Below, piece by piece: positions 1 to 64,000 of a stretch of DNA of 64,000 bases. Each line of letters starts with the position of its first letter. Position 1 is the first letter of the stretch. This DNA comes from Indioceanicola profundi (GTDB lineage Bacteria > Pseudomonadota > Alphaproteobacteria > Azospirillales > Azospirillaceae): assembly GCF_003568845.1 (NCBI RefSeq), contig NZ_CP030126.1:658501-722500 (forward strand), given 5' to 3'. A program made the position numbers and the translations under genes. The notes below the pieces were generated by a model. The model saw nothing but the letters and a program-made list of their open reading frames with translations, was not told the origin of the DNA and searched no databases.

Positions 1-890
1 ATGTTGGCTTCCGGATCGACCTCGTCGCGGATGCGGTTCGCCGCCTCATCCACCTCGAACAGGGTCATGTCCATGCCGCCGGTGATGTTGATCAGCACGC
101 CGCGCGCGCCGCGCATGGAGATGTCGTCCAGCAGCGGGTTGCTGATGGCGGCCTCCGCGGCCTCCACGGCGCGGCGCTCGCCGGACGCCTCGCCGGTGCC
201 CATCATCGCCTTGCCCATTTCCGTCATCACGGTGCGGATGTCAGCGAAGTCCAGGTTGATCAGGCCGGGCATGACCATCAGGTCGGTCACGCCGCGCACG
301 CCGGCATGCAGCACGTCATCCGCCATCTTGAAGGCGTCGGCGAAGGTGGTGCGCTCGTTGGCGATGCGGAACAGGTTCTGGTTCGGAATGATGATCAGGG
401 TGTCGACATACTGCGCCAGCTCCTGAATCCCGTTCTCCGCGGTGCGCATGCGGTGCGCGCCCTCGAAGTTGAAGGGCTTGGTCACCACGCCGACGGTCAG
501 GATGCCCTGCTCACGCGCCGCACGGGCGATGACCGGGGCCGCGCCCGTGCCGGTGCCGCCGCCCATGCCGGCGGTGATGAAGCACATGTTGGTGCCCGAG
601 AGATGGTTCATGATCTCTTCGAGCTGCTCCTCCGCCGCGGCCCGGCCCACATCGGGGCGGGAACCGGCGCCGAGGCCGCGGGTGATGGTGCTGCCGAGCT
701 GCACCCGCTGGGGCGCGAGGCTGTTGGCCAGCGCCTGCGCATCGGTGTTGCTGACGACGAACTCAACGCCTTCCAGGTTGGAGCGGATCATGTTGTTGAC
801 CGCATTGCCGCCAGCGCCGCCGACACCGAACACGGTGATGCGCGGCTTGGTCTGCACGTCCACGGAGGGGATGGTCACTTTGATGGTCAT
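1..890 (-). CDS. ftsZ: cell division GTPase FtsZ (C-terminus cut by window edge)
   Basis: This tubulin-like GTPase polymerises into the cytoplasmic Z ring that organises the divisome. About 296 residues are present and the 3' end lies outside the window. The translation starts [20 protein letters not shown] and carries the nucleotide-binding GVGGAGGNA segment near residue 23, the tubulin signature GMGGGTGTG near 105-115, and the T7-loop region LINLDFAD. The ATG at 890 is preceded by AAGGAG. It follows ftsA after 139 bp, as is usual for dcw clusters, and no separate promoter was recognised in that gap. Confidence 0.98.
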
Positions 891-1029
891 CGTCGGGCTC
901 CTTAGCGTAGGAGGAAAATGGGGGTCGCGGCGGATATCCATGGCGGCCGAAATCCGGCCCTATTCGCTCAAGTCTGGTGCGCTTCCGGCTGAGGTCGCCA
1001 TCGACGCACCTGGCATCTAGATCGGGCGG

Positions 1030-2310
1030 TCACAGGTTCTCCCTCAGCCACATGTTCACCCGACCCCAGAGACCGGTGGGCTGCTCCACCAGCGGGGCCA
1101 GGGCGGGAAGGTCGGCATGGTGCTGCACCGCATAGGACAGCAGCCCGGCGGCCGCCGCGAAGGCGGGACCGCCCATATTCTCGGCCAGGCCGCCGATGCG
1201 GAGCGGGCGGCCCATGCGCACCTGCTTGTCCAGCACCTGGGCGGCCAGATCGCGCATCCCGGTCATCTGGGACGCGCCGCCGGTCAGGACGACGCGGCGG
1301 CCGGCCATCTTGGCCATGCCGGACGCCTCAAGCCTGCCGCGGACCAGCTCGAAAATCTCCTCGAGCCGGGGCTGGACGATGCCGACCAGCAGGGATTTCG
1401 GAACATGATTGGCGGTGCCGCGCTCCTCCTCCCCCACCTGCGGGACATCAATGATCTCCCGCTCGTCGGAGCCGGCGACCATGGCGCTGCCGTAGAGCGT
1501 CTTCAGCCTCTCCGCATGGACGAGAGGGGTGGTCAGGCCGCGGGCGATGTCGTTGGTCACATGGGCTCCGCCCAGCGGAACGCTGTCGCACCAGACCATC
1601 TTGCCATCGAAGAAGACGGAAATACTGGTGGTGCCGCCGCCCATGTCGATCAGGGTGACGCCAAGGTCCATCTCGTCCTCGACCAGACAGGACAGGCCGG
1701 CGGCATAGGGGCTCATGACGAAGCCCTCGACGCCCAGATGGCAGCGGCCGATGCAGCTCATCAGGTTGCGTACCGGATTGGCGGCGGCGGTGACGACGTT
1801 CAGACGCACGCCCAACCGCTCTCCCACCATGCCGCGCGGATCGCGAATGCCCTTGGAGCCGTCGACGGTATAGCCGACCGGGATGGAATGGATCAGCTCC
1901 GCATCCGGCGAGATGGTCAGGTTCCGGGCCTGCGCCAGGGCGCGCTTCAGGTCACCGTCGCCGATCTCATGCCCGTTCACAGGCGACTCGATGGTCAGTG
2001 TCTGACTTTCCGGCTGACCGCCGGACAGGCTGACCAGCACGTCGCGGATCTGCTCGCCGGCCATGGTCTCGGCGGCATGGACGGCGGTGCCGATGGCGGT
2101 CTCCGCCGCCTCCATGTCCACGATGGTGCCGGCGCGCACGCCCCGGCTGACCTGATGGCCGATGCCCACCACGCGGATGGAACCGGGATCGTCCACCTTG
2201 GCGATGAAGCAGACGACCTTGGTCGAGCCGACGTCGAGGGCGGCGACGGTGCCGCCGCGCGGCACCCGCCTTGCCTTCGTCCGCACATTCAGCGCGCCCG
2301 GAAATGCCAT
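1030..2310 (-). CDS. ftsA: cell division protein FtsA
   Basis: This actin-like ATPase tethers FtsZ to the inner membrane and links the Z ring to septal wall synthesis. The product has 426 residues, normal for the family. Visible phosphate-binding motifs are DVGSTK (residues 26-31) and DMGGGTTS (222-229). The last residues, GLWGRVNMWLRENL, form the expected C-terminal amphipathic membrane-targeting helix. The gene lies 11 bp downstream of ftsQ and immediately upstream of ftsZ, the canonical order. Confidence 0.98.
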   Translation of the reverse strand: MAFPGALNVRTKARRVPRGGTVAALDVGSTKVVCFIAKVDDPGSIRVVGIGHQVSRGVRAGTIVDMEAAETAIGTAVHAAETMAGEQIRDVLVSLSGGQPESQTLTIESPVNGHEIGDGDLKRALAQARNLTISPDAELIHSIPVGYTVDGSKGIRDPRGMVGERLGVRLNVVTAAANPVRNLMSCIGRCHLGVEGFVMSPYAAGLSCLVEDEMDLGVTLIDMGGGTTSISVFFDGKMVWCDSVPLGGAHVTNDIARGLTTPLVHAERLKTLYGSAMVAGSDEREIIDVPQVGEEERGTANHVPKSLLVGIVQPRLEEIFELVRGRLEASGMAKMAGRRVVLTGGASQMTGMRDLAAQVLDKQVRMGRPLRIGGLAENMGGPAFAAAAGLLSYAVQHHADLPALAPLVEQPTGLWGRVNMWLRENL

Positions 2311-2321
2311 CTGCCGCCCTC

Positions 2322-3224
2322 TCAGATCTTACGCTTTTTGTCGGATGCAGCTTTGCGCCGCGCCTCGGCCGCGGTGGCGGAGGTCTGAACCACCAGCCGG
2401 TCGGGCACGCGCAGGTCGATCGCGACCACATCACGCTCAAGCACCTGATTCGTCTGCTGCACGGTCGCGAGCTGCCGCAGGGCGGAGCCGATATCCGTCT
2501 CCGGCAGGCGGATGTCCACGCCGTTGTCCAGCCGCAGGTCCCAGCGGCGACCGCCGACCAGCACCGCCGCATCCACACGCTGGCCGACCAGCGGCTCGGA
2601 CGCCAGCAGGGCCAGCAGCTCCTTGCCGCGGTCAGGTGCCTCCGGCCCGACCAGCATGGGCAGGTCGGCCCAGCGCTCCAGATTGTCGCTGGTCAGAACC
2701 GTGCCATCGCCGTCCACAAGCCGCAGTGTACGATCCACCTGCCACAGCGCCATGGGCGTGCGTTCCACGATCCGGACATAGATCGTGTCGGGCAGGCGAC
2801 GTTCCACCACGGCGCTGGATACCCAAGGGATATCCTCCAGCGCCTCGCGCGCGGCATGGGGATCGAAGGCCAGCATGGGCATGCCGCGCTCGACGCCCAG
2901 GGCGGCCAGCAGCTCCTTCGGATCGGCCTCATTCCGGCCCTCGACGAACACCTCCTGTACCGCCAGGCCAGCGCCTGCGGTCACGTTCAGGAAACCTTCC
3001 CCCGTGCTCTCCCAAGCCGCCTGGATGCGGCCGGAGTCCCATGCCCAGGTTGTCGCGGCGCCCAGCCCCAGCACAGGCAGCAGCACGGCGGCGGCCTTCA
3101 CCGCCGGCCAGGTCCAGCGGGGCAGGGCACGGCGGCGGTTGGCCTTCGCCGCAGCCTTCAGCGTGGCCCGGCGGGACTGTTCGGCCAGACGGGCGCGGGG
3201 GTTGTCGGCGGTCACGCGTGGCAT
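2322..3224 (-). CDS. ftsQ: cell division protein FtsQ
   Basis: FtsQ is a bitopic inner-membrane divisome protein that connects early cytoplasmic and late periplasmic components. The product of about 300 residues has a basic cytoplasmic tail (residues 1-40), one membrane segment (AAAVLLPVLGLGAATTWAW) and a periplasmic POTRA-like region followed by the FtsQ beta domain (VERRLPDTIYVRIVERTPMA). The ATG at 3224 overlaps the ddl stop by 13 nt. An upstream in-frame codon at 3251 would lengthen that overlap and is less likely. The lysine- and arginine-rich C-terminus is probably not conserved. Confidence 0.95.
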   Translation of the reverse strand: MPRVTADNPRARLAEQSRRATLKAAAKANRRRALPRWTWPAVKAAAVLLPVLGLGAATTWAWDSGRIQAAWESTGEGFLNVTAGAGLAVQEVFVEGRNEADPKELLAALGVERGMPMLAFDPHAAREALEDIPWVSSAVVERRLPDTIYVRIVERTPMALWQVDRTLRLVDGDGTVLTSDNLERWADLPMLVGPEAPDRGKELLALLASEPLVGQRVDAAVLVGGRRWDLRLDNGVDIRLPETDIGSALRQLATVQQTNQVLERDVVAIDLRVPDRLVVQTSATAAEARRKAASDKKRKI

Positions 3225-4144
3225 CGGGCCTGCTCCACAATCCAGGCGCACAGGTCGGGATAGCTGATGCCGGCATGGCCGGCCTGCTCCGGCACCAGAC
3301 TGATCGGCGTCATGCCGGGCTGATTATTGATCTCCAGGAAGTAGATGCCGCCGGTGCCGGCCTTGCTGTCGTCCCAGCGGAAGTCGCTGCGGGAGACGCC
3401 GCTGCAGCCCAGCGTCTCGTGCGCCAGCACGGCCAGCCGCTTCACCTCCGCCTCGATCTCGGCGGGGATCTGCGCCGGGCAGACATGGGTGGCGTGGCCG
3501 CTGGTGTATTTGGCGGTGTAGTCGAAGAAGGCCGTGGTGGTGGTGATCTCCGTGACGCCCAGCGCCCGGTCGCCCATCACGGCGACGGTCAGCTCGCGGC
3601 CCGGAATGAATTTCTCCACCAGCACCCGTTCGCCATAGACCCAGCCATCCTGGTCGATGGCATCGCTGTTGCCGCCCGCATGCACGATGCGAACACCCAC
3701 GCTGGAGCCTTCATCCACCGGCTTCACCACATAGGGCGGCTCGACCATGTGGCCGGACAGGACCTGATCCTTGGTGGCGACGACGCCGTCCGGAACCGGC
3801 ACGCCGACTGTGGACAGCAAGCGCTTGGTCATCTGCTTGTCCATGGCAACGGCGGAGGCCATGACGCCGGAATGCGTATAGGGAATGTGCAGATATTCGA
3901 GCACGCCCTGGATCAGCCCATCCTCGCCGCCCTTGCCGTGCAGGGCGACGAAGGCCACGTCCGGCCGCGGCGTCAGGGCCTTTACCAGCCCTTCGAGATC
4001 GCGCTGCACGTCCACCGCCGTAACCTTGTAGCCCTTGGACTCCAAGGCGGACACGACGCCTGCACCCGAGACGAGCGAGACTTCCCGCTCGGCGGACCAG
4101 CCGCCCAGCAGGACGGCCACATGCTTCTGGCGCTGCTCAATCAT
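3212..4144 (-). CDS. ddl: D-alanine--D-alanine ligase
   Basis: This cytoplasmic ATP-grasp ligase makes the D-Ala-D-Ala dipeptide for the peptidoglycan stem peptide. At 310 residues it matches the DdlB type. The N-terminus has VAVLLGGWSAEREVSLVSG, followed by FVALHGKGGEDG and the C-terminal ATP/Mg region FLEINNQPGMTPISLVPEQA. It sits between murB and ftsQ, the usual dcw position. About 240 bp (4145-4384) separate it from murB; small ORFs there look like background, and no clear promoter was recognised. Confidence 0.97.
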   Translation of the reverse strand: MIEQRQKHVAVLLGGWSAEREVSLVSGAGVVSALESKGYKVTAVDVQRDLEGLVKALTPRPDVAFVALHGKGGEDGLIQGVLEYLHIPYTHSGVMASAVAMDKQMTKRLLSTVGVPVPDGVVATKDQVLSGHMVEPPYVVKPVDEGSSVGVRIVHAGGNSDAIDQDGWVYGERVLVEKFIPGRELTVAVMGDRALGVTEITTTTAFFDYTAKYTSGHATHVCPAQIPAEIEAEVKRLAVLAHETLGCSGVSRSDFRWDDSKAGTGGIYFLEINNQPGMTPISLVPEQAGHAGISYPDLCAWIVEQARCHA

Positions 4145-4384
4145 TGATGAAATCCCTTCGGCCTTGATTCCGCTGATGAATCGGGGGCCGCTCCTGGCTG
4201 AAACCTTTGCAGAACTTTTCCCAAACGCAAGATGTCGCCGCGAAAATCCATGTATTTCCCCTGAAACCAGGGGTTTTCGACAGTATCCGCCTGCTCAGGC
4301 GGCGAGCACCGATTCCGGGGCTGCGACAATCTACCCCTTTTTCGCAAATCTGTTGCGCTGGCGGAAACGACGCGGCAAAAAAGG

Positions 4385-5341
4385 TCATAAGGCATCTCCC
4401 TCGGGCTTATCCAAGGGGAGGCCGATACGCCGGATTTCCCAACGCAACTCGATACCGCTGGTCTCCTTGACCCGCCGCCTTACCTCCTCCCCCAGGTTCT
4501 CCAGGTCGGCGGCGGTGGCGTTGCCCAGGTTCAGCATGAAATTGCAGTGCTTCTCGCTCATCTGCGCGCCGCCGATGCTCAGCCCCCGGCAGCCGGCCGC
4601 GTCGATGAGCTGCCAGGCCTTGTTGCCCGGCGGATTGGCGAAGGTGGAGCCGCCGGTGCGGGCGCGCACAGGCTGGCTTTCCGCGCGGGCGGCCTGGATC
4701 TCCTCGATACGGGCCTTGATGGCGTCCTTGTCGCCCGGCCGACCGCGGAAGGCGGCGCGGGTAAAGATGACAGCCTCGTCCACATCGCAGTGACGGTAGC
4801 TGAGCCCCAGCCCGGCACGGTCCCAACGGTGCTGCCCGCCGGCGCGGTCGATGCCGTGGGCCTCCACGATCACATCCACCACCTCGCCGCCATAGGCGCC
4901 GCCATTCATGCGGACGGCCCCGCCGATGGTGCCGGGAATGCCGGACAGGAATTCCAGCCCGGCCAGTCCGGCCTCCTGCGCGGTCATGGCGACGGTCAGG
5001 TCCAGCGCGCCGGCTCCGGCATGGACCAGACCGCCCTCCACCTCGACATGCGCGAAGGCGCCGCCGAGACGGATCACCACGCCGGGCACGCCGCCGTCAC
5101 GGACCAGCAGGTTGCTGGCCACGCCGATCACCGTGACCGGCACGTCAGCCGGGCAGGCGGCCAGGAACTGCGCCAGATCCTCCTCGTCCGCCGGACGAAA
5201 CAGCACTTCCGCAGGCCCGCCCACCCGGAACCAGGTCATTGGCCCCAATGGCGCATCCGCGGCCAGCCGCCCGCGCACCGGCGGCAGGCGGTGGATCAGA
5301 TGCTCCCCATCGGGGCTGGTCCGGAGGGCGGGAGCGGCCAT
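4385..5341 (-). CDS. murB: UDP-N-acetylmuramate dehydrogenase MurB
   Basis: MurB is a flavoenzyme that reduces UDP-GlcNAc-enolpyruvate to UDP-MurNAc with NADPH in the cytoplasm. The product has 318 residues. FAD-domain features include [35 protein letters not shown] and [18 protein letters not shown]. The segment [12 protein letters not shown] carries the catalytic serine, and KHCNFMLN is near the C-terminus. The ATG at 5341 shares one base with the murC stop (TGATG), so it was preferred over an upstream start that would overlap murC by 64 nt. Confidence 0.97.
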
Positions 5342-6765
5342 CAGCGGGCCTCCCCGTCCATGGCGAACAGCTTGTCCAGCTCCGCCGGAAGGGCGTTGGC
5401 CCACTGGGTGATGTTGCCAGCACCCAGGCAGACGACCAGATCGCCCGGTTTCGCCATCTCCTTCACCAGCGCCGGCAGCGCGTCGGAGGAGGGAAGGGCC
5501 ATGACGTTGCGATGGCCGCGGGTACGCAGGCCGGCAACCAGGGCGTCCCTGTCAGCGCCCTCGATCGGCTGCTCACCGGCCGCATAGACATCCGCCACGA
5601 TCACCGCGTCGGCGTCGTTGAAGCAGGTGCAGAACTCCTCGAACAAGGACTGCAGGCGGGTATAGCGGTGCGGCTGCACCACGGCGATGGTGCGGCCCTC
5701 GCCGGCGGTGCGGGCGGCCTTCAGCACCGCCGCAATCTCCACCGGATGATGGCCGTAATCGTCGATTACGGCGATGCCGTTGCTCTCGCCCGTCTTGGTG
5801 AAGCGGCGCTTTACCCCGGTGAACCTGGCAAGGCTCTCCCGGATGGCTTCGTCGGCCATGCCCATATTGATGACCACGGCAATGGCGGCCAGGGAGTTGC
5901 TGACATTGTGCTGCCCGTACATGGGCAGGTGGATGCCGTCGATGGTACGCGGCTCCCCCAGCACGCGGTCGCTGACGACGACGTCGTAATAGGCGCCGCT
6001 GGTGCTGGTGCGCAGGTTCACCGCACGGACATCCGCCTGCGGGCTGAAGCCGTAGGTCACCACGCGGCGGTCCACACGCCCGATCAGCGCCTGCACCTCC
6101 GGATGGTCGATGCAAAGGGCCGCGAAGCCGTAGAAGGGGATGTTCTCGACGAAGCGATCGAAAGCCTTCTTCTCCTCCTCGAACGTCCCGTAATGGTCCA
6201 GATGCTCCGGGTCCATGTTGGTGACGATGCCGATGGTGGCCGGCAGCCGGGTGAAGGTGCCGTCGCTCTCATCCGCCTCCACCACCATCCAGTCGCCCTG
6301 GCCCAGCTTGGCGTTGGTGCCGATGCTGTTGATGATGCCGCCATTGATGATGGTCGGGTCGAACCCGCCGCCCTCCAGCAGTGCGGCCACCATGCTGGTG
6401 GTGGTGGTCTTGCCATGGGTGCCGGCAACGGCGATTGACCATTTCAGGCGCATCAGCTCGGCCAGCATCTCTGCGCGGCGCACCACGGGCACCATCTGGT
6501 CCCGGGCGGCGACGACCTCCGGATTATCCCTTTTCACGGCGGAGGAGATGACGACCACGGCCGCCTCCCCGATATTCTCCGCCCGGTGGCCGATATGCAC
6601 CGTCATGCCCAGCTTGCGCAGCCGCTGGACATTGTAGTTGTCAGCGATGTCGCTGCCCTGGACCGCATAGCCCAGATTGTGCAGCACCTCGGCGATGCCG
6701 GACATGCCGATGCCGCCGATGCCGACAAAGTGCAGCGTGCCGATGCTGAGCGGCATTGCCCTCAT
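5341..6765 (-). CDS. murC: UDP-N-acetylmuramate--L-alanine ligase MurC
   Basis: MurC is a cytoplasmic Mur ligase that adds L-Ala to UDP-MurNAc using ATP. It shows the N-terminal Rossmann motif [16 protein letters not shown], the P-loop [13 protein letters not shown], and the DYGHHPVEI segment of the C-terminal domain. The ATG at 6765 gives 474 residues; the ATG at 6756 is also possible. The longer reading frame begins at a TTG and was not used. About 166 bp separate this start from the murG stop, the only sizeable gap inside the mraZ-murB block. Confidence 0.96.
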
Positions 6766-6931
6766 CGGGACACCCCGCAACGGCGGACGGGCTGGAGCAG
6801 GGCGGCCGGGTGACCGCCAGCGCCAGTCGCAGCGGGACGGGGCTCCGCGGCGGCGTCATTGGCAACAGGTCCGCGTGCTCCGTCATTGGCAGGCGCCCGC
6901 AGGCATACGGAGCGGAACAGGTTCAGCGTAG

Positions 6932-8089
6932 TCATGCCGCGGTCTCCCGGGACGAAGAGTTGGAATTTCCGTTGGCGCCGGTGCTGGTGCCGGCGACGGA
7001 CAGGACGGCGTCGGCCAAGCGCTGGCCGGCATCGGGAATGCCCCATATCCGTGCGGCATGGGCGCGCGCGGGGAGCTGCATCGGGTCGGCCAGAAGCTCG
7101 TTGAGCCGTGCGGCCAGCCGCTCCGCGGTGAACTGGGGGTTCGGCATCAGCCAGGCCCCGCCGGCTGCTTCCACGGCACGGGCGTTGGCGGTCTGGTGGT
7201 CGTCCGTGGCGTGCGGATAGGGTACCAGGATTGCCGGACGCCCGGCCACGGTCAGCTCCGCCACGGTGCTCGCCCCGCTGCGGCAGATCATCAGATGGCA
7301 GGCGGCCAGCCGCTCCGGCATGTCCTTGAAGAAGGGGGCCAGCGTGGCCTGCACGCCCATGGACCGGTAAGCCTCCGCCGCGGCCTGCAGATTCTCCGTC
7401 CGGGCCTGCTGCACGATGGACAGGCGGGCGCGTTGGTCCTCGTCCAGCATGGCGACGGCGCGCGGCAGCACCTCGCCGAAGATGCTGGCGCCCTGGCTTC
7501 CGCCGGTGACCAGGATGTTCAGCGATCCGCCGGGCTGGATTTCCGGATAAGGACGGTCGCGCAGTGTGACGATAGCGGCGCGGACGGGATTGCCGGTGCG
7601 CTCCAGCCGTGCGCTGTCGGCGGCATCCACGCCGCTGACATGCTCGAAGCTGGTGCAGATCATGTGGGCCTTTTTCGCCAGCATCCGGTTGGCGCGGCCC
7701 AAAACGGCATTCTGCTCATGTAGCACGACCGGGATGCCCAGGCGCTGGGCGGCGAAGACCGTGGGAACCGACGGATATCCGCCGAACCCTACCACCAGCG
7801 CCGGGCGCAGCCGCTTCAGAAGGCCGCGCGCTTGCCAGGTGCCGATGCCGATCTCCGTCACCATGCGCAGCTTGCCGGCGATCCCGGCAGTCACGGTGGC
7901 CGCGCGGATACGCTCCACCCGCACCTCTCCCAGCGCGTCGCCGAAGGCCTTGCCGCGGGTGTCGGTGATCAGCACGACCTCGCGGCCGCGGACCAGCAGC
8001 TCACGCGCCAGCGCCTCGGCCGGGAACATGTGCCCGCCGGTGCCGCCTGCGGCCAGAACGATGGGGGAAAGGGGGCTGGCGGCGGTCAT
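6932..8089 (-). CDS. murG: UDP-GlcNAc:lipid I N-acetylglucosaminyltransferase MurG
   Basis: MurG converts lipid I to lipid II on the cytoplasmic face of the inner membrane. The product has 385 residues. The N-terminal glycine-rich loop is AAGGTGGHMFPAEALA, and the C-terminal UDP-GlcNAc site includes VTGGSQGASIFGE and CRSGASTVAELTVAGRPAIL. The ATG at 8089 overlaps the ftsW stop by 4 nt (ATGA). A much longer in-frame extension upstream runs through ftsW and was rejected. Confidence 0.97.
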   Translation of the reverse strand: MTAASPLSPIVLAAGGTGGHMFPAEALARELLVRGREVVLITDTRGKAFGDALGEVRVERIRAATVTAGIAGKLRMVTEIGIGTWQARGLLKRLRPALVVGFGGYPSVPTVFAAQRLGIPVVLHEQNAVLGRANRMLAKKAHMICTSFEHVSGVDAADSARLERTGNPVRAAIVTLRDRPYPEIQPGGSLNILVTGGSQGASIFGEVLPRAVAMLDEDQRARLSIVQQARTENLQAAAEAYRSMGVQATLAPFFKDMPERLAACHLMICRSGASTVAELTVAGRPAILVPYPHATDDHQTANARAVEAAGGAWLMPNPQFTAERLAARLNELLADPMQLPARAHAARIWGIPDAGQRLADAVLSVAGTSTGANGNSNSSSRETAA

Positions 8090-9213
8090 GCCACGTCTCC
8101 GGGGCCGAAGCGACGGCGCGTCAGGGCCAGCAGCATGCCCATGCCGATGCCCAGCGCGATGAGGGAGGAACCGCCATAGCTGATGAAGGGCAGGGTCATG
8201 CCCTTGGTCGGCATCAGGTGCAGGGTGGACCCCATATTGACCAGCGCCTGCAGCCCGAACTGCATGACGAGGCCAGCGGCGGCCAGCATCACGAACAGGC
8301 TCTGATCGTTGAAGGCGCGGGAAAAGCTGCGCAGCACCACGAAGGCGAACAACGCCAGGATGATGATGCACCAGAGCAGGCCCAACTCCTCCCCCGCCAC
8401 GGCGAAGACGAAGTCCGCATGGGCGTCGGGAATGGACATCTTGACCGTGCCCTGGCCCGGACCGGTCCCCCAGAGGCCCCCGTTCTGGAAGGCCTCCATG
8501 GAGCGGGCGACCTGATAATTATCGCCGGAGGAGGGGTCGAGGAAGCGGTCGATGCGGCTCTGGACGTGGTGGAACAGGAAATAGGCGCTGACCAATCCGG
8601 AGACGCCGAGCACGGCCAGCCCGGCGACCATCACCATGGGCAGGCCGGCCAGGAAGAACTGGCCGAAGAAGACCACGGACACCACGAAGGTCTGGCCCAG
8701 GTCGGGCTGGCTCATCAGCAGCAGCACCACGGTGGCCCAGAGGAACAGGCAGATGAAGTAACCGGGGAAACCCTCCTGGCTGCGCTGCAGACTGAACATC
8801 CAGGCGGCGACGATAACGAAGCCGGGCTTCAGGAACTCCGACGGCTGGAGCGACAGGCCGGGGATGTGCAGCCACCGGGTCGCGCCCTTGATCTCCACGC
8901 CCATCACCAGGGTCAGCGCCACGCCGATGACGGACGCCAGGAACAGTCCCAGCCCCAGCCGCCGCACCGTCTTCGGCGACAGCAGGGAGACACCCACCAT
9001 GATGACCAGGGCCGGCAGCAGCATCATCAGATGCCGCTCGATGAAGTGATAGGTGGACAGGCCGATGCGTTCCGCGACCGCCGGGCTGGCGGCCTGGATC
9101 AGCACCACGCCGATGGCGGCGATCAGCAGGACCGCCAGCATCGTCCAGCGATCGACCGTCCACCACCAGCGGCCCAGGATCGAATGGTCGGTGCGGGAGA
9201 AGGTGAAGCTCAT
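8086..9213 (-). CDS. ftsW: SEDS-family septal glycosyltransferase FtsW
   Basis: FtsW is a polytopic inner-membrane peptidoglycan glycosyltransferase that works with FtsI at the septum. The 375 residues include about ten hydrophobic segments. The SEDS motifs KGATRWLHIPGLSLQPSEF and GGLWGTGPGQGTVKMSIPDA are present, as is the late PFISYGGSSLIALGIGMGML. The ATG at 9213 overlaps the murD stop by one base (TGATG) and the stop overlaps murG by 4 nt. Confidence 0.97.
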   Translation of the reverse strand: MSFTFSRTDHSILGRWWWTVDRWTMLAVLLIAAIGVVLIQAASPAVAERIGLSTYHFIERHLMMLLPALVIMVGVSLLSPKTVRRLGLGLFLASVIGVALTLVMGVEIKGATRWLHIPGLSLQPSEFLKPGFVIVAAWMFSLQRSQEGFPGYFICLFLWATVVLLLMSQPDLGQTFVVSVVFFGQFFLAGLPMVMVAGLAVLGVSGLVSAYFLFHHVQSRIDRFLDPSSGDNYQVARSMEAFQNGGLWGTGPGQGTVKMSIPDAHADFVFAVAGEELGLLWCIIILALFAFVVLRSFSRAFNDQSLFVMLAAAGLVMQFGLQALVNMGSTLHLMPTKGMTLPFISYGGSSLIALGIGMGMLLALTRRRFGPGDVA

Positions 9214-10607
9214 CAGGCCTCCTCCGCCGCGGCGGCAAGTGTGGTCGCCAGTTTGGCGAAGTGGTCGCCGCGCACTTCGAAGTTCGGATACTGGTCGAAG
9301 CTGGCGCAGGCCGGCGACAGCAGCACCACCGCACCCGGGATACTGTCCCCGCGCGCCGCCTGGAAGGCGGTAGGCACGGCGGTCTCCATGGTCCCGCAGC
9401 GGGTATGGGGCACATTGTTGGCGGCCAGCCAATCGGCAAACTGGTCGCTGGCCTCCCCGATCAGGAAGGCGTGGCGGATGCGGCGCATGTGCCGCTCCAG
9501 CCCGTCCAGCCCGCCCTCCTTGGGCTTGCCGCCCAGAATCCAGTAAATGGCCTCGTAGCAGCCCAGCGCCTTCTCGGCGGCATCGGCATTGGTGGCCTTG
9601 CTGTCATTGACGAAGCGCACGCCGGCCGCTTCGGCCACGAACTGCTGCCGGTGCGCCAGGCCGGGGAAGCTGCGCATGGCCTCCGCGATCACCCCGGCCT
9701 CCACGCCCGCGGCGCGGGTCAGGGCATAGGCGGCGCAGGCGTTCTGCCAGTTGTGCCGGCCGGGCAGGGCGGGGCACTCGGCCATGTCGATCACCCGCAC
9801 GGCTTCTCCGCTGGTGTCGTCCAGCATCACGCCGTCGGGTGCGCTGATCCCGCCGGGCACGAAATCCTCGACGGAGATTCGGACAACCTTGCGCCCGCCC
9901 TCGGCCTCCAGGCTGTCGGCCATGGCAGCGGTGGGGGCGGTGTCGATGCCGATGATGGCGGTGGGGGAGGAAGCGCCTCCGCGAAAGGCCAGCCGCTTCG
10001 CCGCAATGTAGCCGTCCATGCCGCCATGGCGGTCCAGATGGTCCGGCGTGATGTTCAGCAGGCAAGCGGCGTCGAAGCCCAGGCTGGGCGTCAGCTCAAG
10101 CTGGTAGCTGGACATCTCCAGCACATAGATGTCGCCCCGGCCCAGCGGCTCGAAGGTCAGCACCGGCGTGCCTAGATTGCCGCCGACCTGGATGCGCCGG
10201 CCGGCATGCGCCAGGATGTGGCCGGCCAGCGCCGTGGTGGTGCTCTTCCCGTTGGTGCCGGTGATGCCGAGGTATGTGGCGTCCGGGCAGGCGCGGCGCA
10301 GCAGTTCGACATCGCCGATGATCGGGATGCCAGCGTCCTTGGCGCGCTGGGCCACCGGGTTCGGCTTGGGGAAGGTGTGCGGAATGCCGGGCGACAGCAC
10401 CAGGGCCGCAACGCCGGCCAGGTCCGCCTTGTGCAGGTCGGTAAGCTGGATGCCCGCACCCGTGGCGGCGGTGCGGCCGGCCTCCCCATCGTCCCAGGCC
10501 AGTACCTCCGCCCCGCCGGCCAGGAGGGCGCGCGCGGAGGCAAGGCCCGACTTGGCGAGCCCCATGACCGCGATCTTCTGACCTTTGAGGTGGGAGAGGT
10601 CGATCAT
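9213..10607 (-). CDS. murD: UDP-N-acetylmuramoylalanine--D-glutamate ligase MurD
   Basis: MurD is a cytoplasmic Mur ligase that adds D-Glu to UDP-MurNAc-L-Ala. The product has 464 residues. It shows KIAVMGLAKSGLASARALLA at the N-terminus, the P-loop GITGTNGKSTTTALAGHIL, the central NITPDHLDRHGGMDGYIAAK segment, and VRFVNDSKATNADAAEKAL in the C-terminal domain. It starts 7 bp after the mraY stop and is coupled to ftsW through TGATG. Confidence 0.97.
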   Translation of the reverse strand: MIDLSHLKGQKIAVMGLAKSGLASARALLAGGAEVLAWDDGEAGRTAATGAGIQLTDLHKADLAGVAALVLSPGIPHTFPKPNPVAQRAKDAGIPIIGDVELLRRACPDATYLGITGTNGKSTTTALAGHILAHAGRRIQVGGNLGTPVLTFEPLGRGDIYVLEMSSYQLELTPSLGFDAACLLNITPDHLDRHGGMDGYIAAKRLAFRGGASSPTAIIGIDTAPTAAMADSLEAEGGRKVVRISVEDFVPGGISAPDGVMLDDTSGEAVRVIDMAECPALPGRHNWQNACAAYALTRAAGVEAGVIAEAMRSFPGLAHRQQFVAEAAGVRFVNDSKATNADAAEKALGCYEAIYWILGGKPKEGGLDGLERHMRRIRHAFLIGEASDQFADWLAANNVPHTRCGTMETAVPTAFQAARGDSIPGAVVLLSPACASFDQYPNFEVRGDHFAKLATTLAAAAEEA

Positions 10608-10614
10608 CGCACCC

Positions 10615-11700
10615 TCACCGGAGCTTGAGGGTGGAGAGGCCGACCAGGGCCAGGATCACGGCGATGATCCAGAAGCGGATCACGACGGTCGGCTCCGACC
10701 AGCCCTTCTTCTCGAAGTGGTGGTGGATCGGGGCCATGCGGAACACGCGCTTGCCGGTCAGCTTGAAGCTGGCGACCTGCACCATGACCGACACGGCCTC
10801 CAGCACGAACAGCCCGCCGATGATGGCCAGCACGATCTCATGCTTGGTGATGACGCTGATCGCTCCAAGCGCACCGCCCATGGAGAGGGAGCCGGTGTCG
10901 CCCATGAAGACCATGGCCGGCGGCGCATTGTACCAGAGGAAGCCGATCCCGGCCCCGACCAGCGCGCCGCAGAAGATCGCCAGCTCGCCGGTGCCCGGCA
11001 CGTAGTGGATGCCGAGATAGTTGGCGAAGATGATGTTGCCGGACAGGTAGGCAATCAGGCCGAAGCAGGCGCCCGCGATCATGATCGGGACGATGGCCAG
11101 CCCGTCCAGCCCATCGGTCAGGTTCACGGCGTTGCTTGCCCCCACCATGACGAAGATGGCGAAGGGGACGAAGAACCAGCCGAGATTGATCAGCAGATCC
11201 TTGAAGAACGGCAGGGCAAGGCCCGTGTCCAGCGGGTCCGGCGTCACCGACAGGTACCAGGTCATGGCGATGCCGCTGACGATGATCATCCAGAACAGCT
11301 TCAGCTTCCCGGACAGGCCCTTGGTGTTGCGCTTGGTCAGCTTCAGGAAGTCGTCGCCGAAGCCGACCAGACCGAAGCCCACCGTCACCAGCAGCACAAT
11401 CCAGCTATAGGCATTGGTCAGATCCACCCACAGAAGGGTGCTGACGATCACCGCGATCAGGATCATCAGGCCGCCCATGGTGGGCGTGCCCTTCTTCTTC
11501 AGGTGCGTCTCCAGATACTCCTCACGGATCGGCTGGCCGGAGCCCTGGATGGACTTCAGCCAACGGATCACGGCCGGCCCGATCATGAAGCTGATCACCA
11601 GCGAGGTCACGATCGCCCCGCCTGTCCGGAAGGTGATGTACCGGAACAGGTTGAAGAGCTGGAACTCGTCGGCCAGCGGAATGAGGAGGTTGTAGAGCAT
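10615..11700 (-). CDS. mraY: phospho-MurNAc-pentapeptide translocase MraY
   Basis: MraY is a ten-helix inner-membrane enzyme that transfers phospho-MurNAc-pentapeptide to undecaprenyl phosphate, giving lipid I. The 361-residue product starts [13 protein letters not shown]. Conserved segments include [23 protein letters not shown]-like [30 protein letters not shown] with the catalytic Asp region, [15 protein letters not shown] and [12 protein letters not shown]. The ATG at 11700 was chosen because the upstream extension enters murF. Confidence 0.98.
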
Positions 11701-11707
11701 CTTTTCG

Positions 11708-13174
11708 TCAGGTTCCGGAGACAGCAGCGACTGGCCGGGCGGCATCCGTCTGGTCAAGGGCCGTCAGCGCATCCACCACCAGGCTCATGCGGCTGCCGGC
11801 CGATCCCTTGACCATCAGCACGTCGCCGGCGCGCACTGCATCGGCCACCAGCGGCGCAAGCGCCGCGCTGTCCTCCGCGTGGCGACCGCGCATGGAGGCG
11901 GGCAGTCGGTCATGCAAGTGTTTCATCTGCGGGCCGCAGGTGAATACCAGATCCACCCCGGCCCGCTTGAAGGCGTCGGCCAGCCCGGCATGCAGCGCGG
12001 CGCTCTGGGCGCCCAGCTCCCGCATGTCGCCCAGCACGGCGATGCGCCGGCCGCCGGCGCCCGGATCGGTCTTGCCCAGCACCGTGGCCGCGGCGGCGAC
12101 GCTGACCGGGCTTGCGTTGTAGCTCTCGTCGATCAGGTTGAAGCTGCCGCGGGCCAGCGCCACACGGCGCCGCGCGCCCCGGCCCTTGATGGCGGAAAGC
12201 TGGCAGAGTTGGCGGGCGGCCAGGGCCACGTCGCCGCCGGCGGCGCGCACGGCCAGCAGCACGGCCAGCGAATTCAGCACATGGTGCTTGCCCGGCAGGG
12301 ACAGGCAGTACTGGATGCGCTCCCCCTTGATGTCCGCCGTGACGGCGGAGGAGGTGGCGTGCAGGGAGGCGTCGATCAGGCGGGCATCCGCCCCGTCCTG
12401 GCTGCCGAAGCTCCAGATCCGGGTCAGACCCTGGGTGCGGGCGGCCGCGACCAGCCTGATCCAGTGCGGGTTGTCGCGGTTCAGGATGGCGGTGCCGGTG
12501 GGGCTCATGCCCTCGAAGATCTCCGCCTTGGCATCGGCGATGGCCTCGACGCTGGGGAAGAACTCCAGATGGACGGCTTCCACCGTGGTGATGATCGCCA
12601 CGTCCGGCTTCACCATGCGCGACAGCGGCGCGATCTCGCCGGCATGGTTCATGCCCAACTCGAAGATGCCGTAGTCGCTGTCGGCCGGCATCCGCGCCAG
12701 GCTGAGCGGCAGGCCCAGATGGTTGTTCAGATTGCCGGTGGTGGCGTAGGTCTTGCCCTGGGCCTGGAGGCAGAGCTTCAGCGCTTCCTTGGTGCCGGTC
12801 TTGCCGACGGAGCCGGTGACCGCCAGGATGCGCCCTTCGGCGTTCAGGCGGGCGACGCGGCCCAGATCCTCCAGTGCCGCCTGGGTGTCGTCCACCAGCA
12901 GCAGCGGCGCGTTGGCCTGCACCCCCTCCGGCACCGCGGAGACGAGGGCGGCCGCGGCGCCCTTGGCCAGGGCGTCCTTCACATAGGCATGGCCGTCGAA
13001 GTTCGGACCCTTCAGCGCGATGAACAGGTCGCCGGGCGCAACGGTTCGGCTGTCGATCGAAACACCCGTCGCCATCCAATGCCCGGCCGTTCGCGCAATC
13101 GGATGGCGGCCATTGGTGGCGGCCGCGGCATCGGCCGCGGTCCACAGGATGTCGGTGCCGGACTGCGTCTTCAT
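11708..13174 (-). CDS. murF: UDP-MurNAc-tripeptide--D-Ala-D-Ala ligase MurF
   Basis: MurF is a cytoplasmic Mur ligase that adds D-Ala-D-Ala to complete the stem pentapeptide. The product has about 488 residues. Features are [20 protein letters not shown] in the N-terminal substrate domain, the P-loop [26 protein letters not shown], and [11 protein letters not shown] in the C-terminal part. The start MKTQSGTD lies 13 bp after the murE stop, and the longer frame overlapping murE was not used. Confidence 0.97.
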
Positions 13175-13187
13175 CTGCTGTCCCCCG

Positions 13188-14663
13188 TCAAGTGCCCTGT
13201 TGCGCGACCGCGGCTCTCGCCACCATCGCATCATCGAAGGGGCGGACCTCGGTCCCTATGATCTGCCCCTGCTCATGCCCCTTTCCGGCGATCACCAGCA
13301 CATCGCCGGACCCCAACTCCTCCACCGCCATGGCGATGGCCTTCGCACGGTCGTCCACCTCGGTGGCGGACGGACAGCCGGCCATCACCTCCGCGCGGAT
13401 GGCGGCGGCGGATTCGGTACGCGGGTTGTCGTCGGTCACGATGACCCGGTCGGCCAGACGCGCGGCGATCTCCCCCATCATGGGGCGCTTGCCGCGGTCC
13501 CGGTCGCCGCCGCAGCCGAACACCACATGCAGACGTCCCGTGGTATGTGGCCGCAAGGCTTTCAGAACCGTTTCCAGGCCGTCGGGTGTATGGGCGTAAT
13601 CGACGTAGATGGCGGAGTCATTTTTGGGACGCGCCGCCAATTCCAGACGGCCCCGTACCACTTCCAGATTTTCCAAAGCTTCCAAGGCCTTGGCACCATC
13701 CTCGCCGGTCCCGATGGCAAGGCCCAGGGCGCAGAGCGCATTCCAGACCTGGAAGCGCCCGACCAGCGGCATCTCGATCGTGCGGCGCTGCCCCATGACC
13801 TCCAGCTCCACGGCCTGGCCGTGGGGAAGGGGGGTGATGGACAGCACCTTCAGTTCGCGGCCCTGCTCGCCGAAACCGATCACCGTCTGCTTGCGCTTGT
13901 GGCACAGGGCGGCCAGCCGGTCGAACTCCGGGATGTCGGCGTTCAGCACCGCCACGGCGCCCTGCGGCATCACACGCTCGAACAGCATGGCCTTGGCCTG
14001 GAAATAGGCCTCCATGGTGCCGTGATAGTCCAGGTGGTCGCGGGTCAGGTTGGTGAAGCCGGCGGCCTTGACCAGCACGCCATCCAGCCGGAACTGGTCC
14101 AGCCCGTGGCTGGACGCTTCCATGGCCAGATGGGTCACCCCGGCCTTCGCCACCTCCGCCAGCGTGGCGTGCAGGGCGATGGGGTCGGGGGTGGTCAGGC
14201 TGCCCGATTGCGGAAAGCCCGGCGCCACCAGCCCAAGCGTTCCCATGGCCCCAGCCTTGTGGCCCAGATGGGCCCAGATCTGGCGGGTGAACTGGGCGGT
14301 GCTGGTTTTTCCGTTGGTGCCGGTCACGGCGGCGATATGGGCCGGCTGCGCGCCGTGGAAGGCGGCAGCCAGCAGGGCAAGCCGGCGGCGGGGATTGATG
14401 TCCTCGATCAGCGCCACATGCTCCGCGCCCGGCGGAAGGGCGGTGCCCTTCGGCGCCAGGATGGCGACAGCGCCCTTGTCTATGGCTGCCGGAATATAGG
14501 CCCGCCCATCATGCACTGTGCCCGGCAGCGCTGCGAACAGCGCTCCGGGCACCACCTTCCGGCTATCGGCGGTCAGGGCCGCGATCGGTGGATCGCGTTC
14601 GAGCGCCAACGCCGATACAGCGATTTCAGTACGTGAGGCCATGAGTTCCGACAATCTCTTCAT
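13188..14663 (-). CDS. murE: UDP-MurNAc-dipeptide--meso-DAP ligase MurE
   Basis: MurE adds the third stem-peptide residue. The 491-residue product has ALTADSRKVVPGALFAALPG, the P-loop AVTGTNGKTSTAQFT, and TNLTRDHLDYHGTMEAYFQA. The C-terminal DDNPRTESAAAI segment corresponds to the DNPR motif that selects meso-diaminopimelate over lysine, so a DAP-type wall is expected. The ATG shares one base with the ftsI stop (TGATG). Confidence 0.97.
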   Translation of the reverse strand: MKRLSELMASRTEIAVSALALERDPPIAALTADSRKVVPGALFAALPGTVHDGRAYIPAAIDKGAVAILAPKGTALPPGAEHVALIEDINPRRRLALLAAAFHGAQPAHIAAVTGTNGKTSTAQFTRQIWAHLGHKAGAMGTLGLVAPGFPQSGSLTTPDPIALHATLAEVAKAGVTHLAMEASSHGLDQFRLDGVLVKAAGFTNLTRDHLDYHGTMEAYFQAKAMLFERVMPQGAVAVLNADIPEFDRLAALCHKRKQTVIGFGEQGRELKVLSITPLPHGQAVELEVMGQRRTIEMPLVGRFQVWNALCALGLAIGTGEDGAKALEALENLEVVRGRLELAARPKNDSAIYVDYAHTPDGLETVLKALRPHTTGRLHVVFGCGGDRDRGKRPMMGEIAARLADRVIVTDDNPRTESAAAIRAEVMAGCPSATEVDDRAKAIAMAVEELGSGDVLVIAGKGHEQGQIIGTEVRPFDDAMVARAAVAQQGT

Positions 14664-16468
14664 CAGCGGCCTTCCGTGGGAAAGGCGGCCATCTGCGGCG
14701 TCATCGCCGGGGTCCGGGGTGCAATCTCCTGCGGATTGATGGCAAGGGCATGGACGACATCGGGCGAAGTTGCGTCCTGCGGCTTAACGCCGAGCAGCGG
14801 GCCGATCTGGCTGACGATGCGGCCGACGGTGGGAGCGGCGGTCCAGCCGGCGGTGGCGAAGCCGAAGCTGTTCTTGGACGGCTTCGGTTCGTCGACCATG
14901 ACGTAGACGACGTAACGCGGATCGTTCATCGGGAAGGCGCCGACAAAGCTGGTGATCAGGGCCTTCTTGGCATAGCCGCCGCGCTTTACCTTCTCCGCCG
15001 TGCCGGTCTTGCCGCCGACCAGATAGCCCGGTGCGTCGGCCTTTCTCGCGGTGCCGTCGGTCACCACCATACGCATCAGGCGGCGCATGGTGTCGGAGAC
15101 GCGCTCGGACACGAGGCGGTTGCCGGCGATCGGCTCTTCCCTGTCGCGCTTCAGCAGGGTGGGCGCGACGCCCATGCCGTCATTGATGACGCCGGCCGCG
15201 GCGGTGACGACGTGCAGCGGGCTCACGGACATTCCGTGACCGAAGCTGATGGTCATCATGTTCACCTCGCGCCAGGGATTCGGCACGATGGGCCAGCCGA
15301 GTTCAGGCAATTCCAGCGGAACCGGCCGGGTGAAGCCGACCTTGCTCATGAACTCCTTCTGCGCCGCCGGCCCGATCCGCTCCGCCATGCGGACGGAACC
15401 GACATTGGAGGAGTGCTTGAAGATGTCGACGACGTCCATCCAGCGGTTCTCGGGATGGTAGTCGCTGATGCTGTGGCGGCCGATGCGGATGGAGCGGGTG
15501 GCGTCAAAGCTGTCGCGCAGCCGAACCTGCCCCGACTCCAGCGCCATGGCCGTGTTGAATATCTTGAAGGTCGAACCGGCCTCGTACACGCCGAGCGTGT
15601 TGCGGTTGAAGCGCGGGTCCAGATCCTGCTCCTCGATGGGCGGAGGCGGGGAGTGCGGGTCGAAGTCCGGCAGGCTGACCATGGCCAGCAGCTCGCCAGT
15701 ATGCACGTCCATGACCATGCCGGCCCCGCCGATGGCACGGAACTCGTCCAGCGTGACCTGGATCTCCTTGCGCAGGATATGCTGAAGGCGGACATCGATG
15801 GAGAGCTGCAGCGGTCCCTGCGTCTCCTTCAACTGCTTGTCGAAGCGTTGCTCAATCCCCATCAGGCCGACATTATCGACGCCGCTGAAGCCGACGACAT
15901 GGGCCGCCAGACTGCCCTGCGGATAGATCCGCCGCTCCTCCCGCTGGAACGCCAGCCCGGGAATCCCGAGGCGGTTCACCTCGTACTGCTGCTTCGGCGT
16001 GAGGTTCCGCTTGATCCAGACGAAGCGCTTGTCTTCCTTGAGGGAGGCCAGCAGGGCCTGACGGTCCAGCTCGGGCAGGACCTGGACCAGCTTGGCGGTC
16101 GCCTCCTGCGGGTCGATCACCAGCTTGGGATCGGCATAGAGCGAAGCCGTGGCGAGCGAAGTCGCCAGCAGCACGCCGTTCCGGTCCACGATATCTGCCC
16201 GGCTCTGCGGCGCCACGGCGCTTGCGGCGCGGGTGGCGCCGGGCTCCTGCCCGCCGGCCAGGATCGTGGCGTCCATCAGCTTCAACCCGACAGCGCCGAA
16301 CGCCATGGCGAAGAAGGCCGCGGTCAGGATCAGGCGGCTGCGCCCCTGCTCCAGAGCCGTGGCGTTCTTGGACTGGAGGCGCACGCGCGGCTCACGCGGG
16401 CGTTGCTGCTGCATGCGGTCCAGTCCGGCCATGTCGAAGCCGGTCAGCGTCAGGTCGGCATCGGTCAT
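14663..16468 (-). CDS. ftsI: septal peptidoglycan transpeptidase FtsI (PBP3)
   Basis: FtsI is the class B penicillin-binding protein that cross-links septal peptidoglycan together with FtsW. The 601 residues contain a cytoplasmic tail, one membrane anchor (about 45-65), a non-penicillin-binding domain (RADIVDRNGVLLA onward) and the transpeptidase domain. The three active-site motifs are SxxK at 299-302 (GSTFK), SxN at 353-355 (SSN) and KTGT at 487-490. The ATG at 16468 overlaps the ftsL stop by 4 nt. A longer frame runs through ftsL and rsmH and is not real. Confidence 0.97.
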   Translation of the reverse strand: MTDADLTLTGFDMAGLDRMQQQRPREPRVRLQSKNATALEQGRSRLILTAAFFAMAFGAVGLKLMDATILAGGQEPGATRAASAVAPQSRADIVDRNGVLLATSLATASLYADPKLVIDPQEATAKLVQVLPELDRQALLASLKEDKRFVWIKRNLTPKQQYEVNRLGIPGLAFQREERRIYPQGSLAAHVVGFSGVDNVGLMGIEQRFDKQLKETQGPLQLSIDVRLQHILRKEIQVTLDEFRAIGGAGMVMDVHTGELLAMVSLPDFDPHSPPPPIEEQDLDPRFNRNTLGVYEAGSTFKIFNTAMALESGQVRLRDSFDATRSIRIGRHSISDYHPENRWMDVVDIFKHSSNVGSVRMAERIGPAAQKEFMSKVGFTRPVPLELPELGWPIVPNPWREVNMMTISFGHGMSVSPLHVVTAAAGVINDGMGVAPTLLKRDREEPIAGNRLVSERVSDTMRRLMRMVVTDGTARKADAPGYLVGGKTGTAEKVKRGGYAKKALITSFVGAFPMNDPRYVVYVMVDEPKPSKNSFGFATAGWTAAPTVGRIVSQIGPLLGVKPQDATSPDVVHALAINPQEIAPRTPAMTPQMAAFPTEGR

Positions 16469-16875
16469 CGGGCCGCTCCATAGCTCAAATCGCCGCCATA
16501 GGTGGCCAGCACCACCGGGCCGGACGGCTTCGCGTCCGGCTTGCGCACCGGGGCGGAGGACAGCAGGGCAGGCGGCTGTCCCTCCTCGATGCCCGGCATC
16601 GGCTTCAGCGGAAGCTGATCCAGCGTGACGATCTGCTCGACCTTGGTGGGGCCAAGCACGGTGTGCTCCGCCACCAGCCGTTCCAGGCGCACGGGATCGT
16701 TCAGATAGGCCCACTCGGCCCGCAGGACCTGGATGGCCTCCTGCTCCGCCACGATCTGGCGGTTCAGCTTGGCAAGCTCGTCCGCCTGCTCCTGCACGCG
16801 GTAGCTGGTCTGGTAGAGGATCACGCTCGCGGTACCGGCGAGGCCGATCCAGATGAGAATGGACTTGCCGATCAT
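16465..16875 (-). CDS. ftsL: cell division protein FtsL
   Basis: FtsL is a small bitopic divisome protein that partners FtsB/FtsQ and activates FtsWI. The 136 residues contain an N-terminal membrane segment ([20 protein letters not shown]), then a coiled coil ([20 protein letters not shown]) and the family-typical [20 protein letters not shown]. It overlaps rsmH and ftsI by 4 nt each (ATGA), indicating coupled translation. The proline-rich tail after residue 105 is likely unstructured. Confidence 0.93.
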
Positions 16876-17837
16876 GCGGCGTCTCCTGTGGTCCAGGCCG
16901 GAGCGTCGGTACGCTCCGCTGCGCGTAGCCGGGACGACCGGGCGCGCGGATTGCGGCGGGCTTCCTCCTCGCTGGGCGCGGTGCCGGAGCGGGAGAGAAG
17001 GCGGAAGGTGGGAGCCGGGCCGGTGGCGGCCGGGCCGGGCATGTGGCGGGACGGCGCCGGAACATTGCCGGACCGCTGGCGCAGGAAGTCCTTCACCACC
17101 CGGTCCTCCAGCGAATGGAAGCTGACCACGGCCAGCCGTCCGCCGGGGGCCAGCAGGCGCTCGGCCGCCATCAGGCCGCGCTCCAGCTCGCCCAACTCGT
17201 CATTCACATGGATGCGCAGACCCTGGAAGGTGCGGGTCGCGGGATCGATCCCGTCCTTCGACTTGGGCACGACCCGCCGCACCACATCGGCCAGTTCGGC
17301 CGTGCGGGCGAAAGGCTGTTCGGCGCGGCGGGTCACGATGGCGCGGGCGACGCGGCGGGAATGCCGCTCCTCGCCATAGCGCCAGATGATGTCGGCCAGC
17401 TCGGCTTCCTCGGCGGTGTTCACCACGTCGGCGGCGCTCGGCCCATCCTGTCCCATGCGCATGTCGAGCGGACCGTCGAAACGGAAGCTGAAGCCGCGCT
17501 CCGGCTCGTCGATCTGGGGGGAGGAGACGCCGAGGTCGAGGGCAACCCCGTCCACCGACTCCACGCCACGGTCGAGCAATAGCCGGTCCATGTCGCCGAA
17601 GCAGCCCGGAACCATGTGCAGGCGGCCGGGGAATTCCTGCGCCAGCTTCCTGCCGCGCTCAATGGCGGCCGGGTCGCGGTCGATGCCATAGACGGTGCAG
17701 CCGGCCCGCTCCAGCAGGGCGCGGGCATAGCCCCCCGCGCCGAAGGTGCCGTCCACGATCACGGCGCCGTCGCGGGGAGCCAGCGCTTCCGCCACCTCGT
17801 CCCGCAGGACGGGAATGTGAACGAGGGTTCCGGTCAT
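16872..17837 (-). CDS. rsmH: 16S rRNA m4C1402 methyltransferase RsmH (MraW)
   Basis: RsmH is a SAM-dependent methyltransferase for N4 of C1402 in 16S rRNA. The 321 residues include [13 protein letters not shown], the SAM motif [19 protein letters not shown] with [19 protein letters not shown], and [16 protein letters not shown]. The C-terminal [16 protein letters not shown] is also a family hallmark. It overlaps mraZ upstream and ftsL downstream by 4 nt each. Confidence 0.97.
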
Positions 17838-18322
17838 GACGCTCCCCGGTTCGAGAGGTGGGACGTCTTCGCCAGGATGGTGGACAGCGAGATGTTGTTG
17901 CCGCGGGCCTGCTCGCGGCTGGCGGCCTCATGCGCCTTCAGCGCCTCCGGCTCCCAGATCTGGAAGATCTTGCGGCGGCCGACGAAAGCGCAGGTTTCGA
18001 CGATGCCGGCGAACTCGGTGAATTCCTGCGGGATGCTGATGCGGCCCTCGGGATCGATGGGCAGGCGGATGGAGCCGCCGAACACGGTGGTCTCGATCAG
18101 GTCACGGTAGTCGGGAGGCGTCTCGGGATCGTCAAGGGCAGCGCCGAGCTGGTCCAGATAGTCGATGGAGCAGGCGTCCAGCGCCTGGGCGGTCAATGAG
18201 CGGAAAATGATGACTTCGGAGGTTCCCGCCCCATTGCCCAAGGCCGAGCGGAAGGCTGCCGGGACCGAGACCCGACCCTTCTTGTCGACCTTGTTGACAT
18301 ATGTGGACAGGAACAAGCCCAT
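17834..18322 (-). CDS. mraZ: transcriptional regulator MraZ
   Basis: MraZ is a SpoVT/AbrB-fold DNA-binding protein that represses or modulates its own dcw operon in the species where it has been studied. The 162 residues hold two tandem AbrB-like domains. The first begins [21 protein letters not shown] and the second contains [20 protein letters not shown]. It is the first gene of the dcw cluster. The matching operator of phased TGGG boxes lies 90-165 nt upstream of its ATG. Confidence 0.97.
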
Positions 18323-18411
18323 CGTCCCCCGCCTCTCCGGTACCCCCGCCGGTACCGCCCCTTTCGGCTACCCGCCTCCGGATCGTCGGCCCTTCCCGCC
18401 CTGCTCGCGGG

Positions 18412-18486
18412 TGGGCGGAAATGGGCGTCAGGTCCCGAATTTGGGTGAGATTGGGATAACATGGGACTGTATGGGCGTCAATGGGA
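18412..18486. promoter_or_regulatory. MraZ-type operator: seven TGGGN boxes in 10-bp phase
   Basis: TGGG occurs at 18412, 18422, 18442, 18452, 18462, 18472 and 18482 on the plus strand. Every interval is an exact multiple of 10 bp, and only the 18432 slot is degenerate. A further TGGG at 18532 keeps the same phase. TGGGN boxes separated by 5 nt are the known MraZ recognition pattern in Escherichia coli, where three copies are described. Here the TGGG strand is opposite to mraZ transcription. Assignment to MraZ is by pattern and position. Confidence 0.85.
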
Positions 18487-18585
18487 CGAACGAGTAAAGG
18501 GCTTGATCTGCCAAGAATATGCCGGGGGCTGTGGGTAGCTTTGGGGATAAACCGGGGATGAATGTGCACAACATATAAAAATGCG

Positions 18586-18615
18586 TTTATAGCCGCGCAG
18601 TTCGACTGTGAACAA
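18586..18615 (-). promoter_or_regulatory. candidate promoter of the dcw operon
   Basis: On the minus strand TTGTTC (18610-18615) and TATAAA (18586-18591) are separated by 18 bp, in a stretch richer in A+T than the surroundings. Transcription from here would run through the phased MraZ boxes into mraZ, leaving a leader of about 250 nt. The -35 match is modest, and other promoters closer to the boxes cannot be excluded. Confidence 0.35.
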
Positions 18616-19011
18616 TCATTTGCGTTCACTTTTTGTTCTTGTTTTTTGCCCGCGCAACGTCTGATCTAGACTGGAAAAGATGGCGGGAATCTTTAAGTCG
18701 GTATTGTATAGCCGCTTGGGGCCGCCGACCGATTCCTTTTAGCCGAATCCCGAATATCGGGCCGGCGCCTGCATGAGCCACCAGGGGAGTGATGGCCCAA
18801 TTGCCCGGCCAAGGCCACAAGATATTGTGCCCTTAATACCATTTTGTGCTGCAAGTAGCGTAGGGCGACAGGGTGGCGCATGAGGGCGCAGGCAACTCCA
18901 GTGACAAAGCAGGGATGCGACACACCCTTCGGGTAGTACTAGCCTCAATCCCATGCGCGCAAGTGGTACAAATAACCACATTGGAGAGGCATGAAATCGG
19001 TAAGTCGAAAA
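18616..19011. other. intergenic region between rnpB 3' end and mraZ promoter
   Basis: This stretch of about 400 bp has no convincing coding region. The short minus-strand ORFs here overlap one another and lack recognisable products. It is less GC-rich than its surroundings, with several A/T runs (for example around 18630-18650 and 18830-18850). It probably contains the rnpB 3' processing or termination zone and upstream dcw control DNA. No known small RNA was recognised. Confidence 0.4.
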
Positions 19012-19466
<455 letters not shown>

Positions 19467-19473
19467 GCGCGGA

Positions 19474-19502
19474 TAGTTAGTCCTGTCGGGCCGGCGATGC
19501 AA
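19474..19502 (-). promoter_or_regulatory. rnpB promoter
   Basis: On the minus strand TTGCAT (19497-19502), a 17-bp spacer and TAACTA (19474-19479) lie 7 nt before the first base of the P1 helix of rnpB. Spacing and position fit a housekeeping sigma-70 promoter. The promoter sits entirely in the 50-bp gap after the amidase stop codon, so rnpB can be expressed independently. Confidence 0.75.
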
Positions 19503-19516
19503 TGCCGATCTGGCGG

Positions 19517-20260
19517 TCAGACCAGCCGCTCCGAATAAACCCTGGCCAGGGCGCGCATTCGCTTCACCGTCTCGGCGTCCGGCAGGCCGGTCAGCCGCTC
19601 CGGGCACCAATGGCGCTGGAAGGCCAGCAGGCTGCGGGCGGCGGAGCCGTCCCATACGGTCCCATCCCATGCCGTCCCATGGCCGTCGTCCCATGCCGTC
19701 CCATATCCGATCCGGCCCAGCAGGTCGCGGATTTCGGCGTTGGTCCAGCCGCCCTCGTCGGACTTCCCCGGTTCGGGCCAGGCGCCGATGCCGCGGGCGG
19801 CCAGACGCTGCCAGTCGAACAGCTCGCCGGGGTCCTCCTTGCGGTCGGGGGCGATGTCGGAATGGGCCAGGACGTGCAGGGGCGGGATGCGGTAATGCGC
19901 AACCAGATCGGCCGCCAACTCCTCCAGCGACGCCATCTGCGCCTCGGGGAACGGGCGGTAGCCGAACTCGTGCCCTGGATTCACCAGCTCGATCCCGATG
20001 GAACGGCTGTTGATATCCCGCTCCCCCCGCCAGAAGGACACGCCGGCATGCCAGGCCCGGCGCTTCTCATGCACCAGCCGGTAGATGGTGCCGTCCTCAT
20101 CGATCAGGTAATGGGCACTGACCTGCGCCGCCTCATCGCACAGCCGCTCCAGCGCGGCTTCGGCACTCTGCATTCCGGTATAATGCAGGATCAGCATGTC
20201 CACGGGTTTACCGACAGCGCGGGCGCCATGGTTCGGGGAGGGGAGATCGATCAGGCGCAC
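19517..20260 (-). CDS. ampD: N-acetylmuramoyl-L-alanine amidase, AmpD type
   Basis: This is an Amidase_2 zinc enzyme that cleaves MurNAc (or anhydro-MurNAc) from the stem peptide, usually in wall recycling. The 247 residues start at a GTG. Zinc ligands are likely H26 (LILHYTG), H133 and D143 (LAHSDIAPDRKEDPG), with E91 in SIGIELVNPG as the catalytic-side acid. No signal peptide is visible, which suggests a cytoplasmic enzyme. A C-terminal peptidoglycan-binding-like part contains FQRHW near residue 214. Residues 186-205 are an unusual low-complexity GTAWD repeat produced by a DNA repeat array. The gene lies directly upstream of rnpB. Confidence 0.9.
   Translation of the reverse strand: MRLIDLPSPNHGARAVGKPVDMLILHYTGMQSAEAALERLCDEAAQVSAHYLIDEDGTIYRLVHEKRRAWHAGVSFWRGERDINSRSIGIELVNPGHEFGYRPFPEAQMASLEELAADLVAHYRIPPLHVLAHSDIAPDRKEDPGELFDWQRLAARGIGAWPEPGKSDEGGWTNAEIRDLLGRIGYGTAWDDGHGTAWDGTVWDGSAARSLLAFQRHWCPERLTGLPDAETVKRMRALARVYSERLV
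19650..19704 (-). repeat. six ATGGGA repeats inside the amidase gene
   Basis: On the minus strand ATGGGA occurs six times, with CCCA on the plus strand at 19651, 19661, 19666, 19676, 19690 and 19700. Three of the five intervals are exactly 10 bp, and the others are 5 and 14 bp. The array is in frame and encodes GTAWD-like repeats. The unit matches the TGGGA boxes of the MraZ operator 1.2 kb away, but simple slippage expansion is an equally valid explanation. Confidence 0.8.
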
Positions 20261-20271
20261 GGTGTCTCATC

Positions 20272-21147
20272 TCATGTGGTACTGCGTCCGACTACCAGAC
20301 GCGGTCGCCTCACTATGATTACACCAACTCCGCCCAAGGTGAGTAGCCCGCCGACAATAAGTTTCCAGGTCAACGGCTCTCCCAGCACCAGAACGCCGCC
20401 GCCGACTCCGAATATCGGGACCAGCATCAGGAAGGGGATGGTCTGGTTGACATCGAACCGCTGCACAAGCGGATACCAGAAAGCATAGGCGAGGATCGTC
20501 GCAGCGCCGGCCAGAAAGGCCAGACAGGCGACGCTCAGCCAGTCGATGGTCAGGATCTGCTGAACCTGGTTGTCCTCGAAGATCAGCGACAGGATGGCGA
20601 GCTGCGGGACGGCGAACAGCGCCATGTAGGCGTTGAGCGTTTTCCAATCCACGTCGCCGCCCATCCATTTGAGCTGGATGCTGGAGAATGCGAAGGCGAG
20701 GGCGGCCCCGATCACCATCAGCACATGCGGCAGGCTGGTCCGTCCGTCCGGCACGCCGGCAATGACCGCCACGCCCGCGAAGGCCACCGCCATGCCAACC
20801 GCCCGACGCCAGCCCAGCTTGTCCTTGAAGAAGATCATCGCGAGAAGGGAAGCGAAAGGAACCTGGAGCTGGATGGCAATACTTGCCGTACTGGCGTCAA
20901 CTCCGCGGACACCATTGAAGATCAGGGGGAAGTGGATACCGCCCAATACCAGGGAATAGAAGAACAGCGGGCGAAGATTGCCCCATGGCACCTTGACGAA
21001 GGGCAGCAGCATCGCAGCCACCAGCGTGAAGCGGATCGCCATCAGCAGCAGCGGCGTGAAATGCGTCATCGCCACCTTGGCGACGACGAAGTTGAAGCCC
21101 CAGATCGCCGTGACGATGATGGCTTGAAGAATGTGGATCGGCTTCAA
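20272..21147 (-). CDS. EamA/DMT-family transporter
   Basis: This is a drug/metabolite-superfamily permease with ten predicted membrane helices arranged as two EamA repeats. The substrate is not predictable. The first repeat contains AIIVTAIWGFNFVVAKVAM and the second AFSSIQLKWMGGDVDWK onward. The start is a TTG at 21147 that overlaps the uup stop by 4 nt (TTGA), so it is probably translationally coupled to uup. No ATG is available before residue 27. The product has 291 residues. Confidence 0.88.
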   Translation of the reverse strand: MKPIHILQAIIVTAIWGFNFVVAKVAMTHFTPLLLMAIRFTLVAAMLLPFVKVPWGNLRPLFFYSLVLGGIHFPLIFNGVRGVDASTASIAIQLQVPFASLLAMIFFKDKLGWRRAVGMAVAFAGVAVIAGVPDGRTSLPHVLMVIGAALAFAFSSIQLKWMGGDVDWKTLNAYMALFAVPQLAILSLIFEDNQVQQILTIDWLSVACLAFLAGAATILAYAFWYPLVQRFDVNQTIPFLMLVPIFGVGGGVLVLGEPLTWKLIVGGLLTLGGVGVIIVRRPRLVVGRSTT

Positions 21148-22961
21148 GAACCACCCTCCAGCTCTTCGCGCAGGGCCTCCAACTCCAGCCAGCGGTCCTC
21201 GGCGGCGGCCAGTTCGCCCTGCGCCTTTGCCAGATCGTCCGTGGCTTTCGCGAAACCGGCGGGGTCTTTGCTGTAGAAGGCCGGGTCGGCCATCTTCGCT
21301 TCCAGCTTCTTGATGGTCTTCGCCAGCGCGTCCATCCGGCCCGGCAACTCTTCCAGCTCCCGGTTCTCCTTGAAGGACAGCTTGGTCTTGGCTTTCTGCT
21401 TCGGAGGTGCCGCCGGTGCCGAAGCGGATTTGGCCGCGGCAGGGGCCGCCGCGGCCTTTTCCTTCCGCTGGTTCAGGTAGTCGCTGTAGCCGCCGGCATA
21501 TTCGCTGACATCCCCATCCCCCTCCACCGCGATGGTGGAGGTGACCAGACGGTCCAGGAAGTCGCGGTCGTGGCTGACCAGCAGCAGCGTGCCCTCATAC
21601 TCCGCCAGCACTTCCTCCAGCAGGTCGAGCGTGTCCATGTCCAGATCGTTGGTCGGCTCGTCCAGCACCATCAGGTTCGACGGCTGGGCGAAGAGGCGTG
21701 CCAGCAGCAGCCGGTTCCGCTCCCCGCCCGACAGGGCCCGCACCGGCTGTTCGGCCATGGACGGGTCGAACAGAAAGTCCTTCATGTAGCTGGCGATATG
21801 GCGGGGCTTGCCGCCTACCATCACCGTGTCGCCGCCGGTGGGCAGAAGGGCGCTGCGCACCGTCTGCTCGGGGTCGAGCTGGGCCCGGCGTTGGTCGAAC
21901 ATGATCATCTGGAGGTTCGTGCCCCGGCTGATCGTGCCGCTGTCCGGCTGCAGCTCGCCCACCAGCATCTTCAGCAGCGTCGTCTTGCCGGCCCCGTTCG
22001 GGCCGATCAGCCCGACCCGGTCGCCGCGCATGATGCGGGTGGAGAAGCCCTGGGCGATCACCCGCTCCCCCTCCGGCCCCTGGAAGGTCTTGGAAATCGA
22101 GTCGGCCTCGATCACCAGCCGGCCGGAGGATTCGCCCTCCGACACGGTCAGGTTCACCTGCCGGGTTCGGATACGGTCGGCACGCTCCTGGCGCATGTCC
22201 TGAAGCCGGCGGACACGGCCCATATTGCGGGTGCGGCGGCCGCTGATGCCGCCCTCCCACATCCATTTCAGCTCCGCCTTGATCTTCTGGTTCAGCTTGT
22301 GGGCCTGCGCCTCCTCATCGGCATAGACCTGGTCGCGCCAGCTCTCGAACTCCGAGAAGCCGCGTTCCGTCACCCGCATCACGCCGCGGTCAAGCCAGAA
22401 GGTGCGCCGGGACAGGTTGGTCAGGAAGGCGCGGTCGTGGCTGATCAGCAGCAGCCCGCCGCGGAAGTTCCGCAACTCCTGCTCCAGCCACTCGATGGTG
22501 GGGATGTCCAAATGGTTGGTGGGCTCGTCCAGTAGCAGGACGTCCGGCTCATCAACCAGGGCGCGGGCGATGGCGGCCCGGCGCGACTCGCCGCCGGACA
22601 GGGTGGAGCAGGCGCGGTCGGCCGGCAGCCGCATGGCCTCCAGCACGGCTTCCACCCGGTAGTGCTGCGGGTCCTCCTGGCCGGCGGAAACGAAGTCGGC
22701 TACGGTGGCATAGCTGCTGAAGTCCGGTTCCTGCGCCAGATAGGCGACGCGGGCACCGGGCTGCACGAACCGCTCCCCCTCATCCACCTGCAGGATGCCG
22801 GCGAGGCACTTCATCAGGGTGGATTTACCGCTGCCGTTGCGGCCGACCAGCGCCACCTTGTCGCCACGTCCGATGGCGACGTCAACGCCCGTGAACAGGG
22901 TGGTGGCGCCCAGATGGACGCCGGCGCCGGTCAACGCGACCAGGGGAGGAGAGGAAGCCAT
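21144..22961 (-). CDS. uup: ABC-F family ATPase, Uup type
   Basis: This is a soluble ABC-F protein with two ATPase domains and no membrane segments. Family members act on ribosomes or, for Uup, affect transposon excision and ribosome function. The 605 residues show Walker A GRNGSGKS (40-47), signature LSGGESRRAAIARA, an inter-domain linker rich in charged residues (AQAHKLNQKIKAELKWMW), a second Walker A GPNGAGKTT and LSGGERNRLLLARL. A C-terminal coiled coil after about residue 530 is typical of Uup. Confidence 0.92.
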   Translation of the reverse strand: MASSPPLVALTGAGVHLGATTLFTGVDVAIGRGDKVALVGRNGSGKSTLMKCLAGILQVDEGERFVQPGARVAYLAQEPDFSSYATVADFVSAGQEDPQHYRVEAVLEAMRLPADRACSTLSGGESRRAAIARALVDEPDVLLLDEPTNHLDIPTIEWLEQELRNFRGGLLLISHDRAFLTNLSRRTFWLDRGVMRVTERGFSEFESWRDQVYADEEAQAHKLNQKIKAELKWMWEGGISGRRTRNMGRVRRLQDMRQERADRIRTRQVNLTVSEGESSGRLVIEADSISKTFQGPEGERVIAQGFSTRIMRGDRVGLIGPNGAGKTTLLKMLVGELQPDSGTISRGTNLQMIMFDQRRAQLDPEQTVRSALLPTGGDTVMVGGKPRHIASYMKDFLFDPSMAEQPVRALSGGERNRLLLARLFAQPSNLMVLDEPTNDLDMDTLDLLEEVLAEYEGTLLLVSHDRDFLDRLVTSTIAVEGDGDVSEYAGGYSDYLNQRKEKAAAAPAAAKSASAPAAPPKQKAKTKLSFKENRELEELPGRMDALAKTIKKLEAKMADPAFYSKDPAGFAKATDDLAKAQGELAAAEDRWLELEALREELEGGS

Positions 22962-23080
22962 CGGAACTCTTCTGAACAGGCGGGATCAAGGATCGACCAG
23001 CCATAACAGATAAGCCCCGCCCCGTCGCGGGCCGAGGGGTGCATGACACCGGTGCGTCCGCCTCAGGCGCTCCGCGCGGC

Positions 23081-23860
23081 TCAGGCGGGTTCGCGCGCCT
23101 TCTGGTCCCGCTCGATGCGGTCATAGGCGGCGTTGATGGCCGCCATCTTCTCCTGCGCGATGTCGACGAATTCCTTGGGCAGGCCCTGGGCAATCAGCCG
23201 GTCGGGATGATGCTCCCGGACCAGCCGGCGGTAGGCGGCCTTGACCTGGTCCGGCGGTGTGTCGCGCGCAATGCCCAGCACAGCATAAGGATCGTCCATG
23301 GGATCGGCCCCGCCTGCCGCCGCCCCGCCATGGATGCTGCGGATCCGCTCGAACTCCGCATCGCTGAAACCGAAGATGCGGGCGATGCTGGCCAGATACT
23401 GAAGCTCCGCCGCATGGATCACGCCGTCTGCCACGGCAATGTGGAACAGCCCGCCCAGCAATTCCTCCAGCACCGGCTTGCGATCCGTGAACATGCCGGC
23501 AAGCTGGGTGGCATAGGGCTCGAACCCGGCGCTGTCCTTCTTGGCGATGTCGAACAGCCGTCCGACATTCTTCAGCTCCTCCGGCGGGACCTGGAAGACA
23601 TGCTTGAAGGCATCCACCTCCTTGCGGTGAACGGCGCCGTCGGCCTTTGCCATCTTGGCCCCCAGCACAATGACGCCGACGGTGAAGGCAATGGTCTTCG
23701 TCTGGTCTGGGCGGCCCTGATCGTCCTCACCCTGTGGCTTGGATTCAAGCTCCCGCAGCTCATCCACGGCGTGGCCGGCGACGGCGCCGATCAGCGCGCC
23801 CAGCGGGCCGCCGACGGCGAACCCCGCCGCCCCGCCCAGAATCTTGCCCCAGATGCTCAT
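23081..23860 (-). CDS. DjlA-like co-chaperone (TerB plus J domain)
   Basis: The product has about 259 residues. A glycine-rich N-terminus (WGKILGGAAGFAVGGPLGALIGAVAGHA) could be a weak membrane-inserting segment. A TerB-like helical domain follows (FTVGVIVLGAKMAKADGAVHRKEVDAF), then a C-terminal J domain (DPYAVLGIARDTPPDQVKAA) with the HPD tripeptide in REHHPDRL that stimulates DnaK ATPase. This architecture matches DjlA. The ATG at 23860 is preferred over a GTG nine bases upstream. Confidence 0.9.
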   Translation of the reverse strand: MSIWGKILGGAAGFAVGGPLGALIGAVAGHAVDELRELESKPQGEDDQGRPDQTKTIAFTVGVIVLGAKMAKADGAVHRKEVDAFKHVFQVPPEELKNVGRLFDIAKKDSAGFEPYATQLAGMFTDRKPVLEELLGGLFHIAVADGVIHAAELQYLASIARIFGFSDAEFERIRSIHGGAAAGGADPMDDPYAVLGIARDTPPDQVKAAYRRLVREHHPDRLIAQGLPKEFVDIAQEKMAAINAAYDRIERDQKAREPA

Positions 23861-24143
23861 GCCGGCCACGACGGATCAGGTGATCGGATGTCCATCCAGA
23901 CAGGATACCGCCAAGCGTACGGCCCGCAAGTCCGGAACCTCTGGATGACCGCGTCAATCGGTCCCGGCAACTCAGCCATGTGAGTAGGCCTGTCTTCCAA
24001 ATGGACTATGACCGAGCTATATTGCGCTGCACAACGTTGATCTCGCATCCGCAAACAAGAGCGGGTGGGCCGAACAGGCCGATACCGCCGCGAGACTCTG
24101 GAGGAAGTGCCCCGGAGCGAGTGTTTGGAGCGAGGGTGAGATC

Positions 24144-24698
24144 ATGGCCGTATTCCGCAAACTGCTGCCAGCCGAAGCCGGACGCTACCGGGACCATCTG
24201 CTGCGCCTGTCGCAGGCCGATCGGCGTGCCCGGTTCTTCGGCAGCATGAGCGACGACGCCATCCGCAACTATGTCGACAGGATATCCTGGAGCCGCACCA
24301 TCGTGCTCGCGGCCATCCAGCGGGGCGAGGTGCGCGCTGCGGCGGAGCTGCGCCTCGGCGACCGGCCCGGCGAGGCGGCCGAGCTTGCCTTCAGCGTGGA
24401 ACAGGAACTGCAGGGCCAAGGCGTGGGTACGATCCTGACCCGCCGCATTCTGACCGCGGCGCGGAACCGCTGTGTCCGCCGTGTCTATATGATCTGCCAG
24501 AGCGACAATCGCCGTATGCAGCGTATCGCCTCCAAGCTGATCGGCCTCTGCCGGTTTGAGGATGGCGACGTCATCAGCACCAAGGACCTGCCCCCCGCAA
24601 CGGCGCTGTCCGTGGCGCAGGAGTTCATCGACACCGGCGCCGTTCCCATGGCCACCATGCTGGACCAGTGGCAACGGCCGGAGAGTGCTGCCGCCTGA
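24144..24698 (+). CDS. GNAT-family N-acetyltransferase
   Basis: This is an acetyl-CoA-dependent acyltransferase fold of 184 residues. The acetyl-CoA-binding motif A is seen in AELAFSVEQELQGQGVGTIL, with QGQGVG as the pyrophosphate loop. The following helix contains RNRCVRRVYMICQSDNRRM. The N-terminal LRLSQADRRARFFGSMSDDA segment recurs in GNATs sometimes fused to protein-acetyltransferase-type enzymes. The substrate is unknown. It is transcribed divergently from the DjlA-like gene. Confidence 0.85.
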   Translation: MAVFRKLLPAEAGRYRDHLLRLSQADRRARFFGSMSDDAIRNYVDRISWSRTIVLAAIQRGEVRAAAELRLGDRPGEAAELAFSVEQELQGQGVGTILTRRILTAARNRCVRRVYMICQSDNRRMQRIASKLIGLCRFEDGDVISTKDLPPATALSVAQEFIDTGAVPMATMLDQWQRPESAAA

Positions 24699-24713
24699 TC
24701 AGCCGGCCGCTAT

Positions 24714-24731
24714 TTTCCGCAGGTGCGGAAA
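24714..24731. repeat. perfect inverted repeat between GNAT and next gene
   Basis: TTTCCGCA and TGCGGAAA flank a 2-bp centre, a perfect dyad about 15 bp after the GNAT stop. No T-run follows on either strand, so it is a poor terminator. A protein-binding dyad for the downstream gene is possible. Confidence 0.45.
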
Positions 24732-24812
24732 CAGTAGAAACGCATCGAACATCCGGGCGACATGGGGACGGGCCAGAGTGCGCACCGTCCCACGCTTCGG
24801 AGCTTTCCCAAG

Positions 24813-25721
24813 ATGCGCATTCCGGCCTCCCGCCTTGCCGTTCCCACGGCAGCCGCCGCCCTGGTCCTCCTCATCCCTTCCATCGTCTCCGCCCAGAGCC
24901 TGAAGCCCTTCCAGCAGGCCGGGCTCGACGCCTGCCTGAAAAGTGCCGCGCCCGAGGCCCGCGAAGAGGTGGAGGAGGAATTCCGTCCCGTCTTCGCCAT
25001 GATGCCGAACGAGATCGCGGTCCAGATGTTCGTGGCCGAGTGCAAGAGCAGCGCCCAGGACATGGCGCAGGAGCTGGCCGAAGCGGCGGCGGAGGAGGCC
25101 CGGGCCGAAGAGGAGTATGTGGACTCCGACAAGGTGCAGGCCCACCACATGGCCCAGCTCGCCGAACCGGTGCGCCGCCTCTGGGCCAGCCTGCTGCCCT
25201 TCGAATTGGCGCTGGCCGAACGTGACGATGACATGAGCAGCTTCACCAGCCGCTCCTGGGACAGCTATGCGGGCACGCCCGCCCATTACCCCGTCATCAA
25301 TCCCTGGTATTATTCGTCCGAGCCGGACCGTGTACCGATGGAGCTGGAGCATGAAATGTTCTTCAGCATTCCGATGGACGGGGCGTTCGACTTCGACTTC
25401 TCCAAGGTGCCGGCCAAGATCGACCACGCGCCCGTGCTGGCCAAGCTGGACGCCATGGTCGCCGCCTACAAATCCGCCTGGATCAAGCGCAACGAGGCCG
25501 CCTCCGCCCTGCGCACGGCCAAGTATCCGGACGAGCGGTGGACCGGCATGGGCCGCGAATCCAAGATGCTGGACAAGAAGATGGAGGAGTGGCGGAAGAC
25601 GACGGAAGCCGAGATGGCCCCGTTGGGCAAGCAGATCGAGGCTTTGATCGAAGGCCACCGCAGGTCCGTGGTCGCCCCCATGCTCCAGGCGGTGAAGTCG
25701 GGAACCAAGGTTAAGCTCTGA
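24813..25721 (+). CDS. exported protein of unknown function
   Basis: I do not recognise this family. The 302-residue product starts MRIPASRLAVPTAAAALVLL and has a typical Sec signal peptide cleaved near VSAQS (about residue 29). The mature part is largely helical and charged, with an acidic region (ELAEAAAEEARAEEEYVDSD) and two cysteines (CLKSA and AECKSS) that could form a disulfide. The middle has SWDSYAGTPAHYPVINPWYY. The longer frame starting at 24762 would bury the signal peptide and was not used. Confidence 0.7.
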   Translation: MRIPASRLAVPTAAAALVLLIPSIVSAQSLKPFQQAGLDACLKSAAPEAREEVEEEFRPVFAMMPNEIAVQMFVAECKSSAQDMAQELAEAAAEEARAEEEYVDSDKVQAHHMAQLAEPVRRLWASLLPFELALAERDDDMSSFTSRSWDSYAGTPAHYPVINPWYYSSEPDRVPMELEHEMFFSIPMDGAFDFDFSKVPAKIDHAPVLAKLDAMVAAYKSAWIKRNEAASALRTAKYPDERWTGMGRESKMLDKKMEEWRKTTEAEMAPLGKQIEALIEGHRRSVVAPMLQAVKSGTKVKL

Positions 25722-25808
25722 TCCGCCATCCTGCCCGGTGACGCCGCCGTTCCGCCGCAATTCGCCTGGACGAGTGGCGTAGGGCGCAACATCGCGGCGG
25801 AGTTGCGG

Positions 25809-26216
25809 ATGGGGTGGGGACGAATGGCGGCATGCTGTGCAGCGCTGGCGCTGTCGGGCTGCGCAGCGCCGCGGCCCGCAGACCCGCCGGTCTATTTCGG
25901 CAGCGGCCGGGGCAGCAGCGTGGGCAACTGGATCGGCGTCGGCACCGGCGAAACCCGGATCGGGCCCCAGGGACAGGTCTGCGACGTCTATTTCTGGGAT
26001 CGGCCGGTCGGAAACGGACAGGCGGTGAGGCTGAGATCGGGGTCCTGCCCGATTCCGGGGCGGCCGGGCCTCTTCTCCCTGCACGACTACGGGCGGTCCT
26101 TGATTCCGCTGGCGGAGAGCCTTGTCCCGGCCCAGCCGCCGCCGGAACCGCTGCCTGCCGATCCTGTCTCCCGTACCGCGCCCGCGCCGACGGTGGAACG
26201 GAAGCCGCTCGGCTGA
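25809..26216 (+). CDS. small putative lipoprotein of unknown function
   Basis: The product has about 135 residues and a lipoprotein signal peptide ending in the lipobox LSGC ([11 protein letters not shown]). The mature part contains [20 protein letters not shown] and [16 protein letters not shown], then a proline-rich tail. A GGAG motif about 7 nt upstream supports the ATG at 25809; the ATG at 25824 is possible. No family was recognised. It ends 70 bp before the oxoprolinase gene and may be co-transcribed. Confidence 0.6.
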
Positions 26217-26286
26217 AGCCGCCGGGCGGGTTGTCCCCGGCCCGCCCGCCGTTGCACACTGCCGGCCCCTGGAGCGGAGGTGCGGC

Positions 26287-29200
26287 ATGACCAAGGGTAA
26301 GTGGGAGTTCTGGATCGACCGGGGCGGCACATTCACGGACATCGTGGGCCGTGCGCCGGACGGGCGGCTGGTCACGCACAAGCTGCTGTCCGAAAATCCG
26401 GAGCGTTACCGCGACGCCGCCGTCCAGGGCATCCGCGACCTGTTGGGCATCGGGCCCGGCCAGCCCGTTCCGGCGGAGCGCGTGGCCGCCGTCCGCATGG
26501 GCACCACCGTCGCCACCAATGCCCTGCTGGAGCGGAAGGGGGAACCGACCCTGCTGGCTATCACCGCCGGCCTGGGCGACCAGCTCCGCATCGGCTATCA
26601 GGCCCGCCCGAAAATCTTCGCCCGCCGCATCGAACTGCCGGAACAGCTCTACACCCGCACGCTGGAAGTGGCGGAGCGGGTGATGGCGGACGGCGCCGTC
26701 CTCACCCTGCCGGACCTGGAGGCTGCGCGCCACGGGCTGGAGGAGGCGTACCGGGCCGGCTTCCGCGCCTGCGCCGTGGTGTTCATGCATGGCTACCGCT
26801 ATCCGGCGCATGAGAAGGCGGTGGCCGAGCTGGCGCGGCAGATCGGCTTCACCCAGGTCAGCGCCAGCCATGAGGTCAGCCCGCTGATGAAGATCGTCGG
26901 GCGCGGCGACACCACGGTGGTGGACGCCTATCTCTCCCCCATCCTGCGCCGCTATGTGGACCAGGTGGCGGCGGAGCTGCCGGGCGTGCCGCTGTTCTTC
27001 ATGCAGTCCAATGGCGGCCTGACTGAGGCGCAGCGCTTCCAGGGCCGCGACGCCATCCTCTCCGGCCCGGCCGGCGGCATCGTCGGTGCCGTGAAGACCG
27101 CGGCGGGGGAAGGGCTCGGCCGCATCATCGGCTTCGATATGGGCGGCACCAGCACCGATGTCTCCCACTATGCCGGCGAGTATGAGCGGAGCTTTGAGAC
27201 GGTGGTGGCCGGCGTTCGGCTGCGTGCGCCGATGCTGCGCATCCACACCGTGGCGGCCGGCGGCGGTTCCATCTGCCGGTTCGACGGCACGAGGTTCCGT
27301 GTCGGCCCGGAAAGCGCCGGGGCCAATCCCGGCCCGGCCTGCTATCGCCGCGGCGGGCCGCTGACGGTGACCGACTGCAATGTCATGCTGGGCAAGCTGC
27401 ACCCGGACTTCTTCCCCGCCGTCTTCGGCCCGAACGGGGATGAGAAGCTGGACGCCGATGTGGTCCGCGCCCGGTTCGCCGAGCTGGCGCAGGACGTTGC
27501 CGCCGCGACCGGCCGGGAGATGGACCCGGAGGAGATCGCGGACGGCTTCCTGAGGATCGCGGTGGAGAACATGGCCCACGCGATCAAGCACATCTCCGTC
27601 CAGCGCGGCTACGATGTCACCCGCTATGCCCTGCAGTGCTTCGGCGGGGCGGGCGGACAACATGCCTGTCTGGTGGCGGATGCGCTGGGCATGACCAGCG
27701 TCTACATCCATCCCTTCGCCGGCGTCCTCTCCGCCTATGGCATGGGCCTCGCCGACCTGGTCGCGATGCGGGAGCGGGCGGTGGAGGCCGAGTTGGGCTC
27801 CGGCCTGCTGGAAGAGCTGGCGATCGCCGTGGAGGCGCTGGGCGGTGCTGCCGCGGCGGAGTTGGCGGACCAGGGCGTGCCGGATGCCCGCATCACGCTC
27901 CATCCCAAAGCCCAAATCAAGGTGGCTGGCACCGACACGTCCCTGCCGGTCGCCTTCGGGCCGGAGCCGGAGATGCGCGCCGCCTTCGCCGCCGCCCACA
28001 AGCAGCGCTTCGGCTTCGAAATGCCGGACCGGCCCTTGGTGGTGGAGGCGCTCAGCGTGGAGGCGGTCGGGCAGGCGGGGGCGGAGGCGAAGACCTCAGG
28101 GAGCGCCTTCGCCGCTCGACAGGCTAAGGGTGAGGGCTCAAGTCCGCTCGCCTTCGTCGCGGCCCGCATGGCCGGGGCCACAACCCGCACCCCGGTCTTC
28201 GACCGCATTGCACTTCCCCCCGGCGCTGAGATCGATGGTCCCGCCATTCTCCGCGAACCGACCGGCACGACCTTGGTGGAACCGGGCTGGCGGGCCGAGG
28301 TCACCTCCGGCGGCGGGCTGATCATCCGCCGCGTCGTCCCGCTGCCCAAGCGCATCGCGGTGGGGACGGAGGCCGATCCGGTGATGCTGGAGGTGTTCAA
28401 CAACCTCTTCATGTCCATCGCCGAGCAGATGGGGCTGGCGCTTGAGAACACCGCATATTCGGTGAACATCAAGGAACGGCTGGATTTCTCCTGCGCCGTG
28501 TTCGATGCCGGCGGCCATCTGATCGCCAACGCGCCCCATATCCCGGTCCATCTCGGCAGCATGGGCGACAGCGTGCGGGCGGTGATCTCGGCCCGCGCCG
28601 GCACGCTCCGCCCCGGCGACGCCGTGATGCTGAACAACCCCTACCGCGGCGGCACCCATCTGCCGGACGTCACCGTGGTGATGCCGGTGTTCGACAGGGG
28701 CGGGGAGGAGATCCTGTTCTGGGTGGCCTCCCGTGGGCATCACGCCGATATCGGCGGCATCACCCCCGGCTCCATGCCCCCCGACAGCACCGGCATCGAG
28801 GAGGAGGGCATCCTCATCGACGATGTGCTGCTGGTGGAACAGGGCCGCCTGCGCGAACAGACGGTGGCGGAGCTGCTCACCTCCGGTCCCTATCCCGTGC
28901 GCAACCTCGCCCAGAACATGGGGGATTTCCGCGCCCAGGTGGCTGCCAATGTCCGCGGGGCGGAGGAGCTGCTGCACATGGTCGATCTGTTCGGGATCGA
29001 GACCGTCCGGGCCTATATGGGCCACGTCCAGGACAATGCCGAAGCCCAGGTCCGCCGCGTCATCGGCGTGCTGAAGGACGGCGGATTCGTCCAGCCCCTG
29101 GACAATGGGGCGGAGGTGCGGGTCCGGGTCGCCATCGACCGGCAGGCCGGAACCGCCAGGATCGACTTCACCGGCACCAGCCCCCAGCAGCCCGGCAACT

Positions 29201-29901
29201 TCAACGCCCCTTCCGCCATCACCCGCGCCGCCGTGCTCTATGTCTTCCGCACGCTGGTGGATGAGGACATCCCGCTGAACGATGGCTGCCTGAAGCCGCT
29301 GGAGATCGTGATCCCCGAAGGCTCCATGCTCAATCCCCGATTCCCCGCCGCGGTGGTGGCCGGGAATGTGGAGGTGAGCCAAGTCGTGACCAACGCGCTC
29401 TACGGTGCACTCGGCGTGCTGGCGGCGGCGCAGGGCACCATGAACAACTTCACCTTCGGCAATGACCGCCACCAATATTACGAGACCATCTGCGGCGGCA
29501 GCGGGGCCGGCCCCGATTTCGACGGCACCGACGCCGTCCACACCCACATGACCAACAGCCGCCTCACCGATCCGGAGGTGCTGGAATGGCGCTTCCCGGT
29601 GCTGCTGGAGTCGTTCCGCATCCGAAACGGCTCTGGCGGGGCGGGTCGCCAGCGCGGTGGTAACGGTGTCGTCCGCCGTCTCCGCTTCCTGGAACCGATG
29701 ACGGCGGCCCTGCTGTCCAACAACCGCCGGACCGCCCCCTTCGGGCTGGAGGGCGGGTCTCCCGGCCAGCCCGGGGCCGGCCGGGTGATCCGCACCGACG
29801 GCACCGTTCAGGACCTGCCCGCCACGGCGAAGGTGGAGATGGCGGCAGGCGACGTGTTCGAGATCGAGACACCGGGAGGCGGTGGTTTCGGGGCGGAATG
29901 A
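26287..29901 (+). CDS. 5-oxoprolinase / hydantoinase, fused A and B subunits
   Basis: This is an ATP-dependent lactam hydrolase of the 5-oxoprolinase/N-methylhydantoinase family, most likely converting 5-oxoproline to glutamate in the cytoplasm. The 1,204 residues join HyuA (N-terminal [16 protein letters not shown] and [13 protein letters not shown] with the ATP-binding GGTSTD loop) to HyuB (from about residue 695, with [34 protein letters not shown] and [10 protein letters not shown]). The ATG at 26287 follows a GGAGGTG ribosome site. The inter-subunit linker near residues 600-625 appears expanded by an inserted repeat. The exact lactam substrate is inferred. Confidence 0.88.
28089..28137. 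repeat. intergenic-type repeat inserted in frame in the oxoprolinase gene
   Basis: Around 28089-28137 the coding strand contains CGACAGGCTAAGGGTGAGGG preceded by CCTCAGGGAGC, resembling the widespread alphaproteobacterial repeat built on CGACAGGCTCAGGGTGAGG. It encodes a low-complexity segment ([19 protein letters not shown]) in the linker between the A and B halves, where a mere loop would be expected. Assignment as a mobile repeat is from remembered consensus and needs comparison with relatives. Confidence 0.45.
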
Positions 29902-29940
29902 GGGTGACCGGCCGACAAGGACACCGCGCGCAACTCCTAC

Positions 29941-30024
29941 CGTCACCCCGGCGAAAGCCGGGGCCCAGGAGTCACGGGCGCCGATGCAAGCGGCTCTGGG
30001 TCCCGGCTTTCGCCGGGATGACGG
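29941..30024. repeat. REP-like paired palindromic element between convergent genes
   Basis: The left arm holds CCCCGGC-GAAA-GCCGGGG flanked by CGTCA and CCCAG. The right arm is its inverted partner with CCCGGC-TTTC-GCCGGG flanked by CTGGG and TGACG. Each arm can form its own hairpin, and the two arms together form a larger cruciform. It sits between the convergent oxoprolinase and cupin genes, where it may also act as a bidirectional terminator. A shorter relative lies at 43355-43393. Confidence 0.8.
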
Positions 30025-30072
30025 GAGAAAGGAGCGGGATGATGGGTGGAAAGGGTGACAGCTAAAGCCGCA

Positions 30073-30579
30073 TCAATCCGGCCGCCGCGCCATCCCGTCA
30101 TGCGGCCCCAGCTCCCGCTTCGGTGCGTCCTCCCAGTAAAGCTCGCCGATTTCCGGATGGCGGCCGGGGTTCAGCGGGTAGATGACCTTGTTGTCGGGGC
30201 GCTTGTGCTCGCCCACGACCAGCAGCCGGACGGTCTCATCCGTATTGTTCAGGATCGTGTGGGCGACGCCGGTGCCGGGCTTGAAGCCAACGGCGTCGCC
30301 GGGGGAGAGGCGGTGCAGGTGGCCGTCGATCCAGGCGTCCGGCGTGCCCTCGATCACATAGACCAGCTCCTCCTCCGTGCTCTCCGCATGGGGCCAGCTC
30401 GTGCGGCGGCCGGGCGGCAGGACCTCGTGGTGGACGCCGATCCGGGTGAAGCCGAACAGCTTCCCGAAGGGGGAGCCGATGGACAGAAGTTCATCGGACC
30501 CGGGATATGTGGCGTTGTCCGGGTCCTGGATTTCCGTCCAGTGGCGGATGAAGTCGGGACGGGGCGGAGTGGCGGACAT
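30073..30579 (-). CDS. cupin-domain protein
   Basis: This is a 168-residue single-domain cupin, a small beta-barrel usually binding a metal. Motif 1 is seen around PHAESTEEELVYVIEGTPDA and motif 2 around PGDAVGFKPGTGVAHTILN, giving likely metal ligands H, E and H. The function cannot be assigned from sequence alone. It is divergent from the LysE-family gene, with only 73 bp between the two starts, and convergent with the oxoprolinase gene. Confidence 0.85.
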   Translation of the reverse strand: MSATPPRPDFIRHWTEIQDPDNATYPGSDELLSIGSPFGKLFGFTRIGVHHEVLPPGRRTSWPHAESTEEELVYVIEGTPDAWIDGHLHRLSPGDAVGFKPGTGVAHTILNNTDETVRLLVVGEHKRPDNKVIYPLNPGRHPEIGELYWEDAPKRELGPHDGMARRPD

Positions 30580-30652
30580 GCTGAAATTCCCGGTTGGCGG
30601 CCGTGGGGCGGAGCCGCATCATAGTGCCCCTGCCGACAGCCGGAAAGCCGCC

Positions 30653-31300
30653 ATGCCCGACTTCGATCCAGCCCTGTTGGCCACCTACGCGGTGGCGGCG
30701 CTCGGCCTGTCGCTGACGCCGGGACCGGACATGCTGTTCTGCTTCGCCAATGGTGTCGCCCACGGGCCGCGTGGCGCGCTGGCGGCGGCGTTCGGCATCT
30801 TCCTGGGGCTGGCGGTGCATCTGGCGGCCCTGACCCTGGGTCTGGCCGGGCTGGTCGCCGCCTCGCCGCTGGCGTTCGAGGCGCTGCGCTGGGCCGGTGC
30901 GGCCTATCTGGTCTGGATGGCGGTGCAGGCCTTCCGCAGCCCGCCGATGGCTCTGACCGCGGATGGCTGCGATGTCGGCCCGCGGCAGGTTCCGCTGGCG
31001 GCAATTGTCCGCCGAGGGTTCGTGACCTGCCTGCTGAATCCGAAGCTGATTCTCTTCTTCCTGTCCTTCCTGCCCCAGTTCATCCGGCCGGAAGCGGGAA
31101 GCGTCGCCGTGCAGACATTGATCCTGGCCCTGATCCTGGTCCTGCCGGGGCTGGCGATCAATGCGGCGGTCGGGGTCGGCGGCGGCGGCATCGGGCGCTG
31201 GCTGTCGCGCCATCCCGGCTTCGCGCGGGCGCAGAACTGGTTCGTGGGGGGCATCTTTCTGGCATTGGCCGCTCGTCTGGCGCTGGTCCAGCGCGGCTAG
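30653..31300 (+). CDS. LysE/RhtB-family amino-acid exporter
   Basis: This is an inner-membrane exporter of 215 residues with about six hydrophobic helices. The family signature LTPGPDMLFCFANGVAHGPRG lies at the end of helix 1, followed by AFGIFLGLAVHLAALTLGLAGL and, in the middle, LNPKLILFFLSFLPQFI. Members export amino acids such as lysine, threonine, homoserine or leucine, but the substrate here is unknown. The start MPDFDPALL was chosen because it gives the family's normal length. Confidence 0.9.
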   Translation: MPDFDPALLATYAVAALGLSLTPGPDMLFCFANGVAHGPRGALAAAFGIFLGLAVHLAALTLGLAGLVAASPLAFEALRWAGAAYLVWMAVQAFRSPPMALTADGCDVGPRQVPLAAIVRRGFVTCLLNPKLILFFLSFLPQFIRPEAGSVAVQTLILALILVLPGLAINAAVGVGGGGIGRWLSRHPGFARAQNWFVGGIFLALAARLALVQRG

Positions 31301-31382
31301 CTCCCCCGCCCGCACCCGCGACAGCGGCGGCGGTGCAGCTTATAAAGGGGAGAAGAGGGAACAGGGGGAGGCAAGCCCGACC

Positions 31383-32018
31383 ATGGATGTGGAGCGTCTG
31401 CTGGGTTCGTTGCTGAAGACGGGCCTTGGCAAGCAGAAGGCGTCGGGCGGACTGCGCCGCGCCGCCTTTTCTCGGCAGGGGCTGACCCTGCTCGCCGGCA
31501 TCGGCATCGCGGCCTATGAGCATTACCGCAGCCGTCAGACCGCCGCACAGCCGCAAGCGGGCGGCGGCGACACAGCACCGCCGATCTTCCCCGGCGCGTC
31601 CGGCCCCGCCATGCCGCCGCCCTTCCCAGGGACGGGCAGCCCCATGCCATCCGCCCCGCCACCGTTGCCGGAGCCCGATCTGCTGCTGCGCGCCATGGTG
31701 CTGGCCGCCCTTGCGGACGGCGTGCTGGATAGCGCGGAGCGGGAGGCGCTGACCGATCATCTGGAGCGGGATGGAATCACGGCGGAGGAGCGGGCGCATC
31801 TGGGCCAGCTTCTGGCCGATCCCGGCACCATCGACGATCTGGCGGCCCGAGTGAAGGACCCCGGCACCGCGGCGGAGGTCTGGGCTGCCGCCCGCCTCGC
31901 CATCGACCCGGACTCGCAGGCCGAGCAGGACTTTCTGGTCCGGCTCGGCGACAGGTTGGGCCTGGACCAGGACGCCCGCGACGATATCGAAGCCCGGTTG
32001 GAAGAAGCCGGGGCCTGA
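31383..32018 (+). CDS. DUF533/YebE-like TerB-domain protein
   Basis: The 211-residue protein begins MDVERLLGSLLKTGLGKQKA and has one hydrophobic segment (GLTLLAGIGIAAYEHY, about 38-53). A proline-rich linker follows, then a TerB-like helical domain (LLRAMVLAALADGVLDSAE onward). This matches the inner-membrane YebE family, whose function is unclear. A GGGGGAGG ribosome site lies upstream. It is followed after 33 bp by the AIM24-type gene, so the two are probably co-transcribed. Confidence 0.8.
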   Translation: MDVERLLGSLLKTGLGKQKASGGLRRAAFSRQGLTLLAGIGIAAYEHYRSRQTAAQPQAGGGDTAPPIFPGASGPAMPPPFPGTGSPMPSAPPPLPEPDLLLRAMVLAALADGVLDSAEREALTDHLERDGITAEERAHLGQLLADPGTIDDLAARVKDPGTAAEVWAAARLAIDPDSQAEQDFLVRLGDRLGLDQDARDDIEARLEEAGA

Positions 32019-32051
32019 CACCTCATCGGACCATCAACAGGGGGAGACAGC

Positions 32052-33059
32052 ATGAGCCAGTGGTTCTTCCATACAGGGGCGGAGCAGGTCGGTCCGCTGG
32101 AGGCGCAGGCGGCAACGGATTATGCCCGCATCCACCCGGACGCCTTCTGCTGGCGGCAGGGCATGCCGGAATGGCTGCCGGTCAAGGCGGTGGCGGAGCT
32201 GTCCGGCCAGACCAGCCCCTGGGCCGGCCTCGCCACTCCGCCGCCGCCCCGCGCCGGCGTCACCTCTGGCCGGTCGGACGAGATCGACTTCAAGATATTC
32301 GGCTCCGACATCCAGTTCGTGGAGGTGGAGCTGGACCCAGGCGAGAGTGCTGTCGCGGAGGCCGGGGCCATGGTCTACAAGGACCCATCGGTCCAGATGA
32401 ACACCGTGTTCGGCGACGGCTCCGGCGCGCAGGGCGGCGGCTTCATGGACAAGCTGCTGGGGGCGGGAAAGCGTCTGGTCACAGGCGAAAGCCTGTTCAC
32501 CACTGTCTTCACCCACACCGGTCGGGGCAAGGCCAAGGTGGCCTTCGGCGCGCCCTATCCCGGCACCATCCTGGCCCTGCGCCTGTCCGACCTCGGCGGG
32601 CGGCTGATCTGCCAGAAGGACAGCTTCCTCGCCGCGGCCAAAGGCGTGTCAATCGGCGTGCACTTCCAGCGCCGGGTCATGACCGGCCTGTTCGGCGGGG
32701 AGGGGTTCATCATGCAGAACCTCACCGGCGACGGCTGGGTTTTCGCCCATGTCGGCGGCACTGTGGTGGAGCGCCAGCTCGCACCGGGGGAGGAGTTGCA
32801 CATCGACACCGGCTGCGTCGCGGCCTTCACGCCCGATGTGGATTTCGATCTGGTCCAGGTCGGCGGGGTGAAGTCCGTCCTGTTCGGCGGGGAGGGGCTG
32901 TTCTTCGCCACGCTGCGCGGTCCCGGCCGTGTCTGGATACAATCCATGCCCTTCAGCCGTCTGGCGGGCCGCATGCTCTCCGCCGCCATGCCCGGCGGCA
33001 GCAAGGGGGAGGGCAGCGCACTCGGCCCCCTGGGCGACATCGTGATGGGGAACAGATAA
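32052..33059 (+). CDS. AIM24 family protein with N-terminal GYF_2 domain
   Basis: The 335-residue protein has an N-terminal GYF_2-type module (WFFHTGAEQVGPLEAQAA to PEWLPVKAVAEL, residues 3-50). A linker follows, then a TIGR00266/AIM24 beta-rich domain from about residue 78 (DFKIFGSDIQFVEVELDPGE). Motifs such as SFLAAAKGVSIGVHFQRR and GGEGLFFATLRGPGRVW are typical. AIM24-like proteins have a tubby-like fold and poorly defined roles, possibly membrane-associated. There is no signal peptide. Confidence 0.85.
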   Translation: MSQWFFHTGAEQVGPLEAQAATDYARIHPDAFCWRQGMPEWLPVKAVAELSGQTSPWAGLATPPPPRAGVTSGRSDEIDFKIFGSDIQFVEVELDPGESAVAEAGAMVYKDPSVQMNTVFGDGSGAQGGGFMDKLLGAGKRLVTGESLFTTVFTHTGRGKAKVAFGAPYPGTILALRLSDLGGRLICQKDSFLAAAKGVSIGVHFQRRVMTGLFGGEGFIMQNLTGDGWVFAHVGGTVVERQLAPGEELHIDTGCVAAFTPDVDFDLVQVGGVKSVLFGGEGLFFATLRGPGRVWIQSMPFSRLAGRMLSAAMPGGSKGEGSALGPLGDIVMGNR

Positions 33060-33104
33060 GGGTGGCAATCGGGGAAGCCGGTCGCCCCGGCTCCCTCGTA
33101 GCGC

Positions 33105-33629
33105 TCAGCCCTGCATCTCGACGAGGTCTTCGCCGTTCCAGATGTAATAGCGCGGATTGGCCTTGGCACCGGCCGGCATCTCGTGCGGCGGGTTGGCCAC
33201 GAACAGACGGCTGTCCTGCTGGAAGCTGGCGCCATGGCTGGTCCGGGGGCCCCAGATCACCTTGCCGTTCCGGGCATCGATGAAGGCCCATTGCTGGCAT
33301 TCGTTGCCGCAGCCCCAGCTCGCCACCGCCAGATGACCGGCGAAGGCGGGACCCTTCTCAGCGCCCTGCTGGATGGCTGTGCGGTATTCGCGGGCGTTAG
33401 GGTGGCTGCGGAGATTTGCGGACACCGCCTCGGGCGCAATGATGTCGTAAGGCGGGAACTGCTCGAACCTCGGGCGGGCCAGCATCTGCCGTTCCTCCGC
33501 CGGAAGCTCGTTGACCCGATATCCGCCGCCGGGAATGGGGCTGGAAACGCTACAGGCCCCCAGCACGGCCAGAGCCGTGATGGCGGACAGGGTAATGGCG
33601 GGGGCGGTGAGTTGAGCGCGGCTGAGCAT
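33105..33629 (-). CDS. putative lipoprotein, hypothetical
   Basis: The product has about 174 residues, with an N-terminal hydrophobic segment ending in a lipobox-like VLGAC. The mature domain contains FAGHLAVASWGCGNECQQWAF followed by IDARNGKVIWGP, a pattern seen in a family of small exported proteins without known function. Two cysteines in WGCGNEC may form a disulfide. The ATG at 33629 is preferred over an upstream TTG because it places the signal peptide at the terminus. Confidence 0.65.
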   Translation of the reverse strand: MLSRAQLTAPAITLSAITALAVLGACSVSSPIPGGGYRVNELPAEERQMLARPRFEQFPPYDIIAPEAVSANLRSHPNAREYRTAIQQGAEKGPAFAGHLAVASWGCGNECQQWAFIDARNGKVIWGPRTSHGASFQQDSRLFVANPPHEMPAGAKANPRYYIWNGEDLVEMQG

Positions 33630-33745
33630 GGCGGCAATGGGCGCGGGTTCCGGGCGGGACGGCGTTATAGTCGCAGGCAACCATTAACGCCGCGTTTGTA
33701 TTGGAAACCCTGTCCAGCGAAAACGGCACGATTAGGGCGGCAATC

Positions 33746-34210
33746 TCAGAACGGCATCGCCACGCCAACGGTCAACCGCCGGTCTGAAACGTCGAGCTTG
33801 CTATTGAACTGGACCCCGGCGCTGCCCGGCGCCATGCGCAGCGTCAGGTTATCGCCCCTTAGCCTCCAGTCCATGCCGCCGGGCCCCAGATCGCCGGACA
33901 GCGGATCGTCCACGATCAACGCCTTCGGCTCCGCCGGTCCAGCGCCCAGGCCCAGATGGGCATAGGCTTCCAGCCCGTCCGGCACCACGTTGCTGATACT
34001 GCCGGCCACGAACCGCGGCGCGCGCTCCGGCGTTGCCCGTTCCTTCACGGCGGAACTGAGCGGCGTCATGGTGCGCATTTTCGGCCAGGCACGATCCGCC
34101 GGTTCGGCATTGGCGGTTCCGACCGGCAGTGTCCCCAACACCGCCAGCCAAGCCGCCAGGGTCAGCGCCCGTCCGGGCCTGCCCATACGCTGTTCCGGAA
34201 TCTGCCGCAT
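33746..34210 (-). CDS. exported protein of unknown function
   Basis: I do not recognise this 154-residue protein. It has a signal peptide (ALTLAAWLAVLGTLPVGTANA, cleavage near ANA-EP). The mature part ends DRRLTVGVAMPF, with a terminal phenylalanine and alternating pattern that would suit an outer-membrane beta-strand signal, but only a few strands are visible. The ATG at 34210 was taken over a TTG just upstream. It is divergent from fumC. Confidence 0.55.
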   Translation of the reverse strand: MRQIPEQRMGRPGRALTLAAWLAVLGTLPVGTANAEPADRAWPKMRTMTPLSSAVKERATPERAPRFVAGSISNVVPDGLEAYAHLGLGAGPAEPKALIVDDPLSGDLGPGGMDWRLRGDNLTLRMAPGSAGVQFNSKLDVSDRRLTVGVAMPF

Positions 34211-34392
34211 CAATTCTTCCCCGCTGTTGCCTCATCGCAACAGGCAACCATTAATCCCGCATTAAGAAGACGGCGCATGCCTCACCATTGTTCCAGCGCC
34301 GCCTTCCACGCTTAAGAGGAGTGGTGCCCCCTATCGCGGCGCCCATTGCCCGGCAGGCCGTCAGGGTCTAAAACGCCCGGCAGCCAATGTGT

Positions 34393-34410
34393 CCGGAGCC
34401 GCGGCTCCGG
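34393..34410. promoter_or_regulatory. 18-bp perfect palindrome upstream of fumC
   Basis: CCGGAGCCGCGGCTCCGG is a perfect 18-bp palindrome ending 26 bp before the fumC start, just before its GGGAGAA ribosome site. It could be an operator or a hairpin in the mRNA leader. No known regulator site was recognised. Confidence 0.45.
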
Positions 34411-34436
34411 GCTGCCACCACCGGGAGAACAGGCCG

Positions 34437-35831
34437 ATGGCCGACAAGGTCCGCATCGAAACCGACAGCTTTGGCCCGATCGAAGTCGCCGCCGACAGGT
34501 ACTGGGGCGCGCAGACCCAGCGCTCGCTCCAGAACTTCAAGATCGGTGGGGAGCGCATGCCGGCCCCGCTGGTCCGGGCGCTGGGCATCGTGAAGAAGGC
34601 CGCCGCCAAGGCCAATGTCACGCTCGGCGCGCTGGACCCGAAGCTGGGCCAGGCCATCGTCGATGCGGCGGAGGAGGTGATCGACGGCACGCTGATCGAC
34701 CACTTCCCGCTGGTGGTCTGGCAGACCGGTTCCGGCACCCAGAGCAACATGAACGCCAACGAGGTGATCTCCAACCGCGCCATCGAGCTGCTGGGCGGGG
34801 AGGTGGGCTCCAAGAAGCCGGTCCACCCCAACGACCACGTCAATATGGGCCAGTCCTCCAACGACACCTTCCCCACCGCCATGCACATCGCCGCGGCGGA
34901 GCAGGTGCATCATGAGCTGGTGCCGGCGCTGGAGCATCTGCATGCCGCGCTCGACGCCAAGGCGAAGGAGTTCGCCGACATCGTCAAGATCGGCCGCACC
35001 CACCTGCAGGACGCGACCCCGCTGACGCTGGGCCAGGAATTTTCCGGCTACGCCCAGCAGATGGCCTATGGCATCGAGCGGGCGAAGTCGGTGATGCCGG
35101 CCCTGCTGCGCCTGGCCCAGGGCGGCACCGCCGTCGGCACCGGCCTGAACGCCAAGATCGGCTTCGACGTGGCCTTCGCGGAGCAGGTTGCCGACATCAC
35201 CGGCCTGCCCTTCGTGACCGCACCCAACAAGTTCGAGGCGCTCGCCGCCCATGACAGCGTCGTCGAGGCGTCGGGCGTCATGAACACCCTGGCCGTCAGC
35301 CTGATGAAGATCGCCAACGACATCCGCCTGCTGGGCAGCGGCCCGCGTTGCGGCATCGGCGAGATCAGCCTGCCGGAGAACGAGCCCGGCAGCTCCATCA
35401 TGCCGGGCAAGGTCAATCCGACCCAGTCGGAGGCCATGACCATGGTCTGCACCCAGATCATGGGCAACCACGTCACCATCACCCATGCCGGCGCCACCGG
35501 GCATTTCGAGCTGAACGTCTTCAAGCCGGTGATGATTTACAACCTGCTCCAGTCCATCCGCCTGATCGCGGACGCCTGCAAGAGCTTCACCGACAACTGC
35601 GTGGTCGGCATCGAAGCCAACCGCGACCGCATCGAGAAGCTGATGCACGAGTCGCTGATGCTGGTGACGGCGCTGAACCCCTATATCGGTTACGACAACG
35701 CCGCCAAGATCGCCAAGAAGGCCCACAAGGAGGGCACCACCCTGATGCAGGCCGGCATCGACCTCGGCCTGCTGACGGAAGAGCAGTTCCGCCAATGGGT
35801 GAAGCCCGCCGACATGATCCACCCGCGCTGA
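34437..35831 (+). CDS. fumC: class II fumarate hydratase
   Basis: This cytoplasmic, iron-free TCA-cycle enzyme interconverts fumarate and L-malate. The 464 residues are the standard length. Visible signatures are [40 protein letters not shown], the [20 protein letters not shown] segment, and the flexible catalytic loop [11 protein letters not shown] at 318-328. The start [10 protein letters not shown] follows GGGAGAA; upstream in-frame codons have no support. A strong terminator follows. Confidence 0.98.
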
Positions 35832-35863
35832 TCGCGGGCGGCATCAACGCGGACAGGTCAGGA

Positions 35864-35894
35864 CGGGGCGGCTTCGGCCGCCCCGTTTTGTTTT
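35864..35894 (+). terminator. rho-independent terminator after fumC
   Basis: A 9-bp GC stem, CGGGGCGGC / GCCGCCCCG, closes a UUCG tetraloop and is followed by TTTTGTTTT. It lies 33 bp after the fumC stop and touches the stop codon of the convergent antiporter gene. Confidence 0.93.
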
Positions 35895-36852
35895 ACGCAG
35901 AGGTGATGCCGCTTCCGAGCGCCACCAGATAGGCGGCATAGCCCCCGGCCAGCACCGCACCCTCGATCCGCGACAGGCGGCGGCCGGTGAAGGCGAAGAG
36001 CAGCAGCAGGGCGGTGACGGCGATCATGACCCAGAGATCGAAACGGGCGATCTCCGGCGGGATCGGCACCGGGAGAACCAGGGCGGTGATTCCCAGGATG
36101 CCGAGCACATTGTAGATATTGGACCCGATCACATTGCCCAGCGCCACGTCGCCCTGCCGCCGCCAGGCAGCCATGGTGGAGGTGATCAGCTCCGGCAGGG
36201 AGGTGCCGACCGCCACGATGGTCAGGCCGATGATCGTTTCGGAGATGCCGAAGCCGCGCGCCAGCTCCACCGCCCCGTCCACCAGCAGTCTCGCGCCGAA
36301 GATGGTCATGGCGAGGCCGGCGACGGTGAGGCCGATGGCGAGAGGCAGGTTCGTCGGCGGGGTCACCGCTTCCGCCTCATGGGCGTGCAGCTCCGCGGAG
36401 GCGTCGGGCTGGCGGCGTTCCCGCATATAGGTGAAGACGATGTAGGCGATCAGGGCGGCAACGAAGATGCCGCCCGCCGGCCGTGACAGGGTTCCGGCCA
36501 GTACGGCGACGGCGCACGCCGCGGTCGCGATGACCAGCATGCCGCCGTCGCGGCGCAAGGCCGCGGGGTCGACCGCGATGGGCCGGATCAGGGCCGCAGC
36601 GCCCAGGATCAGCAGGATGTTGGCGATGTTGGAGCCCACCACGTTGCCGACCGCGATGCCGGGCGAGTTGATCGCGGCGGCCTGGAGGCTGGTCACCAGT
36701 TCTGGCGTAGAGGTGCCGAACCCTACCAGGGTCAGGCCGATGAGCAAGGGCGAGACGTTGAAGCGCTTGGCCACTCCGACCGCGCCGCGGACGAGCAGGT
36801 CACCGCCCAGCAGGAGGAGGAGGAATCCTCCCAGAAGACTGATGAAAAGCAT
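35893..36852 (-). CDS. calcium/sodium antiporter, CaCA family (YrbG-like)
   Basis: This inner-membrane cation/Ca2+ exchanger has 319 residues and about ten helices in two inverted repeats. The alpha-repeat signatures are LTLVGFGTSTPELVTSLQAA with GNVVGSNIANILLILG in the first half, and LTIVAVGTSLPELITSTMAA with GNVIGSNIYNVLGILG in the second. These GTS-PE motifs carry the ion-binding glutamates. A loop of about 25 residues near the middle is histidine- and acid-rich (SAELHAHEAEA). Confidence 0.93.
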   Translation of the reverse strand: MLFISLLGGFLLLLLGGDLLVRGAVGVAKRFNVSPLLIGLTLVGFGTSTPELVTSLQAAAINSPGIAVGNVVGSNIANILLILGAAALIRPIAVDPAALRRDGGMLVIATAACAVAVLAGTLSRPAGGIFVAALIAYIVFTYMRERRQPDASAELHAHEAEAVTPPTNLPLAIGLTVAGLAMTIFGARLLVDGAVELARGFGISETIIGLTIVAVGTSLPELITSTMAAWRRQGDVALGNVIGSNIYNVLGILGITALVLPVPIPPEIARFDLWVMIAVTALLLLFAFTGRRLSRIEGAVLAGGYAAYLVALGSGITSA

Positions 36853-36960
36853 GTTGGCTCCCGGATCCGGCCCATTGTTCGGGCTGCAAACGGGCGAGAC
36901 ATGGTATGGCAGTGGCCGATCCGCCAGAACCGGCCCGAAATATCCACAGGATTATCGGGG

Positions 36961-37632
36961 TCAGGCGCCGACGGCGCGGTCCGAGACGAAGGGGTTGGTC
37001 TGCCGCTCACGCCCGAAGGTCGAGGGCTCCCCGTGACCCGGCAGGAAGGTGACGTCGTCACCCAGGGGGAAAAGCTTTTCCCGGACGGAGCGGATCAGGG
37101 CGGCATGATCCCCGCGGGGGAAGTCCGTCCGGCCGATGGAGCTCTTGAACAGCACGTCGCCTACCACGGCGAACCGGCTTTCCCGATGGAAGAAGATGAT
37201 ATGGCCGGGCGTATGGCCAGGGCAGTGATAGACATCGAGCGTCAGATTTCCGAGCGCCACCGTGTCTCCGTCCTGAAGCCAGCGGGTCGGCACGAAGGGG
37301 CGGGACGGTGAAATGCCGTAGCGCATTCCATCCTCGGCCAGCCGGTCGATCCAGAACTGGTCCTCCTTCTCCGGCCCCTCGATGGGAACCGAAAGTTGCT
37401 CCGCCAGATCGGCGACCGCGGCCGCATGGTCGACATGGGCATGGGTGACCAGGATCTTCTCGATGGTCAGGCCGAGCTGGTCGCGGGCCTTCAGGATCGT
37501 CTCGATCCCGCCGCCGGGGTCCACCACCGCGGCCCGCATCGTCGCCGTGCACCAGATGATCGAGCAATTCTGCTGCAGCGGCGTCACCGGGATGACGGTT
37601 GCCTTGAGGGGCGGCTGCGGAGCGGTGGTCAT
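36961..37632 (-). CDS. metallo-beta-lactamase fold hydrolase (GloB-like)
   Basis: The 223-residue protein has the dinuclear metal site motif THAHVDHAAA (HxHxDH), then CPGHTPGHII, GDVLFKSSIGRTDFPRG and a late LPGHGEPS. This pattern matches YcbL/GloB-type hydroxyacylglutathione hydrolases acting on thioesters in the cytoplasm. True glyoxalase II has an extra C-terminal domain that is absent here, so the exact substrate is uncertain. Confidence 0.88.
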   Translation of the reverse strand: MTTAPQPPLKATVIPVTPLQQNCSIIWCTATMRAAVVDPGGGIETILKARDQLGLTIEKILVTHAHVDHAAAVADLAEQLSVPIEGPEKEDQFWIDRLAEDGMRYGISPSRPFVPTRWLQDGDTVALGNLTLDVYHCPGHTPGHIIFFHRESRFAVVGDVLFKSSIGRTDFPRGDHAALIRSVREKLFPLGDDVTFLPGHGEPSTFGRERQTNPFVSDRAVGA

Positions 37633-37725
37633 TTGAGCTGTCCCGGATGGTGGTGGGAATGGGAACAGTCCTACTTGCCCCGGTCCCCAGGGACAAGGCT
37701 TATGGGCAGGAACCGGGCCCGTGCC

Positions 37726-38391
37726 TCACCCCAGCAGATGAACCACGGCGGCGCCGGCCAGCAGCCACCCGCCGGTCAGGCCGATGGTGAGGGCCGCGGC
37801 GAAACTGCCCGCCACCATGCCGAGCGCGGTCGCCCAGGCGTCCCGCTCCAGCAGGCCGAGCGCCAGGATCGCGATGGAGACGCCCAGGGGAAGGTTGGTG
37901 AAGGGGGTTGGAAGGCTCAGCAGCAGGCCAAGCACCAGCACCGCCGCGCCGGTCAGGCGTTCCTGCACCACGGCCCGCTCCTCGGCGGCGCACTCCTCGC
38001 CCAACAGGGTGCGCGGGCGCAGATAGACCTCCAGCCGGGCCAGCATCGGTGCAGCGCGCAGCAGGGTCCGCCTGACGCCTTCCGGCGGTAGCCGGCGCCG
38101 GCCGATGAAGGCCGGCAGAATCGGGTGATGGTGCCCGCGCAGCATGCCGAAGGACAGGACGATCAAGGGTGCGCCCAGCACCGCGCCCGTTCCCGGCGGC
38201 CCCGGCAGGGCACAGCCCAGGGCGCAGATCAGCAGAAGCATGCCATAGGCCAGGCGCCCGAGATCCTCCGCCAGTTCGGCGATGGTCGGTCCCTCCGTCC
38301 GGCCCTCCAGTGCGGCAGCCATGCGGGTCAGCCGGTCGCTGGTGCGCTCCGGCGGATCGGCCGCGGGAACGGCAGGGCGTGTCAGCTCCAT
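37726..38391 (-). CDS. exoD: ExoD-family membrane protein
   Basis: The family is named for Rhizobium ExoD, linked to exopolysaccharide production and alkali tolerance; its biochemical role is unclear. From the ATG at 38391 the product has 221 residues, with TIAELAEDLGRLAYGMLLLI, CALGCALPGPPGTGAVLGAP, and LPTPFTNLPLGVSIAILALGL near the C-terminus, plus several hydrophobic helices. In-frame starts at 38493 and 38553 would add an N-terminal extension that is not obviously conserved. Confidence 0.8.
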   Translation of the reverse strand: MELTRPAVPAADPPERTSDRLTRMAAALEGRTEGPTIAELAEDLGRLAYGMLLLICALGCALPGPPGTGAVLGAPLIVLSFGMLRGHHHPILPAFIGRRRLPPEGVRRTLLRAAPMLARLEVYLRPRTLLGEECAAEERAVVQERLTGAAVLVLGLLLSLPTPFTNLPLGVSIAILALGLLERDAWATALGMVAGSFAAALTIGLTGGWLLAGAAVVHLLG

Positions 38392-38633
38392 GGATCTGGA
38401 CCCCAGCTTGAGGGAGGCCAGGGTCTCAGGAGGACGTTTCGGAACCGTAAAGATACCGCGTCCCTGTGGAATGCATGGCACGTCGACTGGCATCGCGTGT
38501 TCACCTGAGGCAATCAGGTCACTAAACTCAGCCCGATGATGACGAAGAACCATGCTGCGTCCGACGCCCGGACGCCAACCCTCCGTGCGCTTTCCAGTGC
38601 AGCCATCCGCCCGATACAGGGGCGGGGCCGGGC

Positions 38634-39881
38634 ATGAACAGTGCGCTGATCCGGCCGGTCCTGGTCCTGTATCTCGCGGTTTTCATGCTGATGGCAGGGG
38701 CCGGCACGCTGACGACGGTGCTGGGCGTCCGCCTTGCGGATGCGACCATGACCACACTGACCATCGGGTCGGTGATGGCCGCCTACTCCGCCGGGCTGAC
38801 CCTGGGGTCGCTCACGGCGTTCCGGATGATCCTGCGGGTCGGGCACATCCGGGCCTTCAGCGCCCTGTCTTCCATCCTGTCCGCTGCCACGCTTCTTCAC
38901 GGGCTGGGCGTGGACCCGATCTTCTGGGCGCTGCTGCGGCTAGCCGCCGGCTACTGCATGGCCGGGCTCTTTGTCTGCGTGGAAAGCTGGCTGAACCAGA
39001 ACGCCACCCCGGCCAGCCGGGGCCAGATACTCGCCTTCTACATGATCAGCCTCTATGGCGGGCAGGGTGTCGGCCAATTCCTGCTGAATGTGGGGGCGGA
39101 GCAGCCATTCCTGATCTTCGTACTGATCTCCATCATCCTGTCGCTGGCCCTGGTGCCAGTGGCGCTGACCCGTCAGGCCCCGCCGCAGCTTCCGCGCATC
39201 AGTTCCTTCAGCGTCGCCCGGCTCTGGCGGGCTTCCCCGTTGGGGCTGCTGGGCGTGGTGCTGGCAGGACTGGTCGGCGGCGCTCTGTTCGCCCTTGCCC
39301 CGGTCTATCTGCGCCAGCTCGGTTACGGCGTGGCGGAAACGGCGATGTTCATGTCCGCCACAATCCTTGGCGGCGTCGCGCTGCAATGGCCGCTCGGCCG
39401 GCTTTCCGACCTGTTCGACCGGCGCACCGTGATCGTCGGCCTGTTCATCCTGCTGGCGCTGACCGGATCGTTCCTGGCCTTTGCCGGTCCGCTCGACCTT
39501 GTGCTTCTGGTGGCGGGGGCTGCCCTGTTCGGGGGCGTCACCTTCACGCTCTATCCGGTCTGCGTGGCGCACACCAACGACTTCCTGTCCCCCGACGACA
39601 TCGTGTCGGCCAGCGGCGGGCTGGTACTGGGCTATTCCATGGGTGCTACCCTGGGGCCCTTCATCGCATCGGCTGCGATGGAACTGGGCGGTCCCAGCGG
39701 ACTGTTCCTGTTCGCTGGGGTGGTCGGGGCCATTGGGGCTTCCTTCGGTCTGGCCCGCATGCTGGCCCGGCCGGCCATTCCGAACGACCAGCAGGGCAGC
39801 TTCACAGCGATGCCGGGGACCACGCCGGTCGCCGTGCCCCTCAATCCCCGGACGCCGGAAGAGGCGGTGGGGACCAGCTAG
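38634..39881 (+). CDS. MFS transporter (YcaD-like)
   Basis: This is a major-facilitator permease of 415 residues with about 12 hydrophobic helices. It shows MAAYSAGLTLGSLTAFRMI, then AGLFVCVESWLNQNATPASRG, a segment typical of the YcaD-like subgroup, and WPLGRLSDLFDRRTVIVG as the second-half signature loop. The substrate is unknown. It is divergent from exoD and lies about 80 bp before the MoeA-like gene, possibly in the same transcript, so a link to molybdate metabolism is conceivable but unsupported. Confidence 0.87.
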   Translation: MNSALIRPVLVLYLAVFMLMAGAGTLTTVLGVRLADATMTTLTIGSVMAAYSAGLTLGSLTAFRMILRVGHIRAFSALSSILSAATLLHGLGVDPIFWALLRLAAGYCMAGLFVCVESWLNQNATPASRGQILAFYMISLYGGQGVGQFLLNVGAEQPFLIFVLISIILSLALVPVALTRQAPPQLPRISSFSVARLWRASPLGLLGVVLAGLVGGALFALAPVYLRQLGYGVAETAMFMSATILGGVALQWPLGRLSDLFDRRTVIVGLFILLALTGSFLAFAGPLDLVLLVAGAALFGGVTFTLYPVCVAHTNDFLSPDDIVSASGGLVLGYSMGATLGPFIASAAMELGGPSGLFLFAGVVGAIGASFGLARMLARPAIPNDQQGSFTAMPGTTPVAVPLNPRTPEEAVGTS

Positions 39882-39959
39882 GGAGCGCATGCGCCTGTAC
39901 TCCCGGCGCATGGGTCCGCATACTGCGGCCAACCCGGAGGAACAGGGGCAGGGGAAGGA

Positions 39960-41135
39960 ATGCAGCCGTACGATCCGCGCGGAAAGGGATTCGGCGACCG
40001 CGCCACATTGGCCGAGTTGGAGCAGTGGATCGATGCCGCCTGCCACCCGCTTGCGCCGGTGGAGCTGCCAGTCGGGAAGGCGCTCGGCTCCGTACTTGCC
40101 GCCGATGTTCCTTCCCCGGCCACGCTGCCGGCCCGGCCCGTGGCCGCCTTCGACGGGTGGGCCGTGCGGGCGGAGGAAAGCTACGGCGCCAGCACCTACA
40201 ATCCCCTGATGCTCCAGCTCGCCGGCCGGGAGGGCGCATTGCCGGTCGGATCGACCATGAAGGTGGCCGCGGGCAGGGGCCTGCCGGACGGGGCCGATGC
40301 CGTGCTGGATTTTGCGGAGGCGGAGTTGGTCGGCGGAATGGTGGAACTCCTGGCCCAGGCCGCCCCTGGCGAGGGCGTCGTGCGGGCTGGACAGGATGCG
40401 ATGGCCGGACAGGTGATGCTTGCGGCCGGACGCCGGCTGCGGGCAGCCGATTGCGCTCTCGCTTCTGTCGCGGGGCTGGAGACTCTGGCGGTTCATCCAG
40501 TTCCACGGGTCTTTCTGATCTCGGCCGGGCGGTTCCAGGGGCCGGACCTGATGCCGCTGCTGCTGGACCCGCTCATCCGGCGGGACGGCGGCAGGGTCGG
40601 CGGGCATGCGGCGGTGGAGGATGGCGACGCTCTTGCCGCGGCGTTGCGACAGGCTGAGGCCGACCTGATCGTCATCGCGGGGGGAAGCGGGCTCGATACG
40701 GACGACCGTGCCGCGCTGGTGCTGGCGGAAATCGGCACGCTTGCCCGCCATGGTCTGGCCCTGCGGCCGGGCGATACAAGCGGGTACGGCGCTGTCGGCG
40801 ATACGCCGGTCCTGCTACTGCCGGGATCGCCCGGCGCGCTTCGCCTTGCCTGGGAAGTGACCGGGGCTAGGGCGGTGCGCCGGATGGCGGGGCTGGGCCC
40901 GACCTTGCCGCTGCCCCGCCGGACCCTGCCGCTCGCCCACAAGGTCGCGTCGGAAGTGGGATGGGACGAGGTCCTGCCGGCGCGCGTCACCAAGGATGGC
41001 ACCATCGCCCTGACCGCGCGGGAGGTGGCGGGGCTGGGTGCATTGGCCCGTGCGGACGGGTTCATCCTTGTGCCTGCGGACGGGGAAGGGTACCCGGAGG
41101 GGACCGGGATCACCATCCACCTGTTCGACTGCTGA
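39960..41135 (+). CDS. degenerate MoeA-like molybdopterin-binding protein
   Basis: The 391-residue protein has the MoeA fold order but altered catalytic motifs. The N-terminal DGYA equivalent reads DGWA (65-68). The usual STGDEL segment is replaced by VFLISAGRFQG, and the MoCF GG.S.G..D motif appears as GGSGLDTDD (241-249). It ends with a MoeA C-terminal-like domain (ARVTKDGTIALTAREVAG). It probably binds molybdopterin or a derivative but may not insert molybdate. It lies 3 bp before the MoeA-fusion gene. Confidence 0.75.
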   Translation: MQPYDPRGKGFGDRATLAELEQWIDAACHPLAPVELPVGKALGSVLAADVPSPATLPARPVAAFDGWAVRAEESYGASTYNPLMLQLAGREGALPVGSTMKVAAGRGLPDGADAVLDFAEAELVGGMVELLAQAAPGEGVVRAGQDAMAGQVMLAAGRRLRAADCALASVAGLETLAVHPVPRVFLISAGRFQGPDLMPLLLDPLIRRDGGRVGGHAAVEDGDALAAALRQAEADLIVIAGGSGLDTDDRAALVLAEIGTLARHGLALRPGDTSGYGAVGDTPVLLLPGSPGALRLAWEVTGARAVRRMAGLGPTLPLPRRTLPLAHKVASEVGWDEVLPARVTKDGTIALTAREVAGLGALARADGFILVPADGEGYPEGTGITIHLFDC

Positions 41136-41138
41136 ACC

Positions 41139-43136
41139 ATGCCGGAGAAGAGCGTGCCCGACACGCCAGCCACCAGCCCCGCCGACATCCCCGACCTGAG
41201 CCGCGCCGCCCGGCAGGAGCAGTTCCTGGAGGTTGTCAGCCGGGAGGAGGCCTCGCACCGCTTCCATGCCGCCCTGGACCTGTCCCCGCTGCCCGGCGAG
41301 GCGGTGCCGTTGGCGGCTGCGCTGGACCGGGTGCTGGCGGCGGATGTGGTAGCCCCGGTGGACGTGCCCTGCTTCGACCGCTCCGGCGTCGACGGGTTCG
41401 CGCTGCGGGCGGAGGATACGGCCGGGGCCGGTGACGACCGGCCGGTGCGGCTGGTGCTGAATGGCGAAGTACTGTCCTGCGGCGTCGCCCCGTCCCTGAC
41501 GGTGCGGCCCGGCACGGCCACCGTGATCGCCACCGGCGGGATGGTGCCCCGCGGGGCGGACGCCGTTATGATGGTGGAGCATACGGATGTGGCGGAGGAG
41601 GACGGGCGCGCCATTGTGCTGGTGCGCCGCCCCGCGGCCTCCGGCCAGTTCATCGCCTTTGCCGGCAGCGACATCGGGCGCGGTGAAACGGTGCTGCGCC
41701 GCGGCCAGCGCCTGACCTCCCGCGAGATCGGCGTGCTGGCGGCGCTGGGCCTCACCGAGATCGCGGTGGTGCGCCGCCCGCGGGTCGCCATCCTGTCCAC
41801 CGGGGATGAGCTGCTGGCGCCGGGGGAGCCCATGGCTCCCGGCCGGGTCTATGACAGCAACGCCGCCATCCTGGCCGCCGCCGTGGCGGAGGCGGGCGGG
41901 GAGCCGGTGCCGCTGGGCATCGCGCCGGACCGGGAGGATGTGCTGCGGGAGCGGGTGGCGCGGGGAATGGACGCGGACCTGCTGGTCCTGTCCGGCGGAA
42001 CCTCCAAGGGGGCCGGCGACATCTCCGCCCGCATCGTGGAAGGTTTGGGCGAGCCCGGCATCCTGGTGCACGGGGTGGCGCTGAAGCCTGGAAAGCCGGT
42101 GTGCCTCGCCGTGTGCGATGGCAAGCCGGTGGTGCTGCTGCCCGGATTCCCGACCTCCGCCATCTTCACCTTCCATGAGTTCGTGGCCCCGGTGATCCGG
42201 GCGCTGGCCGGGCTGGGGGCGGAGGTGCCGGACATGGTGGAGGCCACCCTGCCGGTGCGGATCACGTCGGAGCGGGGACGGACGGAATTCGTCATGGCCT
42301 CCCTGATGCGGACGGAGCAGGGGCTGGCGGCCTATCCCACCGGCAAGGGCTCCGGCGCCGTCACCTCCTTCGCCCAGGCGGACGGCTTCTTCCGCGTGCC
42401 GCAGCATGCGGAGCGGGTAGATGCCGGGGCTCCGGTTCAGGTCCAACTGATCGGCAGGCGGCTGGAGCCGGCGGACCTGTCCATCATCGGCAGCCATTGC
42501 GTCGGGCTGGACCTGCTGGTGGGGGAGCTGGGGGCGGCCGGGCTGAAGGTGAAAATCCTGTCGGTCGGCAGCATGGGCGGGCTTGCCGCGGCCAAGCGGG
42601 GGGAGTGCGACATCGCCCCGGTCCATCTGATGGACCCGGCCAGCGGCCTCTACAACACGCCCTTCCTTGCACCGGGGCTGGAGCTGTTGCCCGGTTACGG
42701 CCGCTTGCAGGGCATCGTCTTCCGGCCCGGCGACGGGCGGTTCGAGGGGCGGGAGGCCGCGGCGGCGCTGGCCGGGGCGGCGGCCGATCCGGACTGCCTG
42801 ATGATCAACCGCAATCCCGGCAGCGGCACCCGCATCCTGGTGGACCGGCTGTTGGCGAGGGCGAGGCCCGCCGGCTACCGGACCCAGTCCAAGAGCCACA
42901 ATGCCGTGGCCGCGGCGGTGGCGCAGGGCCGGGCGGACTGGGGCGTCGCCATCGCCGGCGTCGCCAAGCTCTACGGGCTGGGCTTCCTGCCCCTGCAGCC
43001 AGAGCAGTACGATTTCATCATCCCGGATACGCGCCGGGACCGGCCGGCGGTGCAGCGCTTCATCGAGGCGCTGGCCGGTCCGGACCTGCGCGCCCGTCTG
43101 GCCGGGCAAGGCTTCACATTGGGAGAAGAGCGATGA
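41139..43136 (+). CDS. MoeA fused to a periplasmic-binding-like domain
   Basis: The 665 residues combine a MoeA half with a substrate-binding (PBP/LysR-type) half. The MoeA half (about 40-430) has PCFDRSGVDGFALRAEDTAG, GMVPRGADAVMMVEHTDV, AILSTGDELLAPG, LVLSGGTSKGAGD and LLPGFPTSAIFTF. The binding-like half (about 445-660) has LSIIGSHCVGLDLLVGELG, then NRNPGSGTRILVDRLL and DWGVAIAGVAKLYGLGFLPL. MoeA inserts molybdate into adenylated molybdopterin, and the extra domain may sense or deliver an oxyanion. The fusion is a known architecture in bacteria and archaea. Its stop overlaps the next gene by 4 nt. Confidence 0.9.
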   Translation: MPEKSVPDTPATSPADIPDLSRAARQEQFLEVVSREEASHRFHAALDLSPLPGEAVPLAAALDRVLAADVVAPVDVPCFDRSGVDGFALRAEDTAGAGDDRPVRLVLNGEVLSCGVAPSLTVRPGTATVIATGGMVPRGADAVMMVEHTDVAEEDGRAIVLVRRPAASGQFIAFAGSDIGRGETVLRRGQRLTSREIGVLAALGLTEIAVVRRPRVAILSTGDELLAPGEPMAPGRVYDSNAAILAAAVAEAGGEPVPLGIAPDREDVLRERVARGMDADLLVLSGGTSKGAGDISARIVEGLGEPGILVHGVALKPGKPVCLAVCDGKPVVLLPGFPTSAIFTFHEFVAPVIRALAGLGAEVPDMVEATLPVRITSERGRTEFVMASLMRTEQGLAAYPTGKGSGAVTSFAQADGFFRVPQHAERVDAGAPVQVQLIGRRLEPADLSIIGSHCVGLDLLVGELGAAGLKVKILSVGSMGGLAAAKRGECDIAPVHLMDPASGLYNTPFLAPGLELLPGYGRLQGIVFRPGDGRFEGREAAAALAGAAADPDCLMINRNPGSGTRILVDRLLARARPAGYRTQSKSHNAVAAAVAQGRADWGVAIAGVAKLYGLGFLPLQPEQYDFIIPDTRRDRPAVQRFIEALAGPDLRARLAGQGFTLGEER

Positions 43137-43339
43137 ACGACGATACCTTCAACATGTCCCTGCGCAAGTTCCTGAAGCAGGTCGGCGTCACCAGCCAGCG
43201 CGCCATCGAGCAGGCGGTGCAGGAGGGGGTGGCGACCGGCCAGTTGAAAGGCAACGAGGTGCTGAAGGCCCGCGTGGTGCTGACGCTGGAGGGCGCCGGA
43301 GCGCCCCATGTGGTCGAAGGCGACATCACGCTGGAGTGA
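43133..43339 (+). CDS. DUF6494 family small protein
   Basis: This is a 68-residue protein starting MNDDTFNMSLRKFLKQVGVT, with QRAIEQAVQEGVATGQLKGNE and a C-terminal beta pair (HVVEGDITLE). It is recognisable as the DUF6494 family, whose function is unknown. It overlaps the MoeA fusion by 4 nt (ATGA), so it is translationally coupled to Moco biosynthesis. No signal peptide or membrane segment is present. Confidence 0.85.
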   Translation: MNDDTFNMSLRKFLKQVGVTSQRAIEQAVQEGVATGQLKGNEVLKARVVLTLEGAGAPHVVEGDITLE

Positions 43340-43354
43340 TCGCGCCCTCATCAC

Positions 43355-43393
43355 CGTCACCCCGGCGGAAGCTAAAGCGACACTGGGGTGACG
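43355..43393. repeat. short REP-like palindrome
   Basis: CGTCACCCC (43355-43363) and GGGGTGACG (43385-43393) are perfect inverted arms around a 21-nt centre containing CGGCGGAAGC. The arms match the outer ends of the larger element at 29941-30024. It lies between the DUF6494 gene and the WD40-cytochrome gene and may form an RNA hairpin. Confidence 0.7.
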
Positions 43394-43449
43394 GGGAAGG
43401 ATGCGGCAGGTTGAGCCCCTCGAACATTCCGACCGCCTGGACCCCGCCG

Positions 43450-44748
43450 ATGAAGCTCCTCCCGCTCCTGACCGCCCTGCTGCTCCTGGCGCTGCCTGCC
43501 AGGGCCGAGTTCGTCGGGCATGGAGGGCCGGTGAAGGGGCTCGCCGTCTCGGCGGACGGGGCGGAGATGGTGTCGGCCAGCTTCGACTACTCGATCATCC
43601 GCTGGAACCTGAAGACGGGGGAGGCGCAGGACGTCCTCTACGGCCATGACGCCGCGGTGAATGCCGTGGCGCTCCTGCCGGGCGGCGCATTCCTGTCGGC
43701 CAGCGACGATGGAAGCATCGCCCTGTGGCAGGCCGGCGCGGAACAGCCGGTCAGGCGGCTGACCGGCCATGGCGGGCGTATCGCGGCCCTGGCTGTCTCA
43801 CCGGACGGGAAGCTTGCCGCCTCGGCCGCCTGGGACATGACCGTCCGGCTCTGGGACCTGGAAGCGGGTGCGGCGCGCGCGGTGATGAAGGGGCATGAGG
43901 GGCCGGTGAACGGTATCGCCTTCACGCCCGACGGCAACCGGCTGGTCAGCGCCGGCGCGGATGGGACGATCCGCGTATGGCGGGTTGCCGACGGCGTGCA
44001 GACAGCAATGTATGGCGGCGGGCCGGCGGCCCTGAACGGAATGGCCCTGACCCCGGACGGAGGCCGCGTGCTGGCGGCCGCGGCGGGCGGGCAGGTCCGT
44101 GCATGGGAGCTGGAAAGCGGGAAGGAGCTGCCGGCCCTGGCGGCCCCGGTGCCGGTACCGCTGCTGGCCCTTGCCGTCTCCGCCGATGGCGGCATGGCCG
44201 CAGCGGCGGGGGTGGACGGGGCGGTGAATGTCTGGACGCTCAAAGACGGCGTTCTGGCCTACCGCTTCGGCGGGGACCGCGGGCCGGTCTGGTCGCTGGC
44301 CTTCGCACCCGGCGGCAAGGCCCTGCTTTCCGGCGGAAACGACCGCATGATCCGGCAATGGAACCTGGAGAGCGGGCTGGAGGTCGAGGCGCCCACGGCG
44401 GTGAAGCTGGTCGAGGGCGATCCCCTGGCCAGCGGCGACGACGCCGGGGCCAAGGCATGGCGGCGCTGCGTCGCCTGCCACACGCTGGAGCCCGATGGCG
44501 GCAACCGCGCCGGCCCCACGCTGCACAACATCTTCGGCCGCCGGATCGGGACCCTGCCGGGCTATCCCTATTCCGCGGCGCTGAAGAACGGCAGCATCGT
44601 CTGGACGGAGGAGACGGTGGCGAGGCTGTTCGAGCTCGGCCCCGACGTGGTGACGCCCGGCACCAAGATGCCGATCCAGACCATCCCGAATCCGGAGGAG
44701 CGGGCGGCTCTGATCGCCTTCCTGCGGGAACACGCGATGGAACGGTAG
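43450..44748 (+). CDS. secreted WD40 beta-propeller fused to cytochrome c
   Basis: The 432-residue protein has a signal peptide (KLLPLLTALLLLALPARAEF), so it acts in the periplasm. Residues about 22-320 form roughly seven WD40 repeats (examples: SASFDYSIIRWNLKTGEA, SAAWDMTVRLWDLEAGAA, SGGNDRMIRQWNLESGLE). A class I cytochrome c domain follows. The haem motif CVACH is at 340-344, with GPTLHNIFGRRIGTLPGYPY after it and M407 in TKMP as the likely sixth ligand. The arrangement suggests a scaffold that docks an electron carrier. Placement between Moco and formate dehydrogenase genes suggests a role in formate-derived electron flow, which is inference. Confidence 0.9.
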   Translation: MKLLPLLTALLLLALPARAEFVGHGGPVKGLAVSADGAEMVSASFDYSIIRWNLKTGEAQDVLYGHDAAVNAVALLPGGAFLSASDDGSIALWQAGAEQPVRRLTGHGGRIAALAVSPDGKLAASAAWDMTVRLWDLEAGAARAVMKGHEGPVNGIAFTPDGNRLVSAGADGTIRVWRVADGVQTAMYGGGPAALNGMALTPDGGRVLAAAAGGQVRAWELESGKELPALAAPVPVPLLALAVSADGGMAAAAGVDGAVNVWTLKDGVLAYRFGGDRGPVWSLAFAPGGKALLSGGNDRMIRQWNLESGLEVEAPTAVKLVEGDPLASGDDAGAKAWRRCVACHTLEPDGGNRAGPTLHNIFGRRIGTLPGYPYSAALKNGSIVWTEETVARLFELGPDVVTPGTKMPIQTIPNPEERAALIAFLREHAMER

Positions 44749-44758
44749 CGCCGCCGGG

Positions 44759-45538
44759 TCAGGACCAGGGGAAGGCCGGCTTGCGCTTTCCCACGAAGGC
44801 GCGGCGACCCTCCTGGAAATCCGGGGCTTCCACCGCGTCCAGGAACATGTCGCGGGTTTCCCGGCTTTCCACCGTCTGGCCGGACAGGATCAGCCCGACC
44901 ATCCGCTTGCTGATTCGGTGGGTCCACTGGCTGTTGGCGCACAGGGTGGCGGCATACTCCTCCACCACCGCATCCAGCTCCGCAGCCGGAACCACCCGGT
45001 CGGCCAGCCCCTTGGCAAGCGCCTCCGCCGCATCCATCAGGCGGCCGCTATAGAGCAGGTCCTTGGCCGCGGACGGCCCCACCGCCTGGACCAGCCGCTT
45101 GGTATCTCCCAGCGGATAGATGATCCCCAGCTTGGCCGGGGTCACGCCCAGCCGTGAATCATCGGCGCAGAAGCGCAGGTCGCAGGCCAGCGCCACGCCT
45201 AGCCCGCCGCCGACGCAGACGCCGCGGATCACCGCGATGGTGGGCTTCGGGAAGGCCGCCAGCCCGTCCGTGGCGGCCGCGATGTCGGCGGCATAGGCCG
45301 CCGTCTTTTCCCGCGTGGAATAGGCGGTCTCGAACTCCGCGATGTCCGCCCCGGCGGAGAAGCATCCGCCCGCCCCCTCCACCAGCAGCAGCTTGACGGA
45401 CCGGTCCTCCGCCGCCTCCATCAGAAGGCGGGGGAGGAGCTGCCACATCTCCTGGGTCAGGGCGTTCTTCTTGGCCGGCCGGTTCAGGACCAGCCGGGCG
45501 ACCTCACCCGTGCGGACCAGGATGGCGGGGGCGGACAT
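44759..45538 (-). CDS. enoyl-CoA hydratase/isomerase family protein
   Basis: This is a crotonase-fold protein of 259 residues acting on a CoA thioester in the cytoplasm. It shows RLVLNRPAKKNALTQEMWQ, the oxyanion-hole segment GCFSAGADIAEFE, and VCVGGGLGVALACDLRFCAD. Where hydratases carry a catalytic glutamate (P-E), this sequence reads TPAKLGIIYPLGDTKRL with alanine, so hydratase chemistry is doubtful and isomerase or another activity is possible. It is convergent with the cytochrome gene and seems unrelated to the formate cluster. Confidence 0.82.
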   Translation of the reverse strand: MSAPAILVRTGEVARLVLNRPAKKNALTQEMWQLLPRLLMEAAEDRSVKLLLVEGAGGCFSAGADIAEFETAYSTREKTAAYAADIAAATDGLAAFPKPTIAVIRGVCVGGGLGVALACDLRFCADDSRLGVTPAKLGIIYPLGDTKRLVQAVGPSAAKDLLYSGRLMDAAEALAKGLADRVVPAAELDAVVEEYAATLCANSQWTHRISKRMVGLILSGQTVESRETRDMFLDAVEAPDFQEGRRAFVGKRKPAFPWS

Positions 45539-45571
45539 GGGCGTCTTCCGGTTCGGCGAGGCGGGCGCTGC

Positions 45572-47578
45572 TCAGTGATAATCCTCGCCCGTCATGGTCC
45601 TCGGACGGGCGGGACCGGTATAGGGGTCCATCCCGCTTTCGGTGACGGAGATGACGCGGCAGTCGGCGCACATGCGGATGCGGTCGGCCGGGTTGTTCGG
45701 GCCGGCGAACATCCAGTGCTTGTCCGCAAGCTGCTTCACGATCCGCTCCACCGTGGATTTGGTGCCGAACGGCTTGCTGCAGCGGATGCAGTGCGCCGGC
45801 TCCTCCTCCTTCACCAGCACGGGGCTGAACGCCGCGTCGGTGAGGTTCATGCGGGGCGACAGGCTGATCACCTTCTCGGGGCAGGTGTTCTTGCACAGCC
45901 CGCACTGGACGCAGGCATCCTCCGTGAAGCTCAGCGCCGGGCGGTCCGCATTGTCGGACAGGGCGCCGGTGGGGCAGGCGCCGACGCAGGCGAGGCAGAG
46001 GGTGCAGCCCTCCACATCGATGTCCAGCGTGCCGAAGGGTGCGCCGGCCGCCAGCGGCAGCATGTCGATGGGCTGCGGGGCCGCCTTGTGCATCTGGCGG
46101 ACCGACAGCTTCATCAGGCTGCGCTTGTCGCCCATGGGCAGGAAGGTCTTCGGCGTCGCGGTCCCGTCCCGGCGGGGCAGGGTGGACAGGGCGAAGGCCA
46201 GCTCGTCCGGATCGTCCGCCTCGATCAGCGCGCCGCGGCCGGTACCGTAGCCGAGCCCGCTCGCCAGCGTTTCCGCAAGGCCCAGCACCTTCGCTAGGGC
46301 CAGCAGGTCGTCGCGCCGGCGCTTGCCGGTCAGGATGCGGATTTCCGCCGCCCCATGGCCAAGCGCCGTGGCGAAGAACTCGATGCCGAGTTGGGTGATC
46401 TCGTTGACCTGGAAGGGGATGACCCGGGCCGGCAGCCCGTCGCCCCAGCGGGACAGCAGGTCGATCAGCGGGGCCCCATGCTCCCCCTCATGGACCAGCA
46501 GGACCGGCGCGGTGCCGCCGGACCCGAGATACGTGGTCAGCAGGACCCGCACCCGCTCCAGCATGTGGTTGGGACCGGGCATGGCATAGGTGGCGGCGCC
46601 CGTCGGGCAGACCGCGTGGCAGGACCCGCAGCCGGCGCAGATGAAGGGGTCGATCGCCACATGGTCCCCGTTCGGCGTGATCGCGCCGGTGGGGCAGACT
46701 TCCAGGCAGCGGGTGCAGCCGGTCTTGCGCGAGCGGCTGTGGGCGCACAGATCCTCGCGGTAATTGACATAGCGCGGCTTGTCGAACTCACCGGACAGGT
46801 CCGCCGCCTTGAACAGCAGCTTCTGCACCTCCGCCGGGCTGCCGGGATCGGCGCGCAGGTAGCCGTCGCGCTTGTGCGCGGCCGGGAACAGGGGCGTGCC
46901 GCCGGACAGGTCGATGATGATGTCGCACTGGGACGAGGCCCCGTTGCGCGCCGCCCCGAACGCCAGCACCCGGCGGGAGGAGGGGGCGGGGACGGCGTAG
47001 TCGTCCACCACGATCTCGAACGCGCCCAGATAGCCCTTGGCCGCGCGGATGGTGCCCTTCAGGACCGGAAAGTTCGTGGCGCGCGGCGGAACGACATCCG
47101 CCGGATTCGAGAGCAGCACGGTCACGTCCAGCTTGTCGGATAGCTGGCGCGCCGCCTCGATGGCCATCTCGTCGCGGCCATAGATCAGGGCGACGCCCTC
47201 GGACTTCAGCCCGATCACCGGCACGTCGGGCGTGCCCAGCGCGGCCTCCGCCAGCAGGGCGGCGATCTTCGGCGTGGCCTGCTCCCCTTCGGAGGACCAG
47301 CCCGCCCGCTCCCGGATATTCACCAAGCGGATGTTGTAGGACTCGCCGGCGGTCTCCTCCGCCGCTTCCTCGAACACCGCCCCTTCCTGGGTGCAGGCGA
47401 TCAGCAGCGGCCCGGCCGCCGCGGCGCGGCCCACCCGGTCCAGCTCCGCCCGGCAGAGCTGCGTCGCGATGCGCGGCGAGTCGTCCGACCCGCAGGCGCG
47501 GCCCAGGGCCGCCCCGTCCAGGGTCATGGTGCCTTCGCAATTGCAGACAAGAACCGTACGGCCCTCGATCTTCATCAT
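45572..47578 (-). CDS. multi-[4Fe-4S] protein of the formate dehydrogenase locus
   Basis: The 668-residue cytoplasmic protein begins MMKIEGRTVLVCNCEG. It carries at least four ferredoxin-type clusters: CTRCLEVCPTGA and CAGCGSCHAVCPTGA in the middle (about residues 275-320), and CTLCLACVGACPTGA and CVQCGLCKNTCPE near 515-565. Extra cysteine pairs (CIRC, CADC) lie near the C-terminus and could bind another metal. Residues 100-180 resemble a Rossmann-like region (VALIYGRDEMAIEAARQL). Homologues recur next to formate dehydrogenases, suggesting electron transfer or assembly. It is divergent from the accessory operon, with starts 147 bp apart. Confidence 0.85.
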   Translation of the reverse strand: MMKIEGRTVLVCNCEGTMTLDGAALGRACGSDDSPRIATQLCRAELDRVGRAAAAGPLLIACTQEGAVFEEAAEETAGESYNIRLVNIRERAGWSSEGEQATPKIAALLAEAALGTPDVPVIGLKSEGVALIYGRDEMAIEAARQLSDKLDVTVLLSNPADVVPPRATNFPVLKGTIRAAKGYLGAFEIVVDDYAVPAPSSRRVLAFGAARNGASSQCDIIIDLSGGTPLFPAAHKRDGYLRADPGSPAEVQKLLFKAADLSGEFDKPRYVNYREDLCAHSRSRKTGCTRCLEVCPTGAITPNGDHVAIDPFICAGCGSCHAVCPTGAATYAMPGPNHMLERVRVLLTTYLGSGGTAPVLLVHEGEHGAPLIDLLSRWGDGLPARVIPFQVNEITQLGIEFFATALGHGAAEIRILTGKRRRDDLLALAKVLGLAETLASGLGYGTGRGALIEADDPDELAFALSTLPRRDGTATPKTFLPMGDKRSLMKLSVRQMHKAAPQPIDMLPLAAGAPFGTLDIDVEGCTLCLACVGACPTGALSDNADRPALSFTEDACVQCGLCKNTCPEKVISLSPRMNLTDAAFSPVLVKEEEPAHCIRCSKPFGTKSTVERIVKQLADKHWMFAGPNNPADRIRMCADCRVISVTESGMDPYTGPARPRTMTGEDYH

Positions 47579-47725
47579 GCCTCCCACATGTCCGCGCGAT
47601 CCGGAAATCAGCGGCGCGGACCAAATCGGCCTACCGTAGCGTTCCGCGGGCTTGCTTGTCATTAACGTAGAGACAACAGATATTCACGCCCTGCCATTCC
47701 TTCGGGATGAAAGCGAGCCTGCCTC

Positions 47726-48457
47726 ATGTCGATTCCGTTCGCGGACCCCGATACCGACCCGGTGTTTCCGCCCCTCTTCACGCCCGTCACCGTGGGCGGC
47801 GATGCATTGCGCCATGCCGTGACGTCGGCCAGGGCGGGGGCCGGGGCGGGCAGCCTGTCCTGGTCGCGCGATGCCGACCGGTTCAGCGTGGCCGTGGTGT
47901 TCGAGCCGGAGATGAACCTCCGCGCCGCCCGCTTCGCCCATTATGTGACCATGGTGGGCATGGCCGACGCGCTCGGCGTGCTGGGGCCGCCCTACAAGCC
48001 GATCACCTTCGCATGGCCCGACCGGCTGGTGCTGGACGGGGCCGTGGTGGGGCAGGTGCGGCTGGTGGCGCCGGAGCAGCCGGACGACGAGGTCCCGGAA
48101 TGGTTGGTGGCCGGCGTGGCCATAAGGCTGCGCTTTCCGGGCACGCTGGACGATCCCGGCCGCACGCCCGACCGCACCGCGCTGTATGAGGAGGGATTCG
48201 GCGATGTCACCGCCCCCGCCTTGGCGGAGGCCTTCGCCCGGCACCTGCTGAACTGGATCAGCCGCTGGCTGGAGGAGGGGGCGGAACCGGTCGCGAGCGA
48301 GTGGCTGTCGCATCTTCCCCTCGACATCAAGAACGGCGATGTGCGCCACGGGCTGGACCCGAAGAATGGCGACCTCCTGCTGCTGGACCCCGGCAGCACC
48401 AAGCCGCGCCGCCGCGACCTGGCGGCCGGCCTGGCACTGGCGGAGGCGGAGCTGTGA
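47726..48457 (+). CDS. biotin/lipoate-ligase-fold protein, catalytic residues lost
   Basis: The 243-residue protein aligns by eye with the catalytic domain of biotin protein ligase. AWPDRLVLDGAVVGQVRL (96-113) corresponds to the KWPND...GRKLAGILVE stretch, and WLVAGVAIRL to the VVIGIGIN strand. The ATP/biotinyl loop GRGRRGR is replaced by RAGAGAGS, and the catalytic lysine position reads valine. Ligase activity is therefore unlikely, and a binding or scaffold role for the formate dehydrogenase system is inferred. It leads a run of four genes coupled by 4-nt overlaps or short gaps. Confidence 0.75.
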   Translation: MSIPFADPDTDPVFPPLFTPVTVGGDALRHAVTSARAGAGAGSLSWSRDADRFSVAVVFEPEMNLRAARFAHYVTMVGMADALGVLGPPYKPITFAWPDRLVLDGAVVGQVRLVAPEQPDDEVPEWLVAGVAIRLRFPGTLDDPGRTPDRTALYEEGFGDVTAPALAEAFARHLLNWISRWLEEGAEPVASEWLSHLPLDIKNGDVRHGLDPKNGDLLLLDPGSTKPRRRDLAAGLALAEAEL

Positions 48458-48963
48458 AGCTGCCCAGGACCATCCGCATGGACCAGACCGACCCCCTGGT
48501 GTTCGGCGAGGCGGCGGAGCCGGGGGAGTGGGCGGTCACCGGCTCCTTCGCCTTCCTGGGCGGGGACCCGCGGGAGCTGACCGGCAAGCCGCGCCAAGCC
48601 TTCGGCAGCGGGTTCCTGGGGGTGGACAGCTTCGGCTGGTCCACCTTCGTCAGCGTCGCCAGCGCCACGGCCGCCGACCATGACGCCGTGGTGGAAAGGC
48701 TGGCCGCCCGTTTCGTGGAGCGCTACGGCGCCCCCTCCCTGGACGCGGCCCGGCCCGTGGCGGCGGAGGAGGTGGCATTCGCCGCCGAACTGTGCCGGGA
48801 TCATCCGGTGAATACCCTGCTCGCCATTTCCCGCTCTGTCGATGATGACGGCGGCATCCGGGAGCAGGTGCGGGTGATCGATGCCAAGGGCGAGAAGCCC
48901 CATGCCGCCATCTGGGACATTGTGGCGGAGGATGACGAGAATGAGGATACGGCACCGCGATGA
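48454..48963 (+). CDS. DUF6505 family protein
   Basis: The 169-residue protein starts at a GTG that overlaps the previous stop by 4 nt (GTGA). Features are LPRTIRMDQTDPLVFGEAAE, GEWAVTGSFAFLGGDP, then KPRQAFGSGFLGVDSFGWST, with a C-terminal acidic tail. It is recognisable as the DUF6505 family found beside formate dehydrogenase genes; its biochemical function is unknown. No signal peptide or metal motif is present. The stop overlaps the DUF6352 gene by 4 nt. Confidence 0.85.
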   Translation: MKLPRTIRMDQTDPLVFGEAAEPGEWAVTGSFAFLGGDPRELTGKPRQAFGSGFLGVDSFGWSTFVSVASATAADHDAVVERLAARFVERYGAPSLDAARPVAAEEVAFAAELCRDHPVNTLLAISRSVDDDGGIREQVRVIDAKGEKPHAAIWDIVAEDDENEDTAPR

Positions 48964-49982
48964 GTCGTGATTTCTGGATCAGCTCCGGCCACCATCTGAT
49001 GGACCGGACGGAGGGCGGCGGGCTGGCCGTGACGCCGGACTTCCTGAAAGCCTATCTGGCCCGGCCCGAAATGGCCCCGGTGCCGGAGAGCTGCGCCAAT
49101 GAGCGCCAGCTCTACCGCGATCTGCTGGCCGATCCGCTGATGCAGGTGGACAAGGCTAGGCTCGCCACGCTGGCCGACCCGGATGGGCGGGAGAATTACG
49201 AGGTCTTGCTGGGCTTCCGCGACCATCTGGCGGCGCAGCCCTCGCTGGAGGCCGGATACCTGTCCCTGATGCGCAAAGGGGTGGGCCGGGTCCCGCGCCT
49301 GTTCCTGGACCAGATGGTGCACCTGATCCTGCGCAACATGCTGGACGGGGAGACGGACCCGTTCAAGCTGCGCGCGGCCGAATGCCTGTTCCGGGAGCAG
49401 AAGGTCAGCATCTCCGAAGGCGGCATCCTGCTGGCGGACGAGGAGACGGTGGAGCACCGCTCCAAGACCGGCGGTTTCGGCGGGCTGGGGCAGCTCCTGG
49501 CCGAATCCGGCACCAAGCCGCGCGCCGTAGACCTTGACGTGCTGAACGAGGAGAATGCGGACAGGTACTGGGAGCGCTCCGACCAGTTCGACATGGTGCT
49601 GGACGCCAGCTTCACCCGGCCGGGTCTGGATGCGCTCTGCCGCGTGTTGGAGCGGTGGGTCTGGCACTTCATGCAGGTCAAGGTCGCGATCCAGCCGGTC
49701 CAGACCATCCGGGATGAGCGCTGGGTCTGGCATGTCGGGCTGGATGCCGAGGCGACGAAGATTCTGAACGCGATGTGGCAGGGGGAGGAGGTGCCGCAGG
49801 CGGACCTTGCCCGCGTGCTCTCCCTGTTCCGGCTGGAATTCGCCGATCCGGCCGACATGGCGGACCATGTGGCCGGCCGCCCCGTTTACCTTGCGATGGC
49901 GATGACGCACGACCGGCTGCTGCGCCTGAAGCCGCAAAATTTGCTGCTGGGGCTGCCGTTCGCGCGGGAGGGGGTACAGTGA
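48960..49982 (+). CDS. DUF6352 family protein
   Basis: The 340-residue protein starts MSRDFWISSGHHLMDRTEGG and continues VTPDFLKAYLARPEMAPVPE, RVPRLFLDQMVHLILRNMLDG and RAAECLFREQKVSISEGGIL. It appears soluble and helical. The DUF6352 family is linked to this gene block and no activity is known. Histidines and cysteines are few, which argues against a simple metal carrier. ATGA overlap with DUF6505 implies coupled synthesis. Confidence 0.85.
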   Translation: MSRDFWISSGHHLMDRTEGGGLAVTPDFLKAYLARPEMAPVPESCANERQLYRDLLADPLMQVDKARLATLADPDGRENYEVLLGFRDHLAAQPSLEAGYLSLMRKGVGRVPRLFLDQMVHLILRNMLDGETDPFKLRAAECLFREQKVSISEGGILLADEETVEHRSKTGGFGGLGQLLAESGTKPRAVDLDVLNEENADRYWERSDQFDMVLDASFTRPGLDALCRVLERWVWHFMQVKVAIQPVQTIRDERWVWHVGLDAEATKILNAMWQGEEVPQADLARVLSLFRLEFADPADMADHVAGRPVYLAMAMTHDRLLRLKPQNLLLGLPFAREGVQ

Positions 49983-50049
49983 ACGGAAGGTCTTCAGGAA
50001 AGGTGATGGAAACCTGCACCGGCGCACTCGTCCCTGGTGGAGGCCAAGT

Positions 50050-50604
50050 ATGATCGTCGAGCGCATGCCCGTGGGCGTCGTGGTGGAGCGGCAGCCGGGG
50101 GTGACCAAATGGCAGGAGCATGTCTGGCGCGCCGTGGCGGTGCTGCCCGGCAGCCCGATGGTCGCGCCCTGGACGGAGCTGGGCCGGGAGCAGGGGCCAA
50201 GGGGTGAGATTGTGCGCTATTACGCCGGCACGGCGGAGCTGGTGGCCTATTCCGGCGGGGATACCAGGACCTACAAGCACAATGTCGAAGCGCCGGAGCC
50301 CTCCGTCTATGTGGTGCTGCGCCGTGCCGACACGTTGAGCGGCTGGACCCTGTACCTCGCCACCATCGACCCGGCGGAGGCGCATTCCCATGCCGACACC
50401 GGCGATGATCTGGTGGAGCGGCTGCCGATGCCGCCGCTGGTGTTCGATTGGCTGTCGGCCTTCGTGGCGCAGCACCATGTCGAGCGGATGGAGTGGAAGC
50501 GGAAGCGCGACCGTGCCGACCCGGATGCGCTGGGCGTCCGGGGCCTCGCCGCGGAGGAGCAACGCGGGCGCCGGCAGGCCGGCTGGGAGGATGAGGATGA
50601 GTGA
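50050..50604 (+). CDS. DUF3305 domain protein
   Basis: The 184-residue protein contains MPVGVVVERQPGVTKWQEHV, WRAVAVLPG and VKHNVEAPEPSVYVVLRR-like TYKHNVEAPEPSVYVVLRR segments typical of DUF3305. It ends in a charged tail rich in Arg and Asp. The family occurs almost always beside DUF3306 and formate dehydrogenase; its role is unknown. The start follows a GGTGGAGG region, and the end overlaps the DUF3306 gene by 8 nt. Confidence 0.88.
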   Translation: MIVERMPVGVVVERQPGVTKWQEHVWRAVAVLPGSPMVAPWTELGREQGPRGEIVRYYAGTAELVAYSGGDTRTYKHNVEAPEPSVYVVLRRADTLSGWTLYLATIDPAEAHSHADTGDDLVERLPMPPLVFDWLSAFVAQHHVERMEWKRKRDRADPDALGVRGLAAEEQRGRRQAGWEDEDE

Positions 50605-51298
50605 CCATGACGACGAATCCGGCGGCTTCCTGGGACGTTGGGCCCGGCTGAAGCGGGAAACCCGGAAGACCGAAATACGACCGGCCGAGCCGACGCCGGA
50701 GGAACAGGCCGCGCCCGCTCCGGTGGAGGAGCCGGAAGTCGATCTGGAGAGTCTTCCCCCGCTGGAAACACTGGGTCCCGGCAGTGATTTCACGCCGTTC
50801 CTGAAAAAGGGGGTTCCGCTCGTCCTCCGCAACGCCGCGCTCCGCAGGGCGTGGACCAGCGACCCGGTGATCGCGAACTTCCGCGAGGTGGCGGATTACG
50901 ACTGGGACTTCAATGCGCCCGGCTATGGTCAGCTTCTTCCCACCGACGACGTGAAAAAGCTGCTCGACCGATTGCTCGGCGGTTCGGACCCCGAGCCCAA
51001 ACCCCAGCCGCAGGACCCGGCGGAACAGATTCAGGTTGCCGAGGCGCAAGGGGATGAATCCACGACTGAATCGAACGTTCAGAACGCTCCGGACCTGCCG
51101 CCGCCCGACGACCACCTGCGGCTTCCGTCAGAGGAGCCGGTTCCGGTCCTTACCCAATCGATCTCCGAAAATCAGAAGGTTGGCGAGATCGGGGGTGAAA
51201 ATTCGGAGTATAAAAACGCAGAAGGGGTGATCCTGCTGAAGACAGAGCCGGAAGCCCCGCAAAGACGACGTCGCCACGGCGGTGCTGCACCGCGCTGA
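50597..51298 (+). CDS. DUF3306 domain protein
   Basis: The 233-residue protein starts MSDHDDESGGFLGRWARLKR. It contains SLPPLETLGPGSDFTPFLKK, then LRNAALRRAWTSDPVIANFR and DYDWDFNAPGYG, which define DUF3306. The C-terminal 90 residues are low-complexity, proline- and acid-rich and end in a basic cluster, so probably disordered. The ATG at 50597 lies 6 nt after GGGAGG; an ATG at 50591 is too close to it. The function is unknown. Confidence 0.87.
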   Translation: MSDHDDESGGFLGRWARLKRETRKTEIRPAEPTPEEQAAPAPVEEPEVDLESLPPLETLGPGSDFTPFLKKGVPLVLRNAALRRAWTSDPVIANFREVADYDWDFNAPGYGQLLPTDDVKKLLDRLLGGSDPEPKPQPQDPAEQIQVAEAQGDESTTESNVQNAPDLPPPDDHLRLPSEEPVPVLTQSISENQKVGEIGGENSEYKNAEGVILLKTEPEAPQRRRRHGGAAPR

Positions 51299-51463
51299 AA
51301 TCGCTTCAGCAAGGCAAGGCTAGACTGCCAGAAACTGCGTCTTCCGGCTTTCGAGTGCTGTATCGCACTGCGAAGCCTTACATCAGTGAAAAGCTGAATC
51401 CACCAACCGTCGGGCGATTGCTTTCCGGGCATTTCGCCGTGTGGTCCGTCCAGCGAACAAGTG

Positions 51464-51491
51464 TTGCGTTTGCCACCAATGCGCCTATTAT
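51464..51491 (+). promoter_or_regulatory. candidate promoter of the formate dehydrogenase operon
   Basis: TTGCGT (51464-51469), a 16-bp spacer and TATTAT (51486-51491) lie about 95 bp before the torD-like start, in the 288-bp gap after DUF3306. The -10 differs from consensus at one base. No clear FNR, sigma-54 or ModE site was recognised in the gap. Confidence 0.45.
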
Positions 51492-51500
51492 CTCGGGTAA

Positions 51501-51561
51501 GGCTGGAAACGCTCTAAAAAAAGCCCAGCCCTAGAGGACGGGGTAGCTCAAAAGGCTGCCC
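51501..51561 (+). promoter_or_regulatory. structured 5' leader before the formate dehydrogenase operon
   Basis: GGCTGG (51501-51506) can pair with CCAGCC (51525-51530), and CTCTA (51512-51516) can pair with TAGAG (51532-51536). The interleaving gives an H-type pseudoknot with an A7 loop. A second hairpin, GGGTAGC / GCTGCCC (51541-51547 with 51555-51561), ends 11 nt before the GGGAGG ribosome site. It may be a regulatory leader but matches no riboswitch class I recognise. Confidence 0.35.
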
Positions 51562-51586
51562 GCACGCGGTTCGGGAGGCAATCAGG

Positions 51587-52216
51587 ATGGCAGGCGGGCC
51601 ACACGGCCGCGCGACTGATCCTGTCGGCGTCGGTGGGGCTCCCCTCGACGACGCCGATGTCATGCGCGCTCAATTCTGGTCCCTGCTCGGGGCGCTGCTG
51701 ACGCGGCCGCCTTCGCAGGAGCTGTTGGACCGCGTCGCCGGCTTGGGCGGCGATCGCACGCCGTTGGGCAATGCCCTGCGCACGCTGGCCGCGCGCGCCG
51801 TGGAGACGGATGAGCGCCGGGCGGAACGAGAATACCATGGCCTGTTCATCGGTGTCGCCCGGGGCGAGCTGCTGCCCTACGCTTCCTACTACATCACCGG
51901 ATTCCTGAACGAGAAGCCGCTGGCGCGCCTGCGTCAGGACATGGCCGCGCTTGGTATTGAACGCGCGGCGGGCAACAAGGATCCGGAAGACCACATCGGT
52001 TCCCTCTGCGAAATGATGGCCGGACTGATCGCCGGCGAGTTCGCGACTGACCTGGCGCATCAGCGGGCCTTCTTCGACCGCCACATCGCGCCCTGGGCCG
52101 GCCGCTTCTTCGCGGATCTGGAAAAGGCTGAGAACGCGCTGCTCTACCAGCCGGTCGGCACGGCGGGGCGGCTTTTCATGGGCATCGAGGCCGAGGGCTT
52201 CGCGCTAGGGGCTTGA
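51587..52216 (+). CDS. TorD/DmsD-family chaperone for formate dehydrogenase
   Basis: The 209-residue all-helical cytoplasmic chaperone would bind the Tat-signal-bearing catalytic subunit until cofactor insertion. Typical segments are RAQFWSLLGALLTRPPSQEL, EREYHGLFIGVARGELLPYA, SYYITGFLNEKPLARLRQDM and PEDHIGSLCEMMAGLIAGEF. The start follows GGGAGG at 8 nt. It leads the structural operon, consistent with a dedicated maturation factor. Confidence 0.9.
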   Translation: MAGGPHGRATDPVGVGGAPLDDADVMRAQFWSLLGALLTRPPSQELLDRVAGLGGDRTPLGNALRTLAARAVETDERRAEREYHGLFIGVARGELLPYASYYITGFLNEKPLARLRQDMAALGIERAAGNKDPEDHIGSLCEMMAGLIAGEFATDLAHQRAFFDRHIAPWAGRFFADLEKAENALLYQPVGTAGRLFMGIEAEGFALGA

Positions 52217-52256
52217 GACAGGAACGTACCGGCAGATGAACGGGAAGGAGAAGGTC

Positions 52257-52460
52257 ATGGCGACGGACAGGAACGACAAGGTGGTCGTGCGCCGCGACGT
52301 GCTGAAGGCGATCGGCCTGGGTGCCGCCGGGGCTGCGGCCGCGGCGCCGCTGGTGGTGGCCGGCCCGGCCGTGGCGAAGGAAACCGCGGAGGAGCAGGTG
52401 AAGGCCCGCTACCAGGAAACCGACCACGTCAAGACCTACTACCGGACCAACCGGTACTGA
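52257..52460 (+). CDS. small Tat-signal protein of the formate dehydrogenase region
   Basis: The 67-residue protein is little more than a twin-arginine signal (VVRRDVLKAIGLGAAGAAAA) and a short hydrophilic tail ending YYRTNRY. It fits the TIGR02811-like 'formate dehydrogenase region TAT target' family. The ATG at 52257 follows AAGGAG at 6 nt, so it is preferred over the ATG at 52236. It may be an accessory or anchor peptide exported with the enzyme; the role is unknown. Confidence 0.85.
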   Translation: MATDRNDKVVVRRDVLKAIGLGAAGAAAAAPLVVAGPAVAKETAEEQVKARYQETDHVKTYYRTNRY

Positions 52461-52476
52461 TCGGGGAGGACGCCAC

Positions 52477-55407
52477 ATGCTGGTGAAACGTTCGACATCC
52501 ACATCCGGCGTGCAGCGCGGCCGCATGGCCGCCGCCCTGGCCGGCGCCGCCCGGGGCGCGGCACTCGACCGCCGCGCCTTCCTGCGGAACTCGGGCCTCG
52601 CGGCCGGCGGCCTCGCCGCGGTCGGGACCCTGTCCTTCTCCACGATCCGCAAGGCGGAGGCGGGGCCCTACACGCCCGGCGTCCCGGTTGAGATCAAGAA
52701 GAACATCTGCACCCACTGCTCGGTCGGCTGCACCGTGACGGCGGAAGTGCAGAACGGCGTCTGGGTCGGTCAGGAACCGACCTACAACAGCCCGATCAAT
52801 CGCGGCACCCACTGCGCCAAGGGCGCTTCGGTGCGTGAGCTGGTGCATGGCGACCGCCGCCTTAAGTACCCGATGAAGCTCGAGGGCGGGGAGTGGAAGC
52901 GCCTCTCCTGGGAGCAGGCGATCAGCGAGATCGGCGCCAAGCTGACCGAAATCCGCGACCAGTCCGGCCCGGACAGCGTGTTCATGCTGGGCAGCGCCAA
53001 GTTCTCCAACGAAGGCGCCTACCTGTTCCGCAAGTTCGCCGCCCTCTGGGGCACCAACTCCGTCGACCACCAGGCCCGCATCTGCCACTCCACCACGGTG
53101 GCGGGTGTCGCGAACACCTGGGGCTACGGGGCGATGACGAACAGCTACAACGACATCGCCAATTCCAAGGCCATCATGATCATCGGCGGCAACCCCGCCG
53201 AGGCGCATCCGGTTTCGCTGCAGCATGTGCTGCGCGGCAAGGAGCTGAACCGCGCCCAGATGATCGTGGTCGATCCCCGCTTCACCCGCACCGCCGCCCA
53301 CGCGACGGAATATGTGCGGCTGCGTCCGGGCACCGACATCCCGCTGATCTGGGGGATGCTGTACCACATCTTCGAGAATGGCTGGGAGGACAAGGAATAC
53401 ATCGCCCAGCGCGTCCATGGCATGGACCAGGTCCGCGCCGAGGTGAAGAAGTGGACGCCGGAAGAGGTTGAGCGCGTCACAGGCGTTCCGGGCGAGCAGG
53501 TGAAGCGCATCGCCCAGGTGATGGCGACCAGCAAGCCCGCCACGCTGATCTGGTGCATGGGCATCACCCAGCACACAGTCGGCACGGCCAATGTGCGCGC
53601 CTTGTCCATCCTGCAGCTCGCCACCGGCAATGTCGGCATCGAGGGCGGCGGGACCAACATCTTCCGCGGCCACTGCAACGTGCAGGGCGCGACCGACCTC
53701 GGCCTCGACGTCACCTCCCTGCCGGCCTATTACGGCCTGGCGGAGGGGGCGTGGAAGCACTGGTCGCGCGTCTGGGAGCTGGATTACGAGTGGGTCCTCA
53801 ACCGCTTCGGCACCGCGTCCATGGACCGGGACGCCAAGAAGAAGCTGATGGAGGACAAGGGCATCCCGACCACCCGCTGGTTCGATGCGGTGCTGGCGGA
53901 CGCCAAGGATGTCGATCAGCCGGACCGCATGCGCGGCATGGTGGTCTTCGGCCATGGCGGCAACACGGTCACCCGCATGCCGGAGATGCGCAAGGGCCTG
54001 GAAAAGCTGGACCTGCTGGTCATCGCCGACCCGCATCCGACCACCTTCGCCGCCGTGTCCGAGCGCAAGGACGGCACCTACCTGCTGCCGATCTGCACCC
54101 AGTTCGAGACTTCGGGCTCCCGCACCGCCTCCAACCGCTCGCTCCAATGGGGTGAGAAGGTGGTGGACCCGATCTTCGAGAGCAAGAACGACTACGAGGT
54201 CATGTACCTCCTGTCGAAGGCGCTCGGGATCGAGCAGGAGATGTTCAAGAACATCCAGGTCAATGGCGACCAGCCGGTGCCCGAGGATATCCTGCGCGAG
54301 ATCAACCGCGGCACCTGGTCCATCGGCTATACCGGCCAGTCGCCGGAGCGGTTGAAGCAGCACATGGCGCACCAGGCCGACTTCGACATGGTGACCCTGC
54401 GCGGCAAGCCCGGCACTCCGGTGGCGGGTGAGTTCTACGGCCTGCCTTGGCCCTGCTTCGGCACGCCGGAGCAGAAGCACCCCGGCACCCATGTGCTCTA
54501 CAACACGCACCTTCATGTGCTCGAAGGCGGCGGCACCTTCCGCGCCCGCTTCGGCGTGGAGAAGGACGGCCAGACCCTGCTGGCCGAGGGCAGCTACTCC
54601 GTGGGTTCGGAAATCCAGGACGGCTATCCGGAATTCACCTACGGCGTGCTGAAGAAGCTGGGCTGGGACGTCGACCTGACGGAGGCGGAGCGCGCCACCA
54701 TCGAGCGCATCGGCGGCGAGAAGGCGGACACCGTCTCCTGGGCGACCGATCTCTCCGGCGGCATCCAGCGGGTGGCGATGAAGCATGGCTGCGTGCCGTA
54801 CGGCAACGCCAAGGCCCGCGCCGTGGCCTGGAACCTGCCCGACCCGGTGCCGGTCCACCGCGAGCCGATCTACAGCTCCCGCCCCGAACTGGTGGCGCAG
54901 TACCCGACGCTGGATGACAAGCGCGACTTCCGCGTCGTCAATATCGGCAAGACCGTCCAGTCCAACGCGGTCCAGGAAAAGATCAACGAGAAGTTCCCGA
55001 TCATCCTCACCTCCGGCCGTCTGGTCGAGTACGAGGGCGGCGGCGAGGAGACGCGGTCCAACAAGTGGCTGGCCGAGCTGCAGCAGGACATGTTCATCGA
55101 AGTCAATACCGAGGACGCGGCGCGTCTCGGCGTGAAGGATGGCGGCATGGTCTGGGTCTACGGGCCCGAGAACGGCAAGGCCCGGGTCAAGGCGCTGGTC
55201 ACCAACCGCGTCGGCAAGGGCGTCGCCTTCATGCCCTTCCACTTCTCCGGCTTCTGGGAGGGGGAGAGCCAGCGCGGCAACTATCCGCCGGGCACCGACC
55301 CGATCGTGCTGGGCGACAGCGTGAACGCTATCACGACCTACGGCTTCGACCCCGTCACCGCGATGCAGGAAACCAAGTGCACGCTCTGCCGCATCGAGGC
55401 GGCGTGA
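52477..55407 (+). CDS. fdhA: formate dehydrogenase catalytic subunit (Mo/W-bisPGD)
   Basis: This is a 976-residue molybdopterin oxidoreductase that oxidises formate to CO2. A Tat signal (ALDRRAFLRNSGLAAGG, R32-R33) directs the folded enzyme to the periplasm. The proximal [4Fe-4S] cysteines are C78, C81, C85 and C113 (CTHCSVGC and HCAKG, with K115 conserved). The active site is C203-H204 in RICHSTTVAG, so the metal ligand is cysteine, not selenocysteine. The bisPGD domains include VVDPRFTRTAAHATEYVRLR and TSGRLVEYEGGGEETRSN. A GGGGAGGA ribosome site precedes the ATG. Confidence 0.96.
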   Translation: MLVKRSTSTSGVQRGRMAAALAGAARGAALDRRAFLRNSGLAAGGLAAVGTLSFSTIRKAEAGPYTPGVPVEIKKNICTHCSVGCTVTAEVQNGVWVGQEPTYNSPINRGTHCAKGASVRELVHGDRRLKYPMKLEGGEWKRLSWEQAISEIGAKLTEIRDQSGPDSVFMLGSAKFSNEGAYLFRKFAALWGTNSVDHQARICHSTTVAGVANTWGYGAMTNSYNDIANSKAIMIIGGNPAEAHPVSLQHVLRGKELNRAQMIVVDPRFTRTAAHATEYVRLRPGTDIPLIWGMLYHIFENGWEDKEYIAQRVHGMDQVRAEVKKWTPEEVERVTGVPGEQVKRIAQVMATSKPATLIWCMGITQHTVGTANVRALSILQLATGNVGIEGGGTNIFRGHCNVQGATDLGLDVTSLPAYYGLAEGAWKHWSRVWELDYEWVLNRFGTASMDRDAKKKLMEDKGIPTTRWFDAVLADAKDVDQPDRMRGMVVFGHGGNTVTRMPEMRKGLEKLDLLVIADPHPTTFAAVSERKDGTYLLPICTQFETSGSRTASNRSLQWGEKVVDPIFESKNDYEVMYLLSKALGIEQEMFKNIQVNGDQPVPEDILREINRGTWSIGYTGQSPERLKQHMAHQADFDMVTLRGKPGTPVAGEFYGLPWPCFGTPEQKHPGTHVLYNTHLHVLEGGGTFRARFGVEKDGQTLLAEGSYSVGSEIQDGYPEFTYGVLKKLGWDVDLTEAERATIERIGGEKADTVSWATDLSGGIQRVAMKHGCVPYGNAKARAVAWNLPDPVPVHREPIYSSRPELVAQYPTLDDKRDFRVVNIGKTVQSNAVQEKINEKFPIILTSGRLVEYEGGGEETRSNKWLAELQQDMFIEVNTEDAARLGVKDGGMVWVYGPENGKARVKALVTNRVGKGVAFMPFHFSGFWEGESQRGNYPPGTDPIVLGDSVNAITTYGFDPVTAMQETKCTLCRIEAA

Positions 55408-55424
55408 GGCGAGAGGAGGCATAA

Positions 55425-56024
55425 ATGGCAAGAATGAAGTTCCTCTGCGACGCCGAGCGCTGCATCGAGTGCAACGCCTGCGTCACGGCCTGTAAGAACG
55501 AGCATGAGGTTCCGTGGGGCATCAATCGCCGCCGCGTCGTCACGCTGAACGACGGCGAAGTGGGCAAGGAGCGCTCCATCTCCATGGCCTGCATGCACTG
55601 CACGGACGCGCCCTGCGCCTCCGTCTGCCCGGTGGATTGCTTCTACACCACCGCCGACAATGTCGTGCTGCACAACAAGGATCTGTGCATTGGCTGCGGC
55701 TACTGCTTCTACGCCTGCCCGTTCGGCGCGCCGCAGTATCCGCAGCTGGGCAACTTCGGCAGCCGCGGCAAGATGGACAAGTGCACCTTCTGCGCCGGCG
55801 GCCCTGAAGAGGACGTCACCCCGGCGGAGTACGAGAAGTACGGCTCCAACCGCCTTGCCGAAGGCAAGCTGCCGCTCTGCGCGGAGATGTGCTCCACCAA
55901 GGCGCTGCTGGCCGGCGACGGCGACATCATCGCCTCCATCTACAAGGAGCGCGTGGTGACCCGCGGCTATGGCAGCGGCGCCTGGGGATGGTCCACGGCC
56001 TATCCCGACACGCGCGGCGTCTGA
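55425..56024 (+). CDS. fdhB: formate dehydrogenase iron-sulfur subunit (FDH3B type)
   Basis: This 199-residue electron-transfer subunit holds four [4Fe-4S] clusters relaying electrons from the active site to the membrane subunit. Cysteine motifs include CIECNACVTACKNEHE, CMHCTDAPCASVCPVDC, CIGCGYCFYACPFG and CTFC...CAEMC. Unlike FdnH it has no C-terminal membrane helix, so it must be held by the gamma subunit. It is exported with the catalytic subunit by the Tat pathway. GAGAGGAGG lies before the ATG. Confidence 0.95.
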   Translation: MARMKFLCDAERCIECNACVTACKNEHEVPWGINRRRVVTLNDGEVGKERSISMACMHCTDAPCASVCPVDCFYTTADNVVLHNKDLCIGCGYCFYACPFGAPQYPQLGNFGSRGKMDKCTFCAGGPEEDVTPAEYEKYGSNRLAEGKLPLCAEMCSTKALLAGDGDIIASIYKERVVTRGYGSGAWGWSTAYPDTRGV

Positions 56025-56044
56025 CGGAAAGGGGAGGATACATC

Positions 56045-57055
56045 ATGCGGGATATCATGATCCAAGCCCGCCGCCTGATGGCGGCCGGCCTTCTCGCCCT
56101 TCCGCTGGTTGCAAGCGGCCCGGCTCTGGCACAGATGCCGGACCAGCCCGCCGCCACGCAGATGACGGAGCAGGAGGTTCAGCTCTTCCAGCAGCTCCAG
56201 GGCAACCTCGCCGGCCGGGTCAGCATCCCGGACGCCCGGTCCGCCACGCTGATCCAGCCGGAAGGCAAGGCGTGGCGCGATTTCTGGCGTGAGCAGTCAA
56301 AGCTCATCGGCGGCATCGCCATCCTCGGCATGCTGGCGGTGCTGGCAGGGTTCTTCCTGATCCGGGGCCGCATCCGCATCGAAGGCGGGGCGTCCGGCCG
56401 CACGGTGACCCGCTTCAACGGCTTCGAGCGCTTCGCCCACTGGCTGACGGCCAGCACCTTCATCGTGCTGGGCCTGACCGGGCTGAACATCAGCTTCGGC
56501 CGCTCCCTCCTGCTGCCCTTGATCGGGGCGGAAGGGTTCGCAGTGCTGGCGCAGGCGGGCAAGTACGCCCACAACTACCTGTCCTTCGCCTTCATGCTGG
56601 GCGTGGTCCTCATGTTCCTGGTGTGGGTCAAGGACAACATTCCCGGCAAGTTGGACCTCGACTGGATGAAGGCCGGCGGCGGCTTGGTCGGCCGTGGGCA
56701 TGCCCATGCCCGCAAGTTCAATGGCGGCCAGAAGATCATCTTCTGGAGCGTGATCCTGGGCGGCGCCGCCATCTCGGTCAGCGGCATCTTCCTGATGTTC
56801 CCGTTCCAGTTCACGGACATCGCCGGCCAGCAGCTCAGCCACATGGTGCATGCCCTGGTGAGTGTCGTGCTGATCGCCATCATCCTGGCCCACATCTATA
56901 TCGGCTCGCTGGGCATGGAGGGGGCGTTCTCCGCCATGGGCAGCGGTCAGGTGGACCTGAACTGGGCGCGCGCCCACCACGATCTGTGGGTGGAGGAGAT
57001 GTTCAGCGGCCGCACGGCCCCGACGCCGACCCCGCATCCGGTTGCGGCGGAATAA
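56045..57055 (+). CDS. fdhC: formate dehydrogenase cytochrome b subunit (gamma)
   Basis: This 336-residue inner-membrane di-haem cytochrome b would pass electrons to quinone. An N-terminal signal peptide (about 1-30) precedes a periplasmic stretch with QLFQQLQGNLAGRVSIPDAR. Five membrane helices follow near 88-106, 131-151, 175-195, 231-252 and 267-287. Likely haem ligands are H132, H176, H269 and H283. The C-terminus is proline-rich. The ATG follows GGGGAGGA. A strong terminator follows the gene. Confidence 0.94.
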   Translation: MRDIMIQARRLMAAGLLALPLVASGPALAQMPDQPAATQMTEQEVQLFQQLQGNLAGRVSIPDARSATLIQPEGKAWRDFWREQSKLIGGIAILGMLAVLAGFFLIRGRIRIEGGASGRTVTRFNGFERFAHWLTASTFIVLGLTGLNISFGRSLLLPLIGAEGFAVLAQAGKYAHNYLSFAFMLGVVLMFLVWVKDNIPGKLDLDWMKAGGGLVGRGHAHARKFNGGQKIIFWSVILGGAAISVSGIFLMFPFQFTDIAGQQLSHMVHALVSVVLIAIILAHIYIGSLGMEGAFSAMGSGQVDLNWARAHHDLWVEEMFSGRTAPTPTPHPVAAE

Positions 57056-57079
57056 GTCCGCATCCGGGCACATGGAACA

Positions 57080-57111
57080 GGGCGCCGGGGGCAACCTCGG
57101 CGCCCTTTTTT
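57080..57111 (+). terminator. rho-independent terminator of the fdh operon
   Basis: The stem GGGCGCCG / CGGCGCCC closes a 10-nt loop and is followed by TTTTTTC. It lies 25 bp after the cytochrome b stop, ending the formate dehydrogenase operon before the toxin-antitoxin genes. Confidence 0.92.
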
Positions 57112-57128
57112 CTTGTCCGGCGTTCCGT

Positions 57129-57146
57129 TTGACCAACTTGACCAAC
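57129..57146. promoter_or_regulatory. tandem 9-bp repeat upstream of the toxin-antitoxin pair
   Basis: TTGACCAAC occurs twice in direct tandem, 47 bp before the antitoxin start. TTGACC also resembles a -35 hexamer. Direct or inverted repeats at this place commonly bind the antitoxin-toxin complex for autorepression, but this is inferred. Confidence 0.45.
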
Positions 57147-57192
57147 TCCGCCGCCGGGGCCATCCTCACCGGGTGCCAACCGGGAGACAGCC

Positions 57193-57453
57193 ATGAAGAC
57201 CCTGAACCTCTATGAGGCCAAGACCCATCTCTCCAGCCTTGTGGACGAGGCAGAGGCGGGGGCGGAGATCGTCATCTCCAAGAACGGCAAGCCCAAGGCC
57301 AAACTCGTGCCCTTCGAACCGCCCGCGCCTAAGCAGCCGCGCAAGCCCGCCGGTGTGCTGGGCGTGGTCTGGATCGCCGATGATTTCGATGAACCCGATC
57401 CCGAACTGATCGCCCTGTTCGAAGGGGATCATGAGGATGGCGAGGAGCAGTGA
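57193..57453 (+). CDS. Phd/YefM-type antitoxin
   Basis: This is an 86-residue antitoxin. The N-terminal Phd/YefM DNA-binding fold shows NLYEAKTHLSSLVDEAEAGA and IVISKNGKPKAKLVPF. The acidic C-terminus (IADDFDEPDPELIALFEGDH) is the likely toxin-neutralising segment. The ATG follows GGGAGA. It shares one base with the toxin start (TGATG), the classic coupled arrangement. Confidence 0.92.
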   Translation: MKTLNLYEAKTHLSSLVDEAEAGAEIVISKNGKPKAKLVPFEPPAPKQPRKPAGVLGVVWIADDFDEPDPELIALFEGDHEDGEEQ

Positions 57454-57836
57454 TGGACCTGCTGCTCGATACCCATGTGCTGATCTGGTGGGATGCGAAT
57501 TCGCCGCAGCTCGGCAAAGCGGCACGCGAGGCAATCGAGAATCCGGACAGCCGAGTCTTTGTCAGCGCCCTCAGCCCCTGGGAAATCGCGATCAAGCTGC
57601 GGACAGGCAAGCTGGAAATCCGGCACGGGCTCACCGAGCTGGTGGAGCGGAACGGGTTTCTTCATTTGCCGATCCTCAGCCGTCATGGCGAAGCTGCCGG
57701 CCTGCTGGACTGGCAGCATAAGGACCCCTTCGACCGGATGCTCGTCGCCCAGGCGCAGATTGAGCGGTTGACCCTGGTGCATGCGGACACGCACATTCGC
57801 GGCTACGGCGCGGTGGCCCAGCTCTGGGCGCGGTGA
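57453..57836 (+). CDS. PIN-domain toxin (VapC-like ribonuclease)
   Basis: This 127-residue PIN nuclease starts MDLLLDTHVLIWW with the first catalytic aspartate. VSALSPWEIAIKLRTGKLEI carries the conserved glutamate, and DPFDRMLVAQAQIE and LVHADTHIRGYG the later acidic residues. PIN toxins cleave RNA such as tRNA or rRNA, and neutralisation by the upstream antitoxin is expected. The pair interrupts the expected linkage of the fdh operon with mobB-moeA. Confidence 0.92.
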   Translation: MDLLLDTHVLIWWDANSPQLGKAAREAIENPDSRVFVSALSPWEIAIKLRTGKLEIRHGLTELVERNGFLHLPILSRHGEAAGLLDWQHKDPFDRMLVAQAQIERLTLVHADTHIRGYGAVAQLWAR

Positions 57837-57858
57837 ACCGGCGCGCAGGGGAAGTGGA

Positions 57859-58374
57859 ATGAAGCTGATCGGCCTCGCCGGGTGGAGCGGGAGCGGCAAG
57901 ACAACGCTGCTGGTGCAGTTGATTCCGGCGCTGACGCGGCGCGGGATCAGCGTGTCCACGGTCAAGCACGCCCACCACATGTTCGATGTGGACCGGCCCG
58001 GCAAGGACAGCTACCGCCATCGCGAGGCCGGGGCGACGGAGGTTCTGGTCGGTTCCGCCCATCGCTGGGCGCTGATGCACGAGCATCGCGGGGAGCCGGA
58101 GCCGACGCTTCAGGAGTTGCTGCCCAAGCTGTCGCCCGTCGATCTGGTGATCGTGGAGGGGTTCAAGCGGGAAGGGCACCCCAAGATCGAAATCTATCGG
58201 GAGGAGGTCGGGAAGCCGCCGCTCTATCCCGACGACCCGAACATCGTGGCGGTGGCGACCGATGCCCGGCTGCCCGGCTGCCCGCTGCCGCTGCTGGACC
58301 TGAACGATGTGGAGGCCATCGCCGGCTTCGTCGTCAGCCGGTTCGATCTGAAAGTCGGGGCGGAGGCGCGCTGA
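57859..58374 (+). CDS. mobB: molybdopterin-guanine dinucleotide biosynthesis protein MobB
   Basis: MobB is a GTP-binding accessory protein in the conversion of Moco to the guanine dinucleotide form needed by formate dehydrogenase. The 171 residues show the P-loop LAGWSGSGKTTLLVQL, then VSTVKHAHHMFDVDRPGKDS, HREAGATEVLVGS and LVIVEGFKREGHPKIEIYR. The start follows GGGGAAGTGG, and the stop shares one base with moeA (TGATG). No mobA or fdhD is in the window. Confidence 0.95.
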   Translation: MKLIGLAGWSGSGKTTLLVQLIPALTRRGISVSTVKHAHHMFDVDRPGKDSYRHREAGATEVLVGSAHRWALMHEHRGEPEPTLQELLPKLSPVDLVIVEGFKREGHPKIEIYREEVGKPPLYPDDPNIVAVATDARLPGCPLPLLDLNDVEAIAGFVVSRFDLKVGAEAR

Positions 58375-59627
58375 TGGCCCAGTTGAGCGACGACTGTTTC
58401 GCCTTCGGCGGCCCGCTCCTCTCCATCAACGCGGCGGTGGCGGAGTTGCGGGCGCGTGTCACGCCCGTGACAGGGGTGGAGCGAGCGCCGCTTCTGAAAG
58501 CGTTGGGCCAAGTCCTGGCCGCCGACCTGATCTCCCCCATTAACGTGCCGGCCTTCGCCAATTCCGCCGTGGACGGTTATGCCGTCCGCCATGCCGAGCT
58601 GGACCCGGAGGCCGAGACCGTGCTGCCGGTCCAGGGGCGGGTCGCGGCCGGCGGGCGGATGGAGCAGGCCCCGCCGCCCCGCACCGCCGTACGCATCTTC
58701 ACCGGCGCGCCGATGCCGCCCGGCCTGGACACGGTGATGATGCAGGAGGATGCGGAGCTGCGCGGCGACACGGTCGTGCTGCGGCCGGGGCTGAAGCGTG
58801 GGGCCAATTCGCGGGAAGCCGGGGAGGATGTGCGCGCCGGCAGCCGGGCGCTGCCCGCCGGCCGACGCCTGCGCCCCCAGGATATCGGGCTGGCGGCATC
58901 GCTGGGCCAGACGCATCTGGAGGTCAGGACGCCCCTGCGGGTGGCGGTCTTCTCAACCGGCGACGAGCTGGTGGACCCAGGGGCGGAACGGCCGTTCCAG
59001 GCGCTGTATGACAGCAACCGCTTCACCCTGGCTGCATTGCTGACCAATCTGGGATGTGCCGTCACCGACCTCGGCATCCTGCGGGACAGGCGCGACGCCA
59101 TCACCAGCGCCCTGGCGGAGGCCGCACCCGGCCATGACCTGATCCTCACCTCCGGCGGCGTGTCCACCGGGGAGGAGGATCATGTGAAGGCGGCGGTGGA
59201 GGCGTCGGGCCGGCTGCATTTCTGGCGCTTGGCCATCAAGCCGGGCCGGCCCGTGGCGCTGGGGCAGGTTGGGAATACGGCCTTTGCCGGGCTTCCGGGC
59301 AATCCGGTGGCGGTGATGGTGACGTTCCTGAACGTCGTCCGGCCGCTGGTGATGGCCTTGCAGGGGGCCGCCCCAGAAGACCCGCCGCGATTCGCGGTTC
59401 GTGCCGCCTTCGACTACAAGAAGAAGAAGGACCGGCGGGAATATGTGCGCGTCCGGCTGGCCCGCGCCGCCGACGGGGCCTGGGAAGCGCACAAGTTCCC
59501 CCGCGATGGTGCCGGCATCCTCTCCAGCATGGTGGAAGCCGACGGGCTGATGGAGTTGGGGGAGGAGATCACGAAGCTGCCGGCCGGAACCGAGGTACCG
59601 TTCCTGCCGCTCGGGTTGATAGTGTAG
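58374..59627 (+). CDS. moeA: molybdopterin molybdotransferase MoeA
   Basis: MoeA inserts molybdate into adenylated molybdopterin in the cytoplasm. The 417 residues are the standard length. Canonical motifs are intact: VPAFANSAVDGYAVRHAEL, IFTGAPMPPGLDTVMMQED, GANSREAGEDVRAG, VFSTGDELVDPG, LILTSGGVSTGEEDHVK and FAGLPGNPVAVMVTF. It is the third MoeA-type protein in the window and the one most likely to be the housekeeping enzyme. It is coupled to mobB through TGATG. Confidence 0.96.
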   Translation: MAQLSDDCFAFGGPLLSINAAVAELRARVTPVTGVERAPLLKALGQVLAADLISPINVPAFANSAVDGYAVRHAELDPEAETVLPVQGRVAAGGRMEQAPPPRTAVRIFTGAPMPPGLDTVMMQEDAELRGDTVVLRPGLKRGANSREAGEDVRAGSRALPAGRRLRPQDIGLAASLGQTHLEVRTPLRVAVFSTGDELVDPGAERPFQALYDSNRFTLAALLTNLGCAVTDLGILRDRRDAITSALAEAAPGHDLILTSGGVSTGEEDHVKAAVEASGRLHFWRLAIKPGRPVALGQVGNTAFAGLPGNPVAVMVTFLNVVRPLVMALQGAAPEDPPRFAVRAAFDYKKKKDRREYVRVRLARAADGAWEAHKFPRDGAGILSSMVEADGLMELGEEITKLPAGTEVPFLPLGLIV

Positions 59628-59641
59628 GAGCTCCACGCCCT

Positions 59642-59753
59642 TTTCCCCTCTCCCCCGCGGGGAGAGGCCGGGAGAGGGGGCTTCCATTGCAGGAATGGCG
59701 GCGAAAGCTTCGATACCCTCTCACCCCAACCCTCTCCCCGAGGGGAGAAGGGG
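59642..59753. repeat. C/T-rich palindromic intergenic repeat
   Basis: Two hairpin units, CTCTCCCCCGCGGGGAGAG and CTCTCCCCGAGGGGAGA, lie in a stretch rich in CCCTCTC / GGGGAGAG blocks between convergent moeA and the response regulator. This type of repeat is widespread in proteobacterial intergenic regions. It probably also terminates transcription from both sides. Confidence 0.75.
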
Positions 59754-59754
59754 C

Positions 59755-60414
59755 TTATACCGGCGGCGGCGCGCCGCCCTGTTGGACGGCGATGCGGACC
59801 AGGTCGGCAGTGCGGCGGACATTGTAGCGGTTGCGCAGGCGGACCAGCGTGTTCGCTACCGTCTTGTAGGTGATTCCCAGGCGCGCCGCGACCTGATCCA
59901 GGTCCGTGGTTTCGGTCAGGAGGGCCATGATCTGCCGCTCCCGCGGGGTCAGGGGCAGGCTGCGGCCCAGGGAGGCCACGGCGTTGGCGATGGCGTGGCT
60001 CAGCCACACGCGGCCTTCCAGAGCCGCCTCCACCGCCCGCACCACGGCGTCGGGATCGTCGGACTTGCTGACATAGCCCATGGCCCCGGCCTCCAGGCAG
60101 CGGGATGCCACCTGCGGGGCCTCATGCATGGACAGCACGACGATGGCGGTGCCGGTCGCGGCCAGTTGCTGGACCAGGGTGAGACCGTTCGGGTCGCCGG
60201 GCATGTTCAGGTCCAGCAGCACGGCATCCGGTTCTTCGCGCGCGGCCAGTTCCAGCGCAGTGCGCCCGTCCGCCGCCTCAAGCACCCGGTAGCGGCCCAG
60301 CGGCGGCTCCAGCAGCCGGCGGCAGCCGCTTCGCACAACGGCGTGGTCGTCTGCCACCATGATCGTGCGGGTGCCGGTTTCCGCCTCCGGGGCTTCGAAG
60401 CCCGTCATGCTCAT
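59755..60414 (-). CDS. NarL/LuxR-family response regulator
   Basis: The 219-residue two-component regulator has a receiver domain with acidic pocket D22-D23, phospho-acceptor D68 (VLLDLNMPG) and K117 (YVSKSDD). A C-terminal LuxR-type helix-turn-helix follows (LTPRERQIMALLTETTDLDQ, VAARLGITYKTVANTLVRLR). It overlaps the kinase gene by 4 nt and is its likely partner. A direct target may be the divergent TonB receptor gene, which is inference. Confidence 0.93.
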   Translation of the reverse strand: MSMTGFEAPEAETGTRTIMVADDHAVVRSGCRRLLEPPLGRYRVLEAADGRTALELAAREEPDAVLLDLNMPGDPNGLTLVQQLAATGTAIVVLSMHEAPQVASRCLEAGAMGYVSKSDDPDAVVRAVEAALEGRVWLSHAIANAVASLGRSLPLTPRERQIMALLTETTDLDQVAARLGITYKTVANTLVRLRNRYNVRRTADLVRIAVQQGGAPPPV

Positions 60415-61724
60415 CCCGCGATCTCCTGAAGATTGGTGACGGTCGAAGCCGGCAGACGGGCGGCGACAAGGGTACCGCCAGCGGTGCCGGGGCCGATCCG
60501 CAACTCTCCGCCCAGCGCCTGCACCCGCTCCCGCATTCCCGCGATGCCGTGACCCAAGGGGCTGCCTTCATGGAAGCCGCTGCCATTGTCTGCGACGGTG
60601 ACGGCCAGCTCTTCCGGCCCGGTTGGGGCGACGGTTACAGCCACCCGTGTGGCATGGCCATGGCGCAGGGCGTTCAGCACACCCTCCTGCACGATGCGAT
60701 AGACCGTGAGGTCTACCGCCTCCCCAAGTCCTTCCAGCCCCGGTGCGACTTCCAGCGAGAATGCAATGTCGGGATGCTGCCGGCGTTGCGCGTCGATCAG
60801 GTCCAGCAGAACGTCCGACAGGTCCAGATGGTCCAGCGCCATGGGGCGCAGCCGTCCCAGGATGCGGCGGGAGATGTCGCGGATCTGGCCGGCTGCTGCG
60901 GCGATGGCGTCGGCCCGTCCCGATGCCTCCGCCCCGTCCAGCGCGCCGGTCTGCGCCGCGCGGGAGATGGCGTGGGCGTCCACGCGGATGCCGAACAGCA
61001 GCGGCCCAAGCTCGTCATGGACTTCCCGCGCCAGTTCCCGCCGCTCCCGGTCCTGGATGTCCAGCAGCACCCGCGACAGCTCCGCATTCTCCCGCCGGGC
61101 GGTGGACAGGGCGGCGTCCAGGGCGCGGATGCGGCCGCCGATGCCGGCCAGTTCGGGCACGGCCGCGGTGCTGGGGTCCACGTCCCGCTCCCCGCGCGAA
61201 AGCGCGTCTAGGGCGCGGTTGAAGGAGGCCAGGGGGGCGAGCGCCCGGCTGACGGCCAGATGCACCGCGGCCAGCAGCAGGATCAGCGCCGCGCCCGCGA
61301 TCCAGGCCAGCGCCACCGCGTCCGACCACGCCTCCGCCAGCTCGTCCCGCGGGTCGGGTTCCAGGATGACGACGCCGCCCGCCACGGGCACGGTGCGGGC
61401 CGGCTCCCCGTCCCAGACAATGCGGACGAACCAGTCCGGGGCGTCATGCCCGCGGGGCCGGGACAGGCGGGCGATCTCGCCGGGCAGGACGACATGGACA
61501 TGGCGCAGCTCCCGCGGGCCCAGCATCCGGGCCAAGGCTTCGGCATCCGTCACGGCCCCGGCGCGGGCCAGTTCCCGCACGGCGAACTCCGCCGCGTCCA
61601 GCGCCGCCAGCGTCTCCGCCCGCACGGCGACGCGGGCGTTCACCACCACGGCGGCGAATCCGGCCAGCGCCGCCGCCGCCGCCAGCGCCATCACGATCAG
61701 GACCACCCGCGCCCGCAGCGACAC
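60411..61724 (-). CDS. sensor histidine kinase (HisKA_3, NarL-partner type)
   Basis: The 437-residue inner-membrane kinase has a first membrane helix near 5-30 and a periplasmic domain of about 100 residues. A second helix lies near 137-158, and a HAMP-like linker follows. The dimerisation/phospho-acceptor domain RERRELAREVHDELGPLLFG has H236, and the ATPase domain has NGSGFHEGSPLGHGIAGMRE. The GTG start at 61724 follows AGGGAG at good spacing. The longer frame begins at an unsupported TTG. The signal is unknown. Confidence 0.9.
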   Translation of the reverse strand: MSLRARVVLIVMALAAAAALAGFAAVVVNARVAVRAETLAALDAAEFAVRELARAGAVTDAEALARMLGPRELRHVHVVLPGEIARLSRPRGHDAPDWFVRIVWDGEPARTVPVAGGVVILEPDPRDELAEAWSDAVALAWIAGAALILLLAAVHLAVSRALAPLASFNRALDALSRGERDVDPSTAAVPELAGIGGRIRALDAALSTARRENAELSRVLLDIQDRERRELAREVHDELGPLLFGIRVDAHAISRAAQTGALDGAEASGRADAIAAAAGQIRDISRRILGRLRPMALDHLDLSDVLLDLIDAQRRQHPDIAFSLEVAPGLEGLGEAVDLTVYRIVQEGVLNALRHGHATRVAVTVAPTGPEELAVTVADNGSGFHEGSPLGHGIAGMRERVQALGGELRIGPGTAGGTLVAARLPASTVTNLQEIAG

Positions 61725-61965
61725 CCGTTTCTCCCTAGCCCTTGTAGATCGATTTGGGGAAGGGTAGGCCGCGCCGGTGCCATCTGCCAAGCGGCCGTAC
61801 GAACCGGGACAATTGTCCCGACCGGGCCGGGAATTCCGCCTTCGCCATTCGTCCGATTGCAGTGCTGACCGCGATCAGTCCTAATGGGCTGACAACACAG
61901 AAAGAATGGCCGTCCCGCTCCACCATGTGTCAGAGCGAAGGACCGGTTCCAGGGAGAGATATTTC

Positions 61966-64000
61966 ATGCGCCTGAAATCCGTCCTCCGGGCGACCGCCGC
62001 CCTGCTCGTCACCGCTGCCTGCCTGCCCGCCATGGCACAGGATCAGGCTGCCGCGGATGAGGAAATGGAGGAAATCGTCGTCATCGGCGTCGCCCCGCGC
62101 GGCGCCGGCCTGCCTGCGGCCCGTGTGCCCGCCAATGTGGTGACCCTCGGGAATGAGGAGATCGACCGTCCCGGCGCCGGTACGCTGGCGGAGGCGCTGA
62201 CCCGCCGGCTGGGCAGCATTTCCAGCGTCGACAGCCTGGGCAATCCCCTGCAACAGGGCGTTACCGTCCGCGGCTTCACCGCAGCGCCGGCACTGGGCGA
62301 ACCGCAGGGCGTCGCCGTCTATCAGGGCGTCATGCGCGCGAACGAGGCGTTCGGCGACGTCGTGCAGTGGGACCTGCTGCCGACCTTCGCCATCGACCAA
62401 GTGCAGGTCATCCCAGGCTCCAGCCCCACCTACGGGCCGAACACCATCGGCGGCGCTGTCGTTCTGACCATGAAGAACGGCTTTACAGCGCCAGGCCTGG
62501 GGGCGGAGGTCGTGGCCGGTTCCCATGGGCGCCTGTCCGGCACGGCGGAAGCCGGCGGCGTGGTCGGCGACAATATCGGCATCTATGCCGGCGCGAACTA
62601 TGTCGAGGATGATGGCTGGCGCGACCAGACCGACAGCGAGATCCTGCGCGGCTACGCCGATCTGGCATGGCGGGCGGAGGGGACGGAGATTGGCCTCGGC
62701 CTCAACGCCGCCCGGTCGGAGCTGGCCGGCAACGGCCCGGCCCCGTTGGACCTTCTGGAGGTGGATCGGAATGCCGTCTTCACCTATCCGGACCGAACCG
62801 AGAGCGAGCTGTTTGCCGCCACCCTTCGCGCCTCCACCGAGCTGGGCCGTGGCCTGACGATCCAGGGCGGCGGCTATTTCCGCAAGCTCGACCGCGACAC
62901 GGTCAATGGCGATCAGGCCGAGTTCGAGGAATGCGAGGACTTTGTCGGCCTGATCCCCGGCTTCATCGCCCCGGCGGAGTCCCTGTGCTTCGGCGCGGAG
63001 GTGGAAGAGGAGGATGGCGAGCTGGAGGTGGAGGGCGACCCCGCCATCCTGCTGGACGCCAACGGCAATCCGGTGCTGGAGCAGGAGATCGACGCCGACG
63101 CCGTCTTCAACCGCACCAGGACCGAAACGGAAAGCTGGGGCGGCAGCGGCCAGCTTGCCTGGACCGGCAAGCTGGGCGGCATGGACAATGTCCTGATCGT
63201 CGGCGGCACCATGGACTGGGCGGAAACCAGCTACGCCAGCGGCTCGGAACTCGGCTTCCTTCAGCCCGACCGCGGCACCACCAGCCTTGGCATCGAGATC
63301 GGGAACGAGGAGTTCAATGTCGGGCTGGAGACGCGCAGCCTGCTCTACGGCCTCTATGTCAGCAATACCCTCTCGCTGACCCCAGACCTGCATGTCACCG
63401 GCGCACTGCGCTGGAACCGGGCGGACCTGGAACTGCGGGACCAGATCGGCACGGCCCTAAATGGCGACCATGCCTATGCCCGCGTCAGCCCCGGCGTCGG
63501 CGTGACCTGGAATGCCAACAAGGCCGTGACGCTCTACGGCAGCTATACGGAGAGCGAGCGCATCCCGACCCCGGCGGAACTGTCCTGCGCCGATCCGGAA
63601 CGGCCCTGCCGCTTCCCCAACGCCTTCCTGGCCGATCCGCCGCTGGACGAGGTGATCGCCCGGACCTTCGAGGTCGGGGCGCGGGGCGATCTCGACATGG
63701 ACGATGCGGGAATGGTGAACTGGTCCGTGGCCGGCTTCCGCACGCGCAACAGCGACGACATCATCTTCATCTCCGCCGGTCCCATCGTCGGAACCGGCTA
63801 TTTCGACAATGTCGGCGATACCGAGCGCTGGGGCGTGGAGGCGAATATCAATGGCGAGATCGGTCCCGTCTCCTGGTATGCCAGCTACACCTATGTGAAG
63901 GCGACGTTCGAGACCGCCCTGTCCATCCAGGCCCCGGACAATCCCTTCTCGGATGAGGAGGGGGAGATCGCGGTGGAACCGGGTGACCGCATTCCGGGTG
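61966..64000 (+). CDS. TonB-dependent outer-membrane receptor (3' end outside window)
   Basis: At least 678 residues are present. The signal peptide (LRATAALLVTAACLPAMAQ) is followed by a TonB-box-like EEIVVIGVAP, a plug domain (NVVTLGNEEIDRPGAGTLAE to YGPNTIGGAVVLTMKNG) and many beta-barrel strands. An acidic surface region at 317-377 (with EVEEEDGELEVEGD) lies beside cysteines C323 and C341. A second cysteine pair lies in ELSCADPERPCRFPNAFLAD. The ATG follows AGGGAGA. It imports a metal complex or similar ligand, whose identity is not established. Confidence 0.93.
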   Translation, partial: MRLKSVLRATAALLVTAACLPAMAQDQAAADEEMEEIVVIGVAPRGAGLPAARVPANVVTLGNEEIDRPGAGTLAEALTRRLGSISSVDSLGNPLQQGVTVRGFTAAPALGEPQGVAVYQGVMRANEAFGDVVQWDLLPTFAIDQVQVIPGSSPTYGPNTIGGAVVLTMKNGFTAPGLGAEVVAGSHGRLSGTAEAGGVVGDNIGIYAGANYVEDDGWRDQTDSEILRGYADLAWRAEGTEIGLGLNAARSELAGNGPAPLDLLEVDRNAVFTYPDRTESELFAATLRASTELGRGLTIQGGGYFRKLDRDTVNGDQAEFEECEDFVGLIPGFIAPAESLCFGAEVEEEDGELEVEGDPAILLDANGNPVLEQEIDADAVFNRTRTETESWGGSGQLAWTGKLGGMDNVLIVGGTMDWAETSYASGSELGFLQPDRGTTSLGIEIGNEEFNVGLETRSLLYGLYVSNTLSLTPDLHVTGALRWNRADLELRDQIGTALNGDHAYARVSPGVGVTWNANKAVTLYGSYTESERIPTPAELSCADPERPCRFPNAFLADPPLDEVIARTFEVGARGDLDMDDAGMVNWSVAGFRTRNSDDIIFISAGPIVGTGYFDNVGDTERWGVEANINGEIGPVSWYASYTYVKATFETALSIQAPDNPFSDEEGEIAVEPGDRIPG

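Follow-up and report, generated by a model that had tools for sequence, protein, structure and literature searches.

Five adjacent genes of Indioceanicola profundi, encoding a biotin-ligase-fold protein, DUF6505, DUF6352, DUF3305 and DUF3306, probably specify helper proteins that build the FDH3 class of formate dehydrogenase and no other. DUF3305 and DUF3306 are an obligate core that goes with FDH3, while the ligase-fold protein, DUF6505 and DUF6352 are a mainly alphaproteobacterial add-on, sometimes unlinked from the enzyme genes or lost. An earlier note on this DNA had proposed one cytoplasmic assembly complex linked to formate dehydrogenase; the dedicated accessory role stands, but a single five-member unit does not, as the last three proteins are patchy in distribution and often encoded elsewhere.

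The module lies on the forward strand of the window (the whole stretch of 64,000 nucleotides that was analysed), and the Pfam matches of all five genes are far over the cut-off. The ligase-fold gene (47726..48457; PF16917, 206 bits, 5.6e-61) is followed by DUF6505 (48454..48963; PF20115, 199 bits), which has a GTG start and overlaps the ligase-fold stop by 4 nt, and by DUF6352 (48960..49982; PF19879, 260 bits), joined to DUF6505 through a 4-nt ATGA overlap. DUF3305 (50050..50604; PF11749, 110 bits) begins after a gap of 67 nt and overlaps DUF3306 (50597..51298; PF11748, 70 bits) by 8 nt. The tight packing with coupled starts described earlier therefore holds at three of the four junctions and fails between DUF6352 and DUF3305. 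The position given for the five genes was borne out: on one side lies a divergent multi-[4Fe-4S] protein with Fer4 domains (45572..47662, reverse strand) and on the other, 288 nt beyond the end of DUF3306, the formate dehydrogenase operon led by a TorD/NarJ-family chaperone (51587..52216, forward; PF02613, 113 bits). This operon continues on the same strand with a small protein whose translation carries a Tat signal (52257..52460), FdhA (52477..55407; Tat signal RRAFLRNS, active-site Cys203, then His), the FDH3 beta subunit (55425..56024; NF038355, 336.6 bits against a cut-off of 240) and the gamma subunit, a cytochrome b (56114..57055, start approximate; TIGR01583, 147 bits, profile match from 56114). 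With a beta subunit over the cut-off and a Tat-exported catalytic subunit with a Cys active site, the linked enzyme is classified from its sequence as FDH3-type.

Three MoeA-type genes, missed by the earlier note, flank the module on the forward strand. Two are found upstream: a MoeA-like molybdopterin-binding protein (39960..41135; Pfam MoeA_N, MoCF_biosynth and MoeA_C) and a fusion of MoeA and PBP-like domains, a 'molybdopterin biosynthesis protein' (41139..43136; Pfam MoeA domains and PBP_like) that scores 785 bits against its S. meliloti counterpart. Beside them lies the small DUF6494 protein (43130..43333; profile match of 74 bits, Pfam DUF6494 on the Salipiger homologue), a frequent neighbour of the module, and the third gene, of MoeA/Glp type, is located downstream (58380..59627, start approximate). 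A WD40 protein with one CxxCH motif (42901..44748, forward, true start probably near 43460) is the counterpart of a c-type cytochrome adjoining other FDH3 loci. Scans for promoters, terminators and Rfam families added nothing firm. None of the five module proteins has a signal peptide or a membrane-like segment (maximum 19-residue hydropathy 0.55-1.09), the hydropathy scan and the sequences agreeing with the earlier note on signal peptides. In the window, DUF3305, DUF3306 and the ligase-fold protein possess no cysteines at all, and DUF3306 is conserved over its central ~50 residues with variable flanks.

The earlier note had suggested a survey of co-occurrence, with frequent presence of these genes without formate dehydrogenase as the result that would speak against their link; no such frequent presence was found. 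FDH3 beta was counted only when over the cut-off, hits at E<0.001 being dropped as a marker because ferredoxin-like proteins match in nearly all genomes. Among 299 Pseudomonadota genomes, the FDH3 beta family and DUF3305 pick out the identical 54, and since at least seven families hold both positive and negative genomes, this match is not one of simple shared ancestry. Across 124 alphaproteobacteria, DUF3305 and DUF3306 are present in 20/20 FDH3 genomes versus 1/104 others, DUF6352 in 17/20 versus 1/104, the pseudo-ligase in 14/20 versus 0/104, and DUF6505 in 12/20 versus 1/104. The last three proteins are missing from some FDH3 genomes, in G060 all of them together, and are therefore not universally required. 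Where DUF6352 lies away from formate dehydrogenase genes, FDH3 is found elsewhere in the same genome in 33 of 38 cases. The sole alphaproteobacterial genome with DUF3305/DUF3306 and without FDH3 (G107) has the pair adjoining FdhD, MobA and the Fe-S gene, with an NAD-type formate dehydrogenase elsewhere. The genome of Indioceanicola profundi itself contains a second FDH3 operon without a DUF3305 of its own.

Conserved linkage, as the earlier note had it, was recovered in a survey of 80 loci with DUF6352 as the probe. In 13 of them the genes stand as ligase-fold/DUF6505/DUF6352/DUF3305/DUF3306, and in 11 further loci this order is found with the Fe-S gene between DUF6352 and DUF3305. Genes for MobA, FdhD, MoeA/Glp and a Tup-like (tungstate) transporter also recur at module loci. 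Isolated copies of DUF6352 were considered as the mark of another pathway and rejected as such, their neighbourhoods being ordinary and lineage-specific with no common partner; widespread housekeeping genes lie there, as does the gene of a B12-type ribonucleotide reductase. NCBIfam NF011058, defined as MobA with a DUF3305 domain, matches both proteins. No fused MobA-DUF3305 gene was encountered in the DUF3305 loci, genomes or plasmids examined, the fusion being known from the NCBIfam model alone.

The ligase-fold protein is predicted from its motifs to be a pseudo-ligase. Its profile (PF16917) matches, among PDB sequences, 3BFM at E 5e-82 and BirA structures down to E 5e-8; 3BFM is a solved close homologue deposited as 'of unknown function'. 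Copies were taken as linked to formate dehydrogenase only when they were full-length matches over about 120 bits, a raw search with the BPL family being positive in 86/124 genomes because ordinary BirA is included; matches in G072 and G023 turned out to be BirA. The GRGR loop (the GRGRxG biotin/ATP loop) is absent from all 66 linked copies and the KWPND catalytic lysine is replaced in 65 of them, by Ala in the window, and kept in one (L202), whereas both motifs are intact in 7/7 canonical BirA proteins from the surveyed genomes. The protein thus shares a fold family with BirA and 3BFM and has lost the ligase motifs. That it works as a biotin or lipoate ligase modifying a carrier of the operon, as its PF16917 score and the public annotation 'biotin/lipoate--protein ligase family' might suggest, is highly improbable given these losses.

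Structure models of DUF3305 and DUF6352 (pLDDT 88.5 and 90.9) gave no PDB structural match with E<=0.001 or Z>=5, and DUF3305, DUF6352 and DUF6505 gave only chance matches against PDB sequences. A weak similarity between DUF6505 and DUF7715 (E 0.003) was below the cut-off. The sources searched yielded no biochemical or genetic experiment on the five and assign no function to them. The earlier description of the module as one not yet described is correct to that extent but overlooks prior traces, namely a link of DUF3305/DUF3306 to fdh operons in a 2015 study (PMC4464133), the ligase-fold homologue 3BFM and the NCBIfam MobA-DUF3305 model. A regulator mutant of Shewanella oneidensis shows a joint decrease of FdhA (SO4509) and of SO4504 and SO4505, which are equated with the DUF3305/DUF3306 pair by gene order (PMC2535785).

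The five proteins are read here, with reasonable though far from full confidence, as cytoplasmic maturation factors dedicated to FDH3 that would act at the loading of Mo/W-bis-MGD before export. This reading builds on gene content, dedication to FDH3, predicted cytoplasmic location, loss of the ligase motifs and a neighbourhood of cofactor genes. As to binding partners, the loading step and the division of work among the proteins, we infer the following. The five would meet FdhA before its export, because FdhA has a Tat signal and they have none. The target of the DUF3305-DUF3306 core pair would be FdhA or its Mo/W-bis-MGD cofactor, once MobA has made the latter and alongside sulfuration by FdhD, while TorD would keep the unexported FdhA precursor. 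DUF3306, with its short conserved segment and variable tails, may be a tether and DUF3305 a folded escort; the 4Fe-4S protein may be a redox or Fe-S partner; and the pseudo-ligase, DUF6505 and DUF6352 may form an auxiliary unit for the same enzyme in alphaproteobacteria. A more specific version, put forward tentatively and judged rather unlikely, is an FDH3-own complex for handling Mo/W-bis-MGD in place of FdhE, in which DUF3305/DUF3306 would couple MobA-made cofactor to FdhA and the dead biotin-ligase fold of alphaproteobacteria would be reused, with DUF6505 and DUF6352, to bind the cofactor or its nucleotide part.

If DUF3305 and DUF3306, and perhaps the others, were soluble or regulatory subunits of FDH3 rather than assembly factors, their position in the operon and their perfect match to the beta subunit across genomes would be explained just as well. 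Such a subunit role is unlikely: FdhA is Tat-exported whereas the five have no export signal of their own (Tat hitch-hiking is possible), G107 keeps the pair without FDH3, and DUF6352 is often distant from the enzyme genes. In another reading, the 4Fe-4S protein and the carrier ATPase ApbC would be the centre of the module, whose main task would be to supply FdhA/FdhB with Fe-S clusters or electrons. The Fe-S gene recurs with DUF3305/DUF3306 at alpha, beta and gamma-type loci in the context survey, and ApbC lies in the cluster or next to it in Salipiger and at several further loci. However, ApbC is present in only 3 of the 80 DUF6352 loci, and the cysteine-free DUF3305, DUF3306 and ligase-fold protein cannot carry clusters through cysteine; delivery of this kind appears improbable as the main function. 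The island is often located on plasmids or chromids, as would be expected of genes merely inherited with it, but DUF6352, DUF6505 and the ligase-fold gene follow FDH3 even from other sites in the genome, and neutral hitch-hiking is hardly credible.

Dedicated maturation factors for FDH3 bear on a practical problem, as CO2-to-formate work is held back by the difficulty of making metal-dependent formate dehydrogenases in other hosts. For a tungsten enzyme of M. extorquens expressed in E. coli, maturation of the alpha subunit was limiting and generic chaperones were of no help (PMC13396061, 2026); that enzyme is, however, FDH1 and not FDH3. E. coli, one of 14 control genomes, has no DUF3305 match, and a factor present in every sampled genome that has FDH3 is a direct candidate for a missing requirement. 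DUF3305 and DUF3306 are good candidates for a missing step in loading the metal cofactor of FDH3, and five function-less Pfam families gain a testable function.

The passages of PMC4464133 (2015) available to us report DUF3305/DUF3306 beside dmsD-fdhGHI in 60% of such operons and call the pair putative membrane proteins with no function given, whereas no membrane segment was found here; those passages treat neither a tie to FDH3 nor the remaining three genes nor co-occurrence across genomes. The five resemble the redox enzyme maturation chaperones TorD, DmsD and NarJ in being operon-encoded, cytoplasmic and enzyme-specific, but none of them matches PF02613, as only the separate gene at 51587..52216 does. 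With sulfurtransferases of the FdsC/FdhD type, which bind bis-MGD, they would share the step suggested here, the loading of cofactor downstream of MobA, and genes for FdhD and MobA are present at many module loci; they differ in having no sequence match to this type, and DUF3305 and DUF3306 of the window lack cysteine. E. coli FdhE binds catalytic subunits. This accessory protein of FDH-N/O type (PF04216) is likewise cytoplasmic and dedicated to one exported class of formate dehydrogenase, but none of the five matches PF04216 at E 0.1. FdhE is nearly absent from FDH3 genomes, being found in 2 of 54 versus 43 of 245 others (p = 0.010), as if the FDH3 module took its place.

The five genes that the earlier note had placed beside the formate dehydrogenase operon are confirmed in existence, order and name by gene positions and profile matches: a ligase-fold protein (PF16917, 47726-48457), DUF6505 (48454-48963), DUF6352 (48960-49982), DUF3305 (50050-50604) and DUF3306 (50597-51298). 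Three of the four junctions overlap by 4-8 nt, while 67 nt separate DUF6352 from DUF3305 and 288 nt separate DUF3306 from the chaperone gene TorD (51587-52216). Downstream, the operon encodes a formate dehydrogenase of NCBI's FDH3 class that has three subunits and is exported through Tat, with Cys203, not selenocysteine, at the active site of FdhA. Upstream are two MoeA-type genes (39960-43136) and DUF6494, and downstream follows a third gene of the MoeA/Glp type (58380-59627), so that the segment is part of a molybdenum/tungsten-cofactor locus. One of these three MoeA-type genes carries a periplasmic-binding-protein-like domain as a fusion. The WD40-repeat protein at 42901-44748, which begins with a signal-like stretch and has one CxxCH haem motif, is possibly a periplasmic electron acceptor; its counterparts adjoin many FDH3 loci. 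Further downstream, at 59755-61790 (minus strand) and 61906-64000 (plus strand), are a response regulator/histidine-kinase-like pair and a TonB-receptor-like gene, which show no sign of module membership.

Presence was decided by profile cut-offs in two samples with a few genomes in common, 124 alphaproteobacteria and 299 Pseudomonadota, partly draft assemblies. The FDH3 beta subunit exceeds its curated cut-off in 20 of the 124 alphaproteobacteria. DUF3305 and DUF3306 are found in all 20 and in a single other genome (G107), DUF6352 in 17 and one other, the ligase-fold protein in 14 and no other, and DUF6505 in 12, plus a weak outlier interrupted by an in-frame stop (Fisher p between 3.5e-22 and 9.6e-11, in tests that ignore shared ancestry). 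The one firm exception in this sample is G006, which has DUF6352 but lacks any formate dehydrogenase over cut-off; its assembly is contaminated and split into 810 contigs. Among the Pseudomonadota, the same 54 of 299 genomes carry FDH3 and DUF3305, and since at least seven families (f19, f58, f119, f120, f141, f149 and f164) mix positive and negative genomes, this agreement stems from repeated gain or loss of the two together. The window's genome has a second FDH3 operon outside the window (L103, G000:C1:1830404-1833661; TorD, FdhA, FDH3 beta and gamma) with no DUF3305/DUF3306 of its own; the genome's only DUF3305 would have to serve both.

The earlier note had proposed a single complex of all five products; gene order divides them into two blocks. 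In 80 DUF6352 loci taken from named genomes, the blocks ligase-fold protein-DUF6505-DUF6352 and DUF3305-DUF3306 are contiguous in 13, and in 11 further loci the multi-[4Fe-4S] gene (divergent in the window, at 45572-47662 on the minus strand) lies between them. In loci from the phylum's other classes, what precedes the enzyme genes is mostly limited to DUF3305, DUF3306, the Fe-S protein and TorD, frequently accompanied by ApbC or FdhD; L140, which carries the ligase-fold protein and DUF6505, is an exception. We therefore distinguish an obligate core, DUF3305/DUF3306, from an auxiliary block found mainly in alphaproteobacteria. The same core neighbours as in the window occur in annotated relatives from Sinorhizobium meliloti, Salipiger and Bradyrhizobium; S. 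meliloti also has MobA and a TupA-like protein for tungstate binding, and Salipiger the Fe-S carrier ApbC. In G107 the core lies with FdhD, MobA and the Fe-S gene; this genome lacks FDH3 and has an NAD-type formate dehydrogenase, so that the core is tied to the cofactor genes of formate dehydrogenase, not to export as such.

DUF6352 lies near other module or formate dehydrogenase genes in 46 of the 80 loci and near none in 34; adding four partial modules gives 38 genomes in which it is apart from the structural genes. FDH3 exceeds the cut-off in 33 of these and is cut by a contig end in a 34th; of the remaining four, two (G420 and G437) have an alpha subunit that exceeds the TIGR01591 cut-off and two (G413 and G425) are assemblies of small size. 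No shared alternative partner of the isolated copies was found in the neighbourhoods inspected. Isolated copies at L221, L234 and L238 are on contigs labelled Betaproteobacteria, Burkholderiales and Bordetella, with FDH3 in two of those genomes, and DUF6352 is thus not confined to alphaproteobacteria.

Over its full length the ligase-fold protein can be aligned with 3BFM, a deposited biotin-protein-ligase-like structure of unknown function, and it also aligns to BirA. The GRGR nucleotide/biotin loop is missing in all 66 FDH-linked copies (five assigned to the group by locus) and the catalytic lysine is kept in one, whereas both are intact in 7 of 7 ordinary BirA proteins of the surveyed genomes; because of these losses, the protein is predicted to bind a ligand but not to ligate it. 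The copy at L202, the only FDH-linked one with the KWPND motif, also lacks the loop and is possibly an intermediate or a reversal. The DUF3305 model is confident (pLDDT 88.5), and the protein has an invariant basic motif, KRxR, close to its end; the model of DUF6352 reaches 90.9. Structure searches found no PDB match at E <= 0.001 or Z >= 5 for either. DUF3306 is a single conserved segment, SLPxIExLTxGSDFTxFL...AALRKAWTSDP...DYDWDF, with variable tails on both sides. No cysteine occurs in the window's ligase-fold protein, DUF3305 or DUF3306, which speaks against a role for these three in sulfur transfer or in carrying clusters.

FdhA has a Tat signal and all five proteins lack an export signal, which would put their encounter with FdhA in the cytoplasm. 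In NCBIfam, model NF011058 combines MobA with a DUF3305 domain and hits each of the two separate proteins; several loci also have MobA or FdhD genes next to DUF3305. On this basis we place the core at bis-MGD transfer, where it would act with FdhD as the cofactor passes from MobA to TorD-bound FdhA. We infer every functional step from gene content. FdhE is an accessory factor for the FDH-N/O type, and in the 299 Pseudomonadota it is nearly mutually exclusive with FDH3 (2 of 54 FDH3 genomes vs 43 of 245 others, p = 0.010). This inverse relation has still to be confirmed, because a 2015 survey reports that FdhD/FdhE, counted together, nearly always accompany torD-fdh operons (PMC4464133). In a Shewanella oneidensis SO2426 mutant, SO4504, SO4505, the Fe-S protein SO4506 and FdhA all fall (PMC2535785), and from gene order we infer that SO4504/SO4505 are the DUF3305/DUF3306 pair.

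DUF6352 and DUF6505 are named in no paper of the open-access literature searched, and subscription papers may say more. The link of DUF3305/DUF3306 to fdh genes was reported by the 2015 survey cited above, which places the two, called 'putative membrane proteins', in 60% of the dmsD-fdhGHI operons (PMC4464133). Enzyme-specific maturation factors for molybdoenzymes are already known as a kind of system; new here are these candidate factors and the strictness of their pairing.
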